From the NCBI GenBank assembly GCA_002702895.1, contig PACX01000013.1, positions 44,555 to 108,554 on the forward strand: a DNA stretch of 64,000 nt. Direction: 5' to 3'. Under the pieces are notes generated by a model, which saw nothing but the letters and a program-made list of their open reading frames with translations, was not told the DNA's origin and did not search any database. Origin of the DNA: Flavobacteriaceae bacterium. GTDB lineage: Bacteria > Bacteroidota > Bacteroidia > Flavobacteriales > Flavobacteriaceae. The translations under genes were made by a program, and so were the position numbers. Positions 1 through 64,000 of this stretch are shown one piece after another (positions within the stretch are counted from its first letter, which is position 1; each line of letters starts with the position of its first letter).

Positions 1-1181
1 CCTCCAATAAAAATTAGATCTTCTTTTCTTGCTTCATCATAACAACATTGGTATGCACTTTTAACATTTAAAAAAGATTTTCCTTTGATTCCTATCTTTT
101 TTGAATAATTAAAAATCTCTTCAACCTCTAAAGCTCTATTTACATGCGGCTGACAAAAATAATAATATGCATCTTTAGGTAAAGATCGCAATATTTTTTT
201 AAAATTTTTACCCTTAACAAATCCAATTATAATTCTTAATTTTTTGTAAAAAATGTTATCAAATGCTTTAATAGTTTCTTTGAAAGCTTCTAAATTATGT
301 CCAACATCAAGGATTGTTTTAGGGCTTTGATTTATAATTTCCCACCTTCCTCTTAATCCAGTATTATTAATAACATTTAAAAGTCCTTTTTTAACATCTT
401 TTTTAGAAATAATTAAATCATCCATTATTGATAATGACTTAATAACACCCTTAATATTCTTTTTTTGAAAAGAACCTTCCAAATCAGTAGAAAAATTAGA
501 AATATCTACTTCATTGGCTAAATATATATCTGAGTTTTTTTCATTTGCTTTATTAATAAAAATTTTGTGTATTGAAGATTGATATTCACTAATTACTATT
601 GGGGTACAACTCTTTATAATACCAGCCTTTTCTCTTGCAATTTGTTTGATATCTTCTCCTAAAAATTCTTGATGGTCCAAACCTACATTTGTTATAATAC
701 TTATAATGGGTTTTATAATATTAGTAGCATCTAATCTTCCCCCTAATCCAGTTTCAATTATTGCTATATCTACCTTTGTTTTTGAAAAATAGTAGAAAGC
801 CATTGCGACTGTCATTTCAAAAAAAGAAATTTTATTTTTTGAAAAATAATCTTTATATTTTTTTATGAAATTTACAACATTAGATTCAGGAATTTTTTTT
901 CCATTTAACTTAATTCTTTCCCTAAAATCATTTAAATGTGGGGAAGTATATAATCCCACTTTATAGCCTCCTTCATAAAAAACAGAAGCTAACATATGGC
1001 TTGAAGAACCTTTTCCATTTGTTCCTGCAACGTGAATTGATTTAAAATCATCTTGTGGGTTTTCGAGAAAATTACAAACTGATTTTATTGAATTTAAATC
1101 AAGTTTATATTTAATAAATCCATCTCTTTGATAAACAGGTAATTGGTTATAAAGCCAATCAACAGTTTCTAAATAATTCAT
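1..1181 (-). CDS. folC: Bifunctional folylpolyglutamate synthase / dihydrofolate synthase (3' end cut by window)
   Basis: The open frame reads leftward from an ATG at 1181-1179 and runs off the window at base 1, so about 393 residues are visible and the C-terminus is missing. FolC joins glutamate to dihydropteroate or folates with ATP in the cytoplasm. The N-terminal region shows the Mur-ligase-like P-loop HVAGTNGKGSSSHML (residues about 50-64), followed by the YTSPHL segment and later ETGLGGRLDATN and VGLDHQEFLG, all characteristic of FolC. The C-terminal half contains ILDVGHNLEAF, the usual DxxHN motif. The start lies 7 bp after the nhaD stop, so it is probably cotranscribed with nhaD. Function is assigned with high confidence from family motifs; only the end of the protein cannot be judged. 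Confidence 0.93.
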   Translation of the reverse strand, partial: MNYLETVDWLYNQLPVYQRDGFIKYKLDLNSIKSVCNFLENPQDDFKSIHVAGTNGKGSSSHMLASVFYEGGYKVGLYTSPHLNDFRERIKLNGKKIPESNVVNFIKKYKDYFSKNKISFFEMTVAMAFYYFSKTKVDIAIIETGLGGRLDATNIIKPIISIITNVGLDHQEFLGEDIKQIAREKAGIIKSCTPIVISEYQSSIHKIFINKANEKNSDIYLANEVDISNFSTDLEGSFQKKNIKGVIKSLSIMDDLIISKKDVKKGLLNVINNTGLRGRWEIINQSPKTILDVGHNLEAFKETIKAFDNIFYKKLRIIIGFVKGKNFKKILRSLPKDAYYYFCQPHVNRALEVEEIFNYSKKIGIKGKSFLNVKSAYQCCYDEARKEDLIFIG

Positions 1182-1188
1182 TTATTTC

Positions 1189-2517
1189 TTATAAAATAAA
1201 ATCTCGAAGAAGCATAAAAGTACCATATCCAGCCCAAAATCCGACCATTGCTAAAAGAGTAATTTTCTTTATATACCAGAAGAAATCAATTTTTTCCATA
1301 CCCATCGCAACTACCCCAGCTGCTGAACCAATAATTAACATACTTCCACCAGTACCAGCAGAAAATGCAATACCATGCCAAAGTGGATCATCAATAGGAT
1401 TTGGAAACATTCCAATTGATGCAGCAACAAGAGGGACGTTATCAATTAGTGCTGACAAGTGTCCTAGAAGGACAATTACAAGATCTGAGTTTGGAATTAC
1501 TTCATTAATCCAATCAGCAAAATTGAAGAGAATACCCAAAGACTCTAAAGCTCCTACTGCCATTAATATTCCTAAGAAAAATAGTATACTAGGTAATTCA
1601 ATTTTAGTAAGTGAAGCATGAATAGGGCTATGATCTGACTCATCCTCATGATCCTCATCTAATTTTGTTAAACTAAATTTTTTATTACTATATATCTCTG
1701 CAACAGTTGCAACAAATGCCAAAGACAACATCATACCTACATAGGGTGGTAAGTGAGTAACTACTTTAAAAACTGGAACAAAAATTATAGAACTTAATCC
1801 AATAAACAACATTTTATTTCCATATTTATTTTCTTCTAAATCTTTAACTTTTTGTGGCATTTCAAACTCACCTTTAAAAATTTTAAAACGAGAAGCAATC
1901 AAAAATGGGACTACCATACAAATTAAAGAGGGTATTATTAAATATTTTATCAAATCAAATACTGTGACTTTATCTGCAATCCATAACATGGTAGTTGTAA
2001 TATCTCCAATTGGTGACCATGCACCACCAGCATTAGCTGCAATAATTATTAATCCTGAATACCACAATTTTAAGTTTTTATCCTCAACTATTTTTTGAAG
2101 TAACGTAATTAAAACTATTGTTGCAGTTAAATTATCAATTATTGCAGAAAGAACAAATGCTAAAAACCCAAAAATCCATAAAATTTTAACTTTACTTCTA
2201 GTTTTAACTAATCTCTTTATTCCCAAAAATCCTCTGAAGAAATCAATTATCTCAACTATGGTCATAGCACCTAGCAAGAAAATTAATATCTCTGCTGTTT
2301 TACCCAAATGATGTAACAGCGTTTCCTCTAGATGTGCTTCCTCTAATTGTAATAAATCAAGATTTATATGGAATACTTGTAAATGATTTAGTGCAATTAT
2401 GGCCCACATAATTGCCATCATTGCTAATGCAGGTATTAATTTATCAATCTTAATTGAATGTTCAATTGTTATTAAAAAATATCCTAAAACAAAAACCGAA
2501 ATAATTACTAGTTCCAT
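1189..2517 (-). CDS. nhaD: Na+/H+ antiporter, NhaD family
   Basis: This 442-residue polytopic inner-membrane protein exchanges sodium (or lithium) for protons and belongs to the NhaD branch of the ion transporter superfamily (ArsB/NhaD). About 11-12 hydrophobic segments span the length. Conserved loop-helix motifs are visible: SAIIDNLTATIVL in the first half with NAGGAWSPIGD soon after it, and SALIDNVPLVAASIGMF in the second half. The hydrophilic, His/Asp-rich linker (about residues 290-300) lies between the two halves. It begins at an ATG at 2517 and is followed after 7 bp by folC. Its upstream region is shared with the divergent gltB. NhaD is common in marine bacteria, where it fits sodium homeostasis; substrate preference cannot be read from sequence. 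Confidence 0.93.
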   Translation of the reverse strand: MELVIISVFVLGYFLITIEHSIKIDKLIPALAMMAIMWAIIALNHLQVFHINLDLLQLEEAHLEETLLHHLGKTAEILIFLLGAMTIVEIIDFFRGFLGIKRLVKTRSKVKILWIFGFLAFVLSAIIDNLTATIVLITLLQKIVEDKNLKLWYSGLIIIAANAGGAWSPIGDITTTMLWIADKVTVFDLIKYLIIPSLICMVVPFLIASRFKIFKGEFEMPQKVKDLEENKYGNKMLFIGLSSIIFVPVFKVVTHLPPYVGMMLSLAFVATVAEIYSNKKFSLTKLDEDHEDESDHSPIHASLTKIELPSILFFLGILMAVGALESLGILFNFADWINEVIPNSDLVIVLLGHLSALIDNVPLVAASIGMFPNPIDDPLWHGIAFSAGTGGSMLIIGSAAGVVAMGMEKIDFFWYIKKITLLAMVGFWAGYGTFMLLRDFIL

Positions 2518-2717
2518 ATAATTATAAATTGATTGGTAAACATATTAAAAAAAAAAATAATCCAGCATTATAAAATCAATAAAAATTATGGTAAAAATTA
2601 TTAAAAAGACAAAAAATAGACTTAAAATTATCAACTTAATATTAATTAATGATTAAGACTTAAATAGTTTTTTACAGAAACCTATATTCTTTACTTTTGT
2701 AAGTTCCAATTAAACAT
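2518..2717. other. Divergent intergenic region nhaD/gltB
   Basis: The 200 bp between the two divergent starts are very AT-rich and contain no open frame of note. The right end holds the candidate gltB promoter described separately. I saw no clear -7 box for nhaD. Confidence 0.5.
2692..2699 (+). promoter_or_regulatory. Candidate gltB promoter, -7 box TACTTTTG
   Basis: The octamer matches the Bacteroidota -7 consensus TAnnTTTG and sits 18 bp before the gltB ATG. A T-run at 2668-2673 is in the -33 region but lacks the G of TTTG. The predicted transcript start would be around 2705, giving a short leader. Confidence 0.55.
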
Positions 2718-5700
2718 ATGCTTCCAAAAAAACAAGGATTATATTCCCCTGAATTTGAACACGATAATTGTGGAGCGGGTTTCATATGCAGTCTAAAAGG
2801 AGAAAAAACAAATGGCATAATTCATAAAGCTTTAAATATTCTTACATGTTTAGAACATAGAGGAGCAGTTAGTTCAGATGGTAAAACTGGAGATGGAGCA
2901 GGAATATTGATAGAAATTCCAGATACTTTTTTTAGAAAAGAATGTAAATTTAAATTACCAGACCCCCATCAATATGCAGTTGGTATGGTCTTTCTACCTA
3001 CAAAAATTAATCAGTCTAAATACTGTATAAATATTTTTGAAAAAGAAATTTTAAAACAAAATCTATCGATTATTGGATGGAGAGAAGTTCCATTAAATTC
3101 AAAAGTTGTGGGAAAGATTGCTGCAAAAACTCAACCATCCATTAAACAAGTTTTTATAGGTAAAAATGATAATAAATTTTCTGATTCTGAGTTTAACACT
3201 AAATTGTTTGTAGCAAGAAAAATTGCAGAAAATAAAATTTATAATTCTGCTCTATCTCAAAGACAATATTTTTATTTTCCGAGCCTTCATAACAGAACAT
3301 TAATTTATAAAGGTTTATTAATCCCAGAAGATATCGATAGATTTTATTTAGATCTGTCTAATCCAAACTTAGTGACAAAATTAGCATTGGTTCATCAAAG
3401 GTACTCAACCAATACTTTTCCAACTTGGGATCTTGCTCAACCTTTTAGATATATGTGTCACAATGGGGAAATCAATACTAGAAAAGGCAATGTCACACGA
3501 ATGAATTCAAGAGAAGAATTAATGAAATCTGATTTTATTGGCTCAGATTTATCTGAAGTTTTTCCAATTATCTTAGATGATAAATCAGATTCAGCTCAAA
3601 TGGATATGGTAGTTGAATTACTTTTAACAACAGGAAGATCTTTGCCAGAAGTAATGATGATGTTAGTTCCTGAAGCATGGGAAAAACATCATTCCATGTC
3701 AGATAAAAAGAAAGCTTTCTATGAATTTAATTCCTGTATTATGGAGCCTTGGGATGGACCAGCTTCAGTTCCTTTCACTGACGGAAAATACATTGGAGCT
3801 TTGCTTGATAGAAATGGATTAAGACCCTCCAGATACAGTGTTACTAAAGATGGTTATGTAATTATGTCATCTGAAACTGGTGTTGTTGAAATTGAGCCTA
3901 GGAATATTAAAAAACATGGTAGGCTTGAGCCTGGCAAAATGTTTCTAGTAGATATGAATGAAGGAAGGATAATTGAAGATGAAGAAATTAAAAATATAAT
4001 TGTTTCAAAACATCCATACAGGAAATGGATTAAAGAAAATATTCTTCCATTAAAAAATGTTCCCTATACTGGAAACAAAACCCCATCAGAAAAACTAGAT
4101 TTTGAAACAAGGCTTAGAGTTTTTGGATATACTGAAGAAGATTTAAAAACAATCATTTTACCAATGTGTGTTTCAGGCAAGGAAAGTATCGGATCAATGG
4201 GAACAGACACCCCTTTAGCAGTTCTTTCAACAAAAGCTCAATTACTATTTAACTATTTTAAGCAACTTTTTGCTCAAGTTACTAATCCTCCACTGGATGG
4301 AATAAGAGAAGAAATAGTAACTGACACAAGCCTAGGTATTGGAAGTGATTATAATATTTATGATATTATCCCAAATCATGCAAAAAAATTAAAAATAAAA
4401 AACCCTATTATTTCTAATGAAGATTTAGACAAAATTAAGTTTATCAAAAGTAATGATTTTAAAAGCACATCAATAAATGCTTTATATGATTTAAAAAAAG
4501 GTCACAATGGAATTGAAGAAGCATTAGACAAAATGGTTATTGATGTTAGCAAAAAAGTTGATCAAGGTTATAATATCATAATAATAAGTGATCGTGGAGT
4601 AAGTAAAAAATTTGGAGCAATTCCAATATTATTAGCATGCTCAAACATTCATCATCAATTAATGAAGCTTAAAAAAAGATCCAAATTTGGAATAGTAATT
4701 GAATCATCTGAACCTAGAGAGCCACATCACTTCTCAATGTTATTTGGTTATGGAGCTAGTGCAATAAATCCATATTTAGTCAATGAAATTATTGAATTCT
4801 ATCATACAAAAGGGTTTTTTGGAAATCAAAGCTTAAAATTTAGTATTGAAAATTTTAACAAAGCTATTGCTAAAGGTATTTTAAAAGTGATGAATAAAAT
4901 TGGGATCTCTACTCTTCATTCATATCGTGGCTCCCAAATATTTGAAGCATTGGGTTTAAGAAAAAGTTTTACTGAAAAATATTTTTCAAATACGCCAACT
5001 AGAATTCAAGGAATTGGGCTTTATAGTTTAGAAAAAGAGCACTCTAAAAGACACCGAAAAGCTTTTTCAAAACAAAATTCTTTTATGAGTCTTGAAATTG
5101 GAGGAAGTTATAGATGGAGAAGAAATGGTGAAGCTCACTTACTAAACCCCTCAACAATATCAAAATTACAGCAATCTGTTAGAGAAGATAAATTTGATAC
5201 ATATAAAATTTACTCTGATTTAATTAATAAACAAAATAAACAATTAATGACTATCAGGGGCATGTTCAAATTTATTAATTATGATCCAATTCCCATCGAA
5301 GAAGTCGAACCATGGACAGAAATTGTAAAAAGATTTAAAACAGGAGCAATGTCATATGGTTCTATTAGTAAGGAAGCCCATGAAAATTTAGCTATAGCAA
5401 TGAACAGAATTGGTGGAAAAAGTAATTCTGGTGAAGGAGGAGAGGATCCTAAAAGATTTAAAAAAGAAAAAAACGGTGTTTGGAAAAATAGTTCTATAAA
5501 GCAAGTTGCCTCTGGAAGATTTGGAGTAAGTTCTCATTATTTATCTAATGCTTCTGAAATCCAAATAAAAATGGCTCAAGGAGCAAAACCAGGTGAAGGA
5601 GGTCAATTACCTGGTCCAAAAGTTAATCCCATGATTGCAAAGGTCAGAAATTCAACACCATATGTTGGATTAATTTCACCTCCACCCCATCACGATATAT

Positions 5701-7220
5701 ATTCTATTGAAGATTTATCACAGCTAATATTTGATTTAAAAAATGCAAATAGACAAGCTAGAATCAACGTTAAGCTGGTTTCAGAAGTTGGAGTAGGGAC
5801 AATTTCGGCTGGTGTAGCAAAAGCTAAAGCTGATGTAATACTTATTTCGGGTTATGACGGCGGAACAGGAGCCTCTCCATTAACTTCACTAAGGCATGCT
5901 GGATTACCATGGGAACTTGGAATTGCGGAGGCTCAACAAACACTAGTAATGAATGATCTAAGAGGAAGAATTATTTTAGAATGCGATGGACAATTAAAAA
6001 CTGGAAGAGATGTTGCAATAGCTTGTCTTTTAGGTGCTGAAGAATTTGGCTTTTCAACAGCACCTTTGGTAGCTTCTGGATGTATTATGATGCGTGCATG
6101 TCACTTAAACACCTGTCCGGTAGGAATCGCAACCCAAGATCCACAGTTAAGAAAAAATTTTAAAGGAAAGCCTGAACATGTTATTAACTTCATGTATTTT
6201 GTTGCTGAGGAATTAAGAGAAATAATGTCAAACCTTGGATTTAGAACAATAAATGAAATGATTGGTCAAAGTCAAAAAATAAATATGGAAGATGTAATAA
6301 AAAACTATAAAACAAAAGGAATTGATCTGTCAAGTATATTATATAGACCTGAAGTGCCCAAAAGTGTATCAATCAAAAACAACTCAAAACAGGACCATAA
6401 CCTTGAAAAAGTTTTAGATTTTAAAATATTGTCGGAAGCAAAATTAGCTATTGAGAAAAAAGTAAAAATGAGTTTACAATATCTAATTAAAAATACTGAC
6501 AGAACAGTTGGTGCCATTTTAAGTAATGAAATTTCTAAGCTATATGGATCCGATGGCCTTCCAAATGACACATTAAAACTTAATTTTAAAGGATCTGCAG
6601 GCCAAAGCTTTGGAGCTTTTAGTACAAAAGGCCTTACTATGAAAATTGATGGTAATACAAATGATTATTTTGGCAAAGGACTTTCTGGAGCCAAAATTAT
6701 TGTAAAAAAACCAAAAGATTCAACTTTTATATCTCATAAAAATATAATTACAGGCAATGTTGCACTTTATGGAGCGACATCTGGAGAAGCGTATATAAAT
6801 GGTATTGCTGGTGAAAGATTTTGTGTACGAAATTCTGGAGCTACTGCAGTAGTTGAAGGGGTTGGAGACCATGGATGTGAATATATGACTGGAGGAATAG
6901 CCTTAATATTAGGAGAAACAGGAAGAAACTTTGCTGCAGGAATGAGTGGTGGAATAGCATTTATATACAAATCTGAAAATTTTGATAAAAGAAATTTTAA
7001 TCCTGAAATGATAGAATTTGAAAATCCAAATAATCAAGATATAGACCTTATAAGAAAGTTAATTGAAAATCACTTTAGCTATACTTCTAGTAAATTAGCT
7101 GAAAACTTTTTAAATAATTGGAAAAAAGAATCTAAAAATTTTATAAAGATAATGCCAGTAGAATTTAAATTAGCTTTAGAAAAAATGGCTAAAGAAAAAA
7201 TTTCAGAAATTATAAACTAA
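2718..7220 (+). CDS. gltB: Glutamate synthase (NADPH), large subunit
   Basis: This 1500-residue protein is the alpha subunit of GOGAT, which releases ammonia from glutamine and uses it to aminate 2-oxoglutarate. The N-terminal class II glutamine amidotransferase domain begins after a short propeptide: Cys18 of DNCGAGF is the expected N-terminal nucleophile once residues 1-17 are removed. The central and FMN-binding synthase domains follow (for example GEGGQLPGPKV and ISGYDGGTGASPL). The 3Fe-4S ligands are Cys1122, Cys1128 and Cys1133 (C-x5-C-x4-C). The last ~250 residues form the GXGXG beta-helix domain, with repeated glycines (GATSGEAYINGIAGERF). Length is normal for the family. The stop is immediately followed by the gltD ATG, so both subunits should be made from one mRNA. 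Confidence 0.97.
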   Translation: MLPKKQGLYSPEFEHDNCGAGFICSLKGEKTNGIIHKALNILTCLEHRGAVSSDGKTGDGAGILIEIPDTFFRKECKFKLPDPHQYAVGMVFLPTKINQSKYCINIFEKEILKQNLSIIGWREVPLNSKVVGKIAAKTQPSIKQVFIGKNDNKFSDSEFNTKLFVARKIAENKIYNSALSQRQYFYFPSLHNRTLIYKGLLIPEDIDRFYLDLSNPNLVTKLALVHQRYSTNTFPTWDLAQPFRYMCHNGEINTRKGNVTRMNSREELMKSDFIGSDLSEVFPIILDDKSDSAQMDMVVELLLTTGRSLPEVMMMLVPEAWEKHHSMSDKKKAFYEFNSCIMEPWDGPASVPFTDGKYIGALLDRNGLRPSRYSVTKDGYVIMSSETGVVEIEPRNIKKHGRLEPGKMFLVDMNEGRIIEDEEIKNIIVSKHPYRKWIKENILPLKNVPYTGNKTPSEKLDFETRLRVFGYTEEDLKTIILPMCVSGKESIGSMGTDTPLAVLSTKAQLLFNYFKQLFAQVTNPPLDGIREEIVTDTSLGIGSDYNIYDIIPNHAKKLKIKNPIISNEDLDKIKFIKSNDFKSTSINALYDLKKGHNGIEEALDKMVIDVSKKVDQGYNIIIISDRGVSKKFGAIPILLACSNIHHQLMKLKKRSKFGIVIESSEPREPHHFSMLFGYGASAINPYLVNEIIEFYHTKGFFGNQSLKFSIENFNKAIAKGILKVMNKIGISTLHSYRGSQIFEALGLRKSFTEKYFSNTPTRIQGIGLYSLEKEHSKRHRKAFSKQNSFMSLEIGGSYRWRRNGEAHLLNPSTISKLQQSVREDKFDTYKIYSDLINKQNKQLMTIRGMFKFINYDPIPIEEVEPWTEIVKRFKTGAMSYGSISKEAHENLAIAMNRIGGKSNSGEGGEDPKRFKKEKNGVWKNSSIKQVASGRFGVSSHYLSNASEIQIKMAQGAKPGEGGQLPGPKVNPMIAKVRNSTPYVGLISPPPHHDIYSIEDLSQLIFDLKNANRQARINVKLVSEVGVGTISAGVAKAKADVILISGYDGGTGASPLTSLRHAGLPWELGIAEAQQTLVMNDLRGRIILECDGQLKTGRDVAIACLLGAEEFGFSTAPLVASGCIMMRACHLNTCPVGIATQDPQLRKNFKGKPEHVINFMYFVAEELREIMSNLGFRTINEMIGQSQKINMEDVIKNYKTKGIDLSSILYRPEVPKSVSIKNNSKQDHNLEKVLDFKILSEAKLAIEKKVKMSLQYLIKNTDRTVGAILSNEISKLYGSDGLPNDTLKLNFKGSAGQSFGAFSTKGLTMKIDGNTNDYFGKGLSGAKIIVKKPKDSTFISHKNIITGNVALYGATSGEAYINGIAGERFCVRNSGATAVVEGVGDHGCEYMTGGIALILGETGRNFAAGMSGGIAFIYKSENFDKRNFNPEMIEFENPNNQDIDLIRKLIENHFSYTSSKLAENFLNNWKKESKNFIKIMPVEFKLALEKMAKEKISEIIN

Positions 7221-8681
7221 ATGGGAAAATTAAAGGGATTTATTGAATATAATAGAGCTGACGAAAAGCATATCCCTGTAATTAAAAGAATAAAAAATTA
7301 CAAAGAATTTACGATAAAACCCTCTGAATCAAAATTAAAAAAAGAGGGAGGAAGATGTATGGATTGTGGAGTTCCTTTTTGTCATAGTGGTTGCCCATTG
7401 GGAAATTTAATCCCAGATTTTAACGATGCAGTTTATAATAACGAATGGGAAAAAGCATTATATATTTTACATTCAACTAATAATTTTCCTGAATTTACAG
7501 GAAGATTATGTCCTGCTCCATGTGAAGCTGCATGTGTTCTTGGAATTATTGATCCTCCTGTATCAATCGAAATGATTGAAAAATATATTGTTGAAAGGGG
7601 TTTTGACGAAGGATGGATTAAGCCAATAATTCCTAAAAAAAGAACTGGTAAAAAAATTGCTATAATTGGTTCAGGACCTGCTGGATTGGCTGCAGCTCAA
7701 CAACTAAATAAAGCAGGACATTCTGTTGAAGTTTTTGAGAGAGATGCTAAGGTTGGAGGTCTCCTAAGGTATGGTATTCCAGATTTCAAAATGGAAAAGC
7801 ATGTTATAGATAGAAGAATTGATATTCTTAAAAAAGAGGGAATAATATTTAAAACAAATTTAGAAGTTGGTAAAAATTTTTCAATTAATAAATTGAAAAA
7901 TTATGATTGTATTTTATTATGTATTGGAGCAACAATTAGTAAACAACTTCCAATTAAAGGATCTGAACTAGATGGGATAAAACAGGCAATGGATTTTTTA
8001 AAATTACAAAATCAGATAGTTGAAGGAATTAAAAAACCTTTAAATGAATTAAACGCTAATGGAAAAAATGTAATTGTAATTGGAGGAGGAGATACAGGGT
8101 CAGATTGTATCGGAACGTGTAATAGACAAGTGGCCAAATCAGTCACAAACTTTGAAATAATGTCTAAACCACCCTCTGATAGATCAATAGAAAATCCATG
8201 GCCCTATTGGCCATTTATGTTAAAAAATACCACGTCTCATGAAGAGGGAATCAAAAGGCAATGGAGTATTTTAACTAAAGAATTTATAGGAGATAAAAAT
8301 GGAAATGTTATAGGATTAAAGACCATTGAAGTAGAATGGATAAAAAATGAAGAAGAAAAACCTTGCTTAAAAGAAATTGAGGGTAGTGAGAAAATATGGC
8401 CTTGTGATTTAGTTTTATTAGCCTTAGGTTTTTCTGGTCATGAAAAAAGTTTAGCTGAACAATTAGGAGTTAAAACAGATAAAAACAACAAGATAATCTC
8501 AAAAAACTATCAAACTACTATTAGAAACATTTTTTCGGCAGGTGACATGAGAAGAGGACAATCTTTAATTGTTTGGGCAATTTCTGAAGGAAGAGAAGCA
8601 GCATTTGAGGTGGATAAGTTTTTAATGGGTAACTCAATTTTAGAGACTAAAGAAAAAGGAGATCTTCCGTCTGTAAGATAG
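7221..8681 (+). CDS. gltD: Glutamate synthase (NADPH), small subunit
   Basis: This 486-residue flavoprotein is the beta subunit of GOGAT and passes electrons from NADPH through FAD and Fe-S clusters to GltB. The N-terminal ferredoxin-like region has two cysteine clusters, Cys46/49/54/58 and Cys97/101/105, that ligate 4Fe-4S centres. The FAD-binding Rossmann motif GSGPAGLAAAQQL follows at about residues 150-162, and the NADPH-binding motif GGGDTGSDC is near residue 290. A C-terminal SAGDMRRGQSLIVWAI segment is the second FAD contact. Its ATG abuts the gltB TAA with no spacer, which suggests translational coupling. The next gene is convergent, with 5 bp between stops. Confidence 0.96.
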   Translation: MGKLKGFIEYNRADEKHIPVIKRIKNYKEFTIKPSESKLKKEGGRCMDCGVPFCHSGCPLGNLIPDFNDAVYNNEWEKALYILHSTNNFPEFTGRLCPAPCEAACVLGIIDPPVSIEMIEKYIVERGFDEGWIKPIIPKKRTGKKIAIIGSGPAGLAAAQQLNKAGHSVEVFERDAKVGGLLRYGIPDFKMEKHVIDRRIDILKKEGIIFKTNLEVGKNFSINKLKNYDCILLCIGATISKQLPIKGSELDGIKQAMDFLKLQNQIVEGIKKPLNELNANGKNVIVIGGGDTGSDCIGTCNRQVAKSVTNFEIMSKPPSDRSIENPWPYWPFMLKNTTSHEEGIKRQWSILTKEFIGDKNGNVIGLKTIEVEWIKNEEEKPCLKEIEGSEKIWPCDLVLLALGFSGHEKSLAEQLGVKTDKNNKIISKNYQTTIRNIFSAGDMRRGQSLIVWAISEGREAAFEVDKFLMGNSILETKEKGDLPSVR

Positions 8682-8686
8682 AATCA

Positions 8687-10666
8687 TCAATTAAAAAAGT
8701 TCCAAACTAATCCAAATCTAATAATAAAATCTCTATACGGATAAGATGGTGAAGAATAAAAGTTGTTTCCTGTAAGAGTAGAATTAAAATGCTCTACTTT
8801 TAAAAATAATCTAGTCTGCTTAATTTTTGCATTTACAAATAAATCTATAAGGGGAAAACCTCCAATTTTTTTTTGATTTTGTACATAAAATGAGCTTACA
8901 GCAGGATTGTACTCATTAGCAAAGTATTTAGAAAAATACTTTAAACTAATCCCTGTTTGAAAAAACATTGCACCTTTAAGTATTGTATTTGAATAATATA
9001 AAGTGTTTCTTGAAATAATTTCAGGCAAGTTTAAATAATCTCCATTTTGATTTACATTCTGATATATAAATGAATTATCGATTGCAAATTTTCCAAATTT
9101 AAATTCTCTATCCCATCTTATCTTAAGGTAATCTAAATCTGATTCTAACTGATTTACAATAGGGATTAAAGTTTTATTAAACGAAGATGGAAAGGCAGCT
9201 GATGAAGAAATAAAATATGTATAATTTTCTATTGACCTTAAATCAATACAAAAATCCCCAAATTTACTAAACTTAAAGTTTAAGAAAATATTTCTAATTT
9301 TTTCCTTTTTTATATTATTATTCCAGTTTAAATTAGTGTAAGAACTACCATATTTTTCATAATAAAAACCGGGATGCTTACTTGAAATGTTCAAACCAAA
9401 TTGATATTTTAGTTTTTTTTCATTATTAGAAAAAACTGAGATATTTATCAAATTACCTAACCTTTCTCCAAAAAGACCATTACTGATGGTGGTTTTTAAA
9501 TTATGTCCAAAAATATTTTTTTTAAAATTAATTGATAGTGCATTTTCATTCTGATTAAAACCCTCAAATTCATTTGATAATGAATTGGTTTTATATCTAT
9601 AATTATAATTAGTATAAATAACCTGAATCTTTCCAAATAAATTAGAATTTAGATCAGTATAAAATTCATTCAAAGTTGTTTTAATTTGAGATTTATCATT
9701 TATTCCATTTAATCCTGATTTTATCATTCCATAAAATTCAGATGGCTGATCTTGTTCATAAACATTACTTGTAGTTTCATATTCAAATCTATGACCAATT
9801 GAGAAACTATTTTTTTGTATTGAATCTTTCTTTTTAGTTAAAAGAAATTGATGATCTAAATAATATCTTTTACTTGAAAAATAATTTGTAGCATCCTCAA
9901 ATTTTACAGATAGCTTTGACCTTTCATTAAATAATGGATCCTTAGATTCAAAATTTGAAATTGCTTCATCAACTAATCCTCCATTTTCTTGATTTTCAAA
10001 ACCTTGACTTACAAAATGAAATTTGAAATTATATCGATTGTTTGTAGAATTATATTTAGTTGTAAATCTAAACTGTTTTGATCCGGAAAGAATATTTTGA
10101 TAATTTCCTAATGACCTTAGTCCTTTAAAAGCAATAGAAAAATTTAATTTTTGTGAAACATTAGATGAAAAAAAAGCATCTGTATATTGACCTTGTTTCA
10201 TAACTGTCTTAAATAACAATTCAGTTAAAGGAGTGGGAACTTGAAAGTATTTTACTTCATTTGATTTTAAATATGCGTGACTTTTTGAATAAAAACTAAA
10301 CTTTGGAAAAAAAGATGAAAAATCAAAATTGTGTGTTAATTCATTATATGTTTGACCAATATTTGAAAAATTTAAAAGTTCAAAATTATCTTTTCTTAAG
10401 TAATTAAATTTATAGTGTTTTTTTATTGATAGAGTAGTATCAAGATAAGTTGAGTCTGCATTAATATTTATTATTACATATTTTTTTATATTAGGCAACT
10501 TTGGATTTAAAGTGTCTTTTTTATTTATCAAATTCTTAAAAAAATTATTTTTTTTTTCAACTCCTTCTTCTATTAATAAAGAATCTGACTTAAAATCATT
10601 TTCCTGACAGTACAAAAATGATAATGAACTATATATAATTATTATAAAAAAAGAATAAAATTTCAT
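8687..10666 (-). CDS. Flavobacterial putative outer-membrane porin
   Basis: This 659-residue protein has a hydrophobic signal peptide (residues 1-20, ending near FLYCQEN), a lysine-rich linker, and then a long series of alternating aromatic beta strands typical of an outer-membrane barrel. The segment around residues 75-110 (YLDTTLSIKKHYKFNYLRKD and SNIGQTYNELTHNF) matches what I recall of the flavobacterial putative porin family (Porin_10 type). The last residues, FGLVWNFFN, fit a C-terminal membrane strand ending in Phe or Asn. In Flavobacteriia this family often neighbours rnhB, as here, where the two are divergent. Substrate is unknown. A near-consensus box (TAACTTTA on the minus strand) lies just upstream of the start. 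Confidence 0.78.
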   Translation of the reverse strand: MKFYSFFIIIIYSSLSFLYCQENDFKSDSLLIEEGVEKKNNFFKNLINKKDTLNPKLPNIKKYVIININADSTYLDTTLSIKKHYKFNYLRKDNFELLNFSNIGQTYNELTHNFDFSSFFPKFSFYSKSHAYLKSNEVKYFQVPTPLTELLFKTVMKQGQYTDAFFSSNVSQKLNFSIAFKGLRSLGNYQNILSGSKQFRFTTKYNSTNNRYNFKFHFVSQGFENQENGGLVDEAISNFESKDPLFNERSKLSVKFEDATNYFSSKRYYLDHQFLLTKKKDSIQKNSFSIGHRFEYETTSNVYEQDQPSEFYGMIKSGLNGINDKSQIKTTLNEFYTDLNSNLFGKIQVIYTNYNYRYKTNSLSNEFEGFNQNENALSINFKKNIFGHNLKTTISNGLFGERLGNLINISVFSNNEKKLKYQFGLNISSKHPGFYYEKYGSSYTNLNWNNNIKKEKIRNIFLNFKFSKFGDFCIDLRSIENYTYFISSSAAFPSSFNKTLIPIVNQLESDLDYLKIRWDREFKFGKFAIDNSFIYQNVNQNGDYLNLPEIISRNTLYYSNTILKGAMFFQTGISLKYFSKYFANEYNPAVSSFYVQNQKKIGGFPLIDLFVNAKIKQTRLFLKVEHFNSTLTGNNFYSSPSYPYRDFIIRFGLVWNFFN

Positions 10667-10740
10667 TAATTTACTTTCGGGTAAAGTTATATATTTCCTT
10701 TTATTAATTTTTTATAATCGCTGATTTTAAAATTAAAATA

Positions 10741-11313
10741 ATGTTAAAACAGTACTTTTCAAATTATATTGAATGTGGGACAGATGAATCAGGAAGAGGA
10801 TGTCTAGCTGGTCCTGTCACTGCTGCAGCTGTAATTCTCCCCAAAGATTTTAATCACAGTATTTTAAATGACTCTAAATTACTTTCTTTAAAAAAAAGAG
10901 TATTACTAAAAAAAATTATTCAAAAAAATGCTATTGATTATGCAATTTCACATGTTTCAGTTATAACGATTGAAAAAATAAATATTTTAAATGCATCTTT
11001 TCTAGCCATGAACAATGCAATAAATAAATTAAAAATAAAACCTAAATTTATTATAGTAGATGGAAATCGTTTTCTATCCAAAAATAAAATTCCATATAAA
11101 TGTATTATTAAAGGTGATTCAAAATATACAAGTATCGCAGCTGCGTCTATTCTAGCAAAAACTTCAAGAGATGAATATATGATTAAATTATCAAAAGAAT
11201 ATCCAGAATATAATTGGTCAAAGAATAATGGTTACCCAACTAAAGAACATAAAATGGCAATTCTAAAAAATGGCATTACTAAACATCACAGAAAAAGTTT
11301 TAAATTAATATAA
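10741..11313 (+). CDS. rnhB: Ribonuclease HII
   Basis: This 190-residue cytoplasmic enzyme cleaves the RNA strand of RNA-DNA hybrids and starts removal of single ribonucleotides from DNA. The signature [14 protein letters not shown] gives the first two acidic metal ligands, Asp15 and Glu16. The third is Asp107 in FIIVDGN, and the later segment [20 protein letters not shown] contains the conserved serine-rich helix and last Asp. The length is typical of the minimal bacterial enzyme. It is divergent from the putative porin and lies 40 bp upstream of an uncharacterised lipoprotein gene, with which it may be cotranscribed. Confidence 0.96.
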
Positions 11314-11353
11314 ATTGAATTATTAGTTCATTACTTTTACATTTATAATTCAA

Positions 11354-13732
11354 ATGAAAAAAATATATTTATTTATTCTAATATTATTATTTTTTAATTG
11401 TGATAATAGTTATAATAAAGAAATAGAACTAATAGATTTAGTCCCTACAAATCCTATATTTTTAGTCAAATACAAATCCTTCAAAGAAAATGATGCTAAA
11501 GTTTTTCACAAAAATTTTAATTCTTTATTGAATTCTAAATCCGATTCAATCTATAAAAAGTTTTTAAACAAACCTGTACTAATTAGCTACCATAATATTG
11601 GAAAAGATGAAATTCAATATGTTATTTACTCGGATAGTCAAAATGTAATTACTAATAGTAATATTCAAGACTCTTTAAAATATAATGGATTTATGATTAA
11701 AAGAATAATTAATGGAAATAAAGAATATTACACTGCAATTAAAAATGAAATTTACATAGAATCCAAAAGCAAATTATTGGTAGAAAATTCATTAAGAAAT
11801 TCTAATCATATACATACTGAAAAAAGCGGAGATTTAAAGTCACTATATAATATTTCTAATTCAAATATCTCTTTATTTATTTCAAATAATTTTTCAAAAT
11901 ATTTAAAAAATTATAGACTTAGAAAGTTATTTAAAACGTCTGATATTTCAGATTGGATGCAATTTGATATTGAATTAAATCAAAATAAACTTACACTAAA
12001 TGGAATAGGATTTCAACACGATTCCATTTTTAAAAAAATTAATCTTTTAAAGGATATAAAACCTTCATTATCCAATATAAATAAAATAATACCACCTAAT
12101 TTTAAACAATTTAAAAGAATTGCATATAATCACTCAAAATTAATTTCAAACCTAGAAAATAAAATTTCAATAAATGAACTAAAGAAAATAATAAACGATT
12201 CTCTATTATATGATGTTAATGAATTAGGAAAAATATTTTTTGAGAATGATACAATTTCTATAATAAGTTTTAAAAATAACGATTTGCTAGAACCTGTAAT
12301 TGAGAATAATTTAAAGGGAAATTATACTTATAGAAATATCAAAATTTATGAGTTTAATGATAAATTATTTAAAACTAAAATACCATTTGAAAACTTTGAA
12401 ATTTCTAAAAAAAATTATGGAACATTAATTGAAAATATTTTAATGCTTTCAAATAATAAAAATTCGATTGAAAATATTATTTTAAACTTTAAAAACAATT
12501 CAACATTAACCAAATCCTCAAGATTTAATCAAAATTATAATAAGATTCCTGAAAGAAGCAACTTATTAAATATTCATAATTTATCATATTTTGATACAAT
12601 TCTATTTAAAGATTTGAATTTAAAACAAGAAGATTATAGTTTTTGGATTAATCAATTATCTATTGAAAAAAATATCATTTATAAAACTCACAGTATATCA
12701 AAATTAGAAAAAGAAACTAACTCAATGGGACCTAAGATTCTTTTTAATTTAAAATTAAATGATGATATTTTTCTAAAACCAAAATGGATGATAAATTATA
12801 TTACCAAGAAAAAAGAATTATTAACACAAGACAATAGAAACAACTTGTACTTAATATCAAATTTTGGGGAAATTATTTGGAAAAAGAATTTAAAAAATAA
12901 AATTATTGGTGAAATTATACAGATAGATCTTTATAAAAACGGAAGGTTACAGTACGCTTTTAATACTGAAGAAAATTTTATTATCATGGATAAAAATGGA
13001 AAAGAAGTCAAGAAGATAAGACACAAAAAAAATGCAAAAGTTCTTGGCCTCTCAGTTTTTGATTATGATAAAAATAAAAATTACCGTTTTTTAATTAGTT
13101 ATGAAAACCAAATAAAAATGCTAGATTCAAAAATGAAAATAGTTAGAGGATTTAATAAGAATAATATAAAATATAAAATAACTAATTCCCCTAAACACTT
13201 TAGAATTGGATCTAAAGATTATATAATAATAAATACTGAAAAGAAATTATATATTACTGACAGAAGAGGAAATATTAGAATAAAAATTCCTGAAAATTTG
13301 AATATCTCTGGAAATGAAGTTTATATTAATAGAAATTCTTTCTTAACTATTGATAATGATAATAATCTAATCAGAATTAGTCTAAATGGAAAAATTTCTA
13401 AAAAACCATTACCCTTAGAATCAAAATATTCAATTACCAGTAATAATAAAAACACTGTTTATATTTCTGAAAATATTCTAAATATTAATAATAAAAATAT
13501 TGAAATCAAATACGGAAATTATTCTAAACCAATTTTATTTAATAATGAATTTATTTCAGTTACAAATTTTGATGAAAGTAAAATTTATTTATTTGATACA
13601 AACGGGGACGCTGTTGATCATTTTCCTATTTTTGGGAATAGCATAATTGATTATTCAACAGATAATGAAAAAAATAAATTAATTACTGTTTGCGGTGATG
13701 AAAATGAAATTTTAACTTATTATTTCGATTAA
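11354..13732 (+). CDS. Large lipoprotein of unknown function with beta-propeller-like C-terminus
   Basis: I do not recognise this 792-residue protein. It has a lipoprotein signal with Cys16 (FFNC) as the probable lipidation site, followed by an Asn/Lys-rich region. Residues about 25-480 form a domain with short alternating strands and helices. It includes a VPTNPIFLVKYKS opening resembling proteins that begin with a conserved "aspartate-leucine-valine-proline" segment. The C-terminal ~320 residues contain recurring strand-turn motifs (NLYLISNFGEIIWKKNL, FIIMDKNGKEVKKI, LYITDRRGNIRIKIP, IYLFDTNGDAVDHFP) that look like PQQ/WD-type propeller blades. Base composition is very AT-rich with long poly-Asn/Lys runs. 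The stop overlaps the convergent lipB gene by 4 bp. It may be cotranscribed with rnhB. No catalytic motif was found. Confidence 0.75.
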   Translation: MKKIYLFILILLFFNCDNSYNKEIELIDLVPTNPIFLVKYKSFKENDAKVFHKNFNSLLNSKSDSIYKKFLNKPVLISYHNIGKDEIQYVIYSDSQNVITNSNIQDSLKYNGFMIKRIINGNKEYYTAIKNEIYIESKSKLLVENSLRNSNHIHTEKSGDLKSLYNISNSNISLFISNNFSKYLKNYRLRKLFKTSDISDWMQFDIELNQNKLTLNGIGFQHDSIFKKINLLKDIKPSLSNINKIIPPNFKQFKRIAYNHSKLISNLENKISINELKKIINDSLLYDVNELGKIFFENDTISIISFKNNDLLEPVIENNLKGNYTYRNIKIYEFNDKLFKTKIPFENFEISKKNYGTLIENILMLSNNKNSIENIILNFKNNSTLTKSSRFNQNYNKIPERSNLLNIHNLSYFDTILFKDLNLKQEDYSFWINQLSIEKNIIYKTHSISKLEKETNSMGPKILFNLKLNDDIFLKPKWMINYITKKKELLTQDNRNNLYLISNFGEIIWKKNLKNKIIGEIIQIDLYKNGRLQYAFNTEENFIIMDKNGKEVKKIRHKKNAKVLGLSVFDYDKNKNYRFLISYENQIKMLDSKMKIVRGFNKNNIKYKITNSPKHFRIGSKDYIIINTEKKLYITDRRGNIRIKIPENLNISGNEVYINRNSFLTIDNDNNLIRISLNGKISKKPLPLESKYSITSNNKNTVYISENILNINNKNIEIKYGNYSKPILFNNEFISVTNFDESKIYLFDTNGDAVDHFPIFGNSIIDYSTDNEKNKLITVCGDENEILTYYFD

Positions 13733-14421
13733 TTCAATTCAGCTGAAAAAACATTTAAAAAATTATTAATAATTTTTTTTTTAACCGATTTAATTTTAAT
13801 ATGTTTTTTAGATTCAAAAGAAATTGAAGTAATCGATTTGTTCTTAATTCCACATGGAATTATATTTTTAAAATAATTTAAATCAGTATTAACATTTAAG
13901 GCTAATCCATGCATGGTTACCCATCTACTAGCTTTAACTCCTAATGCACAAATCTTTCTAGCATCAATTGAATTTGGGGAAATCCATACTCCCGTTTCAT
14001 TTTTACTTCTTTTACCATTGATACCATAATCTTTTAATGTTAAAATAATTGTCTCTTCTAAAAATCTTAAATATTTATGAATATCAGTAAAAAAATTATC
14101 TAAATCTATAATTGGATAACATACAATCTGACCAGGACCATGATATGTAATATCTCCTCCTCTATTTGTTTTAATAAATTTTATTTTATTTTTTTCTAAA
14201 GTATCTTTATCAATTAATAAATTATTTATTTCCCCGCTTTTACCTAATGTATAAACATGATTGTGCTCAACAAAAACCAAATGATTTTTAGTTTGAATTT
14301 TAGTATTTTTTTTTCTATTACTAAGTTTGTTTTCTATTATCTGATTAAATAAATTTAATTGGTATTCTAATGCTTCATCATATTCCATTAGTCCCAAATC
14401 ATGAATTATAATCTTCTTCAT
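13729..14421 (-). CDS. lipB: Octanoyltransferase (lipoate biosynthesis)
   Basis: This 230-residue enzyme moves octanoyl groups from acyl carrier protein to the lipoyl domains of 2-oxoacid dehydrogenases and GcvH. The family signature NRGGDITYHGPGQIVCYPII occupies residues 87-106. The predicted catalytic dyad is Lys163 (in ALGVKASRWVTMHG) and Cys190 (in IIPCGI). The length is close to the family norm. The start codon is an ATG at 14421, only 5 bp after the stop of the small YqaE-like gene, so the two form a probable operon. Its 3' end overlaps the convergent lipoprotein gene by 4 bp. Confidence 0.95.
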   Translation of the reverse strand: MKKIIIHDLGLMEYDEALEYQLNLFNQIIENKLSNRKKNTKIQTKNHLVFVEHNHVYTLGKSGEINNLLIDKDTLEKNKIKFIKTNRGGDITYHGPGQIVCYPIIDLDNFFTDIHKYLRFLEETIILTLKDYGINGKRSKNETGVWISPNSIDARKICALGVKASRWVTMHGLALNVNTDLNYFKNIIPCGIKNKSITSISFESKKHIKIKSVKKKIINNFLNVFSAELN

Positions 14422-14426
14422 AATAA

Positions 14427-14585
14427 TTAACTTTCACGATTATTTAAAATTACTAAAGAAGCAATTACACCAGGAACCCAACCGCAAATGGTCAAAATAA
14501 AAACTATCAAAAAAGAACCACATCCTTTATCTATTACTGAAAAGGGAGGGAACATTATTGCCAATAAAACTCTAAAAAAACTCAA
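14427..14585 (-). CDS. YqaE/Pmp3 family small membrane protein (TTG start)
   Basis: This 52-residue gene lies between lipB and lysS. Reading leftward from TTG at 14585, the product begins MSFFRVLLAIMFPPFSVIDK and continues GCGSFLIVFILTICGWVPGVIASLVILNNRES before a TAA at 14427. The pattern of two hydrophobic helices, a PP turn and GW(V/I)PG is the signature of the Pmp3/YqaE/UPF0057 proteolipids, which are linked to membrane potential and salt stress. The in-frame region upstream has no ATG or GTG before the stop at 14637, and the family normally begins MS-x-x-RVLL, so TTG is the best start. It precedes lipB by 5 bp. Confidence 0.85.
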   Translation of the reverse strand: MSFFRVLLAIMFPPFSVIDKGCGSFLIVFILTICGWVPGVIASLVILNNRES

Positions 14586-14640
14586 ATCATAAATTTTTAA
14601 TGCTAAGATATATATAACTATACGAAATAAAACATCTTAG

Positions 14641-14670
14641 TTGTAGCTTCTGTTCTATTCATTATCTTTG
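14641..14670 (+). promoter_or_regulatory. lysS promoter: TTG at -33 and TATCTTTG at -7
   Basis: A TTG at 14641-14643 is followed after 19 bp by TATCTTTG at 14663-14670, a full match to TAnnTTTG. The predicted start of transcription is near 14676, which lies downstream of the TTG codon at 14668 and upstream of the ATG at 14692. This decides the lysS start in favour of the ATG. Confidence 0.65.
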
Positions 14671-14691
14671 AATAAAATAAAAAATTTGGTT

Positions 14692-16389
14692 ATGCTTTCT
14701 GAGCAAGAGATAATTAGAAGAGAAAAATTAAACAAACTACGTGAATATGGTATAAATCCTTATCCAGCTGCTTTATTTGAAATTTCTTCAAATACATTAA
14801 AAATTATTTCCGATTTCAAAGAAGATAAATCTGTTTCAATTGCAGGGAGACTAATGTCTAGAAGAATTCAGGGAAAAGCAAGCTTTGCTGAAATTCAGGA
14901 TAGTGCAGGAAAAATTCAATTATACTTTAACAGAGATGAAATTTGTCCAGACGAAGATAAATCAATGTATAATAATGTTTATAAAAAACTTCTTGATATT
15001 GGAGATATTATTGGTATTGAAGGAAAGTTATTTAAAACACAAGTTGGAGAAAAAACAATTTTAGTAAAAAATTTCACCGTTTTAAGTAAATCTCTTAAAC
15101 CACTTCCATTACCTAAGACTGATTCAGAAGGAAAAAATTATGATGAATTTAAAGATCCTGAATTAAGATATAGACAAAGGTATGTTGACTTAATTGTCAA
15201 CGAAGAAGTAAAAAATACATTTTTAAAAAGAACACAGATTATGAATATTATGAGATCTTTTTTTAATGAAAAAAAATATCTCGAAGTTGAAACACCTATT
15301 CTTCAGCCGATCCCAGGAGGAGCATCAGCAAGACCATTTATAACTCATCACAATACATTAAATATTCCTTTATATTTAAGAATAGCTAACGAATTATATT
15401 TAAAGAGATTAATTGTTGGTGGTTTCGAGGGAGTCTATGAATTTGCAAAAGTATTCAGAAATGAAGGAATGGACAGAACTCATAACCCAGAATTTACAAT
15501 GGTTGAACTTTATGTTGCTTACAAAGATTATTTCTGGATGATGGAAACTACAGAAAATCTTCTTGAAAAAATTGCAATAGATTTAAACCAATCTACGAAA
15601 GTGAAATTAGGAGATAAATCAATCGATTTTAAAACACCATTTAAAAGAATTAGCATTTTAGATTCAATAAAAGAGCATACTGGAATTGATCTTTCAAATC
15701 TTAATGAAAAAGACATTTTTGAAACTGCAAAAAATATGGGCGTTGATGTTGATAATACTATGGGTAAAGGAAAATTAATTGATCAAATTTTTGGAGAAAA
15801 ATGTGAACATCATTACATACAACCTACTTTTATTATTGACTATCCAAAAGAGATGAGTCCATTAACCAAAGAACATCGTGATAATCCTAAACTAACTGAA
15901 AGATTTGAACTTTTAGTTGATGGAAAAGAATTAGCAAATGCATACTCAGAATTAAATGATCCTATTGATCAGTTATCAAGATTTGAAGAGCAACTTAAAC
16001 TTTCTAAAAAAGGAGATGATGAAGCAATGTTTATTGATAATGATTTTGTTAGAGCTCTTGAATATGGAATGCCACCAACATCTGGAATAGGAATTGGAAT
16101 AGATCGTCTAGTTATGTTACTTACAAACAATAGGTCAATACAAGAGGTTATTTTTTTCCCACAAATGAAACCAGAGTTGTCTAAACCAAAACCAAAAAGA
16201 GAAGATTTTATTAAGATAGGTATTCAAGATAAGTGGATAGATTATGTAATAGAATTATTCTCTAGTGCTGAAAATTTACTTTCTCACAAACCAACTCAAA
16301 TTCACCAAAAGCTTAATGGTCATAGAAAGAAAAATAAATTAATAATCGACCCTCTTCAATTGGAAGATGTAAAACGCTGGTTTACATAA
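14692..16389 (+). CDS. lysS: Lysyl-tRNA synthetase, class II
   Basis: This 565-residue class II aminoacyl-tRNA synthetase charges tRNA-Lys. The N-terminal OB-fold anticodon-binding domain spans about residues 50-150 (SIAGRLMSRRIQGKASFAEIQD). The catalytic core carries motif 1 around LEVETPILQPIPGGASARPF, motif 2 in FRNEGMDRTHNPEFTMVE and motif 3 in GIGIGIDRLVMLL. A C-terminal extension of about 60 residues follows the usual end of the core; such tails occur in flavobacterial LysS as far as I recall. I start the gene at the ATG at 14692 (MLSEQEIIRREKL), which agrees with the family. An in-frame TTG at 14668 overlaps the promoter box and is unlikely to be used. Confidence 0.96.
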   Translation: MLSEQEIIRREKLNKLREYGINPYPAALFEISSNTLKIISDFKEDKSVSIAGRLMSRRIQGKASFAEIQDSAGKIQLYFNRDEICPDEDKSMYNNVYKKLLDIGDIIGIEGKLFKTQVGEKTILVKNFTVLSKSLKPLPLPKTDSEGKNYDEFKDPELRYRQRYVDLIVNEEVKNTFLKRTQIMNIMRSFFNEKKYLEVETPILQPIPGGASARPFITHHNTLNIPLYLRIANELYLKRLIVGGFEGVYEFAKVFRNEGMDRTHNPEFTMVELYVAYKDYFWMMETTENLLEKIAIDLNQSTKVKLGDKSIDFKTPFKRISILDSIKEHTGIDLSNLNEKDIFETAKNMGVDVDNTMGKGKLIDQIFGEKCEHHYIQPTFIIDYPKEMSPLTKEHRDNPKLTERFELLVDGKELANAYSELNDPIDQLSRFEEQLKLSKKGDDEAMFIDNDFVRALEYGMPPTSGIGIGIDRLVMLLTNNRSIQEVIFFPQMKPELSKPKPKREDFIKIGIQDKWIDYVIELFSSAENLLSHKPTQIHQKLNGHRKKNKLIIDPLQLEDVKRWFT

Positions 16390-16450
16390 TTTTGGGAAAA
16401 ATATTATTTATTCAGAATATTTTAATAACTTATAATTTTAAAAATTTATT

Positions 16451-18916
16451 ATGAAAAATTCATTAGCTTATTCATTAATTATCATATTATTGCTTTCTTT
16501 TCAACTTAATGCTCAAAGGCCTTCAAAAACACCTTCTAAACCTGATAAAGAAAATAGTAAAGACTCTAATAAACCTAAATCTTATAGTGAAATAATTACA
16601 AAAGAAGCTAAAACAGATAAGGGACTTTTTGATGTTCATAAAATTAAAGACAAATATTATTATGAAATAAATGATTCCTTATTGGGTAGAGAAATGCTAA
16701 TGGTAACTAGAATTGCAAAAACTGCTGCTGGAATTGGTTTTGGTGGTGGAAAACAAAATACTCAAGTATTAAGATGGCAAAAAAAAGATGAAAAGATTTT
16801 ACTTAGAGTAGTATCACACAATGTTGTAGCTAATGATTCATTACCAATAAATGAAGCTGTAATAAATTCAAATTTTGAACCAGTTCTATATAGTTTTAAA
16901 ATAGCAACAGTTAGTAACGACTCTACATCAACAGTAATTGACGTTACAAAATTGTTTACAGATGATGTAAAACCACTAGGATTTCCACAATCCAGAAGGA
17001 AAAGTTATAAAATTTCTAATCTTGACTCTAAAAGATCCTTCATTGAATCTTTAAAAAGTTATCCAATTAATGTTGAATCAAGACATGTAAAAACTTATAA
17101 TTCATCTGATCCCCCTTCAAATTCTAGCACAGGAGCTATATCTATTGAAATTAATAATTCTATGATTTTACTTCCAAAGGTTCCAATGAAACGAAGATAT
17201 TTTGATCAAAGAGTTGGTTGGTTTGCTAGAAGTCAAATAGACTATGGTTTGGATGTTCAGGAAAGTAAATCTCTAAAATATTTAGACAGGTGGAGATTAG
17301 AGATCAAAGATGAAGATTTAGAAAAATTTAAAAAAGGAGAACTTGTAGTTCCAAAAAAACAAATAGTATATTATATTGACAGAGCAACTCCAATGAAATG
17401 GAGAAAATACATAAAACAAGGAATTGAAGATTGGCAAGTTGCCTTTGAAGAAGCTGGATTTAAGAATGCAATAATTGCTAAAGATCCACCTAGTAAAGAA
17501 GAGGATCCTGACTGGAGTCCCGAAGATGCAAGATATTCGGTGGTAAGGTATTTAGCTTCTCCTATTCCAAATGCCAATGGTCCTCACGTTAGTGATCCAA
17601 GATCTGGAGAAATTTTAGAATCTGATATAAATTGGTACCACAATGTAATGACACTTTTAAGAAACTGGTTTTTCGTACAAACTGCAGCAATTAATGAAGA
17701 AGCAAGAGGAGTAGCATTTAAAGACGAAGTAATGGGTAGATTAATTCGGTTTGTTTCGGCACATGAAGTTGGTCATACTATTGGTCTTCCTCACAACATG
17801 GGAAGTAGTAGTGCATATCCAGTTGATTCATTAAGATCAGCCACATTCACTAAAAAGTATGGAACTGCTCCATCAATAATGGATTATGCTAGATTCAACT
17901 ATATAGCACAGCCAGAAGATGAGGGAGTAGCTTTAATGCCCGATATTGGAGTATATGATAAACATTCAGTAATGTGGGGATATAGACCAATTCCTGAGGC
18001 AAAAAATGCTGAAGATGAAAAAGATGTTTTGGATAAATGGATTTTAGATGTCCAAGATAGTATGATGCATAGATTTGGAAGTGCAGGTATTGACCCTAGT
18101 TCACAGACTGAAGATCTTGGAGATAATGCAGTAAAAGCTAGTGAATACGGAATTTTAAATTTAAAAAGAATTATACCAAAACTAATTGATTGGACATCCA
18201 AAAAAGGAAAAGACTATAGTGATTTAAATACAATGTATGGGCAGGTATTATCTCAGTTTAATAGGTATATGGGACATGTTACATCTAACATTGGTGGAAT
18301 TTATCAATATTATAAAACTTATGATCAGACTGGTGCTGTTTATACCCACGTTGAAAAAGCTCATCAAAAAAATTGTATGAATTTTCTACAAAATGAACTA
18401 TTCAACACACCAACCTGGATGATTGATAAGAATATTCTAAATAAAATTGAATTTGCTGGAAACACAAATAGAATTAGAAGTACCCAATCTAGAACATTAA
18501 ATAATATATTAGATTTTGGTAGAATGGCTAGAATGATTGAAAATGAAGCAATTAATGGTTCAAAAGCATATACTTTAATGGAAATGATGTCTGATTTAAA
18601 AAATGGAATTTGGAGAGAAATTTATACTAATCAACCAATTGATGTGTACAGAAGAAATTTACAATTGGCATATTTAGATAGAATTAATTATATCATGACT
18701 GAGGAACAAAGATCATATCCTTCATTCTTTCAAAGCCGTATCACAACAGTAAAAGTTAGTCAGTCCGATATAAGAACAATTGCTATTGGACAATTGAAAG
18801 AGTTGGAAAAAGAAATTAAAAAATCTATCAAAAAAAATTCTGACAAAATGAGTAAAATGCATCTAGAATCAGCTGCTACCAAAATAAATACAATTTTAAA
18901 TGGTAAATCTATTTAG
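16451..18916 (+). CDS. Secreted zinc-dependent metalloprotease (DUF5117/DUF4953 type)
   Basis: This 821-residue protein has a signal peptide (residues 1-21, ending LLSFQLNAQ) and a Lys/Pro/Ser-rich linker. The N-terminal half resembles the DUF5118/DUF5117 domains that precede the catalytic region in this family ([38 protein letters not shown]). The active-site motif [11 protein letters not shown] is at residues 438-448, an HExxHxxGxxH metzincin-like zinc site, followed by [16 protein letters not shown] containing the Met-turn. The C-terminal ~350 residues are helical, as in DUF4953 proteins. It is presumably periplasmic or exported, and no T9SS sorting domain is seen. Substrates are unknown. 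Its 3' end overlaps the convergent hemL by 4 bp. Confidence 0.88.
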
Positions 18917-20199
18917 AGGGATTTGCAAACTTTTTTTAATGCATTTAAAGTAAAATCAATATCATTAAAAGATAAAGCATTATTTAAAAAATAACTTTCA
19001 AATGGGCTTGGAGGCAAATATATTCCCTCTTTTAGCATCCCATGAAAATATTTTTTGAAAAAATTATTGTTTCCTTTTAATGAAGAATTAAAATCAACAA
19101 CTGGACTGGAACAAAAATGTAGGGAAATCATAGAACCACAACTATTTATTTGAAAATCAACTTTATTATCTTTTAATATTTTTTTCATTTCAATTTCTAA
19201 ATATTCTCTTTTTTCATTAAGACTTGTATAAATATCAGAATTATTATTCAATTCATTTAAAGTCGCATATCCTGCTGTCATAGCTAATGGATTTCCACTT
19301 AAAGTTCCAGCCTGATAAACTTTTCCGATAGGTGAAAGCTCATCCATTATTTCATTTCTAGATGCAAATGCTCCAACAGGTAAGCCTCCTCCTATTACCT
19401 TTCCATATGTAACTATATCAGCATTAATTTCAAAAATCTGTTGAGCACCTCCTTTTGATAATCTAAAACCAGTCATCACTTCATCAAAAATTAGTAAAGA
19501 ATTGTTTAAGTCACAAATTTCTCGTAAGGTCTCAAGAAAACCTGGATTAGGAACAATACAGCCCATATTTCCAGCTACAGGCTCTATAATAACTGCTGCT
19601 ATTTGATTAACATTTTCTTTAAAAATAGATTTTAAATAAGAAATATCATTATAAGGCGCAATTATTGTATCCTTAGCTGTTCCTTTAGTTACTCCAGGAC
19701 TATTTGGCTCCCCAAAAGTAATAACTCCACTTCCTGCCTCAATTAAAAAGGAATCAGAATGCCCATGATAACATCCTGAAAATTTAATAATCTTATCTCT
19801 TTTAGTAAATCCTCTAGCTAATCTAATTGCACTCATACAAGCTTCAGTTCCAGAATTAACAAATCTAATTTTATCCATTTTTGGAACCATTGACAATGCT
19901 AGTTTAGCTAATTTAGTTTCTAATTCTGTAGGCATTCCGAATGAAGTTCCGTTTTTAACAACTTTTGTTATAGATTTAAGAACTTTTGGATGAGCGTGAC
20001 CTAAAATCATAGGTCCCCAAGAAGATATATAATCAATATATCTATTTCCATCCTCGTCATACAAATAAGCTCCTTTTGCCATAGATGCAAAAATTGGAGA
20101 GCCTCCAACGGCTTTAAATGCTCTTACAGGCGAATTAACTCCTCCAGGGATAACCTTCTTAGCTTCTTTGTATAATTCACTACTTCTTTTATAAATCAC
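18913..20199 (-). CDS. hemL: Glutamate-1-semialdehyde 2,1-aminomutase
   Basis: This 428-residue PLP enzyme of the class III aminotransferase fold converts glutamate-1-semialdehyde to 5-aminolevulinate, the first committed tetrapyrrole precursor in the C5 pathway. The conserved opening [18 protein letters not shown] is present at residues 17-33. The PLP-binding FDEVMTGFR motif is at 238-246 and the Schiff-base lysine is Lys267 in [10 protein letters not shown]. The start codon is GTG at 20199, placed directly after the TAA of the upstream glucosaminidase gene (TAAGTG), so translation is probably coupled. The length is standard. Confidence 0.96.
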
Positions 20200-21009
20200 T
20201 TACTCAATTTTTAAAACTTGGCCAATACTTATTGTATTGTCAGATAAATTATTAATATTTATTAATTCCGAAACACTTAATTTTAATTGTTTAGAAATCG
20301 AATACAAAGTATCACCTTTTTTAACAATATATTGCTTTAAATTTTTCTTATTTCTTTTATTTTTTACAATTTTAGATTTTTTATTCTTTTTCTCTTTTTT
20401 AGCATTTAAAGATTTTTTTGACCCATCTAATTTCCATAATTCATATCTATCTATAATTGAAATTAATTTATCTGCATATGCTGGATCAGTAGCATACCCT
20501 GCCTTACTTAAACCAATAGCCCATTTCACATAATTTCCTTTTCTTATTTTAAATAAAGAACTATACCTATCTCTAGTAACTAAAAAAATGGAATGGTCTC
20601 GATAAGATTTTTCAGGATTTTTATATTTTCTAAAACATTCTCCTTTTCTGTCATCATCGTGATATACTTTTTTACCCTTCCATCCTGAATGACATTTAAT
20701 TCCAAAATGATTATTAGACTTTAAAGCTAAACTGCCTTTACCAGAACTAGATTCTAAAATTCCTTGAGCCATAGTTATACTAGCAGGAATTTGATATTTT
20801 TTCATTTCATTTATTGCAATTTTTGAATATGTGTTAACATACCAATGAGTTCTTTGTTCATTGGTCATTGAATTAAAAAAACGATTAACCGATTTTAATG
20901 ATTTGTTTTCAATTTTTTTTGGATTATTTTTTTTGTATGAAAGCTTTGTAGATCCACATGAGCTAAGGATAAATAACAAAATAATTATTAATGATTTATA
21001 TTTATGCAT
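20200..21009 (-). CDS. Glucosaminidase-LysM lipoprotein (peptidoglycan hydrolase)
   Basis: I begin this 269-residue protein at the ATG at 21009; an in-frame TTG at 21024 is a possible alternative. The signal ends in a lipobox with Cys18 (LSSCGS), so it is probably anchored in the outer membrane facing the periplasm. The middle region (about residues 60-170) is a mannosyl-glycoprotein endo-beta-N-acetylglucosaminidase-type domain of the FlgJ/Auto superfamily. It has the catalytic glutamate in AQGILESSSGKG, then NHFGIKCH and the YRDHSIFL segment. A Lys-rich linker leads to a single C-terminal LysM domain (YIVKKGDTLYSISKQLKLSV) that binds peptidoglycan. The gene abuts hemL. A consensus promoter box lies 34-41 bp upstream. 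Confidence 0.9.
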   Translation of the reverse strand: MHKYKSLIIILLFILSSCGSTKLSYKKNNPKKIENKSLKSVNRFFNSMTNEQRTHWYVNTYSKIAINEMKKYQIPASITMAQGILESSSGKGSLALKSNNHFGIKCHSGWKGKKVYHDDDRKGECFRKYKNPEKSYRDHSIFLVTRDRYSSLFKIRKGNYVKWAIGLSKAGYATDPAYADKLISIIDRYELWKLDGSKKSLNAKKEKKNKKSKIVKNKRNKKNLKQYIVKKGDTLYSISKQLKLSVSELININNLSDNTISIGQVLKIE

Positions 21010-21042
21010 CTTTTTTTTGATCAATTAATATTATTAGATTTA

Positions 21043-21050
21043 CAAAAGTA
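21043..21050 (-). promoter_or_regulatory. Candidate promoter of the glucosaminidase gene, TACTTTTG on the minus strand
   Basis: The octamer matches TAnnTTTG, reading toward the glucosaminidase-hemL pair. The expected start of transcription is near 21036, about 27 nt before the ATG at 21009. No matching -33 TTG was found at the expected distance. Confidence 0.5.
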
Positions 21051-21114
21051 ATATCTTGAAATTAAAAAAAACACTTTAGGCATAGTTATTGATTAATATT
21101 AATAAAAATTACAC

Positions 21115-21663
21115 ATGAAAAAATTTAATACATCTATTTATTTCCTTTTTATATTTGGATTTTTATTAACTAGTTGTAATTCAATTAGAGTTTATTCAGA
21201 TTTCGATTCAGAAACTGATTTTAAAAATTATCAATCATTTGCATTTTATAAAACAGGGATTGATAAAGTAGAAATTTCTGATATAGATAAAAAAAGAATT
21301 CTTAAATCAATAGAAAAAAATCTCAAACTTAAAGGGATGACTGTAAGTGAAGTACCTGATTTATTGATTAATATTTCTACTAAATCTTCTGAAAATATAT
21401 ATATAGATAATTCATATTATAGTCCATACTATTCTGGATGGTATCCATATTATGGAAGAAATTATAGAAGAGTATCCCATACAACATCTGAGGGAGTTTT
21501 ATATATTGATATTATTGATACTAAATCAAAGCAGTTAGTTTGGCAGGGAAAAGGAATAGGATTTTTATCCTCTAATAAGATGAATAGAGATGAGCTTGTA
21601 GAAGGTTATGTAAATAAAATTTTGTCTGTATACCCTCCACAGAAAGAAGAATCTGTCAATTAA
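21115..21663 (+). CDS. DUF4136 lipoprotein
   Basis: This 182-residue lipoprotein has a typical signal with Cys21 (LLTSCNS). The domain is DUF4136: it opens with a VYSDFDSETDFKNYQSFAFY segment, then has IDKKRILKSIEKNLKLKGM. A central Tyr/Gly/Ser-rich stretch (SPYYSGWYPYYGRNYRR) is followed by GVLYIDIIDTKSKQLVWQGKG near the end. The family is widespread in Gram-negative envelopes and has no established biochemical role. The last 8 bp overlap the 3' end of the convergent alaS. Confidence 0.88.
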   Translation: MKKFNTSIYFLFIFGFLLTSCNSIRVYSDFDSETDFKNYQSFAFYKTGIDKVEISDIDKKRILKSIEKNLKLKGMTVSEVPDLLINISTKSSENIYIDNSYYSPYYSGWYPYYGRNYRRVSHTTSEGVLYIDIIDTKSKQLVWQGKGIGFLSSNKMNRDELVEGYVNKILSVYPPQKEESVN

Positions 21664-24268
21664 TAAATTCTCTAGATTTTTTTATTATATCTTTTATTCC
21701 AGAGGAATTAGTTCCAGTAGCAGTTGCAAAAAATAATTGACCCCCTCCGGTTCCTCCAATTGATTCCGCTAGTTTTTTAACTATATTCTTTGCATCTAGC
21801 TTATTTGTTTCGGTTAAGTTTTTAGAAATATAACACATCACGTAAGCTTTTCCTTCAAAATTGGAACATAAAATTAAAAACAAATTTTCTATTTCATTTC
21901 CAGCTTTGAAAGCCAAATTTTTTAATACATTAGGATCGCAAGAAAATTCAATAGCACAAAAGTTTATATTATTTATTAGTTCTATATTTTGCTTTAAATC
22001 TTTTATGTAATATTCTATTAATTGATTATTTGTTTTTTCTAATTTCTTATTAGAGACAATATTTTGGTTTTTAATTTTGTTCAATGCTTCTACTGGATTC
22101 TTGTCATTTAAAAGAATTGTATTAATTTCTTTTAAAGTTTTGGTTTGATTAATTAAGAAATTTATAGCTTTTATTCCACTTAATGCTTCAATTCTTCTAA
22201 TTCCGGTTGAAATTGCAGACTCTGATGTTATAATAAAACTTCTAATTTGACTTGTATTTTTTACATGCGTTCCTCCACATAATTCATAGGATTCCCCAAA
22301 TTTAACTGATCTAACTTCATCTCCATACTTTTCTCCAAAAAGAGCAATTGCCCCATTGTCTAGACATTCCTTCAAAGAAGAGTATCTATTCTCTTCTAAT
22401 TCTAATTCTTCTATTATTCTTTCATTTACAAAATTTTGAACTTCATCCAATTCTTTTTGATCCAATTTTGAAAAATGAGAAAAATCAAATCTCAAATATT
22501 TATCAGAAACCATAGAACCTTTCTGCTGAACATGATCTCCTAAAATATTTCTCAAAGCTTGATGAAGTAAATGTGTAGATGTATGATTACATGAGGTTGA
22601 AAACCTTTTATTTTTATCAACTTTTAAATTAAAATTTCTGTCAAAATTTTTAGGTAATGAGTTTGCTAAGTGAATTATAGTATTGTTTTCCTTAATGGTA
22701 TTTAAAATTTTTATCTTTTTTTCTGAATTTGTTTCAATAAAACCAGTGTCTCCAACTTGACCTCCACCTTCAGGATAAAATGGTGTTTTGTCAAATACTA
22801 GTTGAAATATTTCCTCATTTTTTTTATTTTTTGTTTTCCTATATCTTAAAATTTTAGAAATTGAATTAAATTGATCATAACCTATAAATTTACTTTCTTC
22901 GGAATTATAAAACCTAACCCATTCTTCATTTGAAGAATTAAAAGCAGATTTAGATCTGTTTTTTTGATCACTCATTAAAGAATTAAATTCTTTGGAATCA
23001 AAAGACATTCCGTTTTCTCTTAAAATTAGTGAAGTTAAATCAATCGGAAAACCAAAAGTATCATATAATTCAAATGCATTAGATCCAGATATCTTTTTTG
23101 TCTTACTATTTAAAATAATATCATTTAGTTTTATAATTCCCTTTTCTAAAGTTATTAAAAATGAAGATTCCTCCTTTTTAATTACATTTTCAATAATTTG
23201 AGTTTGACTTTCAAGTTCAGGAAATACTTGTGAAAAATTAGAAGAAAGTTTCTTTACTAGTTTATAAATAAATGGTGATTTTTGATCTAGAAAAGTATAG
23301 CCATAACGAATTGCTCTTCTTAATATTCTTCTAATGACGTAGCCTGCTCCATTATTGGATGGTAATTGACCATCTGCAATAGAAAATGAAACTGCTCTTA
23401 AATGATCTACTATTACTCTTATAGCAATATCCTTTTCATTATCAAATCCGTATTTATTATTAGAAACTAATTCCAACTCTTCAATCAAAGGCTTAAAAAT
23501 ATCAGAATCATAGTTAGACTTCACACCCTGTAAAACCATGCACAATCTCTCAAAACCCATTCCAGTATCAATATGTTTGAGTGGAAGTTTCTCTAAAGAA
23601 CCGTCTATTTTTCTATTAAACTCTATAAAAACTAAATTCCATATTTCAATTACCTCTGGGTGGTCTTTATTCACCAAATCAGATCCTGAAATTATTGATT
23701 TTTCTTTTTCTGATCGAATATCAATATGTATTTCGGAACAAGGCCCACATGGTCCATGATCTCCCATCTCCCAAAAATTATCATCTTTGCTTCCAAGGAT
23801 AATTCTACTTTGATCAATAATTTCATTCCATATATCGAATGCATCTTTATCTTTTGAAGTCCCATCTTTTTTTGAACCTTCAAATATTGTAACATATAAA
23901 GAATTTTTATCAATTTTATAAATTTCTGTTAATAGTTCCCATGCCCAGGTTATTGCTTCTTTTTTAAAATAATCTCCGAAACTCCAATTACCTAACATTT
24001 CAAACATCGTATGATGGTATGTGTCAATACCTACTTCTTCTAAATCATTATGTTTACCTGAAACTCTTAAACATTTCTGAGTATCAACTACTCTTTTATT
24101 ATTAATTCTAACATTGCCCAAAAAATTATCTTTAAACTGATTCATCCCAGCATTAGTAAACATTAATGTTGAGTCATTTTTAATAACCATTGGAGCAGAT
24201 TTAACTACTTTATGGTTTTTCTTTTTAAAAAAACTTAAAAATTCAGAACGAACTTTATTGGAATTCAT
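21656..24268 (-). CDS. alaS: Alanyl-tRNA synthetase
   Basis: This 870-residue class II synthetase charges tRNA-Ala. The catalytic domain opens at residue 1 and contains NAGMNQFKDNFLG (motif 1 region), the SGKHNDLEEVGIDTYHHTMFEMLGNWSFGDYFK family signature region, and GMGFERL. The editing domain shows the zinc-binding HTSTH motif at about residues 560-564 and CGGTHV at about residue 661, needed to hydrolyse Ser- or Gly-tRNA-Ala. A C-Ala/DHHA1 domain closes the protein (GGTGGGQLFFATATG). All domains are present and the length is standard. It is divergent from the M23 peptidase gene. Confidence 0.97.
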   Translation of the reverse strand: MNSNKVRSEFLSFFKKKNHKVVKSAPMVIKNDSTLMFTNAGMNQFKDNFLGNVRINNKRVVDTQKCLRVSGKHNDLEEVGIDTYHHTMFEMLGNWSFGDYFKKEAITWAWELLTEIYKIDKNSLYVTIFEGSKKDGTSKDKDAFDIWNEIIDQSRIILGSKDDNFWEMGDHGPCGPCSEIHIDIRSEKEKSIISGSDLVNKDHPEVIEIWNLVFIEFNRKIDGSLEKLPLKHIDTGMGFERLCMVLQGVKSNYDSDIFKPLIEELELVSNNKYGFDNEKDIAIRVIVDHLRAVSFSIADGQLPSNNGAGYVIRRILRRAIRYGYTFLDQKSPFIYKLVKKLSSNFSQVFPELESQTQIIENVIKKEESSFLITLEKGIIKLNDIILNSKTKKISGSNAFELYDTFGFPIDLTSLILRENGMSFDSKEFNSLMSDQKNRSKSAFNSSNEEWVRFYNSEESKFIGYDQFNSISKILRYRKTKNKKNEEIFQLVFDKTPFYPEGGGQVGDTGFIETNSEKKIKILNTIKENNTIIHLANSLPKNFDRNFNLKVDKNKRFSTSCNHTSTHLLHQALRNILGDHVQQKGSMVSDKYLRFDFSHFSKLDQKELDEVQNFVNERIIEELELEENRYSSLKECLDNGAIALFGEKYGDEVRSVKFGESYELCGGTHVKNTSQIRSFIITSESAISTGIRRIEALSGIKAINFLINQTKTLKEINTILLNDKNPVEALNKIKNQNIVSNKKLEKTNNQLIEYYIKDLKQNIELINNINFCAIEFSCDPNVLKNLAFKAGNEIENLFLILCSNFEGKAYVMCYISKNLTETNKLDAKNIVKKLAESIGGTGGGQLFFATATGTNSSGIKDIIKKSREFIN

Positions 24269-24323
24269 TTGAAGTAATTTGTATTAGATCTTTTTACAAA
24301 AAAACAATTTTATATCTTTACCT

Positions 24324-24331
24324 TAGTTTTG
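24324..24331 (+). promoter_or_regulatory. Candidate promoter of the M23 peptidase-MerR operon, TAGTTTTG
   Basis: The octamer matches the Bacteroidota -7 consensus and lies 39 bp before the ATG of the peptidase gene. The -33 region contains only a T-rich stretch. Confidence 0.45.
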
Positions 24332-24369
24332 ATGTAAAAATCATCTGTAAAAATACTATAATTTAGTTA

Positions 24370-25347
24370 ATGTTTAAGACCAAGTATTATTACGACCAAA
24401 AAACTCTATCCTATAGAAAGGTTGATAAAAATAGATCAGCTCAAATTAGGAATATATTAGCTTTTCTTTTAAGTTCAATTTTTTTTGGAATTATTGCTTT
24501 ACTTGTATTATTAAACTCTCCATTGTTAAGCACTCCTACAGAGTTAACTCAAGCTAGAGAGCTCTCAAATTTTAAGATTCAATTAGATTTATTAAATAAA
24601 AAACTATCTCAATTGAATATAGTTCTGGAAAATATTGAGCAAAGAGATAATAATATTTATCGTGTTTTATTTGAAACAAATCCTATACCTAACGAAGTTA
24701 GAAAAGCTGGATTTGGAGGTGTTAATAGATATGAGAATTTAGAAGGATTTGAAAATTCTGATTTAGTTATTGAAACAAATAAAAAAATTGATATCCTTAC
24801 AAAACAAATAGTTATTCAATCGAAATCTCTAGATGAAATTGAAAGATTAGTTCGTGATAAAGAAAAACTTCTTTCTGCTATTCCATCTATTCAACCAATC
24901 AAAAATAGTGATTTAACTAGAATGGCATCAGGTTTTGGATACAGAACAGATCCTTTTACAAAATCTAGACGTATGCACGGTGGAATGGATTTTACTGCTC
25001 CTAGAGGCACTCCAGTTTATGCTGCAAGTGATGGAAAGGTTATTAGAGCTGATTCAAGATCATCTGGATATGGAAAACACATTAGAATTGATCATGGCTT
25101 TGGATATGTTACTTTGTATGCACACCTTAATAAATACAATGTAAAAAGAAATCAAAATGTGAAAAAAGGAGATATTATTGGTTTTGTTGGTAATACTGGA
25201 AGATCTCAAGCTCCTCATCTTCATTATGAAGTAATAAAAGATAAAAAAAGAATAAATCCTATTAATTTTTATTATGGAAATCTAACTCCTGAAGAATTTG
25301 AGGATTTACTAAAAATTGCGAGTCAAGAAAACCAATCTTTGGATTAA
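24370..25347 (+). CDS. M23 family metallopeptidase (LytM-type, membrane anchored)
   Basis: This 325-residue protein has a short cytoplasmic N-terminus, one membrane helix (about residues 27-50) and a coiled-coil-like periplasmic segment (about 60-170). The LytM/M23 zinc endopeptidase domain follows at about residues 180-305. Its zinc ligands are His203 and Asp207 in HGGMDF and His285 in the HLH motif (283-285), and LYAHLNK provides a conserved histidine. Such proteins cleave peptidoglycan cross-links during cell elongation or division. Its stop overlaps the start of the MerR gene by one base (TAATG), so the two are cotranscribed and probably translationally coupled. Confidence 0.93.
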   Translation: MFKTKYYYDQKTLSYRKVDKNRSAQIRNILAFLLSSIFFGIIALLVLLNSPLLSTPTELTQARELSNFKIQLDLLNKKLSQLNIVLENIEQRDNNIYRVLFETNPIPNEVRKAGFGGVNRYENLEGFENSDLVIETNKKIDILTKQIVIQSKSLDEIERLVRDKEKLLSAIPSIQPIKNSDLTRMASGFGYRTDPFTKSRRMHGGMDFTAPRGTPVYAASDGKVIRADSRSSGYGKHIRIDHGFGYVTLYAHLNKYNVKRNQNVKKGDIIGFVGNTGRSQAPHLHYEVIKDKKRINPINFYYGNLTPEEFEDLLKIASQENQSLD

Positions 25348-25664
25348 TGCATGTCAATCTCCCTGAAAAATTATACTATACAATAGGTGAAATTTCCAAA
25401 GCATTCAATGTAAATTCATCATTAATTCGATTTTGGGAAAAAGAATTTGATATTTTAAAACCTAAAAAAAATAGTAAAGGAACTAGAAGGTACTCTTCTA
25501 TTGATGTAGAAAATTTCCAAACCATTCATCATCTTGTCAAAGAAAAAGGCTATACACTTGAGGGGGCAAAAGAACAGTTAAAAATTCTGAATAAGAACTT
25601 TGAAGTAGTTAAAAAACTAGGAAAAATCAAAGCAGTTCTTGCAAATATTAAAGAAGAACTTTAA
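25347..25664 (+). CDS. MerR family transcriptional regulator
   Basis: This 105-residue protein consists almost entirely of a MerR winged-helix DNA-binding domain. The helix-turn-helix reads YTIGEISKAFNVNSSLIRFWEKEFDIL at about residues 10-36, then the wing residues PKKNSKGTRRYSSIDVENF. A short helical dimerisation segment ends the protein. It lacks any ligand-binding domain or cysteine cluster, so the effector is unknown. The one-base overlap with the upstream M23 peptidase gene is a conserved-looking arrangement that hints at a role in cell-wall or growth regulation, which is only an inference. Its 3' end faces der with 6 bp between stops. Confidence 0.92.
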   Translation: MHVNLPEKLYYTIGEISKAFNVNSSLIRFWEKEFDILKPKKNSKGTRRYSSIDVENFQTIHHLVKEKGYTLEGAKEQLKILNKNFEVVKKLGKIKAVLANIKEEL

Positions 25665-25670
25665 CAAAGC

Positions 25671-26975
25671 CTATTTTTTTCTAAAAAATATACTAATAGG
25701 CACACCAGAAAAATTATATATTTCTCGGATCTTGTTCTCCAAAAACCTTTTATATGGATCTTTAATATATTGAGGAAGATTACAGAAAAAAGCAAACTGA
25801 GGATAAGATGAGGGTAACTGAGTGCAGAATTTTATTTTAACATATTTTCCCTTGTAGGAAGGTGGTGGAGTTTTTTGAATAATTGGCAACAATAAATCAT
25901 TAAACTTTCTAGTTATAATATTTTGTTTTCTATTCTTGTAAACTAACATCGCAGTTTCTATTGCTTTAAATATTCTTTGTTTGGTCAAGGCAGAAATAAA
26001 TACAATAGGAACATCAACAAAAGGTTCAATTTCTTTTCGTATTTTTTCTTCAATTAATTTAATTGTATTTGATTTTTTATCAACTAAATCCCATTTATTT
26101 ACTAAAATTACTATTCCCTTATTATTTCTTGCTGCTAACCAAAAAATATTTTTTACTTGTGAATCAAAAGATCGGGTTGCATCAAATAATATTAGACAAA
26201 CATCAGCATTTTCAATTGTTCTAATTGACCTAACAACAGAGTAAAATTCAATATCATCACTAATTTTTGATTTTTTTCTTATTCCAGCCGTATCAATTAA
26301 ATTAAAATCAAATCCAAATCTATTAAAATTAGTATCAATACTATCTCTTGTTGTTCCAGCAATTTCAGTGACAACATATCGATCATTACCCAACAAGGCA
26401 TTTATAAATGAAGATTTTCCTGCATTTGGCCTTCCTATTACTGCAAAACCTGGAATTTTTTCTTCATCTATTTTTAAATTTTCAGGAAAATAATTAACTA
26501 ATTCATCTAATAATTCTCCTGTACCACTTCCATTTATTGCTGAAATATTAAAAGACTTCTTAAAACCAAGAGAATGAAATTCATTTGAATCAAGTTGCCT
26601 TTTATTGTTATCTACTTTATTTACAGTTAGAAGGATCTGTTTGTTTGATTTATGAAGGAGTCTAGCTATTTCATTATCCATTGTATTAATACCAGTATCA
26701 ACATCTACAACAAAAATAATAACATCAGATTCTTCAATTGCGATTATCACCTGATCATTTATTTCTTTTTCAAAATTATCATCTCCACCTAACATATATC
26801 CTCCTGTATCAATAACAGTAAAATCTTTTCCATTCCAAAAAGAAAAACCATAATGTCTATCTCTTGTCACACCGCTCTCTGAATCGACAATTGCTTCTCT
26901 TTTTTGAATTAACCTATTAAATAATGTTGATTTGCCCACATTGGGTCTTCCTACAATAGCAACAATAGAGCTCAT
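25671..26975 (-). CDS. der: Ribosome biogenesis GTPase Der (EngA)
   Basis: This 434-residue GTPase has two tandem G domains and a C-terminal KH-like domain and acts in 50S ribosome assembly. The two P-loops read GRPNVGKST (residues 9-17) and GRPNAGKSS (about 181-189). Matching G3 (DTGGY and DTAGI) and G4 (NKVD and NKWD) motifs are present. The KH-like domain occupies the last ~90 residues. The length is standard. It lies 46 bp downstream of era in the same direction, with its own candidate promoter in the gap. Confidence 0.97.
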   Translation of the reverse strand: MSSIVAIVGRPNVGKSTLFNRLIQKREAIVDSESGVTRDRHYGFSFWNGKDFTVIDTGGYMLGGDDNFEKEINDQVIIAIEESDVIIFVVDVDTGINTMDNEIARLLHKSNKQILLTVNKVDNNKRQLDSNEFHSLGFKKSFNISAINGSGTGELLDELVNYFPENLKIDEEKIPGFAVIGRPNAGKSSFINALLGNDRYVVTEIAGTTRDSIDTNFNRFGFDFNLIDTAGIRKKSKISDDIEFYSVVRSIRTIENADVCLILFDATRSFDSQVKNIFWLAARNNKGIVILVNKWDLVDKKSNTIKLIEEKIRKEIEPFVDVPIVFISALTKQRIFKAIETAMLVYKNRKQNIITRKFNDLLLPIIQKTPPPSYKGKYVKIKFCTQLPSSYPQFAFFCNLPQYIKDPYKRFLENKIREIYNFSGVPISIFFRKK

Positions 26976-26994
26976 TTTATTTTTTTACGGGCTA

Positions 26995-27002
26995 CAAATC
27001 TA
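26995..27002 (-). promoter_or_regulatory. Candidate der promoter, TAGATTTG on the minus strand
   Basis: This full match to TAnnTTTG lies in the 46 bp gap between era and der. The predicted transcript start is near 26989, about 14 nt before the der ATG. It implies der can be transcribed apart from era. Confidence 0.45.
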
Positions 27003-27021
27003 ATATTTTAAAATAATAAAT

Positions 27022-27906
27022 TCATTTTTGATTATATCCAAACCTTTTAAGTTCATTGTCACTAGATCTCCAATTTTTATTAACCTTTACTTGAAGATCC
27101 AAAAATACTTTTTTATTGAAAAAACTTTCTATATCTATCCTAGATTGAGTTCCAATTTTTTTAATTGCCTCTCCTTTGTGACCAATAATTATTCCTTTTT
27201 GGCTGTTTCTCTCAACCATTATTATGGATCTAATTTTTATAATTTTTAGTTCTTCTTCAAATGATTCGGTAACTACTTCCACAGAATATGGAATTTCTTT
27301 TTTAAAATTAATTAAGATCTTCTCTCTAATTATTTCATTGACAAAAAACCTCTCTGGTTTATCAGATAATTGATCCTTAGGAAAATATGCAGGTCCAATG
27401 GGCAGGATATCAATTATTCTATTTTTTAATTCATTAACATTAAAATTTTCAATTGCAGAAATTGGCCATATTTCAGCATTAGGTAATACTTTATTCCAAT
27501 ATTCTATCTCATTATCTAATTTTTGTTGATCAATAGAATCAATTTTGTTTATTATTAATAATAGAGGAACTTTTGAAGATTTTATTTTATTTATAAGTTT
27601 TGAATTTCTTAGATCATAGTCTTTATATTCAACAACATACATTATAATATCAGCATCCTCAAATGTAATTTTTATAGAATCCATCATAGATTCATGCAAT
27701 TTGTGAGCTGGTTTTAATATACCAGGTGTATCAGAAAAAATCATCTGATAATTATCATCATTTACAATTCCTAAAATTCTGTGTCTTGTAGTCTGTGATT
27801 TATGAGATATGATTGATAATTTTTTACCAACCATAATATTAGATAAGGTTGATTTTCCAACATTTGGATTTCCAATAATATTTATAAATCCAGATTTATG
27901 AGTCAT
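27022..27906 (-). CDS. era: GTPase Era
   Basis: This 294-residue GTPase binds the 3' end of 16S rRNA and acts in 30S assembly. The G domain carries GNPNVGKST (residues 12-20), the switch II motif DTPG and the G4 motif NKID. The C-terminal KH domain contains VERNSQKGIIIGHKGEAIKKIG, the conserved RNA-binding loop. It begins at the ATG at 27906. A consensus promoter box ends only 4 bp upstream of the ATG, so the message may be almost leaderless. It is followed by der. Confidence 0.97.
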   Translation of the reverse strand: MTHKSGFINIIGNPNVGKSTLSNIMVGKKLSIISHKSQTTRHRILGIVNDDNYQMIFSDTPGILKPAHKLHESMMDSIKITFEDADIIMYVVEYKDYDLRNSKLINKIKSSKVPLLLIINKIDSIDQQKLDNEIEYWNKVLPNAEIWPISAIENFNVNELKNRIIDILPIGPAYFPKDQLSDKPERFFVNEIIREKILINFKKEIPYSVEVVTESFEEELKIIKIRSIIMVERNSQKGIIIGHKGEAIKKIGTQSRIDIESFFNKKVFLDLQVKVNKNWRSSDNELKRFGYNQK

Positions 27907-27910
27907 AAAT

Positions 27911-27918
27911 CAAAGTTA
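27911..27918 (-). promoter_or_regulatory. Candidate era promoter, TAACTTTG on the minus strand
   Basis: This full match to TAnnTTTG ends 4 bp before the era ATG. If transcription starts about 4-7 nt after the box, the 5' leader would be zero or a few bases. No matching -33 element was found. Confidence 0.35.
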
Positions 27919-27968
27919 ATACCTTAATTATAATTAGGAATACTTTTCTCTATATTTTAAAAATGTTG

Positions 27969-27976
27969 TAAATTTG
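27969..27976 (+). promoter_or_regulatory. Promoter of tRNA-fMet, -7 box TAAATTTG
   Basis: This full match to TAnnTTTG ends 10 bp before the first base of the tRNA, a good spacing for a stable-RNA promoter. A T-run near 27944-27947 is in the -33 region. Confidence 0.6.
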
Positions 27977-27986
27977 CACCTCATAT

Positions 27987-28059
<73 letters not shown>

Positions 28060-28068
28060 CTAAACAAG

Positions 28069-28100
28069 ACGGTCTAGTATTTCCACTAGTCCGTTTTTTT
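28069..28100 (+). terminator. Rho-independent terminator after tRNA-fMet
   Basis: ACGG-T-CTAGT pairs with ACTAG-T-CCGT around a six-base loop, with one T-T mismatch, and is followed by a run of seven T. It ends the single-gene tRNA transcript. Confidence 0.85.
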
Positions 28101-28265
28101 ATTTGTACCATTATTAAACTATTTAAATGTATTGATTAACTCAAATACAGGATTGAGATTTGAGGATCGGTATATAAACTAAAATTAAATATGGTTATTA
28201 AAATCCATTAGATAAAAGAAATAATTTGAGTATTTTAGATTCAGTGTTATCTTAAAATTATTAAT
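28101..28265. other. Intergenic region before the M3 peptidase gene
   Basis: 165 bp of AT-rich sequence contain no open frame of note and no clear TAnnTTTG box. The nearest resemblance is a TAATTTG at about 28225, one base short. Confidence 0.4.
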
Positions 28266-30392
28266 ATGTCAAATTTTTTAAAAACAAATATAATAGTAAC
28301 TATTTTATTTTTTTTAGTTGTTAGTTGCAACAAAAATGTAAACAAATCTATGTCAAACAATATTTTACTAAATGAATGGATAGGCCCTTTTGATGGTGTT
28401 CCGGCATTTGACAAAATGAAAATAGAAGATGTTAAAGAAGCTATGTTAGAATCTATGAAATTGAATCTTGAAGATATTGAAAGAATAGTTCAAAATAATG
28501 AGAAACCAAATTTTGAAAATACCATTGCTGAAATGGAACGATCTGGAAAAGAATTAAATAGAGCTTATGCTTATTATGGAATACTAAGCAATAATATGTC
28601 AAGTCCAGAGTTTAGAACTATTCAATCTGAATTAGCTCCTCTTTTTTCAGAGTTTCAATCAAAAATCACTCAAAATGAAGTTCTATTTAATAGAATAAAA
28701 TCAGTTTATGAATTATCTCAAAAAGATCAACTAGAAGATGATCAACAAAGAGTTGTAGAACTTATTTATAAACGCTTTTCAATGAATGGGGCTGAACTAA
28801 ACAATGATGATAAACTAAAATATGCAGCAATCAACAAAAAATTATCAACTTTGTACACAAAATTTTCAAATAATGTTTTACATGATGAAGAAAATTACGT
28901 CACCTATTTAGAAAAAAATCAACTTGGTGGTTTGTCGGATGGTTATATAAAATCTGCTGCTAAAATTGCTGAAGACAAAGGATATGAAGGTAAATATGCC
29001 GTTACCAACACCAGATCCTCTATGGATCCTTTTCTAACTTACTCAACTGAAAGAGAGCTTAGAAAACAAGTATGGACAAATTATTATTCTAGAGGAGATA
29101 ATAATGATGAATATGATAATAAAGAAATCATAGCCGAAATTTTAAAACTAAGAAGACAACGTGTCAAACTTTTAGGATATGATAATTATGCTCAATGGCG
29201 TCTTCAAGACAGAATGGCTAAAAATCCAGAAAATGCCATGAAACTAATGGAAGCTATTTGGCCGTCTTCTATAGAAAAAGTTAGAGAAGAGGTAAAGGAT
29301 ATGCAAAAAATTGCCGATATAAATCGTGATAATATAAAAATTCAACCATGGGATTATCGTTTTTATGCTGAAAAAGTTAGACAATCAAAGTATGAATTAG
29401 ATTCTGAAGAAGTAAAACAATATTTACAGTTAAATAATTTAACTGAAGCAATGCATTATGTTGCTGGAAGATTATTTAATTATGATTTTAAGTTAATTAA
29501 TGATGGTAGCGTTCCTGTATATCATAATGATGTACAAGTTTGGGAGGTTAATGATAAATCTTCTGGAGAAAATATAGGTCTATGGTACCTTGACCCATAT
29601 GCAAGAGAAGGTAAAAGATCTGGTGCATGGGCTAATACTTTTAGAAGTCATACAACTTTTGATGGAAAATCAAATGTTTTAGCTACTAATAATTCAAATT
29701 TTGTTAAGCCAGCATCTGGTGAAGCAATTCTTGTTTCTTGGGATGATGCTATAACATTCTTTCATGAATTTGGTCACGCACTACATTTCTTTTCTTCTAA
29801 TGTAAGGTACCCAACACTCAATGGTGGTGTTAGAGATTACACAGAATTTCAATCTCAATTACTTGAACGTTGGCTTTCTACTGATCAAGTAATTAATAAC
29901 TATCTAATTCATAATAAAACAGGAAAACCAATTCCATTAGAATTAGTTAAAAAAATTAAAAATGCTGCAACTTTTAATCAAGGTTTTGAAACAACCGAAT
30001 ATTTAGCCTCAGCAATAATGGATATGAAATTTCATTTAGCAGATCCATCAAATATTAATGTCTCAAATTTTGAAAAAGAAACACTAGCTATTCTAAATAT
30101 GCCCTCTGAATTACCAATGAGACATAGAACTCCTCATTTTAGTCATGTCTTTTCTGGTGAGGGTTATGCTACAGCATACTATGGATATATGTGGGCAGAT
30201 GTTTTAACATCTGACGCATCAGAAGCTTTTTTAGAAGCTCCAGGAGGATTTTATGATAAAGAATTAGCAGAAAAATTGGTTAAGTATTTATTTGCTCCAA
30301 GAAATTCTATTGATCCGGCTGAAGCATATAAAATGTTTCGAGGAAGAGATCCTGATATTAATGCTTTAAAAAGAGATAGAGGATTCTTATAA
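28266..30392 (+). CDS. M3 family metallopeptidase lipoprotein (Dcp-like peptidyl-dipeptidase)
   Basis: This 708-residue zinc peptidase belongs to the thimet oligopeptidase/Dcp family, which trims short peptides. A lipoprotein signal ends at Cys21 (VVSCNKN), placing it in the periplasm or on the outer membrane. The N-terminal ~400 residues are helical, as in the family. The zinc motif HEFGH is at residues 500-504 in FFHEFGHALHFFSS, and the third ligand glutamate lies about 25 residues later (RDYTEFQSQLLERW). The C-terminal substrate-binding segment HRTPHFSHVFSGEGYATAYYGYMWADVL is well conserved. Dcp versus oligopeptidase specificity cannot be settled from the sequence. A terminator-like hairpin follows. 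Confidence 0.92.
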   Translation: MSNFLKTNIIVTILFFLVVSCNKNVNKSMSNNILLNEWIGPFDGVPAFDKMKIEDVKEAMLESMKLNLEDIERIVQNNEKPNFENTIAEMERSGKELNRAYAYYGILSNNMSSPEFRTIQSELAPLFSEFQSKITQNEVLFNRIKSVYELSQKDQLEDDQQRVVELIYKRFSMNGAELNNDDKLKYAAINKKLSTLYTKFSNNVLHDEENYVTYLEKNQLGGLSDGYIKSAAKIAEDKGYEGKYAVTNTRSSMDPFLTYSTERELRKQVWTNYYSRGDNNDEYDNKEIIAEILKLRRQRVKLLGYDNYAQWRLQDRMAKNPENAMKLMEAIWPSSIEKVREEVKDMQKIADINRDNIKIQPWDYRFYAEKVRQSKYELDSEEVKQYLQLNNLTEAMHYVAGRLFNYDFKLINDGSVPVYHNDVQVWEVNDKSSGENIGLWYLDPYAREGKRSGAWANTFRSHTTFDGKSNVLATNNSNFVKPASGEAILVSWDDAITFFHEFGHALHFFSSNVRYPTLNGGVRDYTEFQSQLLERWLSTDQVINNYLIHNKTGKPIPLELVKKIKNAATFNQGFETTEYLASAIMDMKFHLADPSNINVSNFEKETLAILNMPSELPMRHRTPHFSHVFSGEGYATAYYGYMWADVLTSDASEAFLEAPGGFYDKELAEKLVKYLFAPRNSIDPAEAYKMFRGRDPDINALKRDRGFL

Positions 30393-30424
30393 AATCATCT
30401 TTATTTTTTATAATGATTTTTTTT
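30391..30424 (+). terminator. Candidate terminator after the M3 peptidase gene
   Basis: AAAATCAT pairs with ATGATTTT around a 14-base AT loop, followed by a T-run to 30424. It overlaps the stop codon. The stem is AT-rich, so strength is uncertain. Confidence 0.4.
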
Positions 30425-30449
30425 CAAATAAATTTTATATTTTAATCAG

Positions 30450-30812
30450 ATGGAATATTTAAAAATTATAATTCAAATATTAATTGCATTAGGAATATTT
30501 AATGTATGGGTAATTAAAATTAATAAACCTTCTATCTATAGAGGGGGAGATTCAAAAAATATGGAATCTGAATTTAAGGCTTATGGTTTTAAAATTTTTT
30601 TTATGAAAGTAATAGGTTTTTTAAAAATAACTTTAGCTTGTCTACTAATAGCTGGAATTTGGTTCCCAGGAATTATTGATATTTCTGCATTTTTTATGGG
30701 ATTACTTATGATTGGTGCAATAGGAGTTCATATTAAAATAAATGATCCTTTAATAAAATCCTTGCCTGCTTTTATAATGTTAGTGCTTTCCTCAATCTTA
30801 ATTATATTATAA
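30450..30812 (+). CDS. DoxX family membrane protein
   Basis: This 120-residue protein has four predicted membrane helices (about residues 3-22, 48-68, 72-92 and 100-119). It fits the DoxX/DoxX-like family: the short NVWVIKINKPSIYRGGDS segment after helix 1 is typical of the flavobacterial branch, as is KVIGFLKITLACLLIAGIWFP. The biochemical role of this branch is not established. It stands between the M3 peptidase and aconitase genes with no obvious operon partner. Confidence 0.8.
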   Translation: MEYLKIIIQILIALGIFNVWVIKINKPSIYRGGDSKNMESEFKAYGFKIFFMKVIGFLKITLACLLIAGIWFPGIIDISAFFMGLLMIGAIGVHIKINDPLIKSLPAFIMLVLSSILIIL

Positions 30813-30849
30813 AAAATATAAGTAAGATTAAAGTTTAACTAATAAACAT

Positions 30850-30857
30850 TATTTTTG
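30850..30857 (+). promoter_or_regulatory. Candidate aconitase promoter, TATTTTTG
   Basis: This full match to TAnnTTTG lies 20 bp before the ATG of the aconitase gene. A GTTTAA stretch at about 30833 sits in the -33 region. Confidence 0.5.
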
Positions 30858-30876
30858 TAATCTAAATTGCACTCAA

Positions 30877-33144
30877 ATGGCATTTAATATTGAAATGATT
30901 CTTGAAGTTTATCAGAATATTCAATCAAAAGTTGATAAAGCTCGAAAAATTAAAGGAAGTCCACTTACACTATCAGAAAAAATATTGTATTCTCACCTAT
31001 GGGATAATAAATTAAATAAACCATATAAAAGAGGAGCTGACTATGTAGATTTTGCTCCAGATAGAATAGCATGTCAAGATGCCACTGCTCAAATGGCTCT
31101 ATTACAATTCATGCAAGCTGGAAAAAAAAAGGTAGCGGTACCTACAACAGTTCACTGTGACCATTTAATCCAAGCTTCTGTTGGTGCTTCTAAAGATCTT
31201 CAATCTGCCTTAAATAACAGTAATGAGGTTTTTAATTTTCTTGAGTCTGTTTCAGATAAATATGGAATTGGCTTTTGGAAACCGGGAGCAGGAATAATTC
31301 ATCAAGTAGTTTTAGAAAATTATGCATTTCCTGGTGGAATGATGATTGGTACAGATTCACATACTGTAAACGCTGGTGGATTAGGAATGGTAGCCATTGG
31401 AGTTGGAGGTGCTGATGCTGTTGATGTTATGGCAGGAATGCCTTGGGAATTAAAATTCCCTAAACTTATTGGAGTTAAATTAACTGGTAAATGTTCGGGT
31501 TGGACTTCTCCTAAGGATGTAATTTTAAAAGTAGCAGGAATTTTAACTGTTAAAGGAGGAACAGGAGCCATTATTGAATATTTTGGACCTGGTGCTAAAT
31601 CTATGTCGTGTACAGGAAAGGGAACAATATGTAATATGGGTGCTGAAGTTGGGGCTACTACTTCAACATTTGGATATGACGAATCAATGGAAAGATACCT
31701 TAGGTCAACTGGAAGAGGTGATATAGCAGATGCTGCTAATGAAGTAAAAGATTATTTAACTGCTGATCCTGAAGTTTACAATGAACCTGAAAAATATTTT
31801 GATCAAATAATTGAAATTAATCTTTCGGAACTAATGCCACATATAAATGGTCCGTTTTCTCCTGATATAGCTACTCCTATTCATGAAATGGGAGAAAAAG
31901 CTAAAAAAAATGAATGGCCATTAAAAGTTGAATGGGGATTGATAGGTTCCTGTACGAATTCATCTTATGAAGATTTATCAAGGGCTGCATCAATAGCTCA
32001 ACAAGCTGTAGATAAAGGGTTAATGACAAAAGCTGAATTTGGAATAAATCCAGGTTCAGAACAAGTAAGATACACAGCTGAAAGAGATGGTTTTTTAGAT
32101 GTTTTTGAAAATCTAAATGCTAAAATATTTACCAATGCATGTGGTCCATGCATAGGCCAATGGGCAAGGGAAGGTGCAGATTTACAAGAGAAAAATTCAA
32201 TTATTCATTCCTTCAATAGAAATTTTTCTAAAAGAGCTGATGGAAATCCTAACACTCATGCATTTGTAGCTTCACCCGAAATGGTAGCAGCGATTGCTAT
32301 TTCTGGAAGATTAGATTTCAATCCAATTAAAGATGCATTAATTAATTCAAAAGGTGAAAAAGTTAAATTAAATGAACCTACTGGGTGGGAACTTCCTCCA
32401 AAAGGTTTTGAGGTTGAAGATGCAGGTTATTTAGCTCCCTCTAAAGATGGTTCAAATATTGAAGTTAACGTAAGTGAATCATCTGAGAGATTACAACTTT
32501 TAGAACCATTTGAACCATGGGATGGTAAAAACATTTTAGATGCTAGGTTATTAATAAAAGCTCTTGGAAAATGTACTACAGATCATATCTCGATGGCTGG
32601 ACCTTGGCTAAGATACAGAGGGCATTTAGACAATATTTCTAATAACTGTTTAATTGGAGCTGTAAATGCATTCAATAATAAAACTAATTTTATAAAGAAT
32701 CAACTAAATGGAGAATATGAGGGAGTTCCCGATGTTCAAAGAAATTATAAAAAGAATGGAATTGATACTATAGTTGTTGGTGATCATAATTATGGAGAAG
32801 GATCGTCAAGAGAACATGCAGCCATGGAACCAAGGCACTTGGGAGTTAAAGTAGTTTTAGTAAAGTCCTTTGCTAGAATTCATGAAACAAACCTAAAAAA
32901 ACAGGGCATGTTAGGTATCACTTTTGATAATGAATCTGATTATGATCTAATTCAAGAAGATGATCTTTTTGATTTTATTGACTTAGAGAACTTTAGCCCT
33001 AAAAAACAACTTACAATTGAAATTAAACATAAAGATGGTTCTAAAGATACTGTCTTAGCAAACCACACCTATAATACTCAACAAATAGAATGGTATAAAG
33101 AAGGCTCTGCATTAAACCTTATAAAAAAACAAAACATAAAATAA
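30877..33144 (+). CDS. acn: Aconitate hydratase (mitochondrial-type aconitase)
   Basis: This 755-residue TCA-cycle enzyme interconverts citrate and isocitrate. The 4Fe-4S ligands are Cys359 ([10 protein letters not shown]) and Cys422 and Cys425 ([10 protein letters not shown]). The aconitase signature around [22 protein letters not shown] lies at residues about 139-160, and [20 protein letters not shown] opens the C-terminal swivel domain, which also has [22 protein letters not shown]. Length and motifs fit the shorter mitochondrial-type aconitase used by Bacteroidota more than AcnA/IRP1 (~890 residues) or AcnB. The stop faces the ferredoxin gene with a single base between them. Confidence 0.95.
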
Positions 33145-33145
33145 T

Positions 33146-33463
33146 TTATTCTGGTGCAAGTTCAAAAATTAATCCATCTGATTTTTCATTAATCTGTATT
33201 TGACAACCTAATCTAGAGTTTTCTTTTACATAAAATGCTTCAGATAACATTGCTTTTTCATCATCACTAATTTCATTTACTGAATTTTTAGAATGTATAT
33301 ATATTTGGCATGAAGCACACATTGCCATACCACCACAAATACCTTGTACAGGAAATTCGTAACTTTTACAAAGCTCCATTAAATTCATATTCATATCAGT
33401 TGGAGCTTTTAGAGAATGCTTTTTACCATCTCTATCTATAAGGGTAACTGTAATATCTTTCAA
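33146..33463 (-). CDS. 2Fe-2S ferredoxin (adrenodoxin type)
   Basis: This 105-residue electron carrier shows the vertebrate/ISC-type 2Fe-2S pattern: Cys43, Cys49 and Cys52 (C-x5-C-x2-C in GICGGMAMCASCQIY) and Cys87 (RLGCQI). The RLxCQ ending is characteristic of the adrenodoxin/Fdx group, which serves Fe-S assembly or P450-type partners; the partner here is unknown. The only plausible start is a TTG at 33463, because the upstream in-frame stop is at 33476-33478 and the next ATG is at residue 24. A promoter box lies 14-21 bp upstream of that TTG. Confidence 0.92.
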   Translation of the reverse strand: MKDITVTLIDRDGKKHSLKAPTDMNMNLMELCKSYEFPVQGICGGMAMCASCQIYIHSKNSVNEISDDEKAMLSEAFYVKENSRLGCQIQINEKSDGLIFELAPE

Positions 33464-33476
33464 AATTAATTTTGTT

Positions 33477-33484
33477 CAAATATA
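33477..33484 (-). promoter_or_regulatory. Candidate ferredoxin promoter, TATATTTG on the minus strand
   Basis: This full match to TAnnTTTG sits 14 bp before the TTG start. It abuts the terminator of the upstream surface-protein operon, so the ferredoxin is probably transcribed on its own. Confidence 0.5.
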
Positions 33485-33508
33485 AAAAAAAGGGGAATGC
33501 CTCTTTTT
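33484..33508 (-). terminator. Terminator of the surface-protein operon
   Basis: On the minus strand AAAAAGAGG pairs with CCCCTTTTT (one G-T wobble) around CATT and is followed by more T. It lies 20 bp after the stop of the poly-glycine lipoprotein gene. Confidence 0.65.
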
Positions 33509-33527
33509 ATATAACAAAAAATGAATT

Positions 33528-34277
33528 TTATTCTGTTTTAAATGAGTAAATAAGGGAGTAACTGCTATGAGTTCCGTCCGATGTTTTTACTCTCCAATAA
33601 TAAGTAGTAGCTGCATCTAATGCAACATCTAATGTCTTGGCAGATAGATTGGTTTGGGCTGAGGGTGGTGTTTGTTTTCCATCAGTCTTGTCAACATAAA
33701 GTGAATAAGTAAGTGTATCTCCAGTATCTGGATCACTACCATCCCAAGTAAAAGTTACTTTTCCATCACCATCTCTAGAAGCAGTAGATCCTGATCTAGG
33801 AGACTTTAAGTCAGCTGGGAATGGAGCATAATTAGTAATTCCTGTACCTGCTAAATAAAACTTCCAAGTATCACTTGCAGTAGAAGTAGTAGAAGAAGTA
33901 CTTTTAGAGGTTATATTCCAAGAATAAGGAACTCCCTTGTCTAATGTTACTTTGGTGGTGGTGGAAGTAAGACCTGTTTTATTTGTAATAGTACTTGTGT
34001 TTAAATTAGTAATCTTAAGGTCATAGGTATTTGTGTTTGCCGATGCAGTCCAAGTAAATGTTACTTCACTTTGAGTATTAGACACACTTGTACCTGTTTC
34101 ACAAGTTTTATTATTAGCAGGAGCAGTTAAAGTAGCTTTTCCAGGTGGATTTGGAGTTCCACCTCCACCTCCGCCTCCGCCGCCTCCGCCGCCGGAGTCA
34201 TCTCCACCGCCACCGCCACAGCTTACTAGAAGGGTTAGAGTAAAGAGAAAACTAAAAAACTTTAATGTGCCCTTCAT
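33528..34277 (-). CDS. Poly-glycine lipoprotein with Fn3-like domains
   Basis: This 249-residue lipoprotein has a signal ending LLVSC (Cys20), followed at once by a low-complexity region of about 25 residues, nearly all glycine with two aspartates and a serine, and then TPNPPG. The rest looks like two fibronectin type III-like beta-sandwiches: residues about 50-150 (TLTAPANNKTCETG, TFTWTASANTNTYDLKI, VPYSWNITS) and about 155-248 (FTWDGSDPDTGDTLTYSLYV, TTYYWRVKTSDG). Acidic residues soon after the lipidated cysteine are a feature of surface-exported Bacteroidota lipoproteins, so surface exposure is plausible but unproven. The ATG overlaps the stop of the cohesin-like gene by 4 bp (ATGA), so translation should be coupled. 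It is the last gene of the operon. Confidence 0.85.
   Translation of the reverse strand: MKGTLKFFSFLFTLTLLVSCGGGGGDDSGGGGGGGGGGGGTPNPPGKATLTAPANNKTCETGTSVSNTQSEVTFTWTASANTNTYDLKITNLNTSTITNKTGLTSTTTKVTLDKGVPYSWNITSKSTSSTTSTASDTWKFYLAGTGITNYAPFPADLKSPRSGSTASRDGDGKVTFTWDGSDPDTGDTLTYSLYVDKTDGKQTPPSAQTNLSAKTLDVALDAATTYYWRVKTSDGTHSSYSLIYSFKTE
34159..34220 (-). repeat. GC-rich (GGN)n tract encoding poly-glycine
   Basis: About 62 bp of near-pure GGN codons stand out in a genome of about 30% GC. The repeat encodes the glycine linker after the lipoprotein cysteine and could vary in length by slippage in steps of three bases. Confidence 0.8.
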
Positions 34278-37200
34278 CTCTTAACAATTTTAAATGTTTT
34301 TCTTACTGTTGGACCTTCCATCACTACAATGTAGGTTCCTGTAATTTGTCTAGATAAATCAATCTTTGTTTTTCTAGAGAAGTCTTGTATTTTTTGTTCT
34401 TGAGTATAAATTAAATCACCCTTCTCACCAAATACACTAACTTGAACCGTTGTATCCTCACCAGACACATGTACACTAACATCCTGATTGGTTGGATTAG
34501 GATAGTATAGTATATCTTCCGATATAAAGATCTCTCTTTCTATCACTCCTTGACACTCAAGGTTTGTACTTATCTTAATAATACTAAGACCCGTTTGAAG
34601 AGTCGTAGTAAAGTTATTTCCCTTAACCTGATGCATCTCTCCATTAATATCAATATTATAAAGGCTAGATCCATCTAACTGGATATTAGTAGTTCTTTTA
34701 TCATTATCTACATCTATAAAAGCAGATAAAGGCTTTGGCTCACCTATAACCACTTCAAAACATTGTTCGTAGTTCGCCTGACCATCTACCTTAAAGCAAA
34801 CAGTATAGGTTCCTTTACCTAAACCGGTTACAGAGGCTGACTTATCCTCTCCAGCTATAACTACATCATCCTTGCCAGTAATGGTAATAGTATAATCATA
34901 AGAGTTGTCCTCCACACTAAGGCCTATAGAACCATCCGTGTTACCAATACAAGTAGCACTAGTAACCTCAACCTTATTGTTGTTCACTGGTAAAACGAAA
35001 ATAGCACAGCCATTTACATCAACAACAGATCCCTCAGGTGTATTTGGACACTGGTCGTTAATATCTAAGACCTGGTCATTATCATCATCATCATCACATA
35101 TATCTCCAATATTATCCTTATCAGCATCTGCTTGGTCTGTATTAGCTACTGTTGGGCAGTTATCTAAATTATTTAAAATAGTATCTCCATCTTTATCATT
35201 ATCACAGGCATCCCCTATTCCATCACCATCTAAATCAGTCTGATCTAAATTTGCAACATTTATACAATTATCCAGAGAATCAATCACACCATCATTATCT
35301 GTGTCTTCACATACATCTCCAATACCATCAAAATCAGAATCAGCCTGATCAGCATTAGGAATAACTGGACAAGTATCTTTATTATCTAATACACCATCTC
35401 CATCTGAATCCTCACAAGCATCCCCCTCTCCGTTAGAATCATAATCTCTTTGATTAGAATTTGCTACATTGGGGCAATTGTCTAATGAATCAACAACTCC
35501 ATCTCCATCTACGTCACTTGCACTCGAGCTTAACATAGAAGTTACTGTTAAAGCATCTAAAGTTCCTTCTTTAATTGAAACTGTTTTTTCGGAGGTAATT
35601 ACTGGTGTATCATCTTTAGTATCATCCAAAGAAACTACTTTAATTGAAACTTCATAAATATTATTTTTATTTGAATCTTTAGGTGTGGCAAATACTGGAG
35701 CTGTTGAAAAAGACAACTTCCCTGATGAAGCATCCAGCAAAAATACATCTTTATCATTACCACTATATAATTCATAAGAAACGCTAGAAGAAGAGGAAGA
35801 AGTTCTTATATCGTCAGAATCATCAAATGATCCTCCTTTATTATTATCTCTATAGACTTGAACTGTAAAATCATTTATAACAAAAGGGTTTGGATCATCA
35901 ATAATCTCAACAACTACTGTTTCTACAGCACTAGTACTATATCCATCTGAAACTGTAATTCCTAAAGAATAAGATTGTTTTGTTTCAAAGTCCACATTTT
36001 CAGGTTTGGCTACATATAAATCACCATTATCAGCAATAATTCCAAAAGTGCCATCATCATTCCCACTAACTATTTTAAAATCATCAAGAAAGTTATTTTG
36101 ATCAGCATCACTAGCCTTAACTTTATAGAAATAAGTATTAAGGGTTGGGTTTTCTTTCAAGTAAGCTATCTGATTTGGGTCTACAACTGGGTCAAATTCA
36201 CTGGAACCTCCAACTACAATTATTCCAGTTGATGTTGCTTCAGTAGTAATATTTGAATTGTCTTTTCCAGAAATGATAATATTTTCAATAGCTACATTAT
36301 AAGCACCATTTACTATATCCATTGCTGAATTATCAATTTTGGAAACTGATAATGGCATATTAAAAATAGCTCCATTATTTCCTGAGAAAACAGAATTATT
36401 ATTAGAATATATTAAGAATCTATATTTTACGCCACCTAAAGAGGATTGAGTCAAAATAAAATCTGAAGTTCTTGCAGCAATTAAATCAGATGAAGATGCG
36501 CTGATAGAAAACTTAGGTAAAATCGAAATAGTACCTTGCATGGATTTGTGATTTCCACATATATAGTAGTAAGTTCCAGGTGAAACTGTAGATAAGTCCA
36601 CCTTAACTGTTCCTGATGTTGCTCCTTGATTTGTGACTCCAGCAAGTTGTTTAGTTGAATCATAACCACCATCATTACTTAAACCTGTAACAATATAAAG
36701 CGGATGGGTGCTTCCTGCATTATTTACAAAATTTATTTCATCACCAACATAGTGAGTTATTCCAGGGTCTTTAGCATTACTTAATTCAGCAAATGTAAAA
36801 TCTTCATTAGAATCTGCTGTAAGAGTCCAAGTAAAGGATTTTGTTTCTTTTGGAACACTGATATCAAATTGCATTCCTTTAACTTCATTTGAGTTTAATA
36901 CAGAAATTGGAACCGTGTTTACCGCATTTTTATTTACAATCGAATTCTTCATCACTAATGTATTCCTGTTTTTTAGTGTTCCTTTAATTTGAACAGAATC
37001 CATTGCATTCCCTCCGTCGTGAATAAATTTTACATAAGTATTAAAATCATTAGAAACATTTGAAGGAACTAATTTAATTTCTTGATTAGAAGTTCCATTT
37101 GCATCTATTTCTATAGGAAATGAACCAATTATTGTAACATCAGGATTGGTAGAAGAAGCTGAAGTTATTTTAAGTTTTTTATTTCCAGAATTTTTATATG

Positions 37201-38536
37201 GTATTGTTTTATCATTATAACTATTTCTGGTTAATTCTCCTAAATTTAAAATATACTTGCCACTACCGTCATTGAAGACTGGTGACTCAAAAATAAATTT
37301 ACCCGTTATTAAATTAATACTTCCATTTTCAGAAGCAGATGAAACATTTGTTAACGCTTTATTAGTTAAAACTACATTACTAACATTTATGGCATATGAA
37401 CCTGGGTCTACAATTTTGTCTGGTTTAACAGAGAATTTCACTATTTCTCCAATAGGCTGAGCTAAAACTGCATTACTAGGAGAATAGGCAACTACTCTAA
37501 GAAATTTGTTTCCTGAATCATCTGTTCGAACATTAGAGCTTATAACATGATCTGTTCCTGATTTAAGTAAACTTGCACTTTTAGAAATAAGCTCTATTTT
37601 AGAATTTTCAGGTGTTATATCAAATTGAAAACTAGTAATATCCTCATCTCCATTTATTGAGACTTTAACATCTGAAGTTTTATTATTCTCTGCATCTGCA
37701 TTGGATTGAACCACCACCCTATTATCATTATAAACTTTAGCTTCGAACTTAAATTCTTGTACTCCTTTTCTAAATTTGTTAGGATCATCTGAATCTAAAA
37801 ATATAGACTCCTTAAAAGTTCCATTTGCAGATGTATTTACTCTAACATTGATTAATAATGTTGCATCAGGAGATAACTTTTGTGGCCAAGTAATTGGAGT
37901 GCTTTTATCACTCCACTGAGTTAAAGAAAATTTAGTTAATTCACTTTTGTCAAGAGAAACATTTAACTCTTGTGTTCCTTTATTTTCAATAACCCATTGA
38001 AAATCAGTTGTTGAATCTTTATAAACACTTCCAAAATTATGATTATTAGTATTCCAATTAAAATGGGGGGCGAGAGTAGTTATTGTTCCATTTTCTAATT
38101 TTAATGTAAGATTGGTATTGTCTTCTTTTGAAGCAACTACACTAGCTAATTCAAAGTTGTAGTTTCCATAATTCATACTATTATGTAAACTAAGATCCAA
38201 TAACTTACCATTTCCAGTTGGAATTGTTTTATTTGAAGGAGAATAGATTAATATTCTCAATTTTCCTGAAACAACCTCTTTTACAGTTATTACATGATCA
38301 GAGCTGTCACCACCCAATCTAGCTTTTATTAAATTATATGAAGATTTGTAAGTAAAATTATCCCCGTCATACTTAACATCAAATTGTAACGCCTTAATAG
38401 CTGTTGCAGTAGTTAAATGTAAATCTAATGCAAAATCTTTATCATAGCCATACGCCCCATCCTTAACGGATAGGGTGTCTTGGCTATATAGCGTTACTCC
38501 TATTAAGAGTAATAGTACTTGAATAATTCTCTTCAT
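34274..38536 (-). CDS. T9SS-secreted multidomain protein with cohesin-like modules, nested cupredoxin and TSP3 repeats
   Basis: This 1420-residue protein has a signal peptide (residues 1-18). Cohesin-like beta-sandwiches lie at about 20-150, 270-405 and 530-775. The first two are followed by choice-of-anchor/ASPM-SPD-2-like segments (HNFGSVYKDSTTDFQWVIEN). The third cohesin-like module is split by a plastocyanin-like cupredoxin at about residues 563-678 with ligands His611, Cys660, His663 and Met666. Two cadherin-like domains (about 780-1000) and calcium-binding thrombospondin type 3 repeats (about 1007-1175) follow. A SprB-like beta domain and a type A T9SS sorting domain (ILYYPNPTNQDVSVHV to KTFKIVKR) end the protein, so it should cross the outer membrane by T9SS. 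It starts 6 bp after the stop of the dockerin-bearing ORF and overlaps the lipoprotein gene by 4 bp. Confidence 0.88.
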   Translation of the reverse strand: MKRIIQVLLLLIGVTLYSQDTLSVKDGAYGYDKDFALDLHLTTATAIKALQFDVKYDGDNFTYKSSYNLIKARLGGDSSDHVITVKEVVSGKLRILIYSPSNKTIPTGNGKLLDLSLHNSMNYGNYNFELASVVASKEDNTNLTLKLENGTITTLAPHFNWNTNNHNFGSVYKDSTTDFQWVIENKGTQELNVSLDKSELTKFSLTQWSDKSTPITWPQKLSPDATLLINVRVNTSANGTFKESIFLDSDDPNKFRKGVQEFKFEAKVYNDNRVVVQSNADAENNKTSDVKVSINGDEDITSFQFDITPENSKIELISKSASLLKSGTDHVISSNVRTDDSGNKFLRVVAYSPSNAVLAQPIGEIVKFSVKPDKIVDPGSYAINVSNVVLTNKALTNVSSASENGSINLITGKFIFESPVFNDGSGKYILNLGELTRNSYNDKTIPYKNSGNKKLKITSASSTNPDVTIIGSFPIEIDANGTSNQEIKLVPSNVSNDFNTYVKFIHDGGNAMDSVQIKGTLKNRNTLVMKNSIVNKNAVNTVPISVLNSNEVKGMQFDISVPKETKSFTWTLTADSNEDFTFAELSNAKDPGITHYVGDEINFVNNAGSTHPLYIVTGLSNDGGYDSTKQLAGVTNQGATSGTVKVDLSTVSPGTYYYICGNHKSMQGTISILPKFSISASSSDLIAARTSDFILTQSSLGGVKYRFLIYSNNNSVFSGNNGAIFNMPLSVSKIDNSAMDIVNGAYNVAIENIIISGKDNSNITTEATSTGIIVVGGSSEFDPVVDPNQIAYLKENPTLNTYFYKVKASDADQNNFLDDFKIVSGNDDGTFGIIADNGDLYVAKPENVDFETKQSYSLGITVSDGYSTSAVETVVVEIIDDPNPFVINDFTVQVYRDNNKGGSFDDSDDIRTSSSSSSVSYELYSGNDKDVFLLDASSGKLSFSTAPVFATPKDSNKNNIYEVSIKVVSLDDTKDDTPVITSEKTVSIKEGTLDALTVTSMLSSSASDVDGDGVVDSLDNCPNVANSNQRDYDSNGEGDACEDSDGDGVLDNKDTCPVIPNADQADSDFDGIGDVCEDTDNDGVIDSLDNCINVANLDQTDLDGDGIGDACDNDKDGDTILNNLDNCPTVANTDQADADKDNIGDICDDDDDNDQVLDINDQCPNTPEGSVVDVNGCAIFVLPVNNNKVEVTSATCIGNTDGSIGLSVEDNSYDYTITITGKDDVVIAGEDKSASVTGLGKGTYTVCFKVDGQANYEQCFEVVIGEPKPLSAFIDVDNDKRTTNIQLDGSSLYNIDINGEMHQVKGNNFTTTLQTGLSIIKISTNLECQGVIEREIFISEDILYYPNPTNQDVSVHVSGEDTTVQVSVFGEKGDLIYTQEQKIQDFSRKTKIDLSRQITGTYIVVMEGPTVRKTFKIVKR
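35010..35516 (-). repeat. Thrombospondin type 3 repeat tract
   Basis: Five to six tandem units of the form D-x-D-x-D-G-x-x-D-x-x-D-N-C-P are encoded here (for example DGVVDSLDNCPNVAN and DGVLDNKDTCPVIPN). They lie between the cadherin-like region and the sorting domain and are expected to bind many calcium ions. Confidence 0.9.
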
Positions 38537-38542
38537 TTATCT

Positions 38543-40786
38543 CTATTTCTTAATTAGCTTGTGAACACTTATAATCTCTTCATTTCCTTTCGTTATCATT
38601 CTCACTTGAACAGTATAAATTCCAGAAGCTAACATACTAACATCCAAATCGTTTAATCTTCCCATATTTTCTAATGTTGTACTGTAAACTGAAACGCCTA
38701 GAACATTATAAATATTAACATTCAATGTCTCAACATTTTTAGTTACATCTGTTAATAAATTAACATTAGAATTAGCAGGGTTTGGATAGATTCGTATGGA
38801 ATCATCAAGAGAATCAAAGAATCTTTCATCTGAGTATTTTAAATCAAGAACTAAACCATCATTGGTTCCTGCTCTAAGATTATTAATTTCTAAGTCTTCA
38901 TTATCATTTATATCCAGATAATCGAAAACTACATTTGTTAACTCATTTATTGGTTGATTATTATAACTATATATTAAGAATGTTCTCTTCCCATCTTCAA
39001 CAAAATTAACAACTGAAAGATTTTTTAAGTCTTCAGATAATTCATAATCAATAGTAGCATCCATTGAGAATTGTAATGAAGTTACTGGCTTTTCATTTTC
39101 TAAGTAAATCCTGCCATTAGTATAAACTAAAGTTGCATTACCAACTGGCTTGTTAGAGAAGTATTCCCAATCATATGGATCATAATTAGAACCATTGGCA
39201 ACACTACCAGTACCATTTAATATAATATTAACAATAGCTGAAATATCTGTTACATCAATCTTACCATCCCCATTAACATCTGCAACTTCTTGAACAAATA
39301 CTTTTGGATTATTTCCAAGGATATAATCTAGATTTGTTGTTAAGTCTAAGATATTTACTCCATCATCTCCATTAGAATCTCCTAATTTAAATGCAGAAGT
39401 AACTGTATACTTCTTCTCTTCTGAGAATGTAGAACCAATAAAACTAGCATCAATAGATTGAACTGCAACATAATAATCACCCATTGGAACATTAACTTTC
39501 CATGAAAGGTTATTTTCTGCATTTCCAGCATCAGCAACTGCTTTCACCCCATCAATATCAGATCCAGCTGCTAATATTTCTTCACCGCCTGGTGTCGTTC
39601 CGATTCTTACAGAATATGTTAATCCTTCTGAAGGTGTTTTCTTACCATCTGCATCAGTATCCACAGCACCTGACCAAGTAATTACCATTTCAAATAATGC
39701 TTGCTCATTACCAGCTGAGCCAGTTCTTACAGAAGTTTTATTTCCTCCATTGTCCGTATCAGGATTATAAGCTCCTAATCTAGATCTTTGGAAATTAACT
39801 TCTGTTGGAGGGAATGGTCTAGCATTTAGTCCATATGTCTTTTTAACACCAACAGATTTCTTAAGAGGCTTACCTTCTCTGTAATCGCCTGAATCATCAT
39901 TTGCTATACCACCTCCTGCAGGTCCTGCAAATCCTCTAACATTCATTACTACATCAGAAATAAACCCGTAGTAACTGTTATTATCTTGTTCAAATTTATT
40001 TTTACCAGTAATAACTAAATCTGCATCTAAATCTCCATCAAAGTCAGCTACCCCAATATTTGCATCCTCATACATAGATAGATCATAACCAGTATCTACC
40101 ATGATATTTGACTCTGTATTCCAAGTAGACATCTTTGTTACTTTACCTTGACCACTAACTGTTCCAGAATAAACAACATCTGCAAATCCATTACTATCAA
40201 AGTCTCCAAATACAAATCTACCATCTCTAACAGCTGGAAGACCAACATTCATATCAGTAAATCCATCATCACCATTTTTGTATGCCTTAACAATATCTCC
40301 AGATGACGACTGTCCACTGAATAGTACGTCTAGCTTACCATCAGCATCGAAATCAACAAAATCTGCTGTACCTTCTTTAACTGAGACAAAATCATTGGCT
40401 TTCTCTTCAAAATATACTTCAATAGGTTGCACTGCAACTCCATTTTCATCTAATGCTCTTTTATTTTCAAAAAGAAGTGTTTTATATCCATCAAATGAAT
40501 ATCCAGAAATTAAGAAATCGAAATCTCCATCATTATCAACATCACCAAAGTCATATGATGCAAAGCTTAAATTACTTAATTTACCTTCCTCAACTACACC
40601 TTTAGGATCAGTTACAGTAAATTTATCAAAATCTAAACCAGTAGTTTCTGTATCACCATCAGCTATAGAAAACATTGCCATAACGGTTGTTGCTTCATTT
40701 GTAAGTTTAGAAGATTGACCCGCACCAATTATTTCTACAAGTCCATCATTATCTAAATCCTTGATAGCAAATTCAATATTATACAC
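38543..40786 (-). CDS. C-terminal part of the giant adhesin: FG-GAP repeats, dockerin and T9SS sorting domain, after an in-frame stop
   Basis: This 747-codon open frame opens at a GTG but has no signal peptide. It continues the giant ORF upstream in the same frame: the 30 codons at 40787-40876 also read as sensible protein (TTNQDEGLYREYWREHYPFD). It encodes FG-GAP/VCBS-type repeats (DLDNDGLVEIIGAG, DVDNDGDFDFLISG, DFDADGKLDVLFSG, DFDGDLDADLVITG) and an Fn3-like domain. A paired EF-hand dockerin type I-like module follows (GDSNGDDGVNILD and DVNGDGKIDVTD). The protein ends in a type A T9SS sorting domain (IRIYPNPANSNVNLL to SVHKLIKK). I judge this to be the C-terminus of one 5212-residue protein, not an independent gene. 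The next gene starts 6 bp downstream. Confidence 0.85.
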   Translation of the reverse strand: MYNIEFAIKDLDNDGLVEIIGAGQSSKLTNEATTVMAMFSIADGDTETTGLDFDKFTVTDPKGVVEEGKLSNLSFASYDFGDVDNDGDFDFLISGYSFDGYKTLLFENKRALDENGVAVQPIEVYFEEKANDFVSVKEGTADFVDFDADGKLDVLFSGQSSSGDIVKAYKNGDDGFTDMNVGLPAVRDGRFVFGDFDSNGFADVVYSGTVSGQGKVTKMSTWNTESNIMVDTGYDLSMYEDANIGVADFDGDLDADLVITGKNKFEQDNNSYYGFISDVVMNVRGFAGPAGGGIANDDSGDYREGKPLKKSVGVKKTYGLNARPFPPTEVNFQRSRLGAYNPDTDNGGNKTSVRTGSAGNEQALFEMVITWSGAVDTDADGKKTPSEGLTYSVRIGTTPGGEEILAAGSDIDGVKAVADAGNAENNLSWKVNVPMGDYYVAVQSIDASFIGSTFSEEKKYTVTSAFKLGDSNGDDGVNILDLTTNLDYILGNNPKVFVQEVADVNGDGKIDVTDISAIVNIILNGTGSVANGSNYDPYDWEYFSNKPVGNATLVYTNGRIYLENEKPVTSLQFSMDATIDYELSEDLKNLSVVNFVEDGKRTFLIYSYNNQPINELTNVVFDYLDINDNEDLEINNLRAGTNDGLVLDLKYSDERFFDSLDDSIRIYPNPANSNVNLLTDVTKNVETLNVNIYNVLGVSVYSTTLENMGRLNDLDVSMLASGIYTVQVRMITKGNEEIISVHKLIKK

Positions 40787-40876
40787 ACTTTCAAGGAAAT
40801 CACCACCGTTATTATTATCAAATGGGTAATGTTCTCTCCAATATTCTCTGTATAGACCTTCATCTTGATTAGTAGT

Positions 40877-40879
40877 TTA
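40877..40879 (-). other. In-frame TAA stop inside the giant gene
   Basis: The codon before it ends REDDP and the codons after it read TTNQDEGLY in the same frame. There are no indels in the surrounding frame. The stop separates the giant N-terminal part from the only T9SS sorting signal. Confidence 0.95.
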
Positions 40880-43800
40880 TGGATCATCCTCTCTTGCATC
40901 ATCAATCAGTCTAGTATTTAAGAACATTCGCAATCTAGTTCCACTACTTTCTTCAATAGCAACAATTAAATCTGTTTGACCGTCATTGTTGAAATCTCCA
41001 AATTCAAAATTAGACTCTCCATAGTGAGCCCCATATACAGGAACAAAAACTTCATTTTCAAAAGCATAAATATTTATTGCTTGTTTGTCTACTCTAACTC
41101 CATAGCCATATCTGCTTGTTTCCATACCTACATTGGTACTAATTAAATCTTTGTCTCCATCTCCATCCATATCCATAAATTGTAATTGAGTAGATTTAGA
41201 AGGAATTAATCTTCTATCTATAATTCCACCAAGATTCAATAGCTTCCACTCATAATCAAGAGTGATGCTAACTGTATCGGAGAATACTCCACCCATATTT
41301 CCTCCATCAATCGCTTGAACAGAAGCATAATAAGTGCCTGGGTTCAATATAACCTCTCTAGAATTTAATGTAGAAAGTGATGGAATGTTTATAAGTGTAG
41401 ATCCAGTTTGATCATCACTATTTGCATAAATAATATTATCAAGTCTAAATGGACCCTCATTATCAGTTTCTCCAGTAATTGGATCGAAATATCCTGTTCC
41501 AATTTTTAAATCATATCTAAATTCATTGGAAGAATTATCTGTAGGTTTATCCCATTTAAATTCTACACTACCAACTCCATCATGGGTTGCTGTAAGATTT
41601 GATATCTTATTAGGAGCTGTATTTAAGTTATTATTATTTTCAGCTTTATATAAAATAGCCTTAGCTATTCCATTATCATCCAGTCCTGTTAAAAATAAAT
41701 CAAGGTCTCCATCTTTATCATAGTCAATCCAATCTGTACTACTTTCTCTCAACCCTTGAATAGTTAAATCTGATTCAACTATTCCATATTGACTTCCAAA
41801 ATAAGCTGGGAAAGTAGTATAGAGTTTTGTAATTGCCGCTCCAGTATTTGGATCTTCACCAGCAATAATCAAATCACTTTGGCCATCATTATTATAATCA
41901 GCAAAATCAAAATCTACGTTCTTTAACTTAGGCAGATCATTTAATGCATTTAAATTACTACGTCTCTCGATATTTCCTCCCTCATCTTCACCAATTGCTA
42001 AATAGTCTAGCTCACCATCTCCATCAATATCTGCATAGATAGTATTACCATTTTTATAACCAGCGTGAACATTAAATCCATCTCCATCATTTAAATTCCC
42101 TTGTTCATCATAACTATCTCTATAGTAGGTATTTACAAATCTCATACGATGAGATTGAAGATTAGTAACATCTCCTCTTGATCCATTAGTAAATAGATCA
42201 TTATCTCCATCTTGATCTGCATCTACAATATCTATTTCTCCATTTATTACACCCGAATCATTGAATAAACCTTCATTAAGGAAATTGAAATCTCCAAGAT
42301 TTGTATAATAATAAGTTCTAAATTGATTTTCAGAATCAATTCCAGACATAATTAAATCTGGATCTCCATCATTATCCAAATCACCCCATTCCATATCAGA
42401 TTGGGATAACCCCTCTACTTGATAATCTTCCATTAATTCAAAGAAGTTACCTTCTTGATTAATATAAAGTTCAGCTTTTCTAACATTTCCTTCTGCATTT
42501 CCTGAAACTGCAACATCTAACCATCCATCTTGATTAACATCTACAAACTCTATATCTCCACCAATAAATTTGGTGAAATTTTGATTTGTATTTTCAAAAG
42601 TTCCATTATTGTTTATATATACATTTGTAATGGTTCCAGTAGATGATTGTCCCATCAATGCAAGATCCATATCTCCATCTTGGTCATAATCACCCCAACT
42701 AACCTTTCCATCTTCAACTCCTTCAAAAGGAGCATCATCAACTAAGGTTAATCTAGTAGCCTCAACAATAGTAACTTCGGAAATATCAGTTGATGCAGCT
42801 GTTCCATTTTCAATTCCAGCAACATTTATATCGATAATTTCATCTTCTTCAAACCAAGGATCTTTAAATGCACCTAAGGTAATATTACTTGTTGTTTGCA
42901 TAGCAGGAATTTCAATTGTTGCACCTAATCCAACTTTACCAATTGTTGAACCTTTAGCATTTGTTACTCCTAAAGAAGCTCCAGAAACTGCAACGTCAGT
43001 GGGGCTATTCAAATTAGTATCTTGAATAACATTTGCAACATAAGGACTTCCATCATCTAAGAAAGAAACTTTTACTACAATATTATAATTGGAAACTGAT
43101 ATGTATAGGTTTCCTTCAGAATCTTTATCAATTCCTCTAAAATTTGGTTCTTCTCCACCATTTAATCTTAAGCCATAAACATAGTTTCTAATGTTTGGTA
43201 AGTTATATATCTGATTAGTGTTGAAGTCTACAACATGAATATAACTACTATGGCTCCAATATTCCTGATATACAGAAAGATAGTTCGTTACATACATTTT
43301 ATTACTGCTAGCATCCATAAAAATTCTAGAGGGGTATGTAAATGATCTATCGTCAATAGAATTGACTTGATCATCATTTGTTATCCAACCATTATTACCC
43401 TTACTACCAGCAATTGTTTCTGTTGAAACATTACCAGATTCATCAATAGTTAATTTTCCAATATAATGTTGATACATATCTGAGAAATAAAGAATATTAT
43501 TTACAAAGTGTAAACCTCCAACTCTACTTATACCTCCATTACTACTATTAGCAAGTGTTATAACTTTTTTACTATCAGCTATATACATGTGTATGTTATC
43601 GTTAGATGAAAAGAAAACATTTCCAGTATTTAAGTCAGCCGTAAGAGCTATTGGCCATTCAGCTCTAACCTCTGAAACATCAGTAAGTTGATTGTATGAA
43701 CTTCCATCTCTATTATATGGGCTACCTATAAATGCACAAACTGTTCCATCAGCTTTTATTTCCCTAATGGTATGAGCTTCATAATCAGCAACAAGAAATG

Positions 43801-46800
43801 AACCATTTAGATAAGGTATTACAGTTAAAGGAACATCAAATCTTGAATCCTCTCCTTTACCATTAGCAGAACCAGGATTATCTGTCTTACCAGCTAAATT
43901 ATTATACCCAAAAATTGAAGATACTGTATAATCAAGCATAGCTGTTGCTGTTGAGTTATTACTGTTAGATTTTGTTAAATCAATAGCTACTGTAGTTGGG
44001 TTCAATTTAGCATTAGAAAGATTTGCGGTAACCACAACCGATCCATTATTTTCAGCGATGGATGTTGCAGATGTAGCGAAAGTAACTACTGGCTCTTCAT
44101 CATCACTTATTTTAATCTCTAATGAAGTTTTAGCCCCTAATTCTACATTACCAGGGTTTGCTATGGAAACTTGTATAGTTTCTACAGGCTCTTCATTAGT
44201 ATCCTGAAGACCTGTTAATGTTACTATTGCACTTTGAGATCCAGCAGCAATGGAAAAACTTTCAGCTGATGATTTATAATCTGATGTTCCATCCTGAGAA
44301 TTTCCTTTAGTTGCTGTACTTCCTGTTCCGAAAACTAAATCTACAGTAGAAGGCAATTCAGAAGAAGTAACTGGTCCATACTCCACTATGTAATGTCTAT
44401 AATCATTTTGGTCATGTACATACCATTTATTTCCATAGGTAAGTGCATAACCAAAACCGTTTTGAACATTATCCCAGTTGTCAAAATTTTGGTAGTCAAA
44501 AGTTCCATAAACATTAGACCATCCGTATTCTCCTTGTTCTCTTTTTGTTCCAAGCCATGTTCCATTGTGTATCATTATAGAAGAAATAAATTCATTTTCT
44601 TCCTGACTATCAATAACTAATAATTGACCTCCAACTGAAAGAGCATTTTGATTTGCATCAGCCCATTTTGAACTATATCTTGAGAAATAATATTTATGAC
44701 CTTCAAATTCACCCATAAATTCAAAATCATTAGAAGCCTCAGAAGGTAACTCTGTCTCTTCCCAGAAACTAGTAGCTCCAGTAGCATCAGTCAAATAAAC
44801 CTCTAATTCTAAAGTCCCATCTGCTTCATCTAGCACCAAGCTTTCTGCATCTAATTCAATTTTTGGAATCAATTCATCACTTTTTAAAGTAAGATCAATT
44901 GCACCAGAATTTGCTAAAGTTCCTCCAGTAATAGTATTTGAAGTAAATCTTATTGTTTCATCAGTCTCATAAACTACATCATTAATAGATTTTAAATTGT
45001 AAGTAACTGAATTTTGTCCAGCAGGAATTGTCATTTTTGGTTTAAGCTGAACTTTTCTTATTCTATTATCATCAACATCGACTACAAATAGAGCTCCCCC
45101 ACCATATGCAACAAATCGTGGTTCTCTATATGTTGCCTCATCTTGAGTTCCATCTCCATAATCATAATCACCTGTTCCTGAAATAGTTTCTACCTTAGCA
45201 CCTGAGGCATTTGTTAAATCAGAAAGTTTTCTTATTCTATGATTATTTGCATCCCCAACATAAATATTGTCATTTTCATCAATAGCTAATCCAGAGGGAT
45301 CACGGAATTTTGCATTGGTTCCATATCCATCAGCATAATCATGCCACTCACCTGCAACAGTAGAAACTGTGCTACCATCTGCTGATATTTTTCTTATCCT
45401 ATCATGTGCAGTAACATATACATTATTGTTTGAGTCAACAACAATACCTCCTCTTAGGTTTGATAATTCTGCTTCTAATGCATCTCCATCATTTTCACCC
45501 CAATTTCCACTTCCAGCAAAATCAGTAACAATCCTATTTGTTCCATTATCTACTACCTTTCTTATTTTAGAATTATCTGCGTCTACTACATACATAACGT
45601 TATTAGAATCAAATGCAATAGACTTAGGTCTATTAAATCTAGCTTCTGTTTCATTTCCATTGTCATCCCCTTGATCATATCTTTTACCAACATATCTGGA
45701 CAAGACTCCTGTACTCATTTTAATTCTTGAAATTGCATGCGCATTTCTTTCAACAATATACATGTATCCACCATTAATTTTTACATCATTAGGATGTGTC
45801 AATGTTCTGTTTAATTTATCTCCATCTGTATTTTCTTGATCGCCATCTCCCCAGTAATATCCAGTACCAGCATATGTAGAAACTTCTCCCGATGGAGTTA
45901 TTTTTCTAATCACATTATTCCATTCATCTGCTAAGTAAACATTTCCGGAAGCATCTACCACTCCATTTTTCATACCATCAGAAAATTCTGCTTCATCAGC
46001 ATCTCCATCTAAATATCCATCATTTCCATCACCAGCATGAGTAGTCACTCTATTTAAATCATTAGATCCAAAGTCATTTCCAAAAATCGCAATTCCAGCA
46101 CCTGAGGATGTAAAATCTAATGAAATATCAACAGCATTTAATTTTGGATTGTCAATATTTGCACTTATTGTAGTATTGGTTGTTACTCCATCAGAAGCAA
46201 CTTCACCAATTGTTGCACTAGCAACAGATAATGTAACCGCTGGTGCTTCATCATCACTAATTGAGATAGTAGCTGTATTATTTAATGGATTTGAACTTGA
46301 ATCCTGTGCAATAACAGCTTGCCCAGGTGTTTTCATCGTAGTAGTAATAGTTTCTATAGCCTCATCAGCACTATCATTGACACCCGTTATAACTACAGTA
46401 GCACTTGGCTGACCCTTAGTTATAGTTACTGTTCTATCTTCAGAGGGAACTCCAATACTAGTAGTATAATCTGTTCCATCCTTAGCACCTGTACCACCAA
46501 ATTCAATAACAGCAGTAGCATTTAAATCAGAAATTGCTGAAGAAAACTCAATAACAAATTGAGAATGCCAATTACTTTGTCCATTAAACCATAATCCTCT
46601 GTATCGAATTTGTGTATAAAATCTATCAATATAATCTGGATTATAATCCCAACCCCAATTGGTGTAATCACTTTGAGCATCATTGGTCCATTTCCAAACA
46701 GAATTTGTTGAATCATAGGAATGTCCTATCCAGTGATTTAACCATTCTCTGTTATCCATATTAAATTCAGGATCTTTTTCATAAATTTTATTTGTTATAA

Positions 46801-49800
46801 AATCATTCTCTCCAGCTGATGTTACCACAGCCAATTGACCTCCTAGTGTACTAGCAAGACTTAAAGCATCAGAATAAGAGAGTCTTCCCTTATCATCATC
46901 TTTTGACGAATAATATTTAGATCCATTGTATTCTCCTAAATAGTAAAAATCAGCCTTTTCAGAAGCATTCATATCAGATTTAGCACTAGAAAATGCATCT
47001 GCAAGACTAACCACTAGATTAACTGTTCCGCCATTTTCATCAACAACATCATCACTTGCTGATAATTTTATTGTTGGAGCGCTATCGTTACTAATAACTT
47101 TAGTTACAATATTAGAAAAAGAATTAACAGCACTAGATACATTTGAAACAGATTGTACTGCAACAGTAAATGCTTCATCATTACTTTCATACAACTGATC
47201 GTCTATTCCATTTATAGTAATAGAACCTGTAGTTGCTCCTGCTGCAATAGTAATTGATGGTTTAAGATCAATTTTTCGAATCTTATGGTTTTCTGTATCT
47301 GCGATATATATTCCGTTAGTAGTTACAACCATTCCTCTCGGAGATTTAAATTCAGCAGAATCGAAATTTCCATCTGTGAATCCATAATCATCTCCCGTAA
47401 TAGTTTCTACTCCTTCTGCAGTAATCTTTTTTATTTTATTTTGATCAGCCGCATACATTGTTAAAGAAGATTCAGAGGAATCAATAGTCAAAGCTCTAAG
47501 ATTTCTCAGTTGTGCTGAAGCTAAAGTACCATCTCCATGCCCCCAGTTATCGTTCATATTAGCATAAGTTGTAACTACCCCGCCAGGAATAGTAACTTTT
47601 CTAATCCTGTTCTCATCAGCAACATACATAACATCATCATCTCCGGACTTATCAATTACAATTGAATAAGGATTTCTGAATTTTGCATTATCTCCAGTTC
47701 CATCTTCAGTTCCATATTCGCCTGATCCTACAAAATTACTTGCGGTCCAATTTCCACCACCATCAACAACTAACTTTTTAATTTTGTGACTTTCCGCTAC
47801 ATACAAATTACCTGCACTGTCAAAAACAAGACTTCGTGGACTGTTATATTGAGCTGTATTTTTATCTCCTACTGCATCACCCCAATCACCATTTCCAGAA
47901 ACTAAGGATACATTACTTGAAGCATCAATTTTTCTAATTCTATTTCTTCCTTCCTCTGCAATAAATAATTCATTTCCGGCATTATTAAATGCTAAAGCAC
48001 TAGGTCTAGAAAAACCTACTTCCATTTTGTTCCCTGTTTCTCCATAGTGATCCCAATCTCCATTACCAGCGTAAGTAGAAACTACTCCGTCAGAAGTTAC
48101 TTTTCTAATTACATTATTATCGTAATCTGCGACATATATATTGCCAGAACTATCTGCAGTAATTTTCCCTGGATGGTCAAATTTAACAGATGTTCCTGTT
48201 CCATCTTTAAAACCATAACTACTTCCGGCAAGAGTGCTTACCTTCTGTAATTCAGCAACAGAATAATCTACGTCACGAGTAGCTCCTCCATCGGTTATTG
48301 TTAAGTTAAGTTTACTACTGGTAGTTTTTGCTTTATCACTTGTAGCAGTTATAGTTACTGAGCCTCCATTTTCATTTACATTAGCTGCACTAGTAGCCCA
48401 AGTAACTGCTGGTGCTTCGTCATCAATAATACTTACAGATGCTACAGAATTAGAAGCATCATATGTTCCATCTGTTATGTTATCCGTTATAGTGTAAGTA
48501 ATAGTCTCTGTGTTCTCATTTTCAGAATCATTAACACCAGTAACAGTAAGTTCTGCCTTAGACTGACCAGCAGAAATAGTTATATTTCCACTTCCAGTAA
48601 ATGTGGCATCCGTACCACTAGTTTCTGAAAATCCTGTAGATCTTGTAACCACGTAAGGAATAACTACATCTTTTGCAGAAATTGTTCCACTAAATTCAAT
48701 AATAAAGAATCTACCATTACTTTTTGGAAGGTCGTTCCATCTTCCATTGTTTCCAAAATATTCAACTGCATCTTCATCTCCTGCATTATTAGGTTCTCCT
48801 CCATTCCAATTAACATAAGTAGAATCACTTCCATTTGCCCAAACGAAAGTTCCCTCTTCATCAATATCATTGAAACCTATCCAATAAGAATCCCATTTAT
48901 AATTATCTCCTAAATTATTTTTTATAAAATTATTCTCAGCTTCACTATTTATGGTTAAAAGATACCCTCCTAAAGCAGTTGCTCTATCTTTTGCTTCTGT
49001 CCAATTTAACCATTCATGAGCTATATAATATTTGTGGTCTTGGTAATTTCCAATGTAAGGGAATTCACCTTTTAAACCATCATCTAAATCCATTTTTGTA
49101 CCAGATTCTGAAGCACCTCCAATTTGGAAGGAAACTTTAGAAACTCCTCCATTTTCTGCAATACTTGTTTCACTTGCAACAACTTGAACAGTTGGAGCAG
49201 AATCATCACTAACAAGTATAATTCCATTAGTGCCATCAGTTGCATTAGTTGCTTTTGTTGTAGTACTATCAAAACTTAAATAATCTGTACCGGATTCAGT
49301 AATAAGATTTTTAGTATTAATAGAAACATTAGTTCCAGCAGCTACTATTTTAATAGTCTCATTATCCTCATAAAATGATTCATCTTTAATGTTTAATACG
49401 TAGGTTCCTGTGGTTTGACCAGCTGGGATTCTAATTTTAGATGAAAAATCTATAGTTCTGGCCTTTTTATCATCATATTGTACAAAGACTAAATTTCCTG
49501 TTGTTGGATGTAAAGTCATTCCCATTGGTCTTGCAATTTTAGCAGTTGATAAAGCACCATCTACGGTTCCTTCATCAGAGCTTGAATCAATAATTTTAAC
49601 TAAACTTCCAGACGAGGCAACATATTTGTAGATATAACTATTATTTCTAGCTCCAAAATATATATTATTTGCACTGTCTAAAACTAGTCCGTATTTTTCA
49701 GACCATCCTTTTTCTACGACTTTAAGGAATTTAGGAGATCCTGATTGAGAACCAAAAGTGAATTTTTTAATTCCATAATAATCTCCAACTAAAACATCAC

Positions 49801-52800
49801 CATTACTGTCAATATCAATCGCTCTAGGTCCTTCAAGATTTGCAGAAGAAGCTGAAACATTATCTTCACTCCTTCCCCAATCATTATTAACAGCTCCAAC
49901 ATTAACAACTTTTATATTGTTAAAGTCTTCAGCATAAGCATTGGTATAAATATTGTCTGAATCGGATGTATAAATTTTTCTAACTGTATTTTCATCTGTA
50001 ACATAAATTATAGTACCTGCAGCATTTACAGCAATTCCTTTTAAATATCTAAATCTAGCATCAGTTGCAATAACAGCTGAAGCACTTCCAGAGGGAACCA
50101 TTGTTTCACTCCAATTATTACTTCCGGCAACATAAGAGATTTCATTATTACTTGGGTTTAGGATTCTTATAGCGTTTTGATCAATAAAATATATTTTTCC
50201 ATTACTATCAATATCCATATCCCTAAGGTCTTTAAACTTAGCGCCAGATCCAGTACTTGGAGAAGTAGAAAAGTCTCCATAGCTTCCACTTCCAATTGAA
50301 CTAATAGTTCCTCCGGAAGTCATTTTCCATATTTTTCTACTACTTGCATCACCAGCATAATAATTTCCACTTCCATCAATAACAATACCGTATACCCTGT
50401 TCATCCCTGTAAAAGAAAGATCACTTAAATAACCCTCATCAGTAGAAGTAAAGTCAGTACCTGCTGTAGCAGTACCTGAGATGGTTAAAGCAATGGTAGA
50501 AGCAAATGATTTAGCATAATCTAATGTAGCTACTATATTCACACTTTCATCAGTTCCTTCTGTATATGAAACCTTATTAGCCGATGTAGTCATAGTGGCA
50601 ACAGCATCTTCATTATCCTGAATATTAATTGTAAGTGTCTTTTTACTTCCTTTCACTATAGCTACCGAAGCATCTGCTTCAGTTCCAGTTATTGTAATAG
50701 GCTCTGTGCCTTCAGCTGTAGTATCATTTATTACTGTTACTGTAGCAGTAGCCGAAGATTGACCATTTGCAATTGTAATAGAATTTGCATTTATAGTCCA
50801 GTCATCTCCTGAATCATTAGTAGAATCCCCATTTGTGTTTTGAGCTGAACCAGAATAGGCTAAATTTACAGTTGTATTAGCAGAAGCATTTACACTGCTA
50901 TCAAACTCTATAATATACCTAGCATATTGTGTTTCCGCGCGATTTTCCCAACCATTACCGTTAGCAGTTCCATTATAATACTGAGTAGCACCTTTCTGAT
51001 TTTGTTGATCCTGAGGCCAGGATGTATCCCAGTTAGTATATCCGCTTGCTACATTATAAGTAGCTCCATTAATCCATTTCCATGCAGCTCCATTTAATTT
51101 ATAATTAAGTCCAATCCAAAAATGTTCAGTTTGTTGATTAGCTTTATTACTCGCTAATTCACCTAATAACCAGTTTTCCTCAGCTGAAGTTTCAAATACA
51201 ACTAGATAACCACCTTTTGCAAGAGCATCTGCTTTTGCAACACTATTGGTTACATTTTCATCTTTATAATAATATTTATGTCCTCCATATTCTCCTATAT
51301 ATTGATATCCTAATGAATTGGTAGCATAAGCAGAAACTGCAGCTGCATCCATATCCCTTTGAGCTGAGTAGAAAGAGTTACTAACTAAACTAGCTGTTAC
51401 TGTTACATTACCGACAGCTTCAGAAACTGTATCTGAGCTTACATCTAAAACAATTTGAGGTTTAGATTCGTCAATTGCAGTAATTGCAATATTAATTGTT
51501 GCTGTAGCACTGTCTACTGTACCATCATTTGCTTTTACCTGAAAAGAATCTGTGGCATTTGAGCTAATGGATGAAGTTGAAGTATAAGTAAGGATTCCGC
51601 TAGGAATAGAATTTCCGTTAGATAATTCTGAGCCATCTGTAGCGGTTAAAGTTCCACTAGATGGTGTACTAACAACAGTATAAGTTAAAGTAGTCGAATC
51701 CACATCAGATCCTAGAATTGTAATGTCTACTTTGTCTTTTTCATTAACTGTTATAGTAGATGAGGCATTAATAGTTGGGGCATCATTAACAGCAGCAACA
51801 GTTATAGTTGCAGTAGAAGTATTACTGTCAGAATTGGTATCATTGGCCTTAAAAGTAAATGAATCAGATGTTGTTTCTCCTCCGTTGTGTGTGTAAGTAA
51901 CTGTGGAACCTGCTATTTGAGCACCTGCAGAAATTGCTGCATTAGAATTGTTAGGATCTGTTAATGCACCATTAGTCGGTACCGCAACAACGATATATTT
52001 TATAGTTCCAGCTCCAGTATCAGAATCTGTAGTATTTGTTTGTAAATCATATGTTATATTTCCTGCTTCGTTTAATGTAAAACTTGCAGCAGTGGTAACT
52101 GGTGAGCTATTTACCGATGTTACAGTAACTGATACTGTAGCGGGGCTACCATTTGCAGTTCCATCGTTTGCAGAATAAGTAAAACTATCTGATGTTGTTT
52201 CGGTTCCATTATGCGTATAAGTCCAAACTCCTGAATTACTGATGGTAACCGTTCCATTGGTTGGAGCAGTTTCCAATTTAAATGTAAGGTTGTTATTGGC
52301 AGTTTCTACATCTGTAGCTGCAAGGGCAATAGGACTTTTTGTTCCACCTTCAGCAACAGTTATACTAACAGCACTAGCAACTGGCAAGTCATTTACAGCA
52401 GTTACAGTAATAGATGCAGTAGCAGCAGCAGAAGTTAATTCTCCATCACCAACTGTGTAGGTGAATGAATCACTAGTTGTTTCTCCTCCATTGTGAACAT
52501 ATCTTACATTTCCTGAACCATTGTCAATTAGGTTACCATTAGTTGGTTGAGAAGCTATGGTAAATACCATTTGATTTAAAGTATTGTCTGTATCTGTGTA
52601 TGAAAGATCAAATGTGCTTTCTGCGCCTTCATTTAAGGTAACAGTTGTTCCAGTCGAAGTTGGAGCATCATTAACGTTAGAGGCAAACAAAGTAACAAAT
52701 GTCTTTTCGGATTCATCACCATTTGAGTTTTTAATCTTATACTCAAAAGTATCTCGTCTATTTTCTGAACTATCATGCTGATAAGTGAAACTACCATCTG

Positions 52801-54181
52801 CCTTGTTAAGAGTTAATGTTCCATATTTAGGGGCAGTAGCAACTTTTACACTATCAATTGAAAAATTATTGGAATCCACATCATTAGCCTTAAGTCCTTG
52901 ATCTGCAGCAACTTGAAGTAGAGCACCTTCAGCAAGATTATAAGTATCTGGAACAGGTATTAAAGTAGCTAAATTAAAGGTTACTGTAGCTGCTGCACTT
53001 GTTGCTCCAGATGCATCTTTGGCTACATATGTAAATGAATCATTATTAAAAACAGCAGTGGTGATAGGAATATAGGTAAATGTACCATTTGCATTAAGTG
53101 TTACAGTACCAGATGATGGCCCTGAAGCTAGTTCTGTTGTCATATCATTTTCTTCAGGATCTACGTCATTTCTTAAAAGACCCATACCAGGGTTGGTAAT
53201 TGTGTATTCCGCAGCAGAGATATAATAAGTATCATTAGCAGCTGCAGGAGCATCATTTTGAGCGTTTATAGTTACAGAAATAATTGCAGAAGAACTTAAT
53301 GCCCCATCTGAAATATTATAAGTAAAAGTATCTGTAGTTGTCTCAGATCCATCATGAGTATAAGTATAATTTAAAGGATTATTAGTATCTAAAGTAACCG
53401 TACCGTTTGAAGGAATACTAGTTACAGAAGAAGTTAGTGCAGAGCTATCTGAATCTGTCGCACTAAAAATTCCTGAAGTGGAATTTCCCTCATCAACACT
53501 AATTGTGGCAGCATTTACTATTGGAGCATCATTAACAGCAGTAATGGTAATACTTACAGTACCTGACCCAGATAAAAGATTATTTCCTCCATTTTGAGTA
53601 TTGGCCTTCTCAGTAGCTGTGACTGTGAATGAATCAGATGTTGTATCAGAACCATTATGTGTATATGTAAAAACACCTGATGTAGCATCCTTGGTAACTG
53701 TTCCGTTAGTAGGATTACTATTTGTAATTGTAAGTTCAGTATTTTCAGCATCCTTACCAATTACTGTTATTTCAATTGAGGAACCCTCATCCACAACTTT
53801 TGAAATAGCATCAACAGTAGGTGCATCGTTAACATTAGTTACATTAATAGTTATTGTTGAAGTATTACTATCTCCATCTCCGTTAGTAGCTTTAAAAGTA
53901 AAAGAATCAGATGGTGCTTCAGAACCATTATGTACATACGTGTAATTACTTCCATTTCCATTAAAACTGGTTTTTTGAACTGGTTGAGAGACGATAGTAT
54001 AAGTGTCGGGACTCCCAGTAGTATAATTGGATAGATCAATATTCACAGTCGCTCCTTCATTAATTGTAATAGTTGCAGAGGAAGTTTCTGGTGCAACAAG
54101 AACATTAACATTAATTGGGTACGGATTTGAATAAATTAAAAGTGAAATAAGTAAAAAAAGTGAGGATAAAGTATTTTTCAT
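40877..54181 (-). CDS. Giant surface adhesin, N-terminal 4434 residues: cadherin-like array, four lectin/NHL-Calx-beta super-units, FG-GAP repeats
   Basis: A signal peptide (residues 1-19) is followed by about nine cadherin/Ig-like repeats (30-905) joined by VNDAP-type linkers. Four super-units follow (905-1660, 1660-2367, 2367-3100, 3100-3800). Each has a Calx-beta domain with an inserted C-type lectin domain (approx. 955-1095, 1700-1828, 2408-2543, 3150-3265), then a Calx-beta domain with an inserted NHL propeller (approx. 1250-1575, 1975-2305, 2708-3038, 3425-3745). FG-GAP/VCBS repeats (3805-4185), an Fn3 domain (4187-4300) and more FG-GAP repeats complete this part. Only the second lectin keeps the canonical calcium/sugar motifs EPN (1796-1798) and WND (1815-1817). 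The frame stops at TAA 40877-40879 and resumes downstream, where the dockerin and T9SS domain lie. It is probably a surface adhesin; its ligand is unknown. Confidence 0.9.
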   Translation of the reverse strand: MKNTLSSLFLLISLLIYSNPYPINVNVLVAPETSSATITINEGATVNIDLSNYTTGSPDTYTIVSQPVQKTSFNGNGSNYTYVHNGSEAPSDSFTFKATNGDGDSNTSTITINVTNVNDAPTVDAISKVVDEGSSIEITVIGKDAENTELTITNSNPTNGTVTKDATSGVFTYTHNGSDTTSDSFTVTATEKANTQNGGNNLLSGSGTVSITITAVNDAPIVNAATISVDEGNSTSGIFSATDSDSSALTSSVTSIPSNGTVTLDTNNPLNYTYTHDGSETTTDTFTYNISDGALSSSAIISVTINAQNDAPAAANDTYYISAAEYTITNPGMGLLRNDVDPEENDMTTELASGPSSGTVTLNANGTFTYIPITTAVFNNDSFTYVAKDASGATSAAATVTFNLATLIPVPDTYNLAEGALLQVAADQGLKANDVDSNNFSIDSVKVATAPKYGTLTLNKADGSFTYQHDSSENRRDTFEYKIKNSNGDESEKTFVTLFASNVNDAPTSTGTTVTLNEGAESTFDLSYTDTDNTLNQMVFTIASQPTNGNLIDNGSGNVRYVHNGGETTSDSFTYTVGDGELTSAAATASITVTAVNDLPVASAVSITVAEGGTKSPIALAATDVETANNNLTFKLETAPTNGTVTISNSGVWTYTHNGTETTSDSFTYSANDGTANGSPATVSVTVTSVNSSPVTTAASFTLNEAGNITYDLQTNTTDSDTGAGTIKYIVVAVPTNGALTDPNNSNAAISAGAQIAGSTVTYTHNGGETTSDSFTFKANDTNSDSNTSTATITVAAVNDAPTINASSTITVNEKDKVDITILGSDVDSTTLTYTVVSTPSSGTLTATDGSELSNGNSIPSGILTYTSTSSISSNATDSFQVKANDGTVDSATATINIAITAIDESKPQIVLDVSSDTVSEAVGNVTVTASLVSNSFYSAQRDMDAAAVSAYATNSLGYQYIGEYGGHKYYYKDENVTNSVAKADALAKGGYLVVFETSAEENWLLGELASNKANQQTEHFWIGLNYKLNGAAWKWINGATYNVASGYTNWDTSWPQDQQNQKGATQYYNGTANGNGWENRAETQYARYIIEFDSSVNASANTTVNLAYSGSAQNTNGDSTNDSGDDWTINANSITIANGQSSATATVTVINDTTAEGTEPITITGTEADASVAIVKGSKKTLTINIQDNEDAVATMTTSANKVSYTEGTDESVNIVATLDYAKSFASTIALTISGTATAGTDFTSTDEGYLSDLSFTGMNRVYGIVIDGSGNYYAGDASSRKIWKMTSGGTISSIGSGSYGDFSTSPSTGSGAKFKDLRDMDIDSNGKIYFIDQNAIRILNPSNNEISYVAGSNNWSETMVPSGSASAVIATDARFRYLKGIAVNAAGTIIYVTDENTVRKIYTSDSDNIYTNAYAEDFNNIKVVNVGAVNNDWGRSEDNVSASSANLEGPRAIDIDSNGDVLVGDYYGIKKFTFGSQSGSPKFLKVVEKGWSEKYGLVLDSANNIYFGARNNSYIYKYVASSGSLVKIIDSSSDEGTVDGALSTAKIARPMGMTLHPTTGNLVFVQYDDKKARTIDFSSKIRIPAGQTTGTYVLNIKDESFYEDNETIKIVAAGTNVSINTKNLITESGTDYLSFDSTTTKATNATDGTNGIILVSDDSAPTVQVVASETSIAENGGVSKVSFQIGGASESGTKMDLDDGLKGEFPYIGNYQDHKYYIAHEWLNWTEAKDRATALGGYLLTINSEAENNFIKNNLGDNYKWDSYWIGFNDIDEEGTFVWANGSDSTYVNWNGGEPNNAGDEDAVEYFGNNGRWNDLPKSNGRFFIIEFSGTISAKDVVIPYVVTRSTGFSETSGTDATFTGSGNITISAGQSKAELTVTGVNDSENENTETITYTITDNITDGTYDASNSVASVSIIDDEAPAVTWATSAANVNENGGSVTITATSDKAKTTSSKLNLTITDGGATRDVDYSVAELQKVSTLAGSSYGFKDGTGTSVKFDHPGKITADSSGNIYVADYDNNVIRKVTSDGVVSTYAGNGDWDHYGETGNKMEVGFSRPSALAFNNAGNELFIAEEGRNRIRKIDASSNVSLVSGNGDWGDAVGDKNTAQYNSPRSLVFDSAGNLYVAESHKIKKLVVDGGGNWTASNFVGSGEYGTEDGTGDNAKFRNPYSIVIDKSGDDDVMYVADENRIRKVTIPGGVVTTYANMNDNWGHGDGTLASAQLRNLRALTIDSSESSLTMYAADQNKIKKITAEGVETITGDDYGFTDGNFDSAEFKSPRGMVVTTNGIYIADTENHKIRKIDLKPSITIAAGATTGSITINGIDDQLYESNDEAFTVAVQSVSNVSSAVNSFSNIVTKVISNDSAPTIKLSASDDVVDENGGTVNLVVSLADAFSSAKSDMNASEKADFYYLGEYNGSKYYSSKDDDKGRLSYSDALSLASTLGGQLAVVTSAGENDFITNKIYEKDPEFNMDNREWLNHWIGHSYDSTNSVWKWTNDAQSDYTNWGWDYNPDYIDRFYTQIRYRGLWFNGQSNWHSQFVIEFSSAISDLNATAVIEFGGTGAKDGTDYTTSIGVPSEDRTVTITKGQPSATVVITGVNDSADEAIETITTTMKTPGQAVIAQDSSSNPLNNTATISISDDEAPAVTLSVASATIGEVASDGVTTNTTISANIDNPKLNAVDISLDFTSSGAGIAIFGNDFGSNDLNRVTTHAGDGNDGYLDGDADEAEFSDGMKNGVVDASGNVYLADEWNNVIRKITPSGEVSTYAGTGYYWGDGDQENTDGDKLNRTLTHPNDVKINGGYMYIVERNAHAISRIKMSTGVLSRYVGKRYDQGDDNGNETEARFNRPKSIAFDSNNVMYVVDADNSKIRKVVDNGTNRIVTDFAGSGNWGENDGDALEAELSNLRGGIVVDSNNNVYVTAHDRIRKISADGSTVSTVAGEWHDYADGYGTNAKFRDPSGLAIDENDNIYVGDANNHRIRKLSDLTNASGAKVETISGTGDYDYGDGTQDEATYREPRFVAYGGGALFVVDVDDNRIRKVQLKPKMTIPAGQNSVTYNLKSINDVVYETDETIRFTSNTITGGTLANSGAIDLTLKSDELIPKIELDAESLVLDEADGTLELEVYLTDATGATSFWEETELPSEASNDFEFMGEFEGHKYYFSRYSSKWADANQNALSVGGQLLVIDSQEENEFISSIMIHNGTWLGTKREQGEYGWSNVYGTFDYQNFDNWDNVQNGFGYALTYGNKWYVHDQNDYRHYIVEYGPVTSSELPSTVDLVFGTGSTATKGNSQDGTSDYKSSAESFSIAAGSQSAIVTLTGLQDTNEEPVETIQVSIANPGNVELGAKTSLEIKISDDEEPVVTFATSATSIAENNGSVVVTANLSNAKLNPTTVAIDLTKSNSNNSTATAMLDYTVSSIFGYNNLAGKTDNPGSANGKGEDSRFDVPLTVIPYLNGSFLVADYEAHTIREIKADGTVCAFIGSPYNRDGSSYNQLTDVSEVRAEWPIALTADLNTGNVFFSSNDNIHMYIADSKKVITLANSSNGGISRVGGLHFVNNILYFSDMYQHYIGKLTIDESGNVSTETIAGSKGNNGWITNDDQVNSIDDRSFTYPSRIFMDASSNKMYVTNYLSVYQEYWSHSSYIHVVDFNTNQIYNLPNIRNYVYGLRLNGGEEPNFRGIDKDSEGNLYISVSNYNIVVKVSFLDDGSPYVANVIQDTNLNSPTDVAVSGASLGVTNAKGSTIGKVGLGATIEIPAMQTTSNITLGAFKDPWFEEDEIIDINVAGIENGTAASTDISEVTIVEATRLTLVDDAPFEGVEDGKVSWGDYDQDGDMDLALMGQSSTGTITNVYINNNGTFENTNQNFTKFIGGDIEFVDVNQDGWLDVAVSGNAEGNVRKAELYINQEGNFFELMEDYQVEGLSQSDMEWGDLDNDGDPDLIMSGIDSENQFRTYYYTNLGDFNFLNEGLFNDSGVINGEIDIVDADQDGDNDLFTNGSRGDVTNLQSHRMRFVNTYYRDSYDEQGNLNDGDGFNVHAGYKNGNTIYADIDGDGELDYLAIGEDEGGNIERRSNLNALNDLPKLKNVDFDFADYNNDGQSDLIIAGEDPNTGAAITKLYTTFPAYFGSQYGIVESDLTIQGLRESSTDWIDYDKDGDLDLFLTGLDDNGIAKAILYKAENNNNLNTAPNKISNLTATHDGVGSVEFKWDKPTDNSSNEFRYDLKIGTGYFDPITGETDNEGPFRLDNIIYANSDDQTGSTLINIPSLSTLNSREVILNPGTYYASVQAIDGGNMGGVFSDTVSITLDYEWKLLNLGGIIDRRLIPSKSTQLQFMDMDGDGDKDLISTNVGMETSRYGYGVRVDKQAINIYAFENEVFVPVYGAHYGESNFEFGDFNNDGQTDLIVAIEESSGTRLRMFLNTRLIDDAREDDP
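42782..44881 (-). repeat. Super-unit 4: Calx-beta(lectin) plus Calx-beta(NHL)
   Basis: This encodes residues about 3100-3800. The lectin insert is the shortest and lacks EPN and WND. The NHL propeller has the most degenerate blades (FLVADYEAHTIREIKADGTV is a clear one). The host Calx-beta resumes with IEIPAMQTTSNITL. Confidence 0.75.
44882..47080 (-). repeat. Super-unit 3: Calx-beta(lectin) plus Calx-beta(NHL)
   Basis: This encodes residues about 2367-3100. The lectin insert has YNPDYID in place of EPN. The NHL insert has clear blades such as NVYLADEWNNVIRKITPSGE and NIYVGDANNHRIRKL. The host resumes with MTIPAGQNSVTYNL. Confidence 0.8.
47081..49201 (-). repeat. Super-unit 2: Calx-beta(lectin) plus Calx-beta(NHL)
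   Basis: This encodes residues about 1660-2367. It holds the only canonical C-type lectin site (EPN at 1796-1798, WND at 1815-1817). The NHL blades are regular (NIYVADYDNNVIRKVTSDGV, ELFIAEEGRNRIRKIDAS). The host resumes with ITIAAGATTGSITI. Confidence 0.82.
49202..51469 (-). repeat. Super-unit 1: Calx-beta(lectin) plus Calx-beta(NHL)
   Basis: This encodes residues about 905-1660. The lectin insert keeps the fold markers (HFWIGLNY, WKWINGATY, GNGWEN) but not the EPN motif. The NHL insert runs from VYGIVIDGSGNYYAGD to ARTIDFSSK, and the host resumes with IRIPAGQTTGTYVL. Confidence 0.8.
51470..54097 (-). repeat. Tandem cadherin/Ig-like repeat array
   Basis: About nine repeats of roughly 95-100 residues are encoded. 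They share the motif Y-T/V-H-N/D-G-x-E-T-T-S-D-S-F-T and linkers such as VNDAPTV, VNDAPIV, QNDAPAA and VNDLPVA. They resemble the tandem-95/VCBS-type repeats of large bacterial adhesins and should form an extended stalk. Confidence 0.85.
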
Positions 54182-54306
54182 AATTATTTATTTAGGCACG
54201 AAAATTATCATTACTTAACTATAAAAAAGTTAAATAAAGATTAAATTATTTCAGTACCGAGGGTTAAATTTCTATAATAAGCTATTTTTTTTTAAAATTA
54301 TTAGTT

Positions 54307-54327
54307 AAAAAAAAGGACCAAGTCCTT
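54307..54327 (-). terminator. Rho-independent terminator after gldN
   Basis: On the minus strand AAGGAC-TTG-GTCCTT forms a perfect six-pair hairpin followed directly by eight T. It separates gldKLMN from the downstream giant adhesin operon. Confidence 0.75.
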
Positions 54328-54374
54328 CTGTTATATTAGTAACAATATATTAAAAATTGAAAAAAATTCAAAAA

Positions 54375-54382
54375 CAAAAATA
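54375..54382 (-). promoter_or_regulatory. Weak candidate promoter of the giant adhesin operon, TATTTTTG on the minus strand
   Basis: This is the only full TAnnTTTG match I found in the gap reading toward the giant gene. It lies about 190 bp before the ATG and upstream of the gldN terminator, so transcription from it would have to pass that hairpin. No -33 element was found. Confidence 0.2.
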
Positions 54383-54544
54383 AGATTTTAAAAAATAGGG
54401 CTAAAAAAATAGTTCATTATAATAAAAAATAGAATAATAATAGTTCACTCAATAGAGTATATTAGTATTTTTTTATAATAATAAATGGAAAAAACTATGA
54501 ATTATAAGTTAAAATTATAATTTTAAGAAATTAAATATAAAAAA

Positions 54545-55396
54545 TTATCGATTCCAAAGATCTTGTTCAAAATCTAAAATCTCTTTTTTTATTCTTTCTG
54601 ATTCCAAAATAGACTCTAAACCTTTCTTTTTATAAGCTTGTATAGGTCTGTCACCATAAAGATTGTCTTCTTTGTAGATATAGGAACTAAACCTTCTGGA
54701 AAGTAATAGCTGATCAAATGATATTCGATTGGCATTACTGGTGTCATTAAAAACTAGTTCTTGATGTAGAATTTCCCTGATACTGGGATACCATATCCAG
54801 AAAAGATTAGTTTTCTTTTCTTCATCTCCATCTAAATTTTTTAAATCTTCACCAATAGGCATTAATCCAAGTAATCTATACATCAACTCACCTCTTCTTT
54901 TGTCAAAATACCACATTCCTTTAATTCTGTAACCTGTAATATCATCAGAGCCTACCTCCTTAGGAATTAATTCACCATCCCCAAAATCAACTTTAGTAGC
55001 TACAATATCCTTTACTTCATCAGGCGAAAGAGGGTATCTAAAATTATCATTAACATCAGAATATATTTTTGTAATATTCCCATTTAAAATATTCTCTTTT
55101 AAGACTCTCCAAAGTGATTTTCTAGTATTTTCGTACAATTCGTCATCAATAGGAAATAAAAGAGGAAAATTTAGTCTTTCATTTAAATCAATTTTTTCAT
55201 AAACAATCTTTGACCATAAAATATCTCTATCATCAATAAACTCATATTCTAGATAGGAATCTAAATCAGATTGCAATTGATCAATATTCTTAACACCAAT
55301 CTGTTCAGGGGTTGTCGAATTTAATATATTAGACTGACCAGATAAGCAAAAACTAATCAGTAAAAAAACTGCATTAAATAGATAAGATAGTTTCAT
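54545..55396 (-). CDS. gldN: Gliding motility / T9SS protein GldN
   Basis: This 283-residue periplasmic protein partners with the lipoprotein GldK in the ring-shaped part of the type IX secretion system. A signal peptide (residues 1-20, ending SFCLSGQ) precedes the conserved GldN domain. It includes DDRDILWSKIVYEKIDLNERLNFPLLFP and the GMWYFDKRRGELMYRLLGLMPIGED region. Length and motifs fit the family. The ATG overlaps the gldM stop by one base (TAATG), so translation is coupled. It is the last gene of gldKLMN and is followed by a clear terminator. Confidence 0.95.
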   Translation of the reverse strand: MKLSYLFNAVFLLISFCLSGQSNILNSTTPEQIGVKNIDQLQSDLDSYLEYEFIDDRDILWSKIVYEKIDLNERLNFPLLFPIDDELYENTRKSLWRVLKENILNGNITKIYSDVNDNFRYPLSPDEVKDIVATKVDFGDGELIPKEVGSDDITGYRIKGMWYFDKRRGELMYRLLGLMPIGEDLKNLDGDEEKKTNLFWIWYPSIREILHQELVFNDTSNANRISFDQLLLSRRFSSYIYKEDNLYGDRPIQAYKKKGLESILESERIKKEILDFEQDLWNR

Positions 55397-57126
55397 TAGT
55401 TTATAATAAGGAAAAATGATTCAACTTCGTAATTTGGTGTTACTGTATCTCCATCTTTTGAGCTAGCTTTTATATTAGATATTACCACTGCAGTGCCTTT
55501 TCCAGCACTTTTAATATCAAGTGCAGCTTTGGCATTTCTACTTGCTTTATTTCCATTTACAGTTTTTGCTGGAGAATTTCCAACCTTTATGTCAAAACCT
55601 GTAACAATTATAGAATAGTCATAGAAAAAATCTTTGGGCTTAGTACCAGTAATAATTCCGTTTGTAAGCAAAGTTTTAGAAATAGAACCTCCAGTTTCAA
55701 TAACTTTACCCATACCAGAAACAGACCCCTTACCAGGAGGTGGAGGTAAAATTCTAAATGTTCCTCCATCAAAATTCTTTCTCTTTCCATTTAATATTCC
55801 TGAAACACTAACCCTCATTTCTTTAGCTTTAGCATTTGTAGGCTGAGCAGCCCATCCATTTTTTGTTTTAGTAAATTTTGCATTCGAACTTGTAGGGACT
55901 ATAGTATTAGCAGCCACTCCAGGGATAGAAATAGAAGTTGGATTTCTCAAACCTCTATAAAAGACTTTCATATTATCCGCAGAAACCACCGCAGAATTTG
56001 GCTCTCTAATTATTACTAACTTATGTGAAACAGATATAGACTGAATTTCTCCAGTATTTGGATTCTTTTTTGACAATGTCCCTGTTAAATCATAAGTCCC
56101 AGGAGAGCCTATTCTTTTTTGCAAAACAACTTTTCCTTTTTCTATGATGTATTCATTCTCTCTTAATTTTGTTCCATTTAAAAACAAATCTGCCGTATCA
56201 GGAGAAAATGCCGCATCTTTTTTACCCAATACAAGAGCTGCATCTACCATATCAGTAGTATAATAAACCGGTTTAGATGCTTCAAGTAAAGTTTGAAAAG
56301 TATCTAAACTTGTTCCTTTACCTGAAATTGAAGCTAGAATTTGATTCAAGGCCTTATTTTCTATATACCTAATATCAGATTGCATTTTAGTTAATTTTGC
56401 AAGAGAAGCAATGACAGGGAATTGATAGAAATTATAGATCAAAAAGTCTTGAGAAGTTCCTTCACTATTGATAACTTGCTCAGAATAAGAAAATCTATTT
56501 TGTAAATCACTTTTTGTAGAATCAAAATCATAGTTAATTATTACTCCATCCTCATCCTTAGTACCATCAAGTTGAGTCTTTGCTATTTTAGCTTCCTCTT
56601 CCATGAATACTAAATTATCCAATACTTGATTCATTTTGTTAGGAAAATTTTTGTAATTATTAAGAAACTCTTGTCCTATAGGGTTTAATGCACCTTCACT
56701 ATCTTTAAATAAGATGTCATCCAAAACCAATGATTTATCCATTTCTTGATATGCAGTTACTGTAAATACAGAATCTGTTCCCTTGACAGTAACCTCTTTT
56801 AAATATTTATTTGTTTCACCTTCTTCACCAACTATTAATGAGTCTTTTATACTTTGTATAAAATCAAAAAATTCATCTGATGCCTTTTTGATATCGATGA
56901 CATTAGTTGCTGCTATCTTATAATCTGGAGAATCTGAATTAGATTCTATATTATTATAGATTGCTGTAGAAGAAGCTTCCAATTCAGTAATGGAAGACTC
57001 TAAGTCGTTATTTAAAACTCCTAAAGTAGCAAGAACCTCTTTACCAATATTTAAGGCAAGCATGGCGATAAACACGAGATACATCATGTTTATCATTTTC
57101 TGTCTTGTATCTAGTTTTCCAGCCAT
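55396..57126 (-). CDS. gldM: Gliding motility / T9SS motor protein GldM
   Basis: GldM spans the inner membrane once and extends a long periplasmic shaft toward the GldKN ring. With GldL it forms the proton-driven motor of T9SS and gliding. The conserved N-terminus MAGKLDTRQKMINMMYLVFIAMLALN gives the transmembrane helix at about residues 13-33. The helical D1 domain follows, then Ig-like domains D2-D4 (for example KVVLQKRIGSPGTYDLTGTLS and AAKALDIK-like strands to VESFFLIIN). At 576 residues it is slightly longer than the F. johnsoniae protein. It overlaps gldN by one base and begins 9 bp after gldL. Confidence 0.95.
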   Translation of the reverse strand: MAGKLDTRQKMINMMYLVFIAMLALNIGKEVLATLGVLNNDLESSITELEASSTAIYNNIESNSDSPDYKIAATNVIDIKKASDEFFDFIQSIKDSLIVGEEGETNKYLKEVTVKGTDSVFTVTAYQEMDKSLVLDDILFKDSEGALNPIGQEFLNNYKNFPNKMNQVLDNLVFMEEEAKIAKTQLDGTKDEDGVIINYDFDSTKSDLQNRFSYSEQVINSEGTSQDFLIYNFYQFPVIASLAKLTKMQSDIRYIENKALNQILASISGKGTSLDTFQTLLEASKPVYYTTDMVDAALVLGKKDAAFSPDTADLFLNGTKLRENEYIIEKGKVVLQKRIGSPGTYDLTGTLSKKNPNTGEIQSISVSHKLVIIREPNSAVVSADNMKVFYRGLRNPTSISIPGVAANTIVPTSSNAKFTKTKNGWAAQPTNAKAKEMRVSVSGILNGKRKNFDGGTFRILPPPPGKGSVSGMGKVIETGGSISKTLLTNGIITGTKPKDFFYDYSIIVTGFDIKVGNSPAKTVNGNKASRNAKAALDIKSAGKGTAVVISNIKASSKDGDTVTPNYEVESFFLIIN

Positions 57127-57135
57127 AATTATTTA

Positions 57136-57738
57136 TTAATTGTTCATAGCACTTATCATTCCTTTATATTTAGCATTAAGTGAAGCAACTTTATTTTTCA
57201 TTTTAGCCAGTTCTTCATTTAAGCCCTCAGGAACATGCATTTCACTTGTAGAAGAATTCACTTCAACAAGATGACTGCTTAGAGACTCATAAAGTTTATT
57301 GATTTCATCTAATTTAACTGCTCCTGCATGAATATTAGCATTATAATCACTCATATGTGCATTCATATCAGATGGAACATGAAGAGCACCAATTGATTTA
57401 CTAGCAGCACCTAAATCTTCATTGAGTTTATTTATTTTACTAATGGATGTAGAAACAGCTTTAGCAAGTTCATGAGTTTCAACCTCCAAAGTTTCAATAT
57501 CATCTCCACTTTCAAACCCATCTGGATCAATTGTCATATAACCTTTTAAACCTGAAATAGCAAAAATAATAGCTTCCGTTACAAGGCCTATTGTTAACCA
57601 TGCATTACCAGAAAGGATAAAGGATCCATGTGTTATTTTTAAAAGGGCACCAATAATTACAATTGATGCACCAAGACCAAAAAAGAGCTCTAGTACATTG
57701 TCAGGAATAAAAAATCTTTTGTGTTTAATTGTCTTCAT
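57136..57738 (-). CDS. gldL: Gliding motility / T9SS motor protein GldL
   Basis: This 200-residue inner-membrane protein is the proton-channel partner of GldM. Two transmembrane helices at about residues 17-36 and 46-64 are followed by a cytoplasmic helical tail. Glu55 in GLVTEAIIF probably corresponds to the conserved intramembrane glutamate needed for proton flow, judging from its place in helix 2. The C-terminal ~110 residues carry heptad-like repeats. It sits between gldK (98 bp upstream) and gldM (9 bp downstream). Confidence 0.95.
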   Translation of the reverse strand: MKTIKHKRFFIPDNVLELFFGLGASIVIIGALLKITHGSFILSGNAWLTIGLVTEAIIFAISGLKGYMTIDPDGFESGDDIETLEVETHELAKAVSTSISKINKLNEDLGAASKSIGALHVPSDMNAHMSDYNANIHAGAVKLDEINKLYESLSSHLVEVNSSTSEMHVPEGLNEELAKMKNKVASLNAKYKGMISAMNN

Positions 57739-57836
57739 AATTGTTAATTTTTAAAATTTATTTTTTCAGTTAATTGTTTTTATTAAATATTCTTTAGTTT
57801 CAAGTTAACAAATCTTTTTTAAAAGATCTATAATTA

Positions 57837-59273
57837 TTAAAACACCTTATTGGGATTATCATTAATACCTATATCCTCTCCAAGATAATCTTGTACTGTC
57901 CTAAAACCTACATAAGATCTTTTTTCATCCTTATACTCATAATCTCTAGCACTAACTCTTAAAAAGTATGCTATATCCTTCCAAGATCCACCACGAATCA
58001 CTTTTCTTAAATTAGTAGAGTCCGCAACATTTGGATTTAGACCCATATCAAAACCATAAGCTCCCTTATCATAAGATGAATCTGTCCACTCAGAAACATT
58101 ACCAGCCATATTATACAATCCATAATCATTTGGCCAATAAGATTTAGCTTCTACAGTATATAAGGCATTATCAGATGCATAATCACCTCTATTTGGTTTA
58201 AAGTTTGCAAGAAAGCAGCCTTTACTATCAATTGTATATGGCCCACCCCATGGATAAGTAGCAGATTCTAATCCTCCTCTTGCAGCATATTCCCATTCTG
58301 CTTCACTAGGAAGTCTAAATGATGCTACTTGTTGTCCATTCTTTTTTCTAGATTTTTGGTATTGATTCTTATACATAGTTCTCCAATGGGCAAAAGCTTT
58401 GGCTTGTTCCCAAGAAACTCCAACGACAGGATAGTCATTGTATGCATCATGCCAGAAATAATCATTATGCATTGGTTCATTATAACTGTAGTTAAAGTCT
58501 TTAATCCATGCTGTTGTATCTGGGTAAATAGGAATAGTCTTTTCTTTAAAAAAGTTTTTTCTTGTATCGCTATCTGATTTAATTGCTGCTTCAGCATCAA
58601 AAACTGTGTATGTGTATTCTATTTTTTTTGTATCAAATGTTCTTTCTCCGTTGAAAGATTCTTCTTTAGGAAGAAAAAAACCTTCACCAGGAATTAAACC
58701 TTCCATTACTTCAGCATAAGCTAAATCAGGATAATCTTCCCTATTCCAAAAAATATCATTATCAAAATTTAAATTGTAAGTGCTTTTATCAAATTCACTA
58801 ATTTCAAGATCCAAGTTTGCTTCCCTATAAAGAGTATATCCGCCTTTTTCCTCATCACTTAGATCTTCAACAATTTCATACTTAGGGAAAAATGTATTAA
58901 TACTATTATCCTTATCTAAATCTTCTTGAGTGGGATTAGAACCTAAATCTTCTATTGCCCTTTTAGCTAAGGCATCCCTAACAACAGAATCCCTTACCCA
59001 ATTAACAAATTGTTTATACTCACCATTTGTAATTTCAGTTTCGTCCATATAAAATGCCTTAATCGATACTGTACTTACAGGTGCATTTTGTAATTGAACA
59101 TAATCATCATCAGCCATACCCATTAAGAAAGATCCACTAGGAACCAATATCATTCCAGCAGGTTGAGAAGGAAAAAACTTTTGACCAGTGTATCCTATTA
59201 ATTCACCTCTATCAGATTTAGAACAGGAAAATGCAAGAATAGAAATTGCAAGTATTAAGAATATCTTTTTCAC
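57837..59273 (-). CDS. gldK: Gliding motility / T9SS lipoprotein GldK
   Basis: This 478-residue outer-membrane lipoprotein is lipidated at Cys17 (LAFSCSKSD) and forms the periplasmic ring with GldN. The body is a formylglycine-generating-enzyme-like (FGE-sulfatase) fold: MILVPSGSFLMGMADDDY near residue 40, FYMDETEITNGEYKQFVNWVRD, VGVSWEQAKAFAHWR, FRLPSEAEWEYAARGG, NVSEWTDSSYD and the closing VIRGGSWKD and VGFRTV. An extended insertion of about 130 residues is usual for GldK. The start is a GTG at 59273. A near-consensus box (TAACTTTA on the minus strand, about 59292-59299) lies just upstream. It is the first gene of gldKLMN. Confidence 0.95.
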   Translation of the reverse strand: MKKIFLILAISILAFSCSKSDRGELIGYTGQKFFPSQPAGMILVPSGSFLMGMADDDYVQLQNAPVSTVSIKAFYMDETEITNGEYKQFVNWVRDSVVRDALAKRAIEDLGSNPTQEDLDKDNSINTFFPKYEIVEDLSDEEKGGYTLYREANLDLEISEFDKSTYNLNFDNDIFWNREDYPDLAYAEVMEGLIPGEGFFLPKEESFNGERTFDTKKIEYTYTVFDAEAAIKSDSDTRKNFFKEKTIPIYPDTTAWIKDFNYSYNEPMHNDYFWHDAYNDYPVVGVSWEQAKAFAHWRTMYKNQYQKSRKKNGQQVASFRLPSEAEWEYAARGGLESATYPWGGPYTIDSKGCFLANFKPNRGDYASDNALYTVEAKSYWPNDYGLYNMAGNVSEWTDSSYDKGAYGFDMGLNPNVADSTNLRKVIRGGSWKDIAYFLRVSARDYEYKDEKRSYVGFRTVQDYLGEDIGINDNPNKVF

Positions 59274-59351
59274 TTATTTTTTAATTTTTTCTAAAGTTAG
59301 AATCCGTAAAAATAACATAATTTTAGACGCTAAAATAAACTTTTGGTTTAA

Positions 59352-60479
59352 TTATACGAAATTTCTTTTCAAACATAGTAATATTCTTTCTGAAATTATC
59401 TGATTACAAGCATCAAGATAGTCCTTTTTATTACATGGTATTAACGTTTTAGTTTTTGAATTATTATCTAATTCAAACCACCATTTTTGACTTAATTCAC
59501 TACCATAAAACTTTATTTCTTGATCACCTATTGAAACATAATAAGAATTTCCATTAAAATCTTTAGAGCAAGGATCCTCTTTAATTCTAAGACAAAAGCC
59601 TTCAATAAAATACCATATAACCTGAGACAATAAAGCATAAGAAATTTCATTATCAAAAATATCAAAAATTCCAAATGAAGATAACTTATTACTTATTCCA
59701 GCATATCTAGAAATGCTACAAATCTGACTGCTTTGGAAACCATTTGGAAAATTATGTATAAAATTTAATTCTGATGCTTTTATAGATTTAAAATCAAGGG
59801 AAACAATATTTGCATTTCTTAAGCATGGCTCAATAATATCAATTTTTCTATCAACTTTTCCAAGTCTGTAGGATTCAAAATGCATTTTTTCTAACAAATC
59901 TATTTCTTCCTGAGAGTTCAAAAAGGTTTGAAACCCAATATTTGCGTAATGATTTAATTCATTTTTTTCATCTAGAATTATTTTTGACATAAATGAAAGA
60001 TCATTAAACTTATTTTTGATTTGACCAAAATCAAATTTGTTATCAATACAACATAAATTTATCTCATTTTTTTTACCGCAATAAGACTTATAAATAGAAA
60101 ATGTCAAGTCTTGGCTTCCACCAAAAAAAAGAGGAATTACATTATTATTAATTAAAGTTTCAGAAATATTTTGAATGGCATAATATGTATCTGAAAGTTT
60201 ATTTCCATTTATAACATCTCCTAAATCCATTAAATTAATTTGCCAGTCTCCAGAGTATAAAGAATAAAATTCTTTTCTAAAAGAATTGGTTTTAAAATAA
60301 TTTAAATCTGAGTTAGAACTTCCTCTGTACTCATTTAATCCAATTAATGCAATATCTATTGTAGATAAATCAATATTCTGATGATATGTTAATAGGTTTT
60401 TACCTATTGACGACAAAGGCAATTTTTCCCTATATGTTAAAATATTTTTATTTAATGGCGAAAGAAAATCATTAAACAT
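59352..60479 (-). CDS. Arginase/formimidoylglutamase-family protein with degenerate metal site
   Basis: This 375-residue protein has the ureohydrolase fold pattern and matches the protein that commonly lies near gldK in Flavobacteriia, usually labelled formimidoylglutamase. The usual manganese ligand motifs are altered. GGDHS is replaced by GGSQD (VIPLFFGGSQDLTF), DAHxD by CIDNKFD, and SxDxDxxDP by VSLDFKSIKASE. A binuclear manganese site is therefore unlikely, and an arginase or formiminoglutamase activity should not be assumed. The C-terminal tail is conserved in my memory of the family (WWFELDNNSKTKTLIPCNKKDYLDACNQ). The ATG overlaps the topA stop by one base (TAATG), so it is coupled to topA. 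It is followed by gldKLMN after 78 bp. Confidence 0.82.
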   Translation of the reverse strand: MFNDFLSPLNKNILTYREKLPLSSIGKNLLTYHQNIDLSTIDIALIGLNEYRGSSNSDLNYFKTNSFRKEFYSLYSGDWQINLMDLGDVINGNKLSDTYYAIQNISETLINNNVIPLFFGGSQDLTFSIYKSYCGKKNEINLCCIDNKFDFGQIKNKFNDLSFMSKIILDEKNELNHYANIGFQTFLNSQEEIDLLEKMHFESYRLGKVDRKIDIIEPCLRNANIVSLDFKSIKASELNFIHNFPNGFQSSQICSISRYAGISNKLSSFGIFDIFDNEISYALLSQVIWYFIEGFCLRIKEDPCSKDFNGNSYYVSIGDQEIKFYGSELSQKWWFELDNNSKTKTLIPCNKKDYLDACNQIISERILLCLKRNFV

Positions 60480-62953
60480 TATTTCTTTTTTGATTTACTT
60501 TTTTTAGATTTTTTAGAAAACAAAGCAATTACATCATCTTTAGAAAGTTTTTCAATGTTTGTTCCTTTGGGTAATTCAATTTTACTTTTTCCTTTAATAA
60601 TGTTGAACCTTCCCCATCTGGCTTTTTCAATCCTAATTTCTTCATTCTCCCATACCTTAAGAATTTTTTCCGCTTCCTTTTTCTTTTTTTCTTCAATTAA
60701 TTTTTCAAGATCTTCTTGAGATAAATTTTCAAAATCATAGGATTTATTTACATTTATAAATAACCCACTCCATTTAATAAAAGGTCCAAACCTTCCTTTT
60801 CCTTTACTAATATCATGTCCTTCATAATTTCCTATAGGAGCATCAGCTTTTCTTTTCTCAAGAATTAATTCAATTGCCTGTTCCAAAGTAACTTCTAAGG
60901 GGTTCATGCCTTTCGGCAGAGACACAAAAATATTATTATGTCTAACGTAAGGTCCAAACCTGCCTGTATTTGACTCTACTTTCTCATTTTCAAAATCGCC
61001 TAGATAATATGGTAATTTAAAAAGTTCAAGACTTTCTTCTAATGTAATTTTTCCAATTTTTTGATCGGGAAGAAGACCAGCAAAAATTGGTTTTTCTTCA
61101 TCTTCAACTGTTCCAATCTGCACCATTGGTCCAAACTTTCCTAAACGAACAATTACTTTTCTTCCACTTTGTGGATCATTTCCCAAAAATCTTTCTCCAG
61201 ATTCTCTTTTAGCATTTTCTTTTACATTTTCTACATTTGAATGAAAGTTCCCATAAAAATCTTTTAAAATACTTGTCCATTCTTTATCTCCATTAGCTAT
61301 TTTATCAAAATCTTGTTCAACACTGGCAGTAAAATTATAATCCAAAATATTATTAAAATTGTTTACAAGAAAATTAGTCACAATAATTCCTACTTCGGTA
61401 GGAACAAGTTTACCTTTATCAGAGCCTATTATTTCATTTGATTTTTTTATTTCAACATTATTTCCCTCTAAATGGAACTCGTTATACAATCTTGTTTCAC
61501 CTTCAAAAGTGCCTTTTGTAACATATTTTCTATTTTGAATCGTAGTTATCGTAGGAGCATAAGTAGACGGTCTTCCTATTCCTAACTCTTCCAGTTTTTT
61601 AACTAATGCTGCCTCAGTAAATCTAAATGGAGGTCTAGAAAATTTTTGAGTAGCCACCATTTTTATGTTATTTAAACTTTCACCAACTGTAAGATTAGGA
61701 AGAATATTATTATTATTTTTTTCTTCCTGACTTTCTTCAACAGCAGCAACATAAACCTTTAGAAAACCATCAAATTTTACCACTTCTCCTTTACTAGTAA
61801 ATTCATTATGATAACTATTTGACTTAATTTTGAAAATTGTTCTTTCTAGAGATGCATCACTCATCTGAGAAGCAATAGTTCTTAACCAAATTAATCTATA
61901 TAATCTAGATTGATCAGAATCCATATGAACTTCAAATTTTTCAAAATTTGTAGGACGAATAGCTTCATGTGCCTCTTGAGCACCTTTATTTTTATTACTG
62001 TATTTTCTTTTAAATGAATAATTATTTCCAAACTGTTTTGATATAACTTGCTCTGCTGAATTTAATGCTTCATTAGATAAATTAACACTATCTGTTCTCA
62101 TATAGGTTATGTGCCCTAACTCATATAATTTTTGTGCAGCTGACATTGTTCTACTAACACTAAAACCTAATTTTCTTGAAGCTTCTTGTTGTAAAGTTGA
62201 TGTAGTAAACGGTGCCGAAGGTGATTTTTTAAAAGGTTTTTTATCAATTGATGAAATATTAAATTTTCCATTAATACTTTCATTCAAAAACTTTTTTGCC
62301 TCTTCCTCAGAACTAAAATTATTTGAAAGATTGGCATTAAATTCTTGATTATTTGAATTACTAAACTTTCCCAAAATTTTATAAAATGAAGATGGCACAA
62401 ATTCATTAATTGCATTTTCACGATCAACTAACAACCTCACTGCTACAGACTGAACTCTACCAGCAGAAAGACCTCCTTTTACTTTTCTCCATAAGATTGG
62501 AGATATTTCAAATCCAACCAATCTATCTATCACCCTTCTAGCCTGTTGAGCATTAACCAAATTGTAATTAATTTGCCTAGGATTTGAAATTGCTTTAGTA
62601 ATGGCATTTTTAGTTATTTCTCTAAAAACAATTCTTTTTGTTTTGTTTTTATCAAGCTTTAAAGTTTCATAAAGATGCCAGGCAATAGCTTCTCCTTCTC
62701 TATCTTCATCACTAGCTAACCAAATAAAATCAGCACTATCTGCTTTCTTTTTTAAATCTTTAACTACATCTTTTTTATCATTAGATATAATGTATTTGGG
62801 TTTAAAATTATTTTCAATATCAACTCCAATTTCTTTTGATGGTAAATCAGAAATATGTCCATAACTAGATGCAACCTTAAAATCATTTCCTAAATATTTT
62901 TCAATGGTTTTGGCCTTTGCCGGCGATTCAACAATTACTAAATTTTTAGACAT
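60479..62953 (-). CDS. topA: DNA topoisomerase I
   Basis: This 824-residue type IA topoisomerase relaxes negative supercoils. The Toprim domain opens the protein (LVIVESPAKAKTIEKYLG, with the acidic DEDREGEAIAWHL). The catalytic tyrosine is Tyr284 in TYMRTDS. ARRVIDRLVGFEISPILWRK and GRPSTYAPTITTIQNR are core motifs. The C-terminus has no zinc-finger cysteines; it carries TopoI C-terminal repeats (GRFGPMVQIG-like, GRFGPYVRHN, GRFGPFIKWS, WGRFNIIKG) and a lysine-rich tail. The length is normal for Bacteroidota. It is coupled to the arginase-family gene, and a promoter box lies 22-29 bp upstream. Confidence 0.97.
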   Translation of the reverse strand: MSKNLVIVESPAKAKTIEKYLGNDFKVASSYGHISDLPSKEIGVDIENNFKPKYIISNDKKDVVKDLKKKADSADFIWLASDEDREGEAIAWHLYETLKLDKNKTKRIVFREITKNAITKAISNPRQINYNLVNAQQARRVIDRLVGFEISPILWRKVKGGLSAGRVQSVAVRLLVDRENAINEFVPSSFYKILGKFSNSNNQEFNANLSNNFSSEEEAKKFLNESINGKFNISSIDKKPFKKSPSAPFTTSTLQQEASRKLGFSVSRTMSAAQKLYELGHITYMRTDSVNLSNEALNSAEQVISKQFGNNYSFKRKYSNKNKGAQEAHEAIRPTNFEKFEVHMDSDQSRLYRLIWLRTIASQMSDASLERTIFKIKSNSYHNEFTSKGEVVKFDGFLKVYVAAVEESQEEKNNNNILPNLTVGESLNNIKMVATQKFSRPPFRFTEAALVKKLEELGIGRPSTYAPTITTIQNRKYVTKGTFEGETRLYNEFHLEGNNVEIKKSNEIIGSDKGKLVPTEVGIIVTNFLVNNFNNILDYNFTASVEQDFDKIANGDKEWTSILKDFYGNFHSNVENVKENAKRESGERFLGNDPQSGRKVIVRLGKFGPMVQIGTVEDEEKPIFAGLLPDQKIGKITLEESLELFKLPYYLGDFENEKVESNTGRFGPYVRHNNIFVSLPKGMNPLEVTLEQAIELILEKRKADAPIGNYEGHDISKGKGRFGPFIKWSGLFINVNKSYDFENLSQEDLEKLIEEKKKKEAEKILKVWENEEIRIEKARWGRFNIIKGKSKIELPKGTNIEKLSKDDVIALFSKKSKKSKSKKK

Positions 62954-62974
62954 ATAATTTGAAATTTAAGATCA

Positions 62975-63002
62975 CAAAAGTATATTATTTTTTTTATTCA
63001 AA
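62975..63002 (-). promoter_or_regulatory. Candidate topA promoter, TACTTTTG with upstream TTTG
   Basis: On the minus strand TACTTTTG (62982-62975) is a full -7 match. A TTTG at 63002-62999 is in the -33 position but with only about 16 bp of spacing, somewhat short. Confidence 0.45.
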
Positions 63003-63055
63003 TTAAATAAGAAATTTTTTAAGATTGTATTTATTCAAAAATTATTACTGACATA

Positions 63056-63086
63056 TTGTCACAATTACTATTAAATATTATATTTG
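63056..63086 (+). promoter_or_regulatory. miaB promoter: TTG at -33 and TATATTTG at -7
   Basis: TTG at 63056-63058 and TATATTTG at 63079-63086 are separated by 20 bp, a near-ideal Bacteroidota promoter. The transcript should start near 63092, about 22 nt before the ATG at 63114. This supports that ATG as the natural start of miaB. Confidence 0.6.
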
Positions 63087-63175
63087 CACCTGATTATTAA
63101 GAATACATTTTAAATGAGTATTGATTTCAAAACAAAAAAAAAAAAGAACTTCATTCTAATTCTATTAAAACTAAT

Positions 63176-64000
63176 TTGAAAAAATTTTACATAGAAAGCT
63201 ATGGTTGTCAAATGAATTTTGCTGATAGTGAGGTTGTTGCTTCCATTGTATCAAAAGAGGGATACACTTCAACTCAAAGTTTGAATGATGCCGATTTAAT
63301 ATTGCTAAATACTTGTTCAATTAGAGAAAAAGCTGAACAAACTATTAGAAAAAGATTAAAAGGTTTTAACAAATTGAAAAGAAAAAATAAAAATTTAAAA
63401 GTTGGTGTTCTGGGCTGTATGGCTGAACGTTTAAAAAGTCAATTTTTAGATGAAGAAAAAATAGTAGATTTAGTGGTAGGTCCTGATGCTTATAAGGATA
63501 TTCCTAATTTAATTAAAGAAATTAATGATGGAAGAAATGCTGTAAATGTAATACTATCTAAAGAAGAAACCTACGGAGATATAAATCCAATTCGTTTGTC
63601 TTCGAATGGTGTTACAGCTTTTGTTTCCATAACAAGAGGATGTGATAATATGTGCACTTTTTGTGTAGTTCCTTTTACCAGAGGAAGAGAAAGAAGTCGT
63701 GACCCCAAGAGCATATTAGATGAGATTAAAAAATTAGTCGATAAAAACTACAAAGAAATAACCCTTCTAGGCCAAAATGTAGATAGTTATTTATGGTATG
63801 GGGGAGGCCTAAAAAAAGATTTTAAAAAAATTAGTGCACTAAGACAAAAAACATCTATTAATTTTTCAAAATTATTAAAATTAGTAGCTGAATCTTTTCC
63901 ATTATTAAGAATTAGGTTTTCTACATCTAATCCACAGGATATGAGCTCTGATGTTATAAAAACAATGTCTAATTACTATAATATTTGTAATCACATTCAC
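63176..64000 (+). CDS. miaB: tRNA-2-methylthio-N6-dimethylallyladenosine synthase (3' end cut by window)
   Basis: MiaB is a radical SAM methylthiotransferase that adds a methylthio group to i6A37 of tRNA. The visible 275 codons include the N-terminal UPF0004 domain ([37 protein letters not shown], with three cluster cysteines). They also include the radical SAM motif CDNMCTFC (C-x3-C-x2-C) in [24 protein letters not shown]. The frame is open to base 64000 and the C-terminal TRAM domain lies beyond the window. I list the start as the TTG at 63176 because it is the first start codon in the intact frame. An ATG at 63114, well placed for the promoter, is in another frame and joins only across a 12-A run at 63134-63145. 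Confidence 0.9.

Follow-up and report, generated by a model that had tools for sequence, protein, structure and literature searches.

Adjacent genes for a dockerin-bearing giant adhesin and a candidate trivalent cohesin scaffold, both with type IX secretion tails, in Flavobacteriaceae

The window analyzed here is a stretch of 64,000 nucleotides from a flavobacterium with a small genome (Flavobacteriaceae bacterium, assembly GCA_002702895.1, contig PACX01000013.1, positions 44,555 to 108,554); all features described below lie on its minus strand and are numbered from its first letter. Read in the direction of transcription, the locus opens with gldK-gldL-gldM-gldN (54545..59273), which encode the core of the type IX secretion system (T9SS) and were recognized with TIGR03525, TIGR03513 (just below its cut-off), TIGR03517 and TIGR03523. 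They are followed by a gene of approximately 5,200 codons for a giant T9SS adhesin (38543..54181, from the ORF listing and Pfam) and by a gene for a protein of 1420 aa, hereafter the scaffold protein (34274..38536; ORF listing, Pfam, structural model and TIGR04183). A gene for a Gly-rich SusE-like lipoprotein, which carries a long poly-glycine run behind its lipobox, comes last (33528..34277); it overlaps the scaffold gene by 4 bp, and this order is kept in the related genome G016. The scaffold ORF (34274-38536) starts 6 bp past the stop of the ORF encoding the dockerin (38543-40786). The original prediction had placed both ORFs correctly according to the ORF listing, and the tight linkage that it reported is borne out by the 6-bp gap and by an adjacency kept in two genera. 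Both proteins end, as had also been proposed, in a T9SS type A sorting domain, with TIGR04183 scores of 35.8 bits for the giant protein (38543..38791) and 27.6 bits for the scaffold (34277..34504) against a cut-off of 23 bits. Five type A tails were detected in the window's genome, two of which belong to this pair, and the genome also encodes a full-length SprA.

The giant protein, of approximately 5,200 aa, begins MKNTLSSLFLLISLLIYSNP, where a signal peptide is apparent by inspection only. Pfam identified Big_9/cadherin-like repeats, four C-type lectin matches, NHL repeats, Calx-beta and FG-GAP repeats, and the C-terminal part, corresponding to ORF 38543-40786, includes a dockerin, a cohesin-like post-dockerin module (PD) and the T9SS type A tail, in this order. 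As assembled, the gene is cut by an in-frame TAA (40877..40879), so that ORF 40877-54181 and the dockerin ORF form one frame parted by this single codon. The original prediction mentioned neither this stop nor the cohesin-like module behind the dockerin. The frame is open in relatives (G007, G012, G014, G016 and G018), where the site is a variable sense codon for N, S, T or D. The premature stop may mean that the system is broken in the window's genome, or it may be an assembly error. If it were real, the dockerin fragment, which as assembled has no signal peptide, would not be exported, the N-terminal product would have no T9SS tail, and the scaffold would be orphaned in this genome. However, orthologues are intact at the site, and the codons past the TAA differ from those of G007 most often at position 3 (0.25, vs 0.12 at position 1 and 0.08 at position 2); this excess indicates that the stop is either recent or an assembly error and that decay is recent or absent. 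We regard a broken system as very improbable.

The dockerin (39221..39385, aa 468-522 of ORF 38543-40786) matches Dockerin type I (PF00404) with 38.3 bits, against a cut-off of 22.9 bits. It is composed of two 12-residue EF-hand-like loops (~39344-39379 and ~39245-39280), whose ligand positions 1, 3, 5, 9 and 12 read D-N-D-N-D and D-N-D-D-D, respectively. In 10/10 homologues all ten calcium-ligand positions are D or N, and they are invariant except for position 9 of loop 2, which is D or N; the two canonical dockerin repeats described in the original prediction thus stand. A second dockerin candidate (19.5 bits) was set aside, as it resembles an EF-hand within a TonB-dependent receptor. Consequently, a single dockerin is found in the window's genome and it is carried by an adhesin, whereas a cellulosome would have several dockerin-bearing enzymes per scaffold.

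The scaffold protein begins MKRIIQVLLLLIGVTLYSQ, a stretch in which, again, a signal peptide is apparent by inspection only, and continues as Coh1-Ig-Coh2-Ig-Coh3, the last interrupted by a cupredoxin, followed by cadherins, thrombospondin type 3 (TSP3) repeats (35042..35539, Pfam), a C-terminal region and the T9SS tail. Module 1 (38066..38479, aa 20-157) and module 2 (37304..37729, aa 270-411) are each followed by a HYDIN/DUF1573-type Ig spacer detected by Pfam (37742..38065 and 36977..37303), and module 3 (36206..36973) is made of aa 522-563 and 675-777. In one relative only, G007 (L037), module 1 is itself interrupted by an insert exceeding 100 residues.

With the Pfam Cohesin profile (PF00963) the window's modules score 16.1-16.2 bits, i.e. 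under the cut-off of 24.1 bits (16 bits in the case of module 1), but the syntenic protein of G171, a member of another genus, passes it with 29.0 bits. For orthologues of the same genus, one search gave 25.3 bits (G003) and 24.5 bits (G012), while hmmscan gave 19.7 bits for G012 and did not list G003; the margin over the cut-off is therefore not robust. PDB sequence searches by module profile returned no matches for A1 and chance matches for A2, and the top Foldseek rows, repeat-domain proteins aligned across the whole chain, were uninformative on single modules. In the AF2 model of scaffold aa 20-777 (pLDDT 84), modules 1 and 2, which the structural rows span, with module 3 lying outside them, are predicted to have a cohesin fold. 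Their best structural matches are all solved cohesins, including non-cellulosomal ones of Archaeoglobus and Clostridium perfringens, with Z scores of 15-17 and rmsd mostly of 2.1-2.6 Å over 130-137 residues (module 1 matches 6kgc with a Z of 16.8 across 135 residues, and module 2 matches 6kgd with a Z of 17.2 and an rmsd of 2.1 Å across 137 residues). In G171 the third cohesin is uninterrupted and, judged by alignment with it, module 3 is cohesin-like and split by the cupredoxin. The three cohesin-like modules of the original prediction are thus retained, two by predicted fold and one by alignment; the HMM search proposed for confirming the family stays sub-threshold in the window itself and succeeds with the G171 counterpart.

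The insertion in module 3 (36515..36847, approximately 110 residues behind the QFD strand) is a plastocyanin-like cupredoxin. Pfam Copper-bind (PF00127) matched in 8/8 scaffold orthologues, and the H-C-H-M copper ligands H611, C660, H663 and M666 are invariant in 9/9. Among the scaffold segments that were compared, its mean identity is the highest, at 73%, Coh1 and Coh2 showing 64-66% and the Ig spacers between cohesins 44-45%. No cupredoxin interrupts the alignment of the third cohesin in G171, which makes it probable that the copper domain entered a cohesin that already existed. A cupredoxin inside a cohesin is a second unusual feature of the locus, and one that is easy to test.

The dockerin and scaffold genes are adjacent in eight genomes of the window's genus (the window's own, G003, G007, G011, G012, G014, G016 and G018), and by sequence gldN precedes the giant gene in G011, G014 and G016 as it does in the window. 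In G171 (genus g126) a dockerin-bearing giant is directly followed by a Coh-Ig-Coh-Ig-Coh-T9SS protein. Both genes are also present in G402 (g170), where a tandem copy begins behind the dockerin gene at a contig end (L095) and the scaffold gene opens another contig. No genome was found with a scaffold yet demonstrably without a dockerin gene, the scaffold gene of G008 starting at a contig edge. The converse does occur, as in G004 and G005 a giant with dockerin and PD is followed by a gene for a cold-shock protein, and no full scaffold match was found elsewhere in these genomes, which are 68-80% complete. Other genera of the same family encode single-chain Coh-Doc-Coh-T9SS proteins (L111 in G324 and L112 in G401). 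We also would like to mention two isolated loci. G016 has a decayed second copy of the dockerin and cohesin-like unit (L098, G016:C2:231149-231736), which is broken by several stops and looks like the form that G004 and G005 have without a scaffold. In G008, a PKD-like lipoprotein ends in a strong canonical cohesin scoring 48.7 bits (L046, G008:C84:1777-2085); it was not seen elsewhere in the genus and could be contamination.

The module directly behind the dockerin, PD (38807..39151, approximately 115 residues), offers the dockerin a possible partner on its own chain. By profile-profile comparison, PD is a divergent, remotely cohesin-like module that matches the cohesin modules with a probability of 82% and an E of 1.1e-5, compared with 0.8% for an Ig spacer control. 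The dockerin and PD have been conserved together in several genera, including genomes in which a scaffold was not found, and in G324 and G401 two cohesins flank a dockerin on one chain; taken together, these observations make a partner in cis plausible. The dockerin might bind PD within one chain, forming a calcium-locked C-terminal clamp, or between neighboring chains, leading to head-to-tail self-assembly, and the scaffold cohesins would then serve another purpose. This leaves unexplained, however, why in two genera the dockerin gene should have a gene for three cohesins as its immediate neighbor downstream. The PD of the window is moreover short and divergent, and the AF2 model of the dockerin with PD is of low confidence (pLDDT 55, pTM 0.39; top Z 2.9 in the structural comparison) and supports no interface. 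On balance, we consider pairing in cis a serious rival reading, though a rather unlikely one.

A different reading would be that no specific contact is made at all, the cohesins being beta-sandwich spacers and the dockerin a linker made rigid by calcium, structural or vestigial parts of two surface proteins that act independently. The remainder of each protein is indeed a string of repeat domains, the cohesin modules stay under the Pfam thresholds, and some genomes have the dockerin without a scaffold. Against this, not one of the ten calcium-ligand positions departs from D or N in any of the homologues, conservation is higher in Coh1 and Coh2 than in the Ig spacers that adjoin them, and the two genes have stayed neighbors in two genera. 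We find this reading unlikely.

The interpretation that we favor, with moderate confidence, is that of a non-cellulosomal, trivalent, T9SS-exported cohesin scaffold that docks giant adhesins at the cell surface. The giant gene would provide a lectin-rich, cadherin-like adhesin with a calcium dockerin near its anchoring end, and the next gene a trivalent scaffold of the Coh-Ig-Coh-Ig-Coh type. After export, the dockerin would plug into the scaffold cohesins with calcium, so that up to three giant adhesins might be held per surface site and the adhesins clustered. We infer this binding, its need for calcium, its stoichiometry and a role in attachment from several lines of evidence: a dockerin with conserved calcium ligands together with the cohesin fold predicted for modules 1 and 2 (Z 15-17); the same architecture and gene order in G171 and adjacency in the eight genomes of the window's genus; a single dockerin in the window's genome, with two of the five type A tails detected there on the pair and SprA present; conservation of the dockerin (81% mean identity) and of Coh1 and Coh2 above that of the Ig spacers; and the dockerin gene demonstrably missing from no genome found with a scaffold. 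Pointing the other way are the cohesin-like neighbor in cis, the giants of G004 and G005 that have dockerin and PD without a scaffold, the sub-threshold Pfam scores of the window's cohesins and the TAA that parts the dockerin from its signal peptide. The exported cohesin-dockerin pair proposed in the original prediction is thus supported in its fold, dockerin, calcium ligands, tails, linkage, conservation over two genera and single dockerin, whereas the choice of partner is weakened by PD, which may serve the dockerin in cis.

Comparison with known systems places this pair among cohesin-dockerin proteins outside cellulosomes. The cohesin fold, the type I-like dockerin with duplicated EF-hand loops and the multi-cohesin scaffold are shared with the clostridial cellulosome (CipA structures 1aoh, 1anu and 1ohz were matched), which differs from the window in having dockerin-bearing enzymes; the window has a single dockerin and T9SS tails on both partners. 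The matched C. perfringens structures (2vo8, 2jh2 and 2w1n) share the cohesin fold in non-cellulosomal proteins, but come from glycoside hydrolases of a Gram-positive organism, with no T9SS and no giant adhesin. In Archaeoglobus fulgidus, whose cohesin structure 2xdh was among the structural matches of the scaffold modules and whose cohesin/dockerin proteins are likewise non-cellulosomal, one chain carries a cohesin and a dockerin and the adjacent gene encodes another cohesin; this archaeal system is not known to include a T9SS, a giant adhesin or a scaffold of three cohesins. T9SS gliding adhesins of the SprB type are, as in the window, giant repetitive T9SS cargo of genomes with gldKLMN. We know of no SprB that carries a dockerin, and the giant gene of the window differs further in lying directly behind gldN and in being paired with a cohesin gene.

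In the literature, cohesin/dockerin proteins have been cited from A. fulgidus and described as non-cellulosomal in ANME archaea, some with up to five cohesins (PMC9012536), and a giant ORF of Omnitrophota with nine dockerins has been proposed to be an adhesin (PMC10066038). A study of rumen Bacteroidetes reported cohesins and dockerins to be absent, in line with other Bacteroidetes genomes (PMC5831590); against this absence, the window presents a complete candidate pair, linked, conserved over two genera and carried by T9SS cargo rather than by enzymes. A search of titles and abstracts did not find a cohesin-dockerin pair of this kind in Flavobacteriaceae. We put forward, tentatively, that some marine Flavobacteriaceae may assemble giant lectin adhesins via a dedicated T9SS-exported trivalent cohesin scaffold, the third cohesin of which holds a blue-copper domain, a principle unreported for the phylum in the literature searched. 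If the binding holds true, cohesin-dockerin chemistry would be a means to multimerize giant surface adhesins, akin to the docking of enzymes in cellulosomes, and this can be tested with small recombinant modules. T9SS export of a cohesin-dockerin system, part of the assembly principle that the original prediction expected to be new, has a precedent: Ca. Stygibacter (Cloacimonadota) has a scaffoldin whose cohesins stand in tandem and whose C-terminal domain is of the T9SS type, together with secreted dockerin-bearing hydrolases (PMC8542988). The system of the window would be a variant of this kind. In Ca. Stygibacter, hydrolases and peptidases bear the dockerins, and CBM2/CBM3 are found in the scaffold (PMC8542988); in the Flavobacteriaceae-type genomes, the one dockerin belongs to a giant lectin adhesin, and Ig, cadherin, TSP3 and cupredoxin domains are found in the scaffold.

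Follow-up and report, generated by a model that had tools for sequence, protein, structure and literature searches.

In RTX adhesins such as AhLap, FrhA and MpIBP, ligand-binding domains bud from split Ig-like domains (PMC12077191, PMC10865825). The initial annotation of the locus described here had presented an alternation of C-type lectins and NHL propellers, each nested in a Calx-beta domain, as an arrangement not known from adhesins. The nesting principle itself is already published for RTX adhesins, although in the open-access literature, represented mostly by titles and the opening lines of abstracts, no description was found of Calx-beta as a host, of the lectin and NHL pair, or of their alternation. 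The window, as we call the whole 64,000-nucleotide stretch of DNA that was analysed, lies on contig 13 in a flavobacterial genome assembly (1.87 Mb, 94% complete).

The gene of interest consists of two open reading frames, the second of which (P0003) starts 30 codons past the in-frame TAA that ends the first (P0001) and continues in the same reading frame. The domain order is cadherin-like repeats, then A1-B1-A2-B2-A3-B3-A4-B4, then FG-GAP. Each of the four units comprises two Calx-beta domains: in the first (A), a C-type lectin is inserted between strands B and C, and in the second (B), the insert is an NHL propeller located between strands C and D. The features are as follows, with residues numbered along P0001 and the supporting analyses in brackets.

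54545-59273, minus strand: gldN, gldM, gldL and gldK, type IX secretion core, upstream of the giant ORF (TIGR03523, TIGR03517, TIGR03513 just under cut-off, TIGR03525)
40877-54181, minus strand: ORF of the putative giant adhesin (P0001), 4434 residues, ending at the TAA at 40877-40879
51473-54181, minus strand: N-terminal part, residues 1-903, apparent signal peptide (judged by eye), then a cadherin/CSPG-like Ig stalk (Pfam Big_9, Cadherin_4, Cadherin_3)
50612-51472, minus strand: A1, lectin-hosting Calx-beta of unit 1, residues 904-1190 (unit alignment, joined-halves profile match, HMM)
50897-51373, minus strand: guest lectin 1, residues 937-1095, lacking the EPN/WND motif (tree, motif table)
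49202-50611, minus strand: B1, NHL-hosting Calx-beta of unit 1, residues 1191-1660 (HMM, excision scan)
49445-50443, minus strand: guest NHL propeller 1, residues 1247-1579 (tree, excision scan)
48416-49201, minus strand: A2, lectin-hosting Calx-beta of unit 2, residues 1661-1922 (AF2 pLDDT 89.8, pTM 0.83)
48686-49108, minus strand: guest lectin 2, residues 1692-1832, EPN and WND kept (Foldseek, motif table)
47084-48415, minus strand: B2, NHL-hosting Calx-beta of unit 2, residues 1923-2366 (joined halves 34.3 bits for Calx-beta, AF2, excision scan, HMM)
47264-48256, minus strand: guest NHL propeller 2, residues 1976-2306 (tree, AF2, Foldseek, excision scan)
46247-47083, minus strand: A3, lectin-hosting Calx-beta of unit 3, residues 2367-2645 (AF2, HMM)
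46538-46993, minus strand: guest lectin 3, residues 2397-2548, lacking the EPN/WND motif (tree, motif table)
44876-46246, minus strand: B3, NHL-hosting Calx-beta of unit 3, residues 2646-3102 (AF2, HMM, excision scan)
45044-46063, minus strand: guest NHL propeller 3, residues 2707-3046 (tree, AF2, excision scan)
44096-44875, minus strand: A4, lectin-hosting Calx-beta of unit 4, residues 3103-3362 (unit alignment, HMM)
44372-44779, minus strand: guest lectin 4, residues 3135-3270, lacking the EPN/WND motif (tree, motif table)
42773-44095, minus strand: B4, NHL-hosting Calx-beta of unit 4, residues 3363-3803 (HMM, excision scan)
42926-43921, minus strand: guest NHL propeller 4, residues 3421-3752, the most divergent propeller (tree, excision scan)
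40877-42772, minus strand: FG-GAP-like region, residues 3804-4434 (Pfam)
38543-40786, minus strand: C-terminal part after the TAA (P0003), with FG-GAP, dockerin-like repeats and a type A T9SS sorting domain (Pfam, TIGR04183)

The four tandem units originally placed at 42782-51469, which corresponds to residues 904-3800, were confirmed: they can be aligned from end to end, the other units sharing 25-30% identity with unit 1, and we set the limits of the array at residues 904-3803 (window positions 42773-51472, minus strand). The earlier list of elements was correct as to the array, but it had missed the in-frame TAA that cuts this ORF off from the C-terminal part of the gene at 38543-40786, where the secretion signal is located. 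Guest sizes also required adjustment, with lectins of 136-159 residues when the leading linker and helix are included (previously about 115-140) and propellers of 331-340 residues (previously about 320).

We consider it probable, at roughly 0.7, that this gene encodes a type IX-secreted, surface-anchored fibrillar adhesin whose host domains are split by guests that project sideways. The observations on which this reading is built are domain identity, split points, conservation, synteny and the sorting domain. The full adhesin would have approximately 5,200 residues and would include a cadherin-like stalk and, after it, a row of eight Calx-beta beads, every one of them interrupted by a guest. 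Lectins would occupy the B-C loop of the A beads and propellers the C-D loop of the B beads. In both guests the N and C termini are adjacent, such that either could fit in a loop and leave the bead unbroken; the fibre would therefore stay continuous, with each guest pushed out to the side. Such a protein would probably serve to attach the cell to glycans of algae or particles, or to other cells. In the Calx-beta topology, the B-C loop should be at one pole of the bead and the C-D loop at the other; propeller n and lectin n+1 would then be expected to face the same junction, with such a pair at every second junction. A tentative extension, for which we have limited confidence, is that these pairs form three two-domain binding heads and that only lectin 2 binds sugar via calcium.

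The identity of the guests is clear. Pfam searches of the intact protein yield matches to NHL (7.6e-37), Teneurin NHL (7.4e-36) and Lectin_C (PF00059; 5.7e-31, four stretches), and Foldseek agrees with both the C-type lectin and the six-bladed NHL propeller assignments. Lectin 2 matches C-type lectin folds at TMt 0.7-0.91 (Endo180 0.88, MBP-C 0.91), and the propeller matches Thin and Pizza6 at 0.79-0.86 (Thin 0.80-0.82, Pizza6 up to 0.86). Only one cysteine is present in the 4434 residues, and therefore the lectins of the array lack the usual disulfides.

Lectin 2 resembles domains of the mannose-receptor family and of collectins. Among the four lectins it alone carries the signature of calcium-dependent sugar binding (EPN or QPD plus WND), which is absent from lectins 1, 3 and 4. 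EPN and WND occur in all seven unit-2 lectins compared (G000, G005, G011, G014, G015, G016 and G018) and in none of the 22 other lectins. Lectin 2 is thus likely to bind glycans with calcium, EPN being indicative of a mannose/fucose-type site. Given that lectin 2 alone keeps these motifs, we infer other roles for the remaining guests: lectins 1, 3 and 4 and the propellers may bind protein or other ligands, or may serve as spacers. On a different weighting of the same observations, the protein would mediate contact between cells or associate with itself, its propellers and degenerate lectins binding protein partners as in teneurins, and would not be a glycan adhesin. This possibility, which we judge to be real but improbable, would explain why Teneurin NHL ranks with the top matches in both the Pfam and the fold searches and why three of the four lectins lack EPN/WND in every genome compared, but it sits poorly with the retention of the sugar-calcium motif of lectin 2 in 7 of 7 genomes with unit 2.

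For the favoured surface adhesin, the route of export is indicated by the C-terminal sorting domain (TIGR04183, type A), which is matched in P0003, beyond the TAA. As it stands, the 4434-residue ORF of the window copy is therefore without its secretion signal. In relatives the two gene parts form one open frame, for example in G014 (L043), G007 (L042), G016 (L036) and G018 (L037), and hence copies without the TAA exist. The order gldKLMN then adhesin is found wherever a locus extends far enough upstream (window, G005, G011, G014, G015, G016, G018 and, from gldM on, contig Ww421), and a TSP3-protein gene comes next after the adhesin in the window, G007, G014 and G018. The position directly after gldKLMN and the giant size could also suggest a gliding adhesin like SprB, moved by the T9SS motor instead of acting as a static anchor. 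However, SprB carries a type B sorting domain, whereas the domain here is of type A, and neither P0001 nor P0003 contains SprB repeats, which makes a gliding function unlikely.

Whole or near-whole units were found in 9 of the 100 genomes searched, which comprised the window's own genome and relatives (the window genome, G004, G005, G007, G011, G014, G015, G016 and G018), and all nine belong to one uncultured marine flavobacterial genus. Among the carriers are BACL29 MAG-121220-bin8 and further uncultured Bacteroidetes genomes, and an additional contig with the array, Ww421, is close to G015. Genomes sampled from the order (398) and from the phylum (396, partly the same genomes) contained NHL and lectin relatives, but no Calx-beta host was found around them and neither kind of nesting was seen; only the best candidates per genome were scored, on loci extending ~1.5 kb to each side. 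A scan of IMG/VR returned no relative. A Pfam Calx-beta search of whole genomes gave no match in the window's genome, and thus this profile is unusable as a means to survey nested hosts. In three genomes of one family in the order and phylum surveys, NHL forms an in-line alternating series with domains that by eye appear IPT/TIG-like.

The interruption of the window copy, along with a break in the N-terminal region of G016, a frameshift at B2 in G018 and several breaks in G011, might be taken to mean that the gene is decaying and that its architecture is no longer under selection. We find this very unlikely, as the breaks fall at different positions in different genomes, G014, G015, G005 and G007 are unbroken over the stretches examined, and the lectin 2 motif and the unit order are conserved.

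We now turn to the split hosts of the proposed adhesin. In the intact protein, Pfam Calx-beta (PF03160; cut-off 27 bits) gives only sub-threshold matches, the best stretch being one C-terminal half (25.9 bits, profile positions 47-114). With the guest removed, the match spans the junction in B2 at 34.3 bits (profile 12-103), which is above the cut-off, and below-cut-off matches appear for A1 (23.3 bits, 5-115), B1 (21.0, 6-93) and A2 (15.3, 6-118). The remaining hosts with guests removed (A3, A4, B3 and B4) yield no Pfam Calx-beta match, B3 and B4 giving only sub-threshold LapA matches.

To limit circularity, two HMMs were built from guest-free Calx-beta domains, with plain domains of locus L031 as seeds, and were then rebuilt from other organisms only: c2 from 163 domains of Chitinophaga and other loci, and f2 from 63 domains of 29 Flavobacteriaceae loci. 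With either model the B hosts are hit as two pieces, the boundary between them falling at HMM position ~50-52. In B2, for example, positions 5-49 cover residues 1932-1976 and positions 52-88 cover 2309-2345; in B4, positions 1-50 cover 3368-3422 and positions 50-85 cover 3753-3787. In B3 the first piece is matched very weakly. In A1, f2 breaks at ~25-28 (4-25 at residues 915-936, then 28-87 at 1102-1168). A3 shows a weaker f2 break near 25-28, with a second piece that begins within the end of the guest, and in A2 and A4 only the second piece is visible. Overall, the guest-free HMMs match every one of the eight hosts in its C-terminal half, and the N-terminal piece is weak or missing in the A hosts and B3.

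An excision scan, in which segments were cut out over a grid of positions and the host was rescored, places the optimum for B1-B4 at the C-D loop (32.3-44.9 bits, compared to 10.5-19.6 unspliced and at most 30.8 for controls). For A1-A4 the scan gives 23.7-43.4 bits, with same-host controls at most 0.6-2.8 bits lower, and higher in A4. Because controls nearly or fully match this gain, the scan alone is not decisive for lectin insertion. For 23 of 29 A-host domains, the N-terminal half joined to the C-terminal half scores higher than any of 20 shuffles. Natural empty hosts exist as well: a paralogue in a sister species (G005, L031) alternates five propeller-split Calx-beta domains with four plain, guest-free ones, and the spliced L031 hosts align with these plain domains.

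In the predicted structures of A2 and of B2-A3-B3, the strands before and after the guests follow the Calx-beta order, which would fit a seven-stranded sandwich closed across the guest. In the AF2 model of A2 (pLDDT 89.8, pTM 0.83), strands A, A' and B precede the lectin and C-G follow. The model of B2-A3-B3 (pLDDT 83) has a pTM of 0.47, which does not fix relative domain positions, and its strand order fits Calx-beta. Foldseek searches with both models matched the guest folds and not the host fold. The lectins share one fixed loop as first described, although it lies after strand B, the second main strand, rather than after the first. On these sequence-based grounds, we regard nesting as established in the B hosts and well supported in the A hosts, and the original claim of two guest folds at two fixed host loops, four times over and nested rather than tandem, is upheld by the HMM breaks and, for B hosts, by the excision scan. 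An alternative, in which the guests would be placed serially between whole sandwiches that only look like halves of Calx-beta, could cite the failure of Pfam Calx-beta to exceed its cut-off in the intact protein and the fact that one HMM takes the lectin end (the IIEF strand) as strand B of the next half in A1-A3, but it is highly implausible given N-side pieces of only two to three strands, B-host split points that agree in two HMMs, empty homologous hosts at the A position and the pTM of 0.83 for A2.

In trees of the lectins, propellers and B hosts, unit n groups with unit n across species (propeller unit 2 in two blocks), and the A-host tree groups by position for units 1, 2 and 4. The array is therefore older than the species sampled. 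As to the proposal that one ancestral nesting event was followed by duplication, the trees neither demonstrate nor exclude a single nesting event. A single clade of all nested lectins was not found in the tree and is not rejected (p-AU 0.16), and propellers 1 and 4 have no resolved placement relative to non-nested propellers of other genera. The four parts give no common order for the origin of the units: a split of units 1 and 2 from 3 and 4 is rejected by none of the four parts, yet the parts prefer different trees. With outgroups, propellers 2 and 3 are sisters (98/98), whereas the lectin data mildly reject a pairing of units 2 and 3 (p-AU 0.03).

What appears to be new at this locus is the host fold and the use of two guests in strict alternation, which would extend the split-domain principle from RTX proteins of Gammaproteobacteria to type IX-tailed Bacteroidota proteins. 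The findings also suggest a rule that needs sequence only: Calx-beta matches broken at either of two loops can reveal binding domains in hosts that Pfam misses. Lectin 2 is a specific candidate glycan binder in an uncultured marine genus.

Several known proteins share some of these features. The lectin family of the array is apparently also inserted into beta-sandwich repeats of other giant proteins, in HYR domains in Saprospiraceae (nesting was checked in two examples) and among SprB repeats in the genus that carries the array, in both cases with a different host and with no propellers seen. SprB, the gliding adhesin of Flavobacteriia, is likewise a giant T9SS-type surface protein, but the window protein differs from it in its repeats and sorting domain. 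Animal matrix proteins of the FREM1/FRAS1 type combine CSPG/cadherin-like repeats, Calx-beta and C-type lectin domains in one protein, a combination also present here. To our knowledge, the domains of those proteins are in line and lack NHL, and none is bacterial, unlike the nested guests, NHL propellers and bacterial origin of the window protein. The putative giant adhesin may work like an RTX split-domain adhesin, in which a ligand-binding domain with adjacent termini is held by a split beta-sandwich away from the fibre axis, although it is not a member of that group; here the nesting is supported, and the guests are putative binding domains. RTX adhesins use other Ig-like hosts, have CBM, PA14, PBD, RTX roll or vWFA guests and depend on type I secretion, and Pfam finds no RTX repeats or type I secretion signal in the giant adhesin, which has a T9SS tail instead. 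In AhLap, two split domains of Ig-like type are located close to the C-terminus, whereas the window adhesin would present eight split Calx-beta hosts in a row, with CTLD and NHL guests in strict alternation and a type IX sorting domain.

The window copy of the adhesin gene is parted from its own T9SS tail by an in-frame TAA (40877-40879), and the adhesin genes of relatives carry an open frame across this site. Other assemblies from the genus place breaks elsewhere, as evident from an interruption in the N-terminal region in G016, a frameshift at B2 (the NHL-hosting Calx-beta domain of unit 2) in G018, and several breaks in G011 at sites other than that of the window's TAA.

Beyond the adhesin gene in the window lie:
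34274-38536, the gene next after the adhesin, with TSP3 repeats, cadherin and a T9SS tail, and matching cupredoxin weakly
33528-34277, a small ORF of lipoprotein-like character whose signal is followed by a stretch of poly-glycine

The product of the former contains 15 cysteines, and a homologue lies after the adhesin in G007, G014 and G018; the latter has no match in NCBIfam.

An adhesin paralogue in G005 (L031:3748-15363) alternates five NHL-split Calx-beta domains with four empty ones. Its FG-GAP/dockerin/T9SS tail is similar to that of the adhesin, and its N-terminus yields a plastocyanin-like match.

The lectin family of the Calx-beta guests also appears to reside within HYR domains of Saprospiraceae loci (L044:9821-14914, L050:1814-6277 and others). 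With the lectin cut out, the HYR match spans almost the whole profile at 58 bits (two examples); the N-side contributes only ~2 bits in the single example compared.

Within the genus, L033:1-6582 (G003) encodes an SprB-repeat protein with one C-type lectin. The DM-N-A linker preceding this lectin resembles that of the Calx-beta lectins, a sequence likeness which suggests that the lectin may be a mobile cassette.
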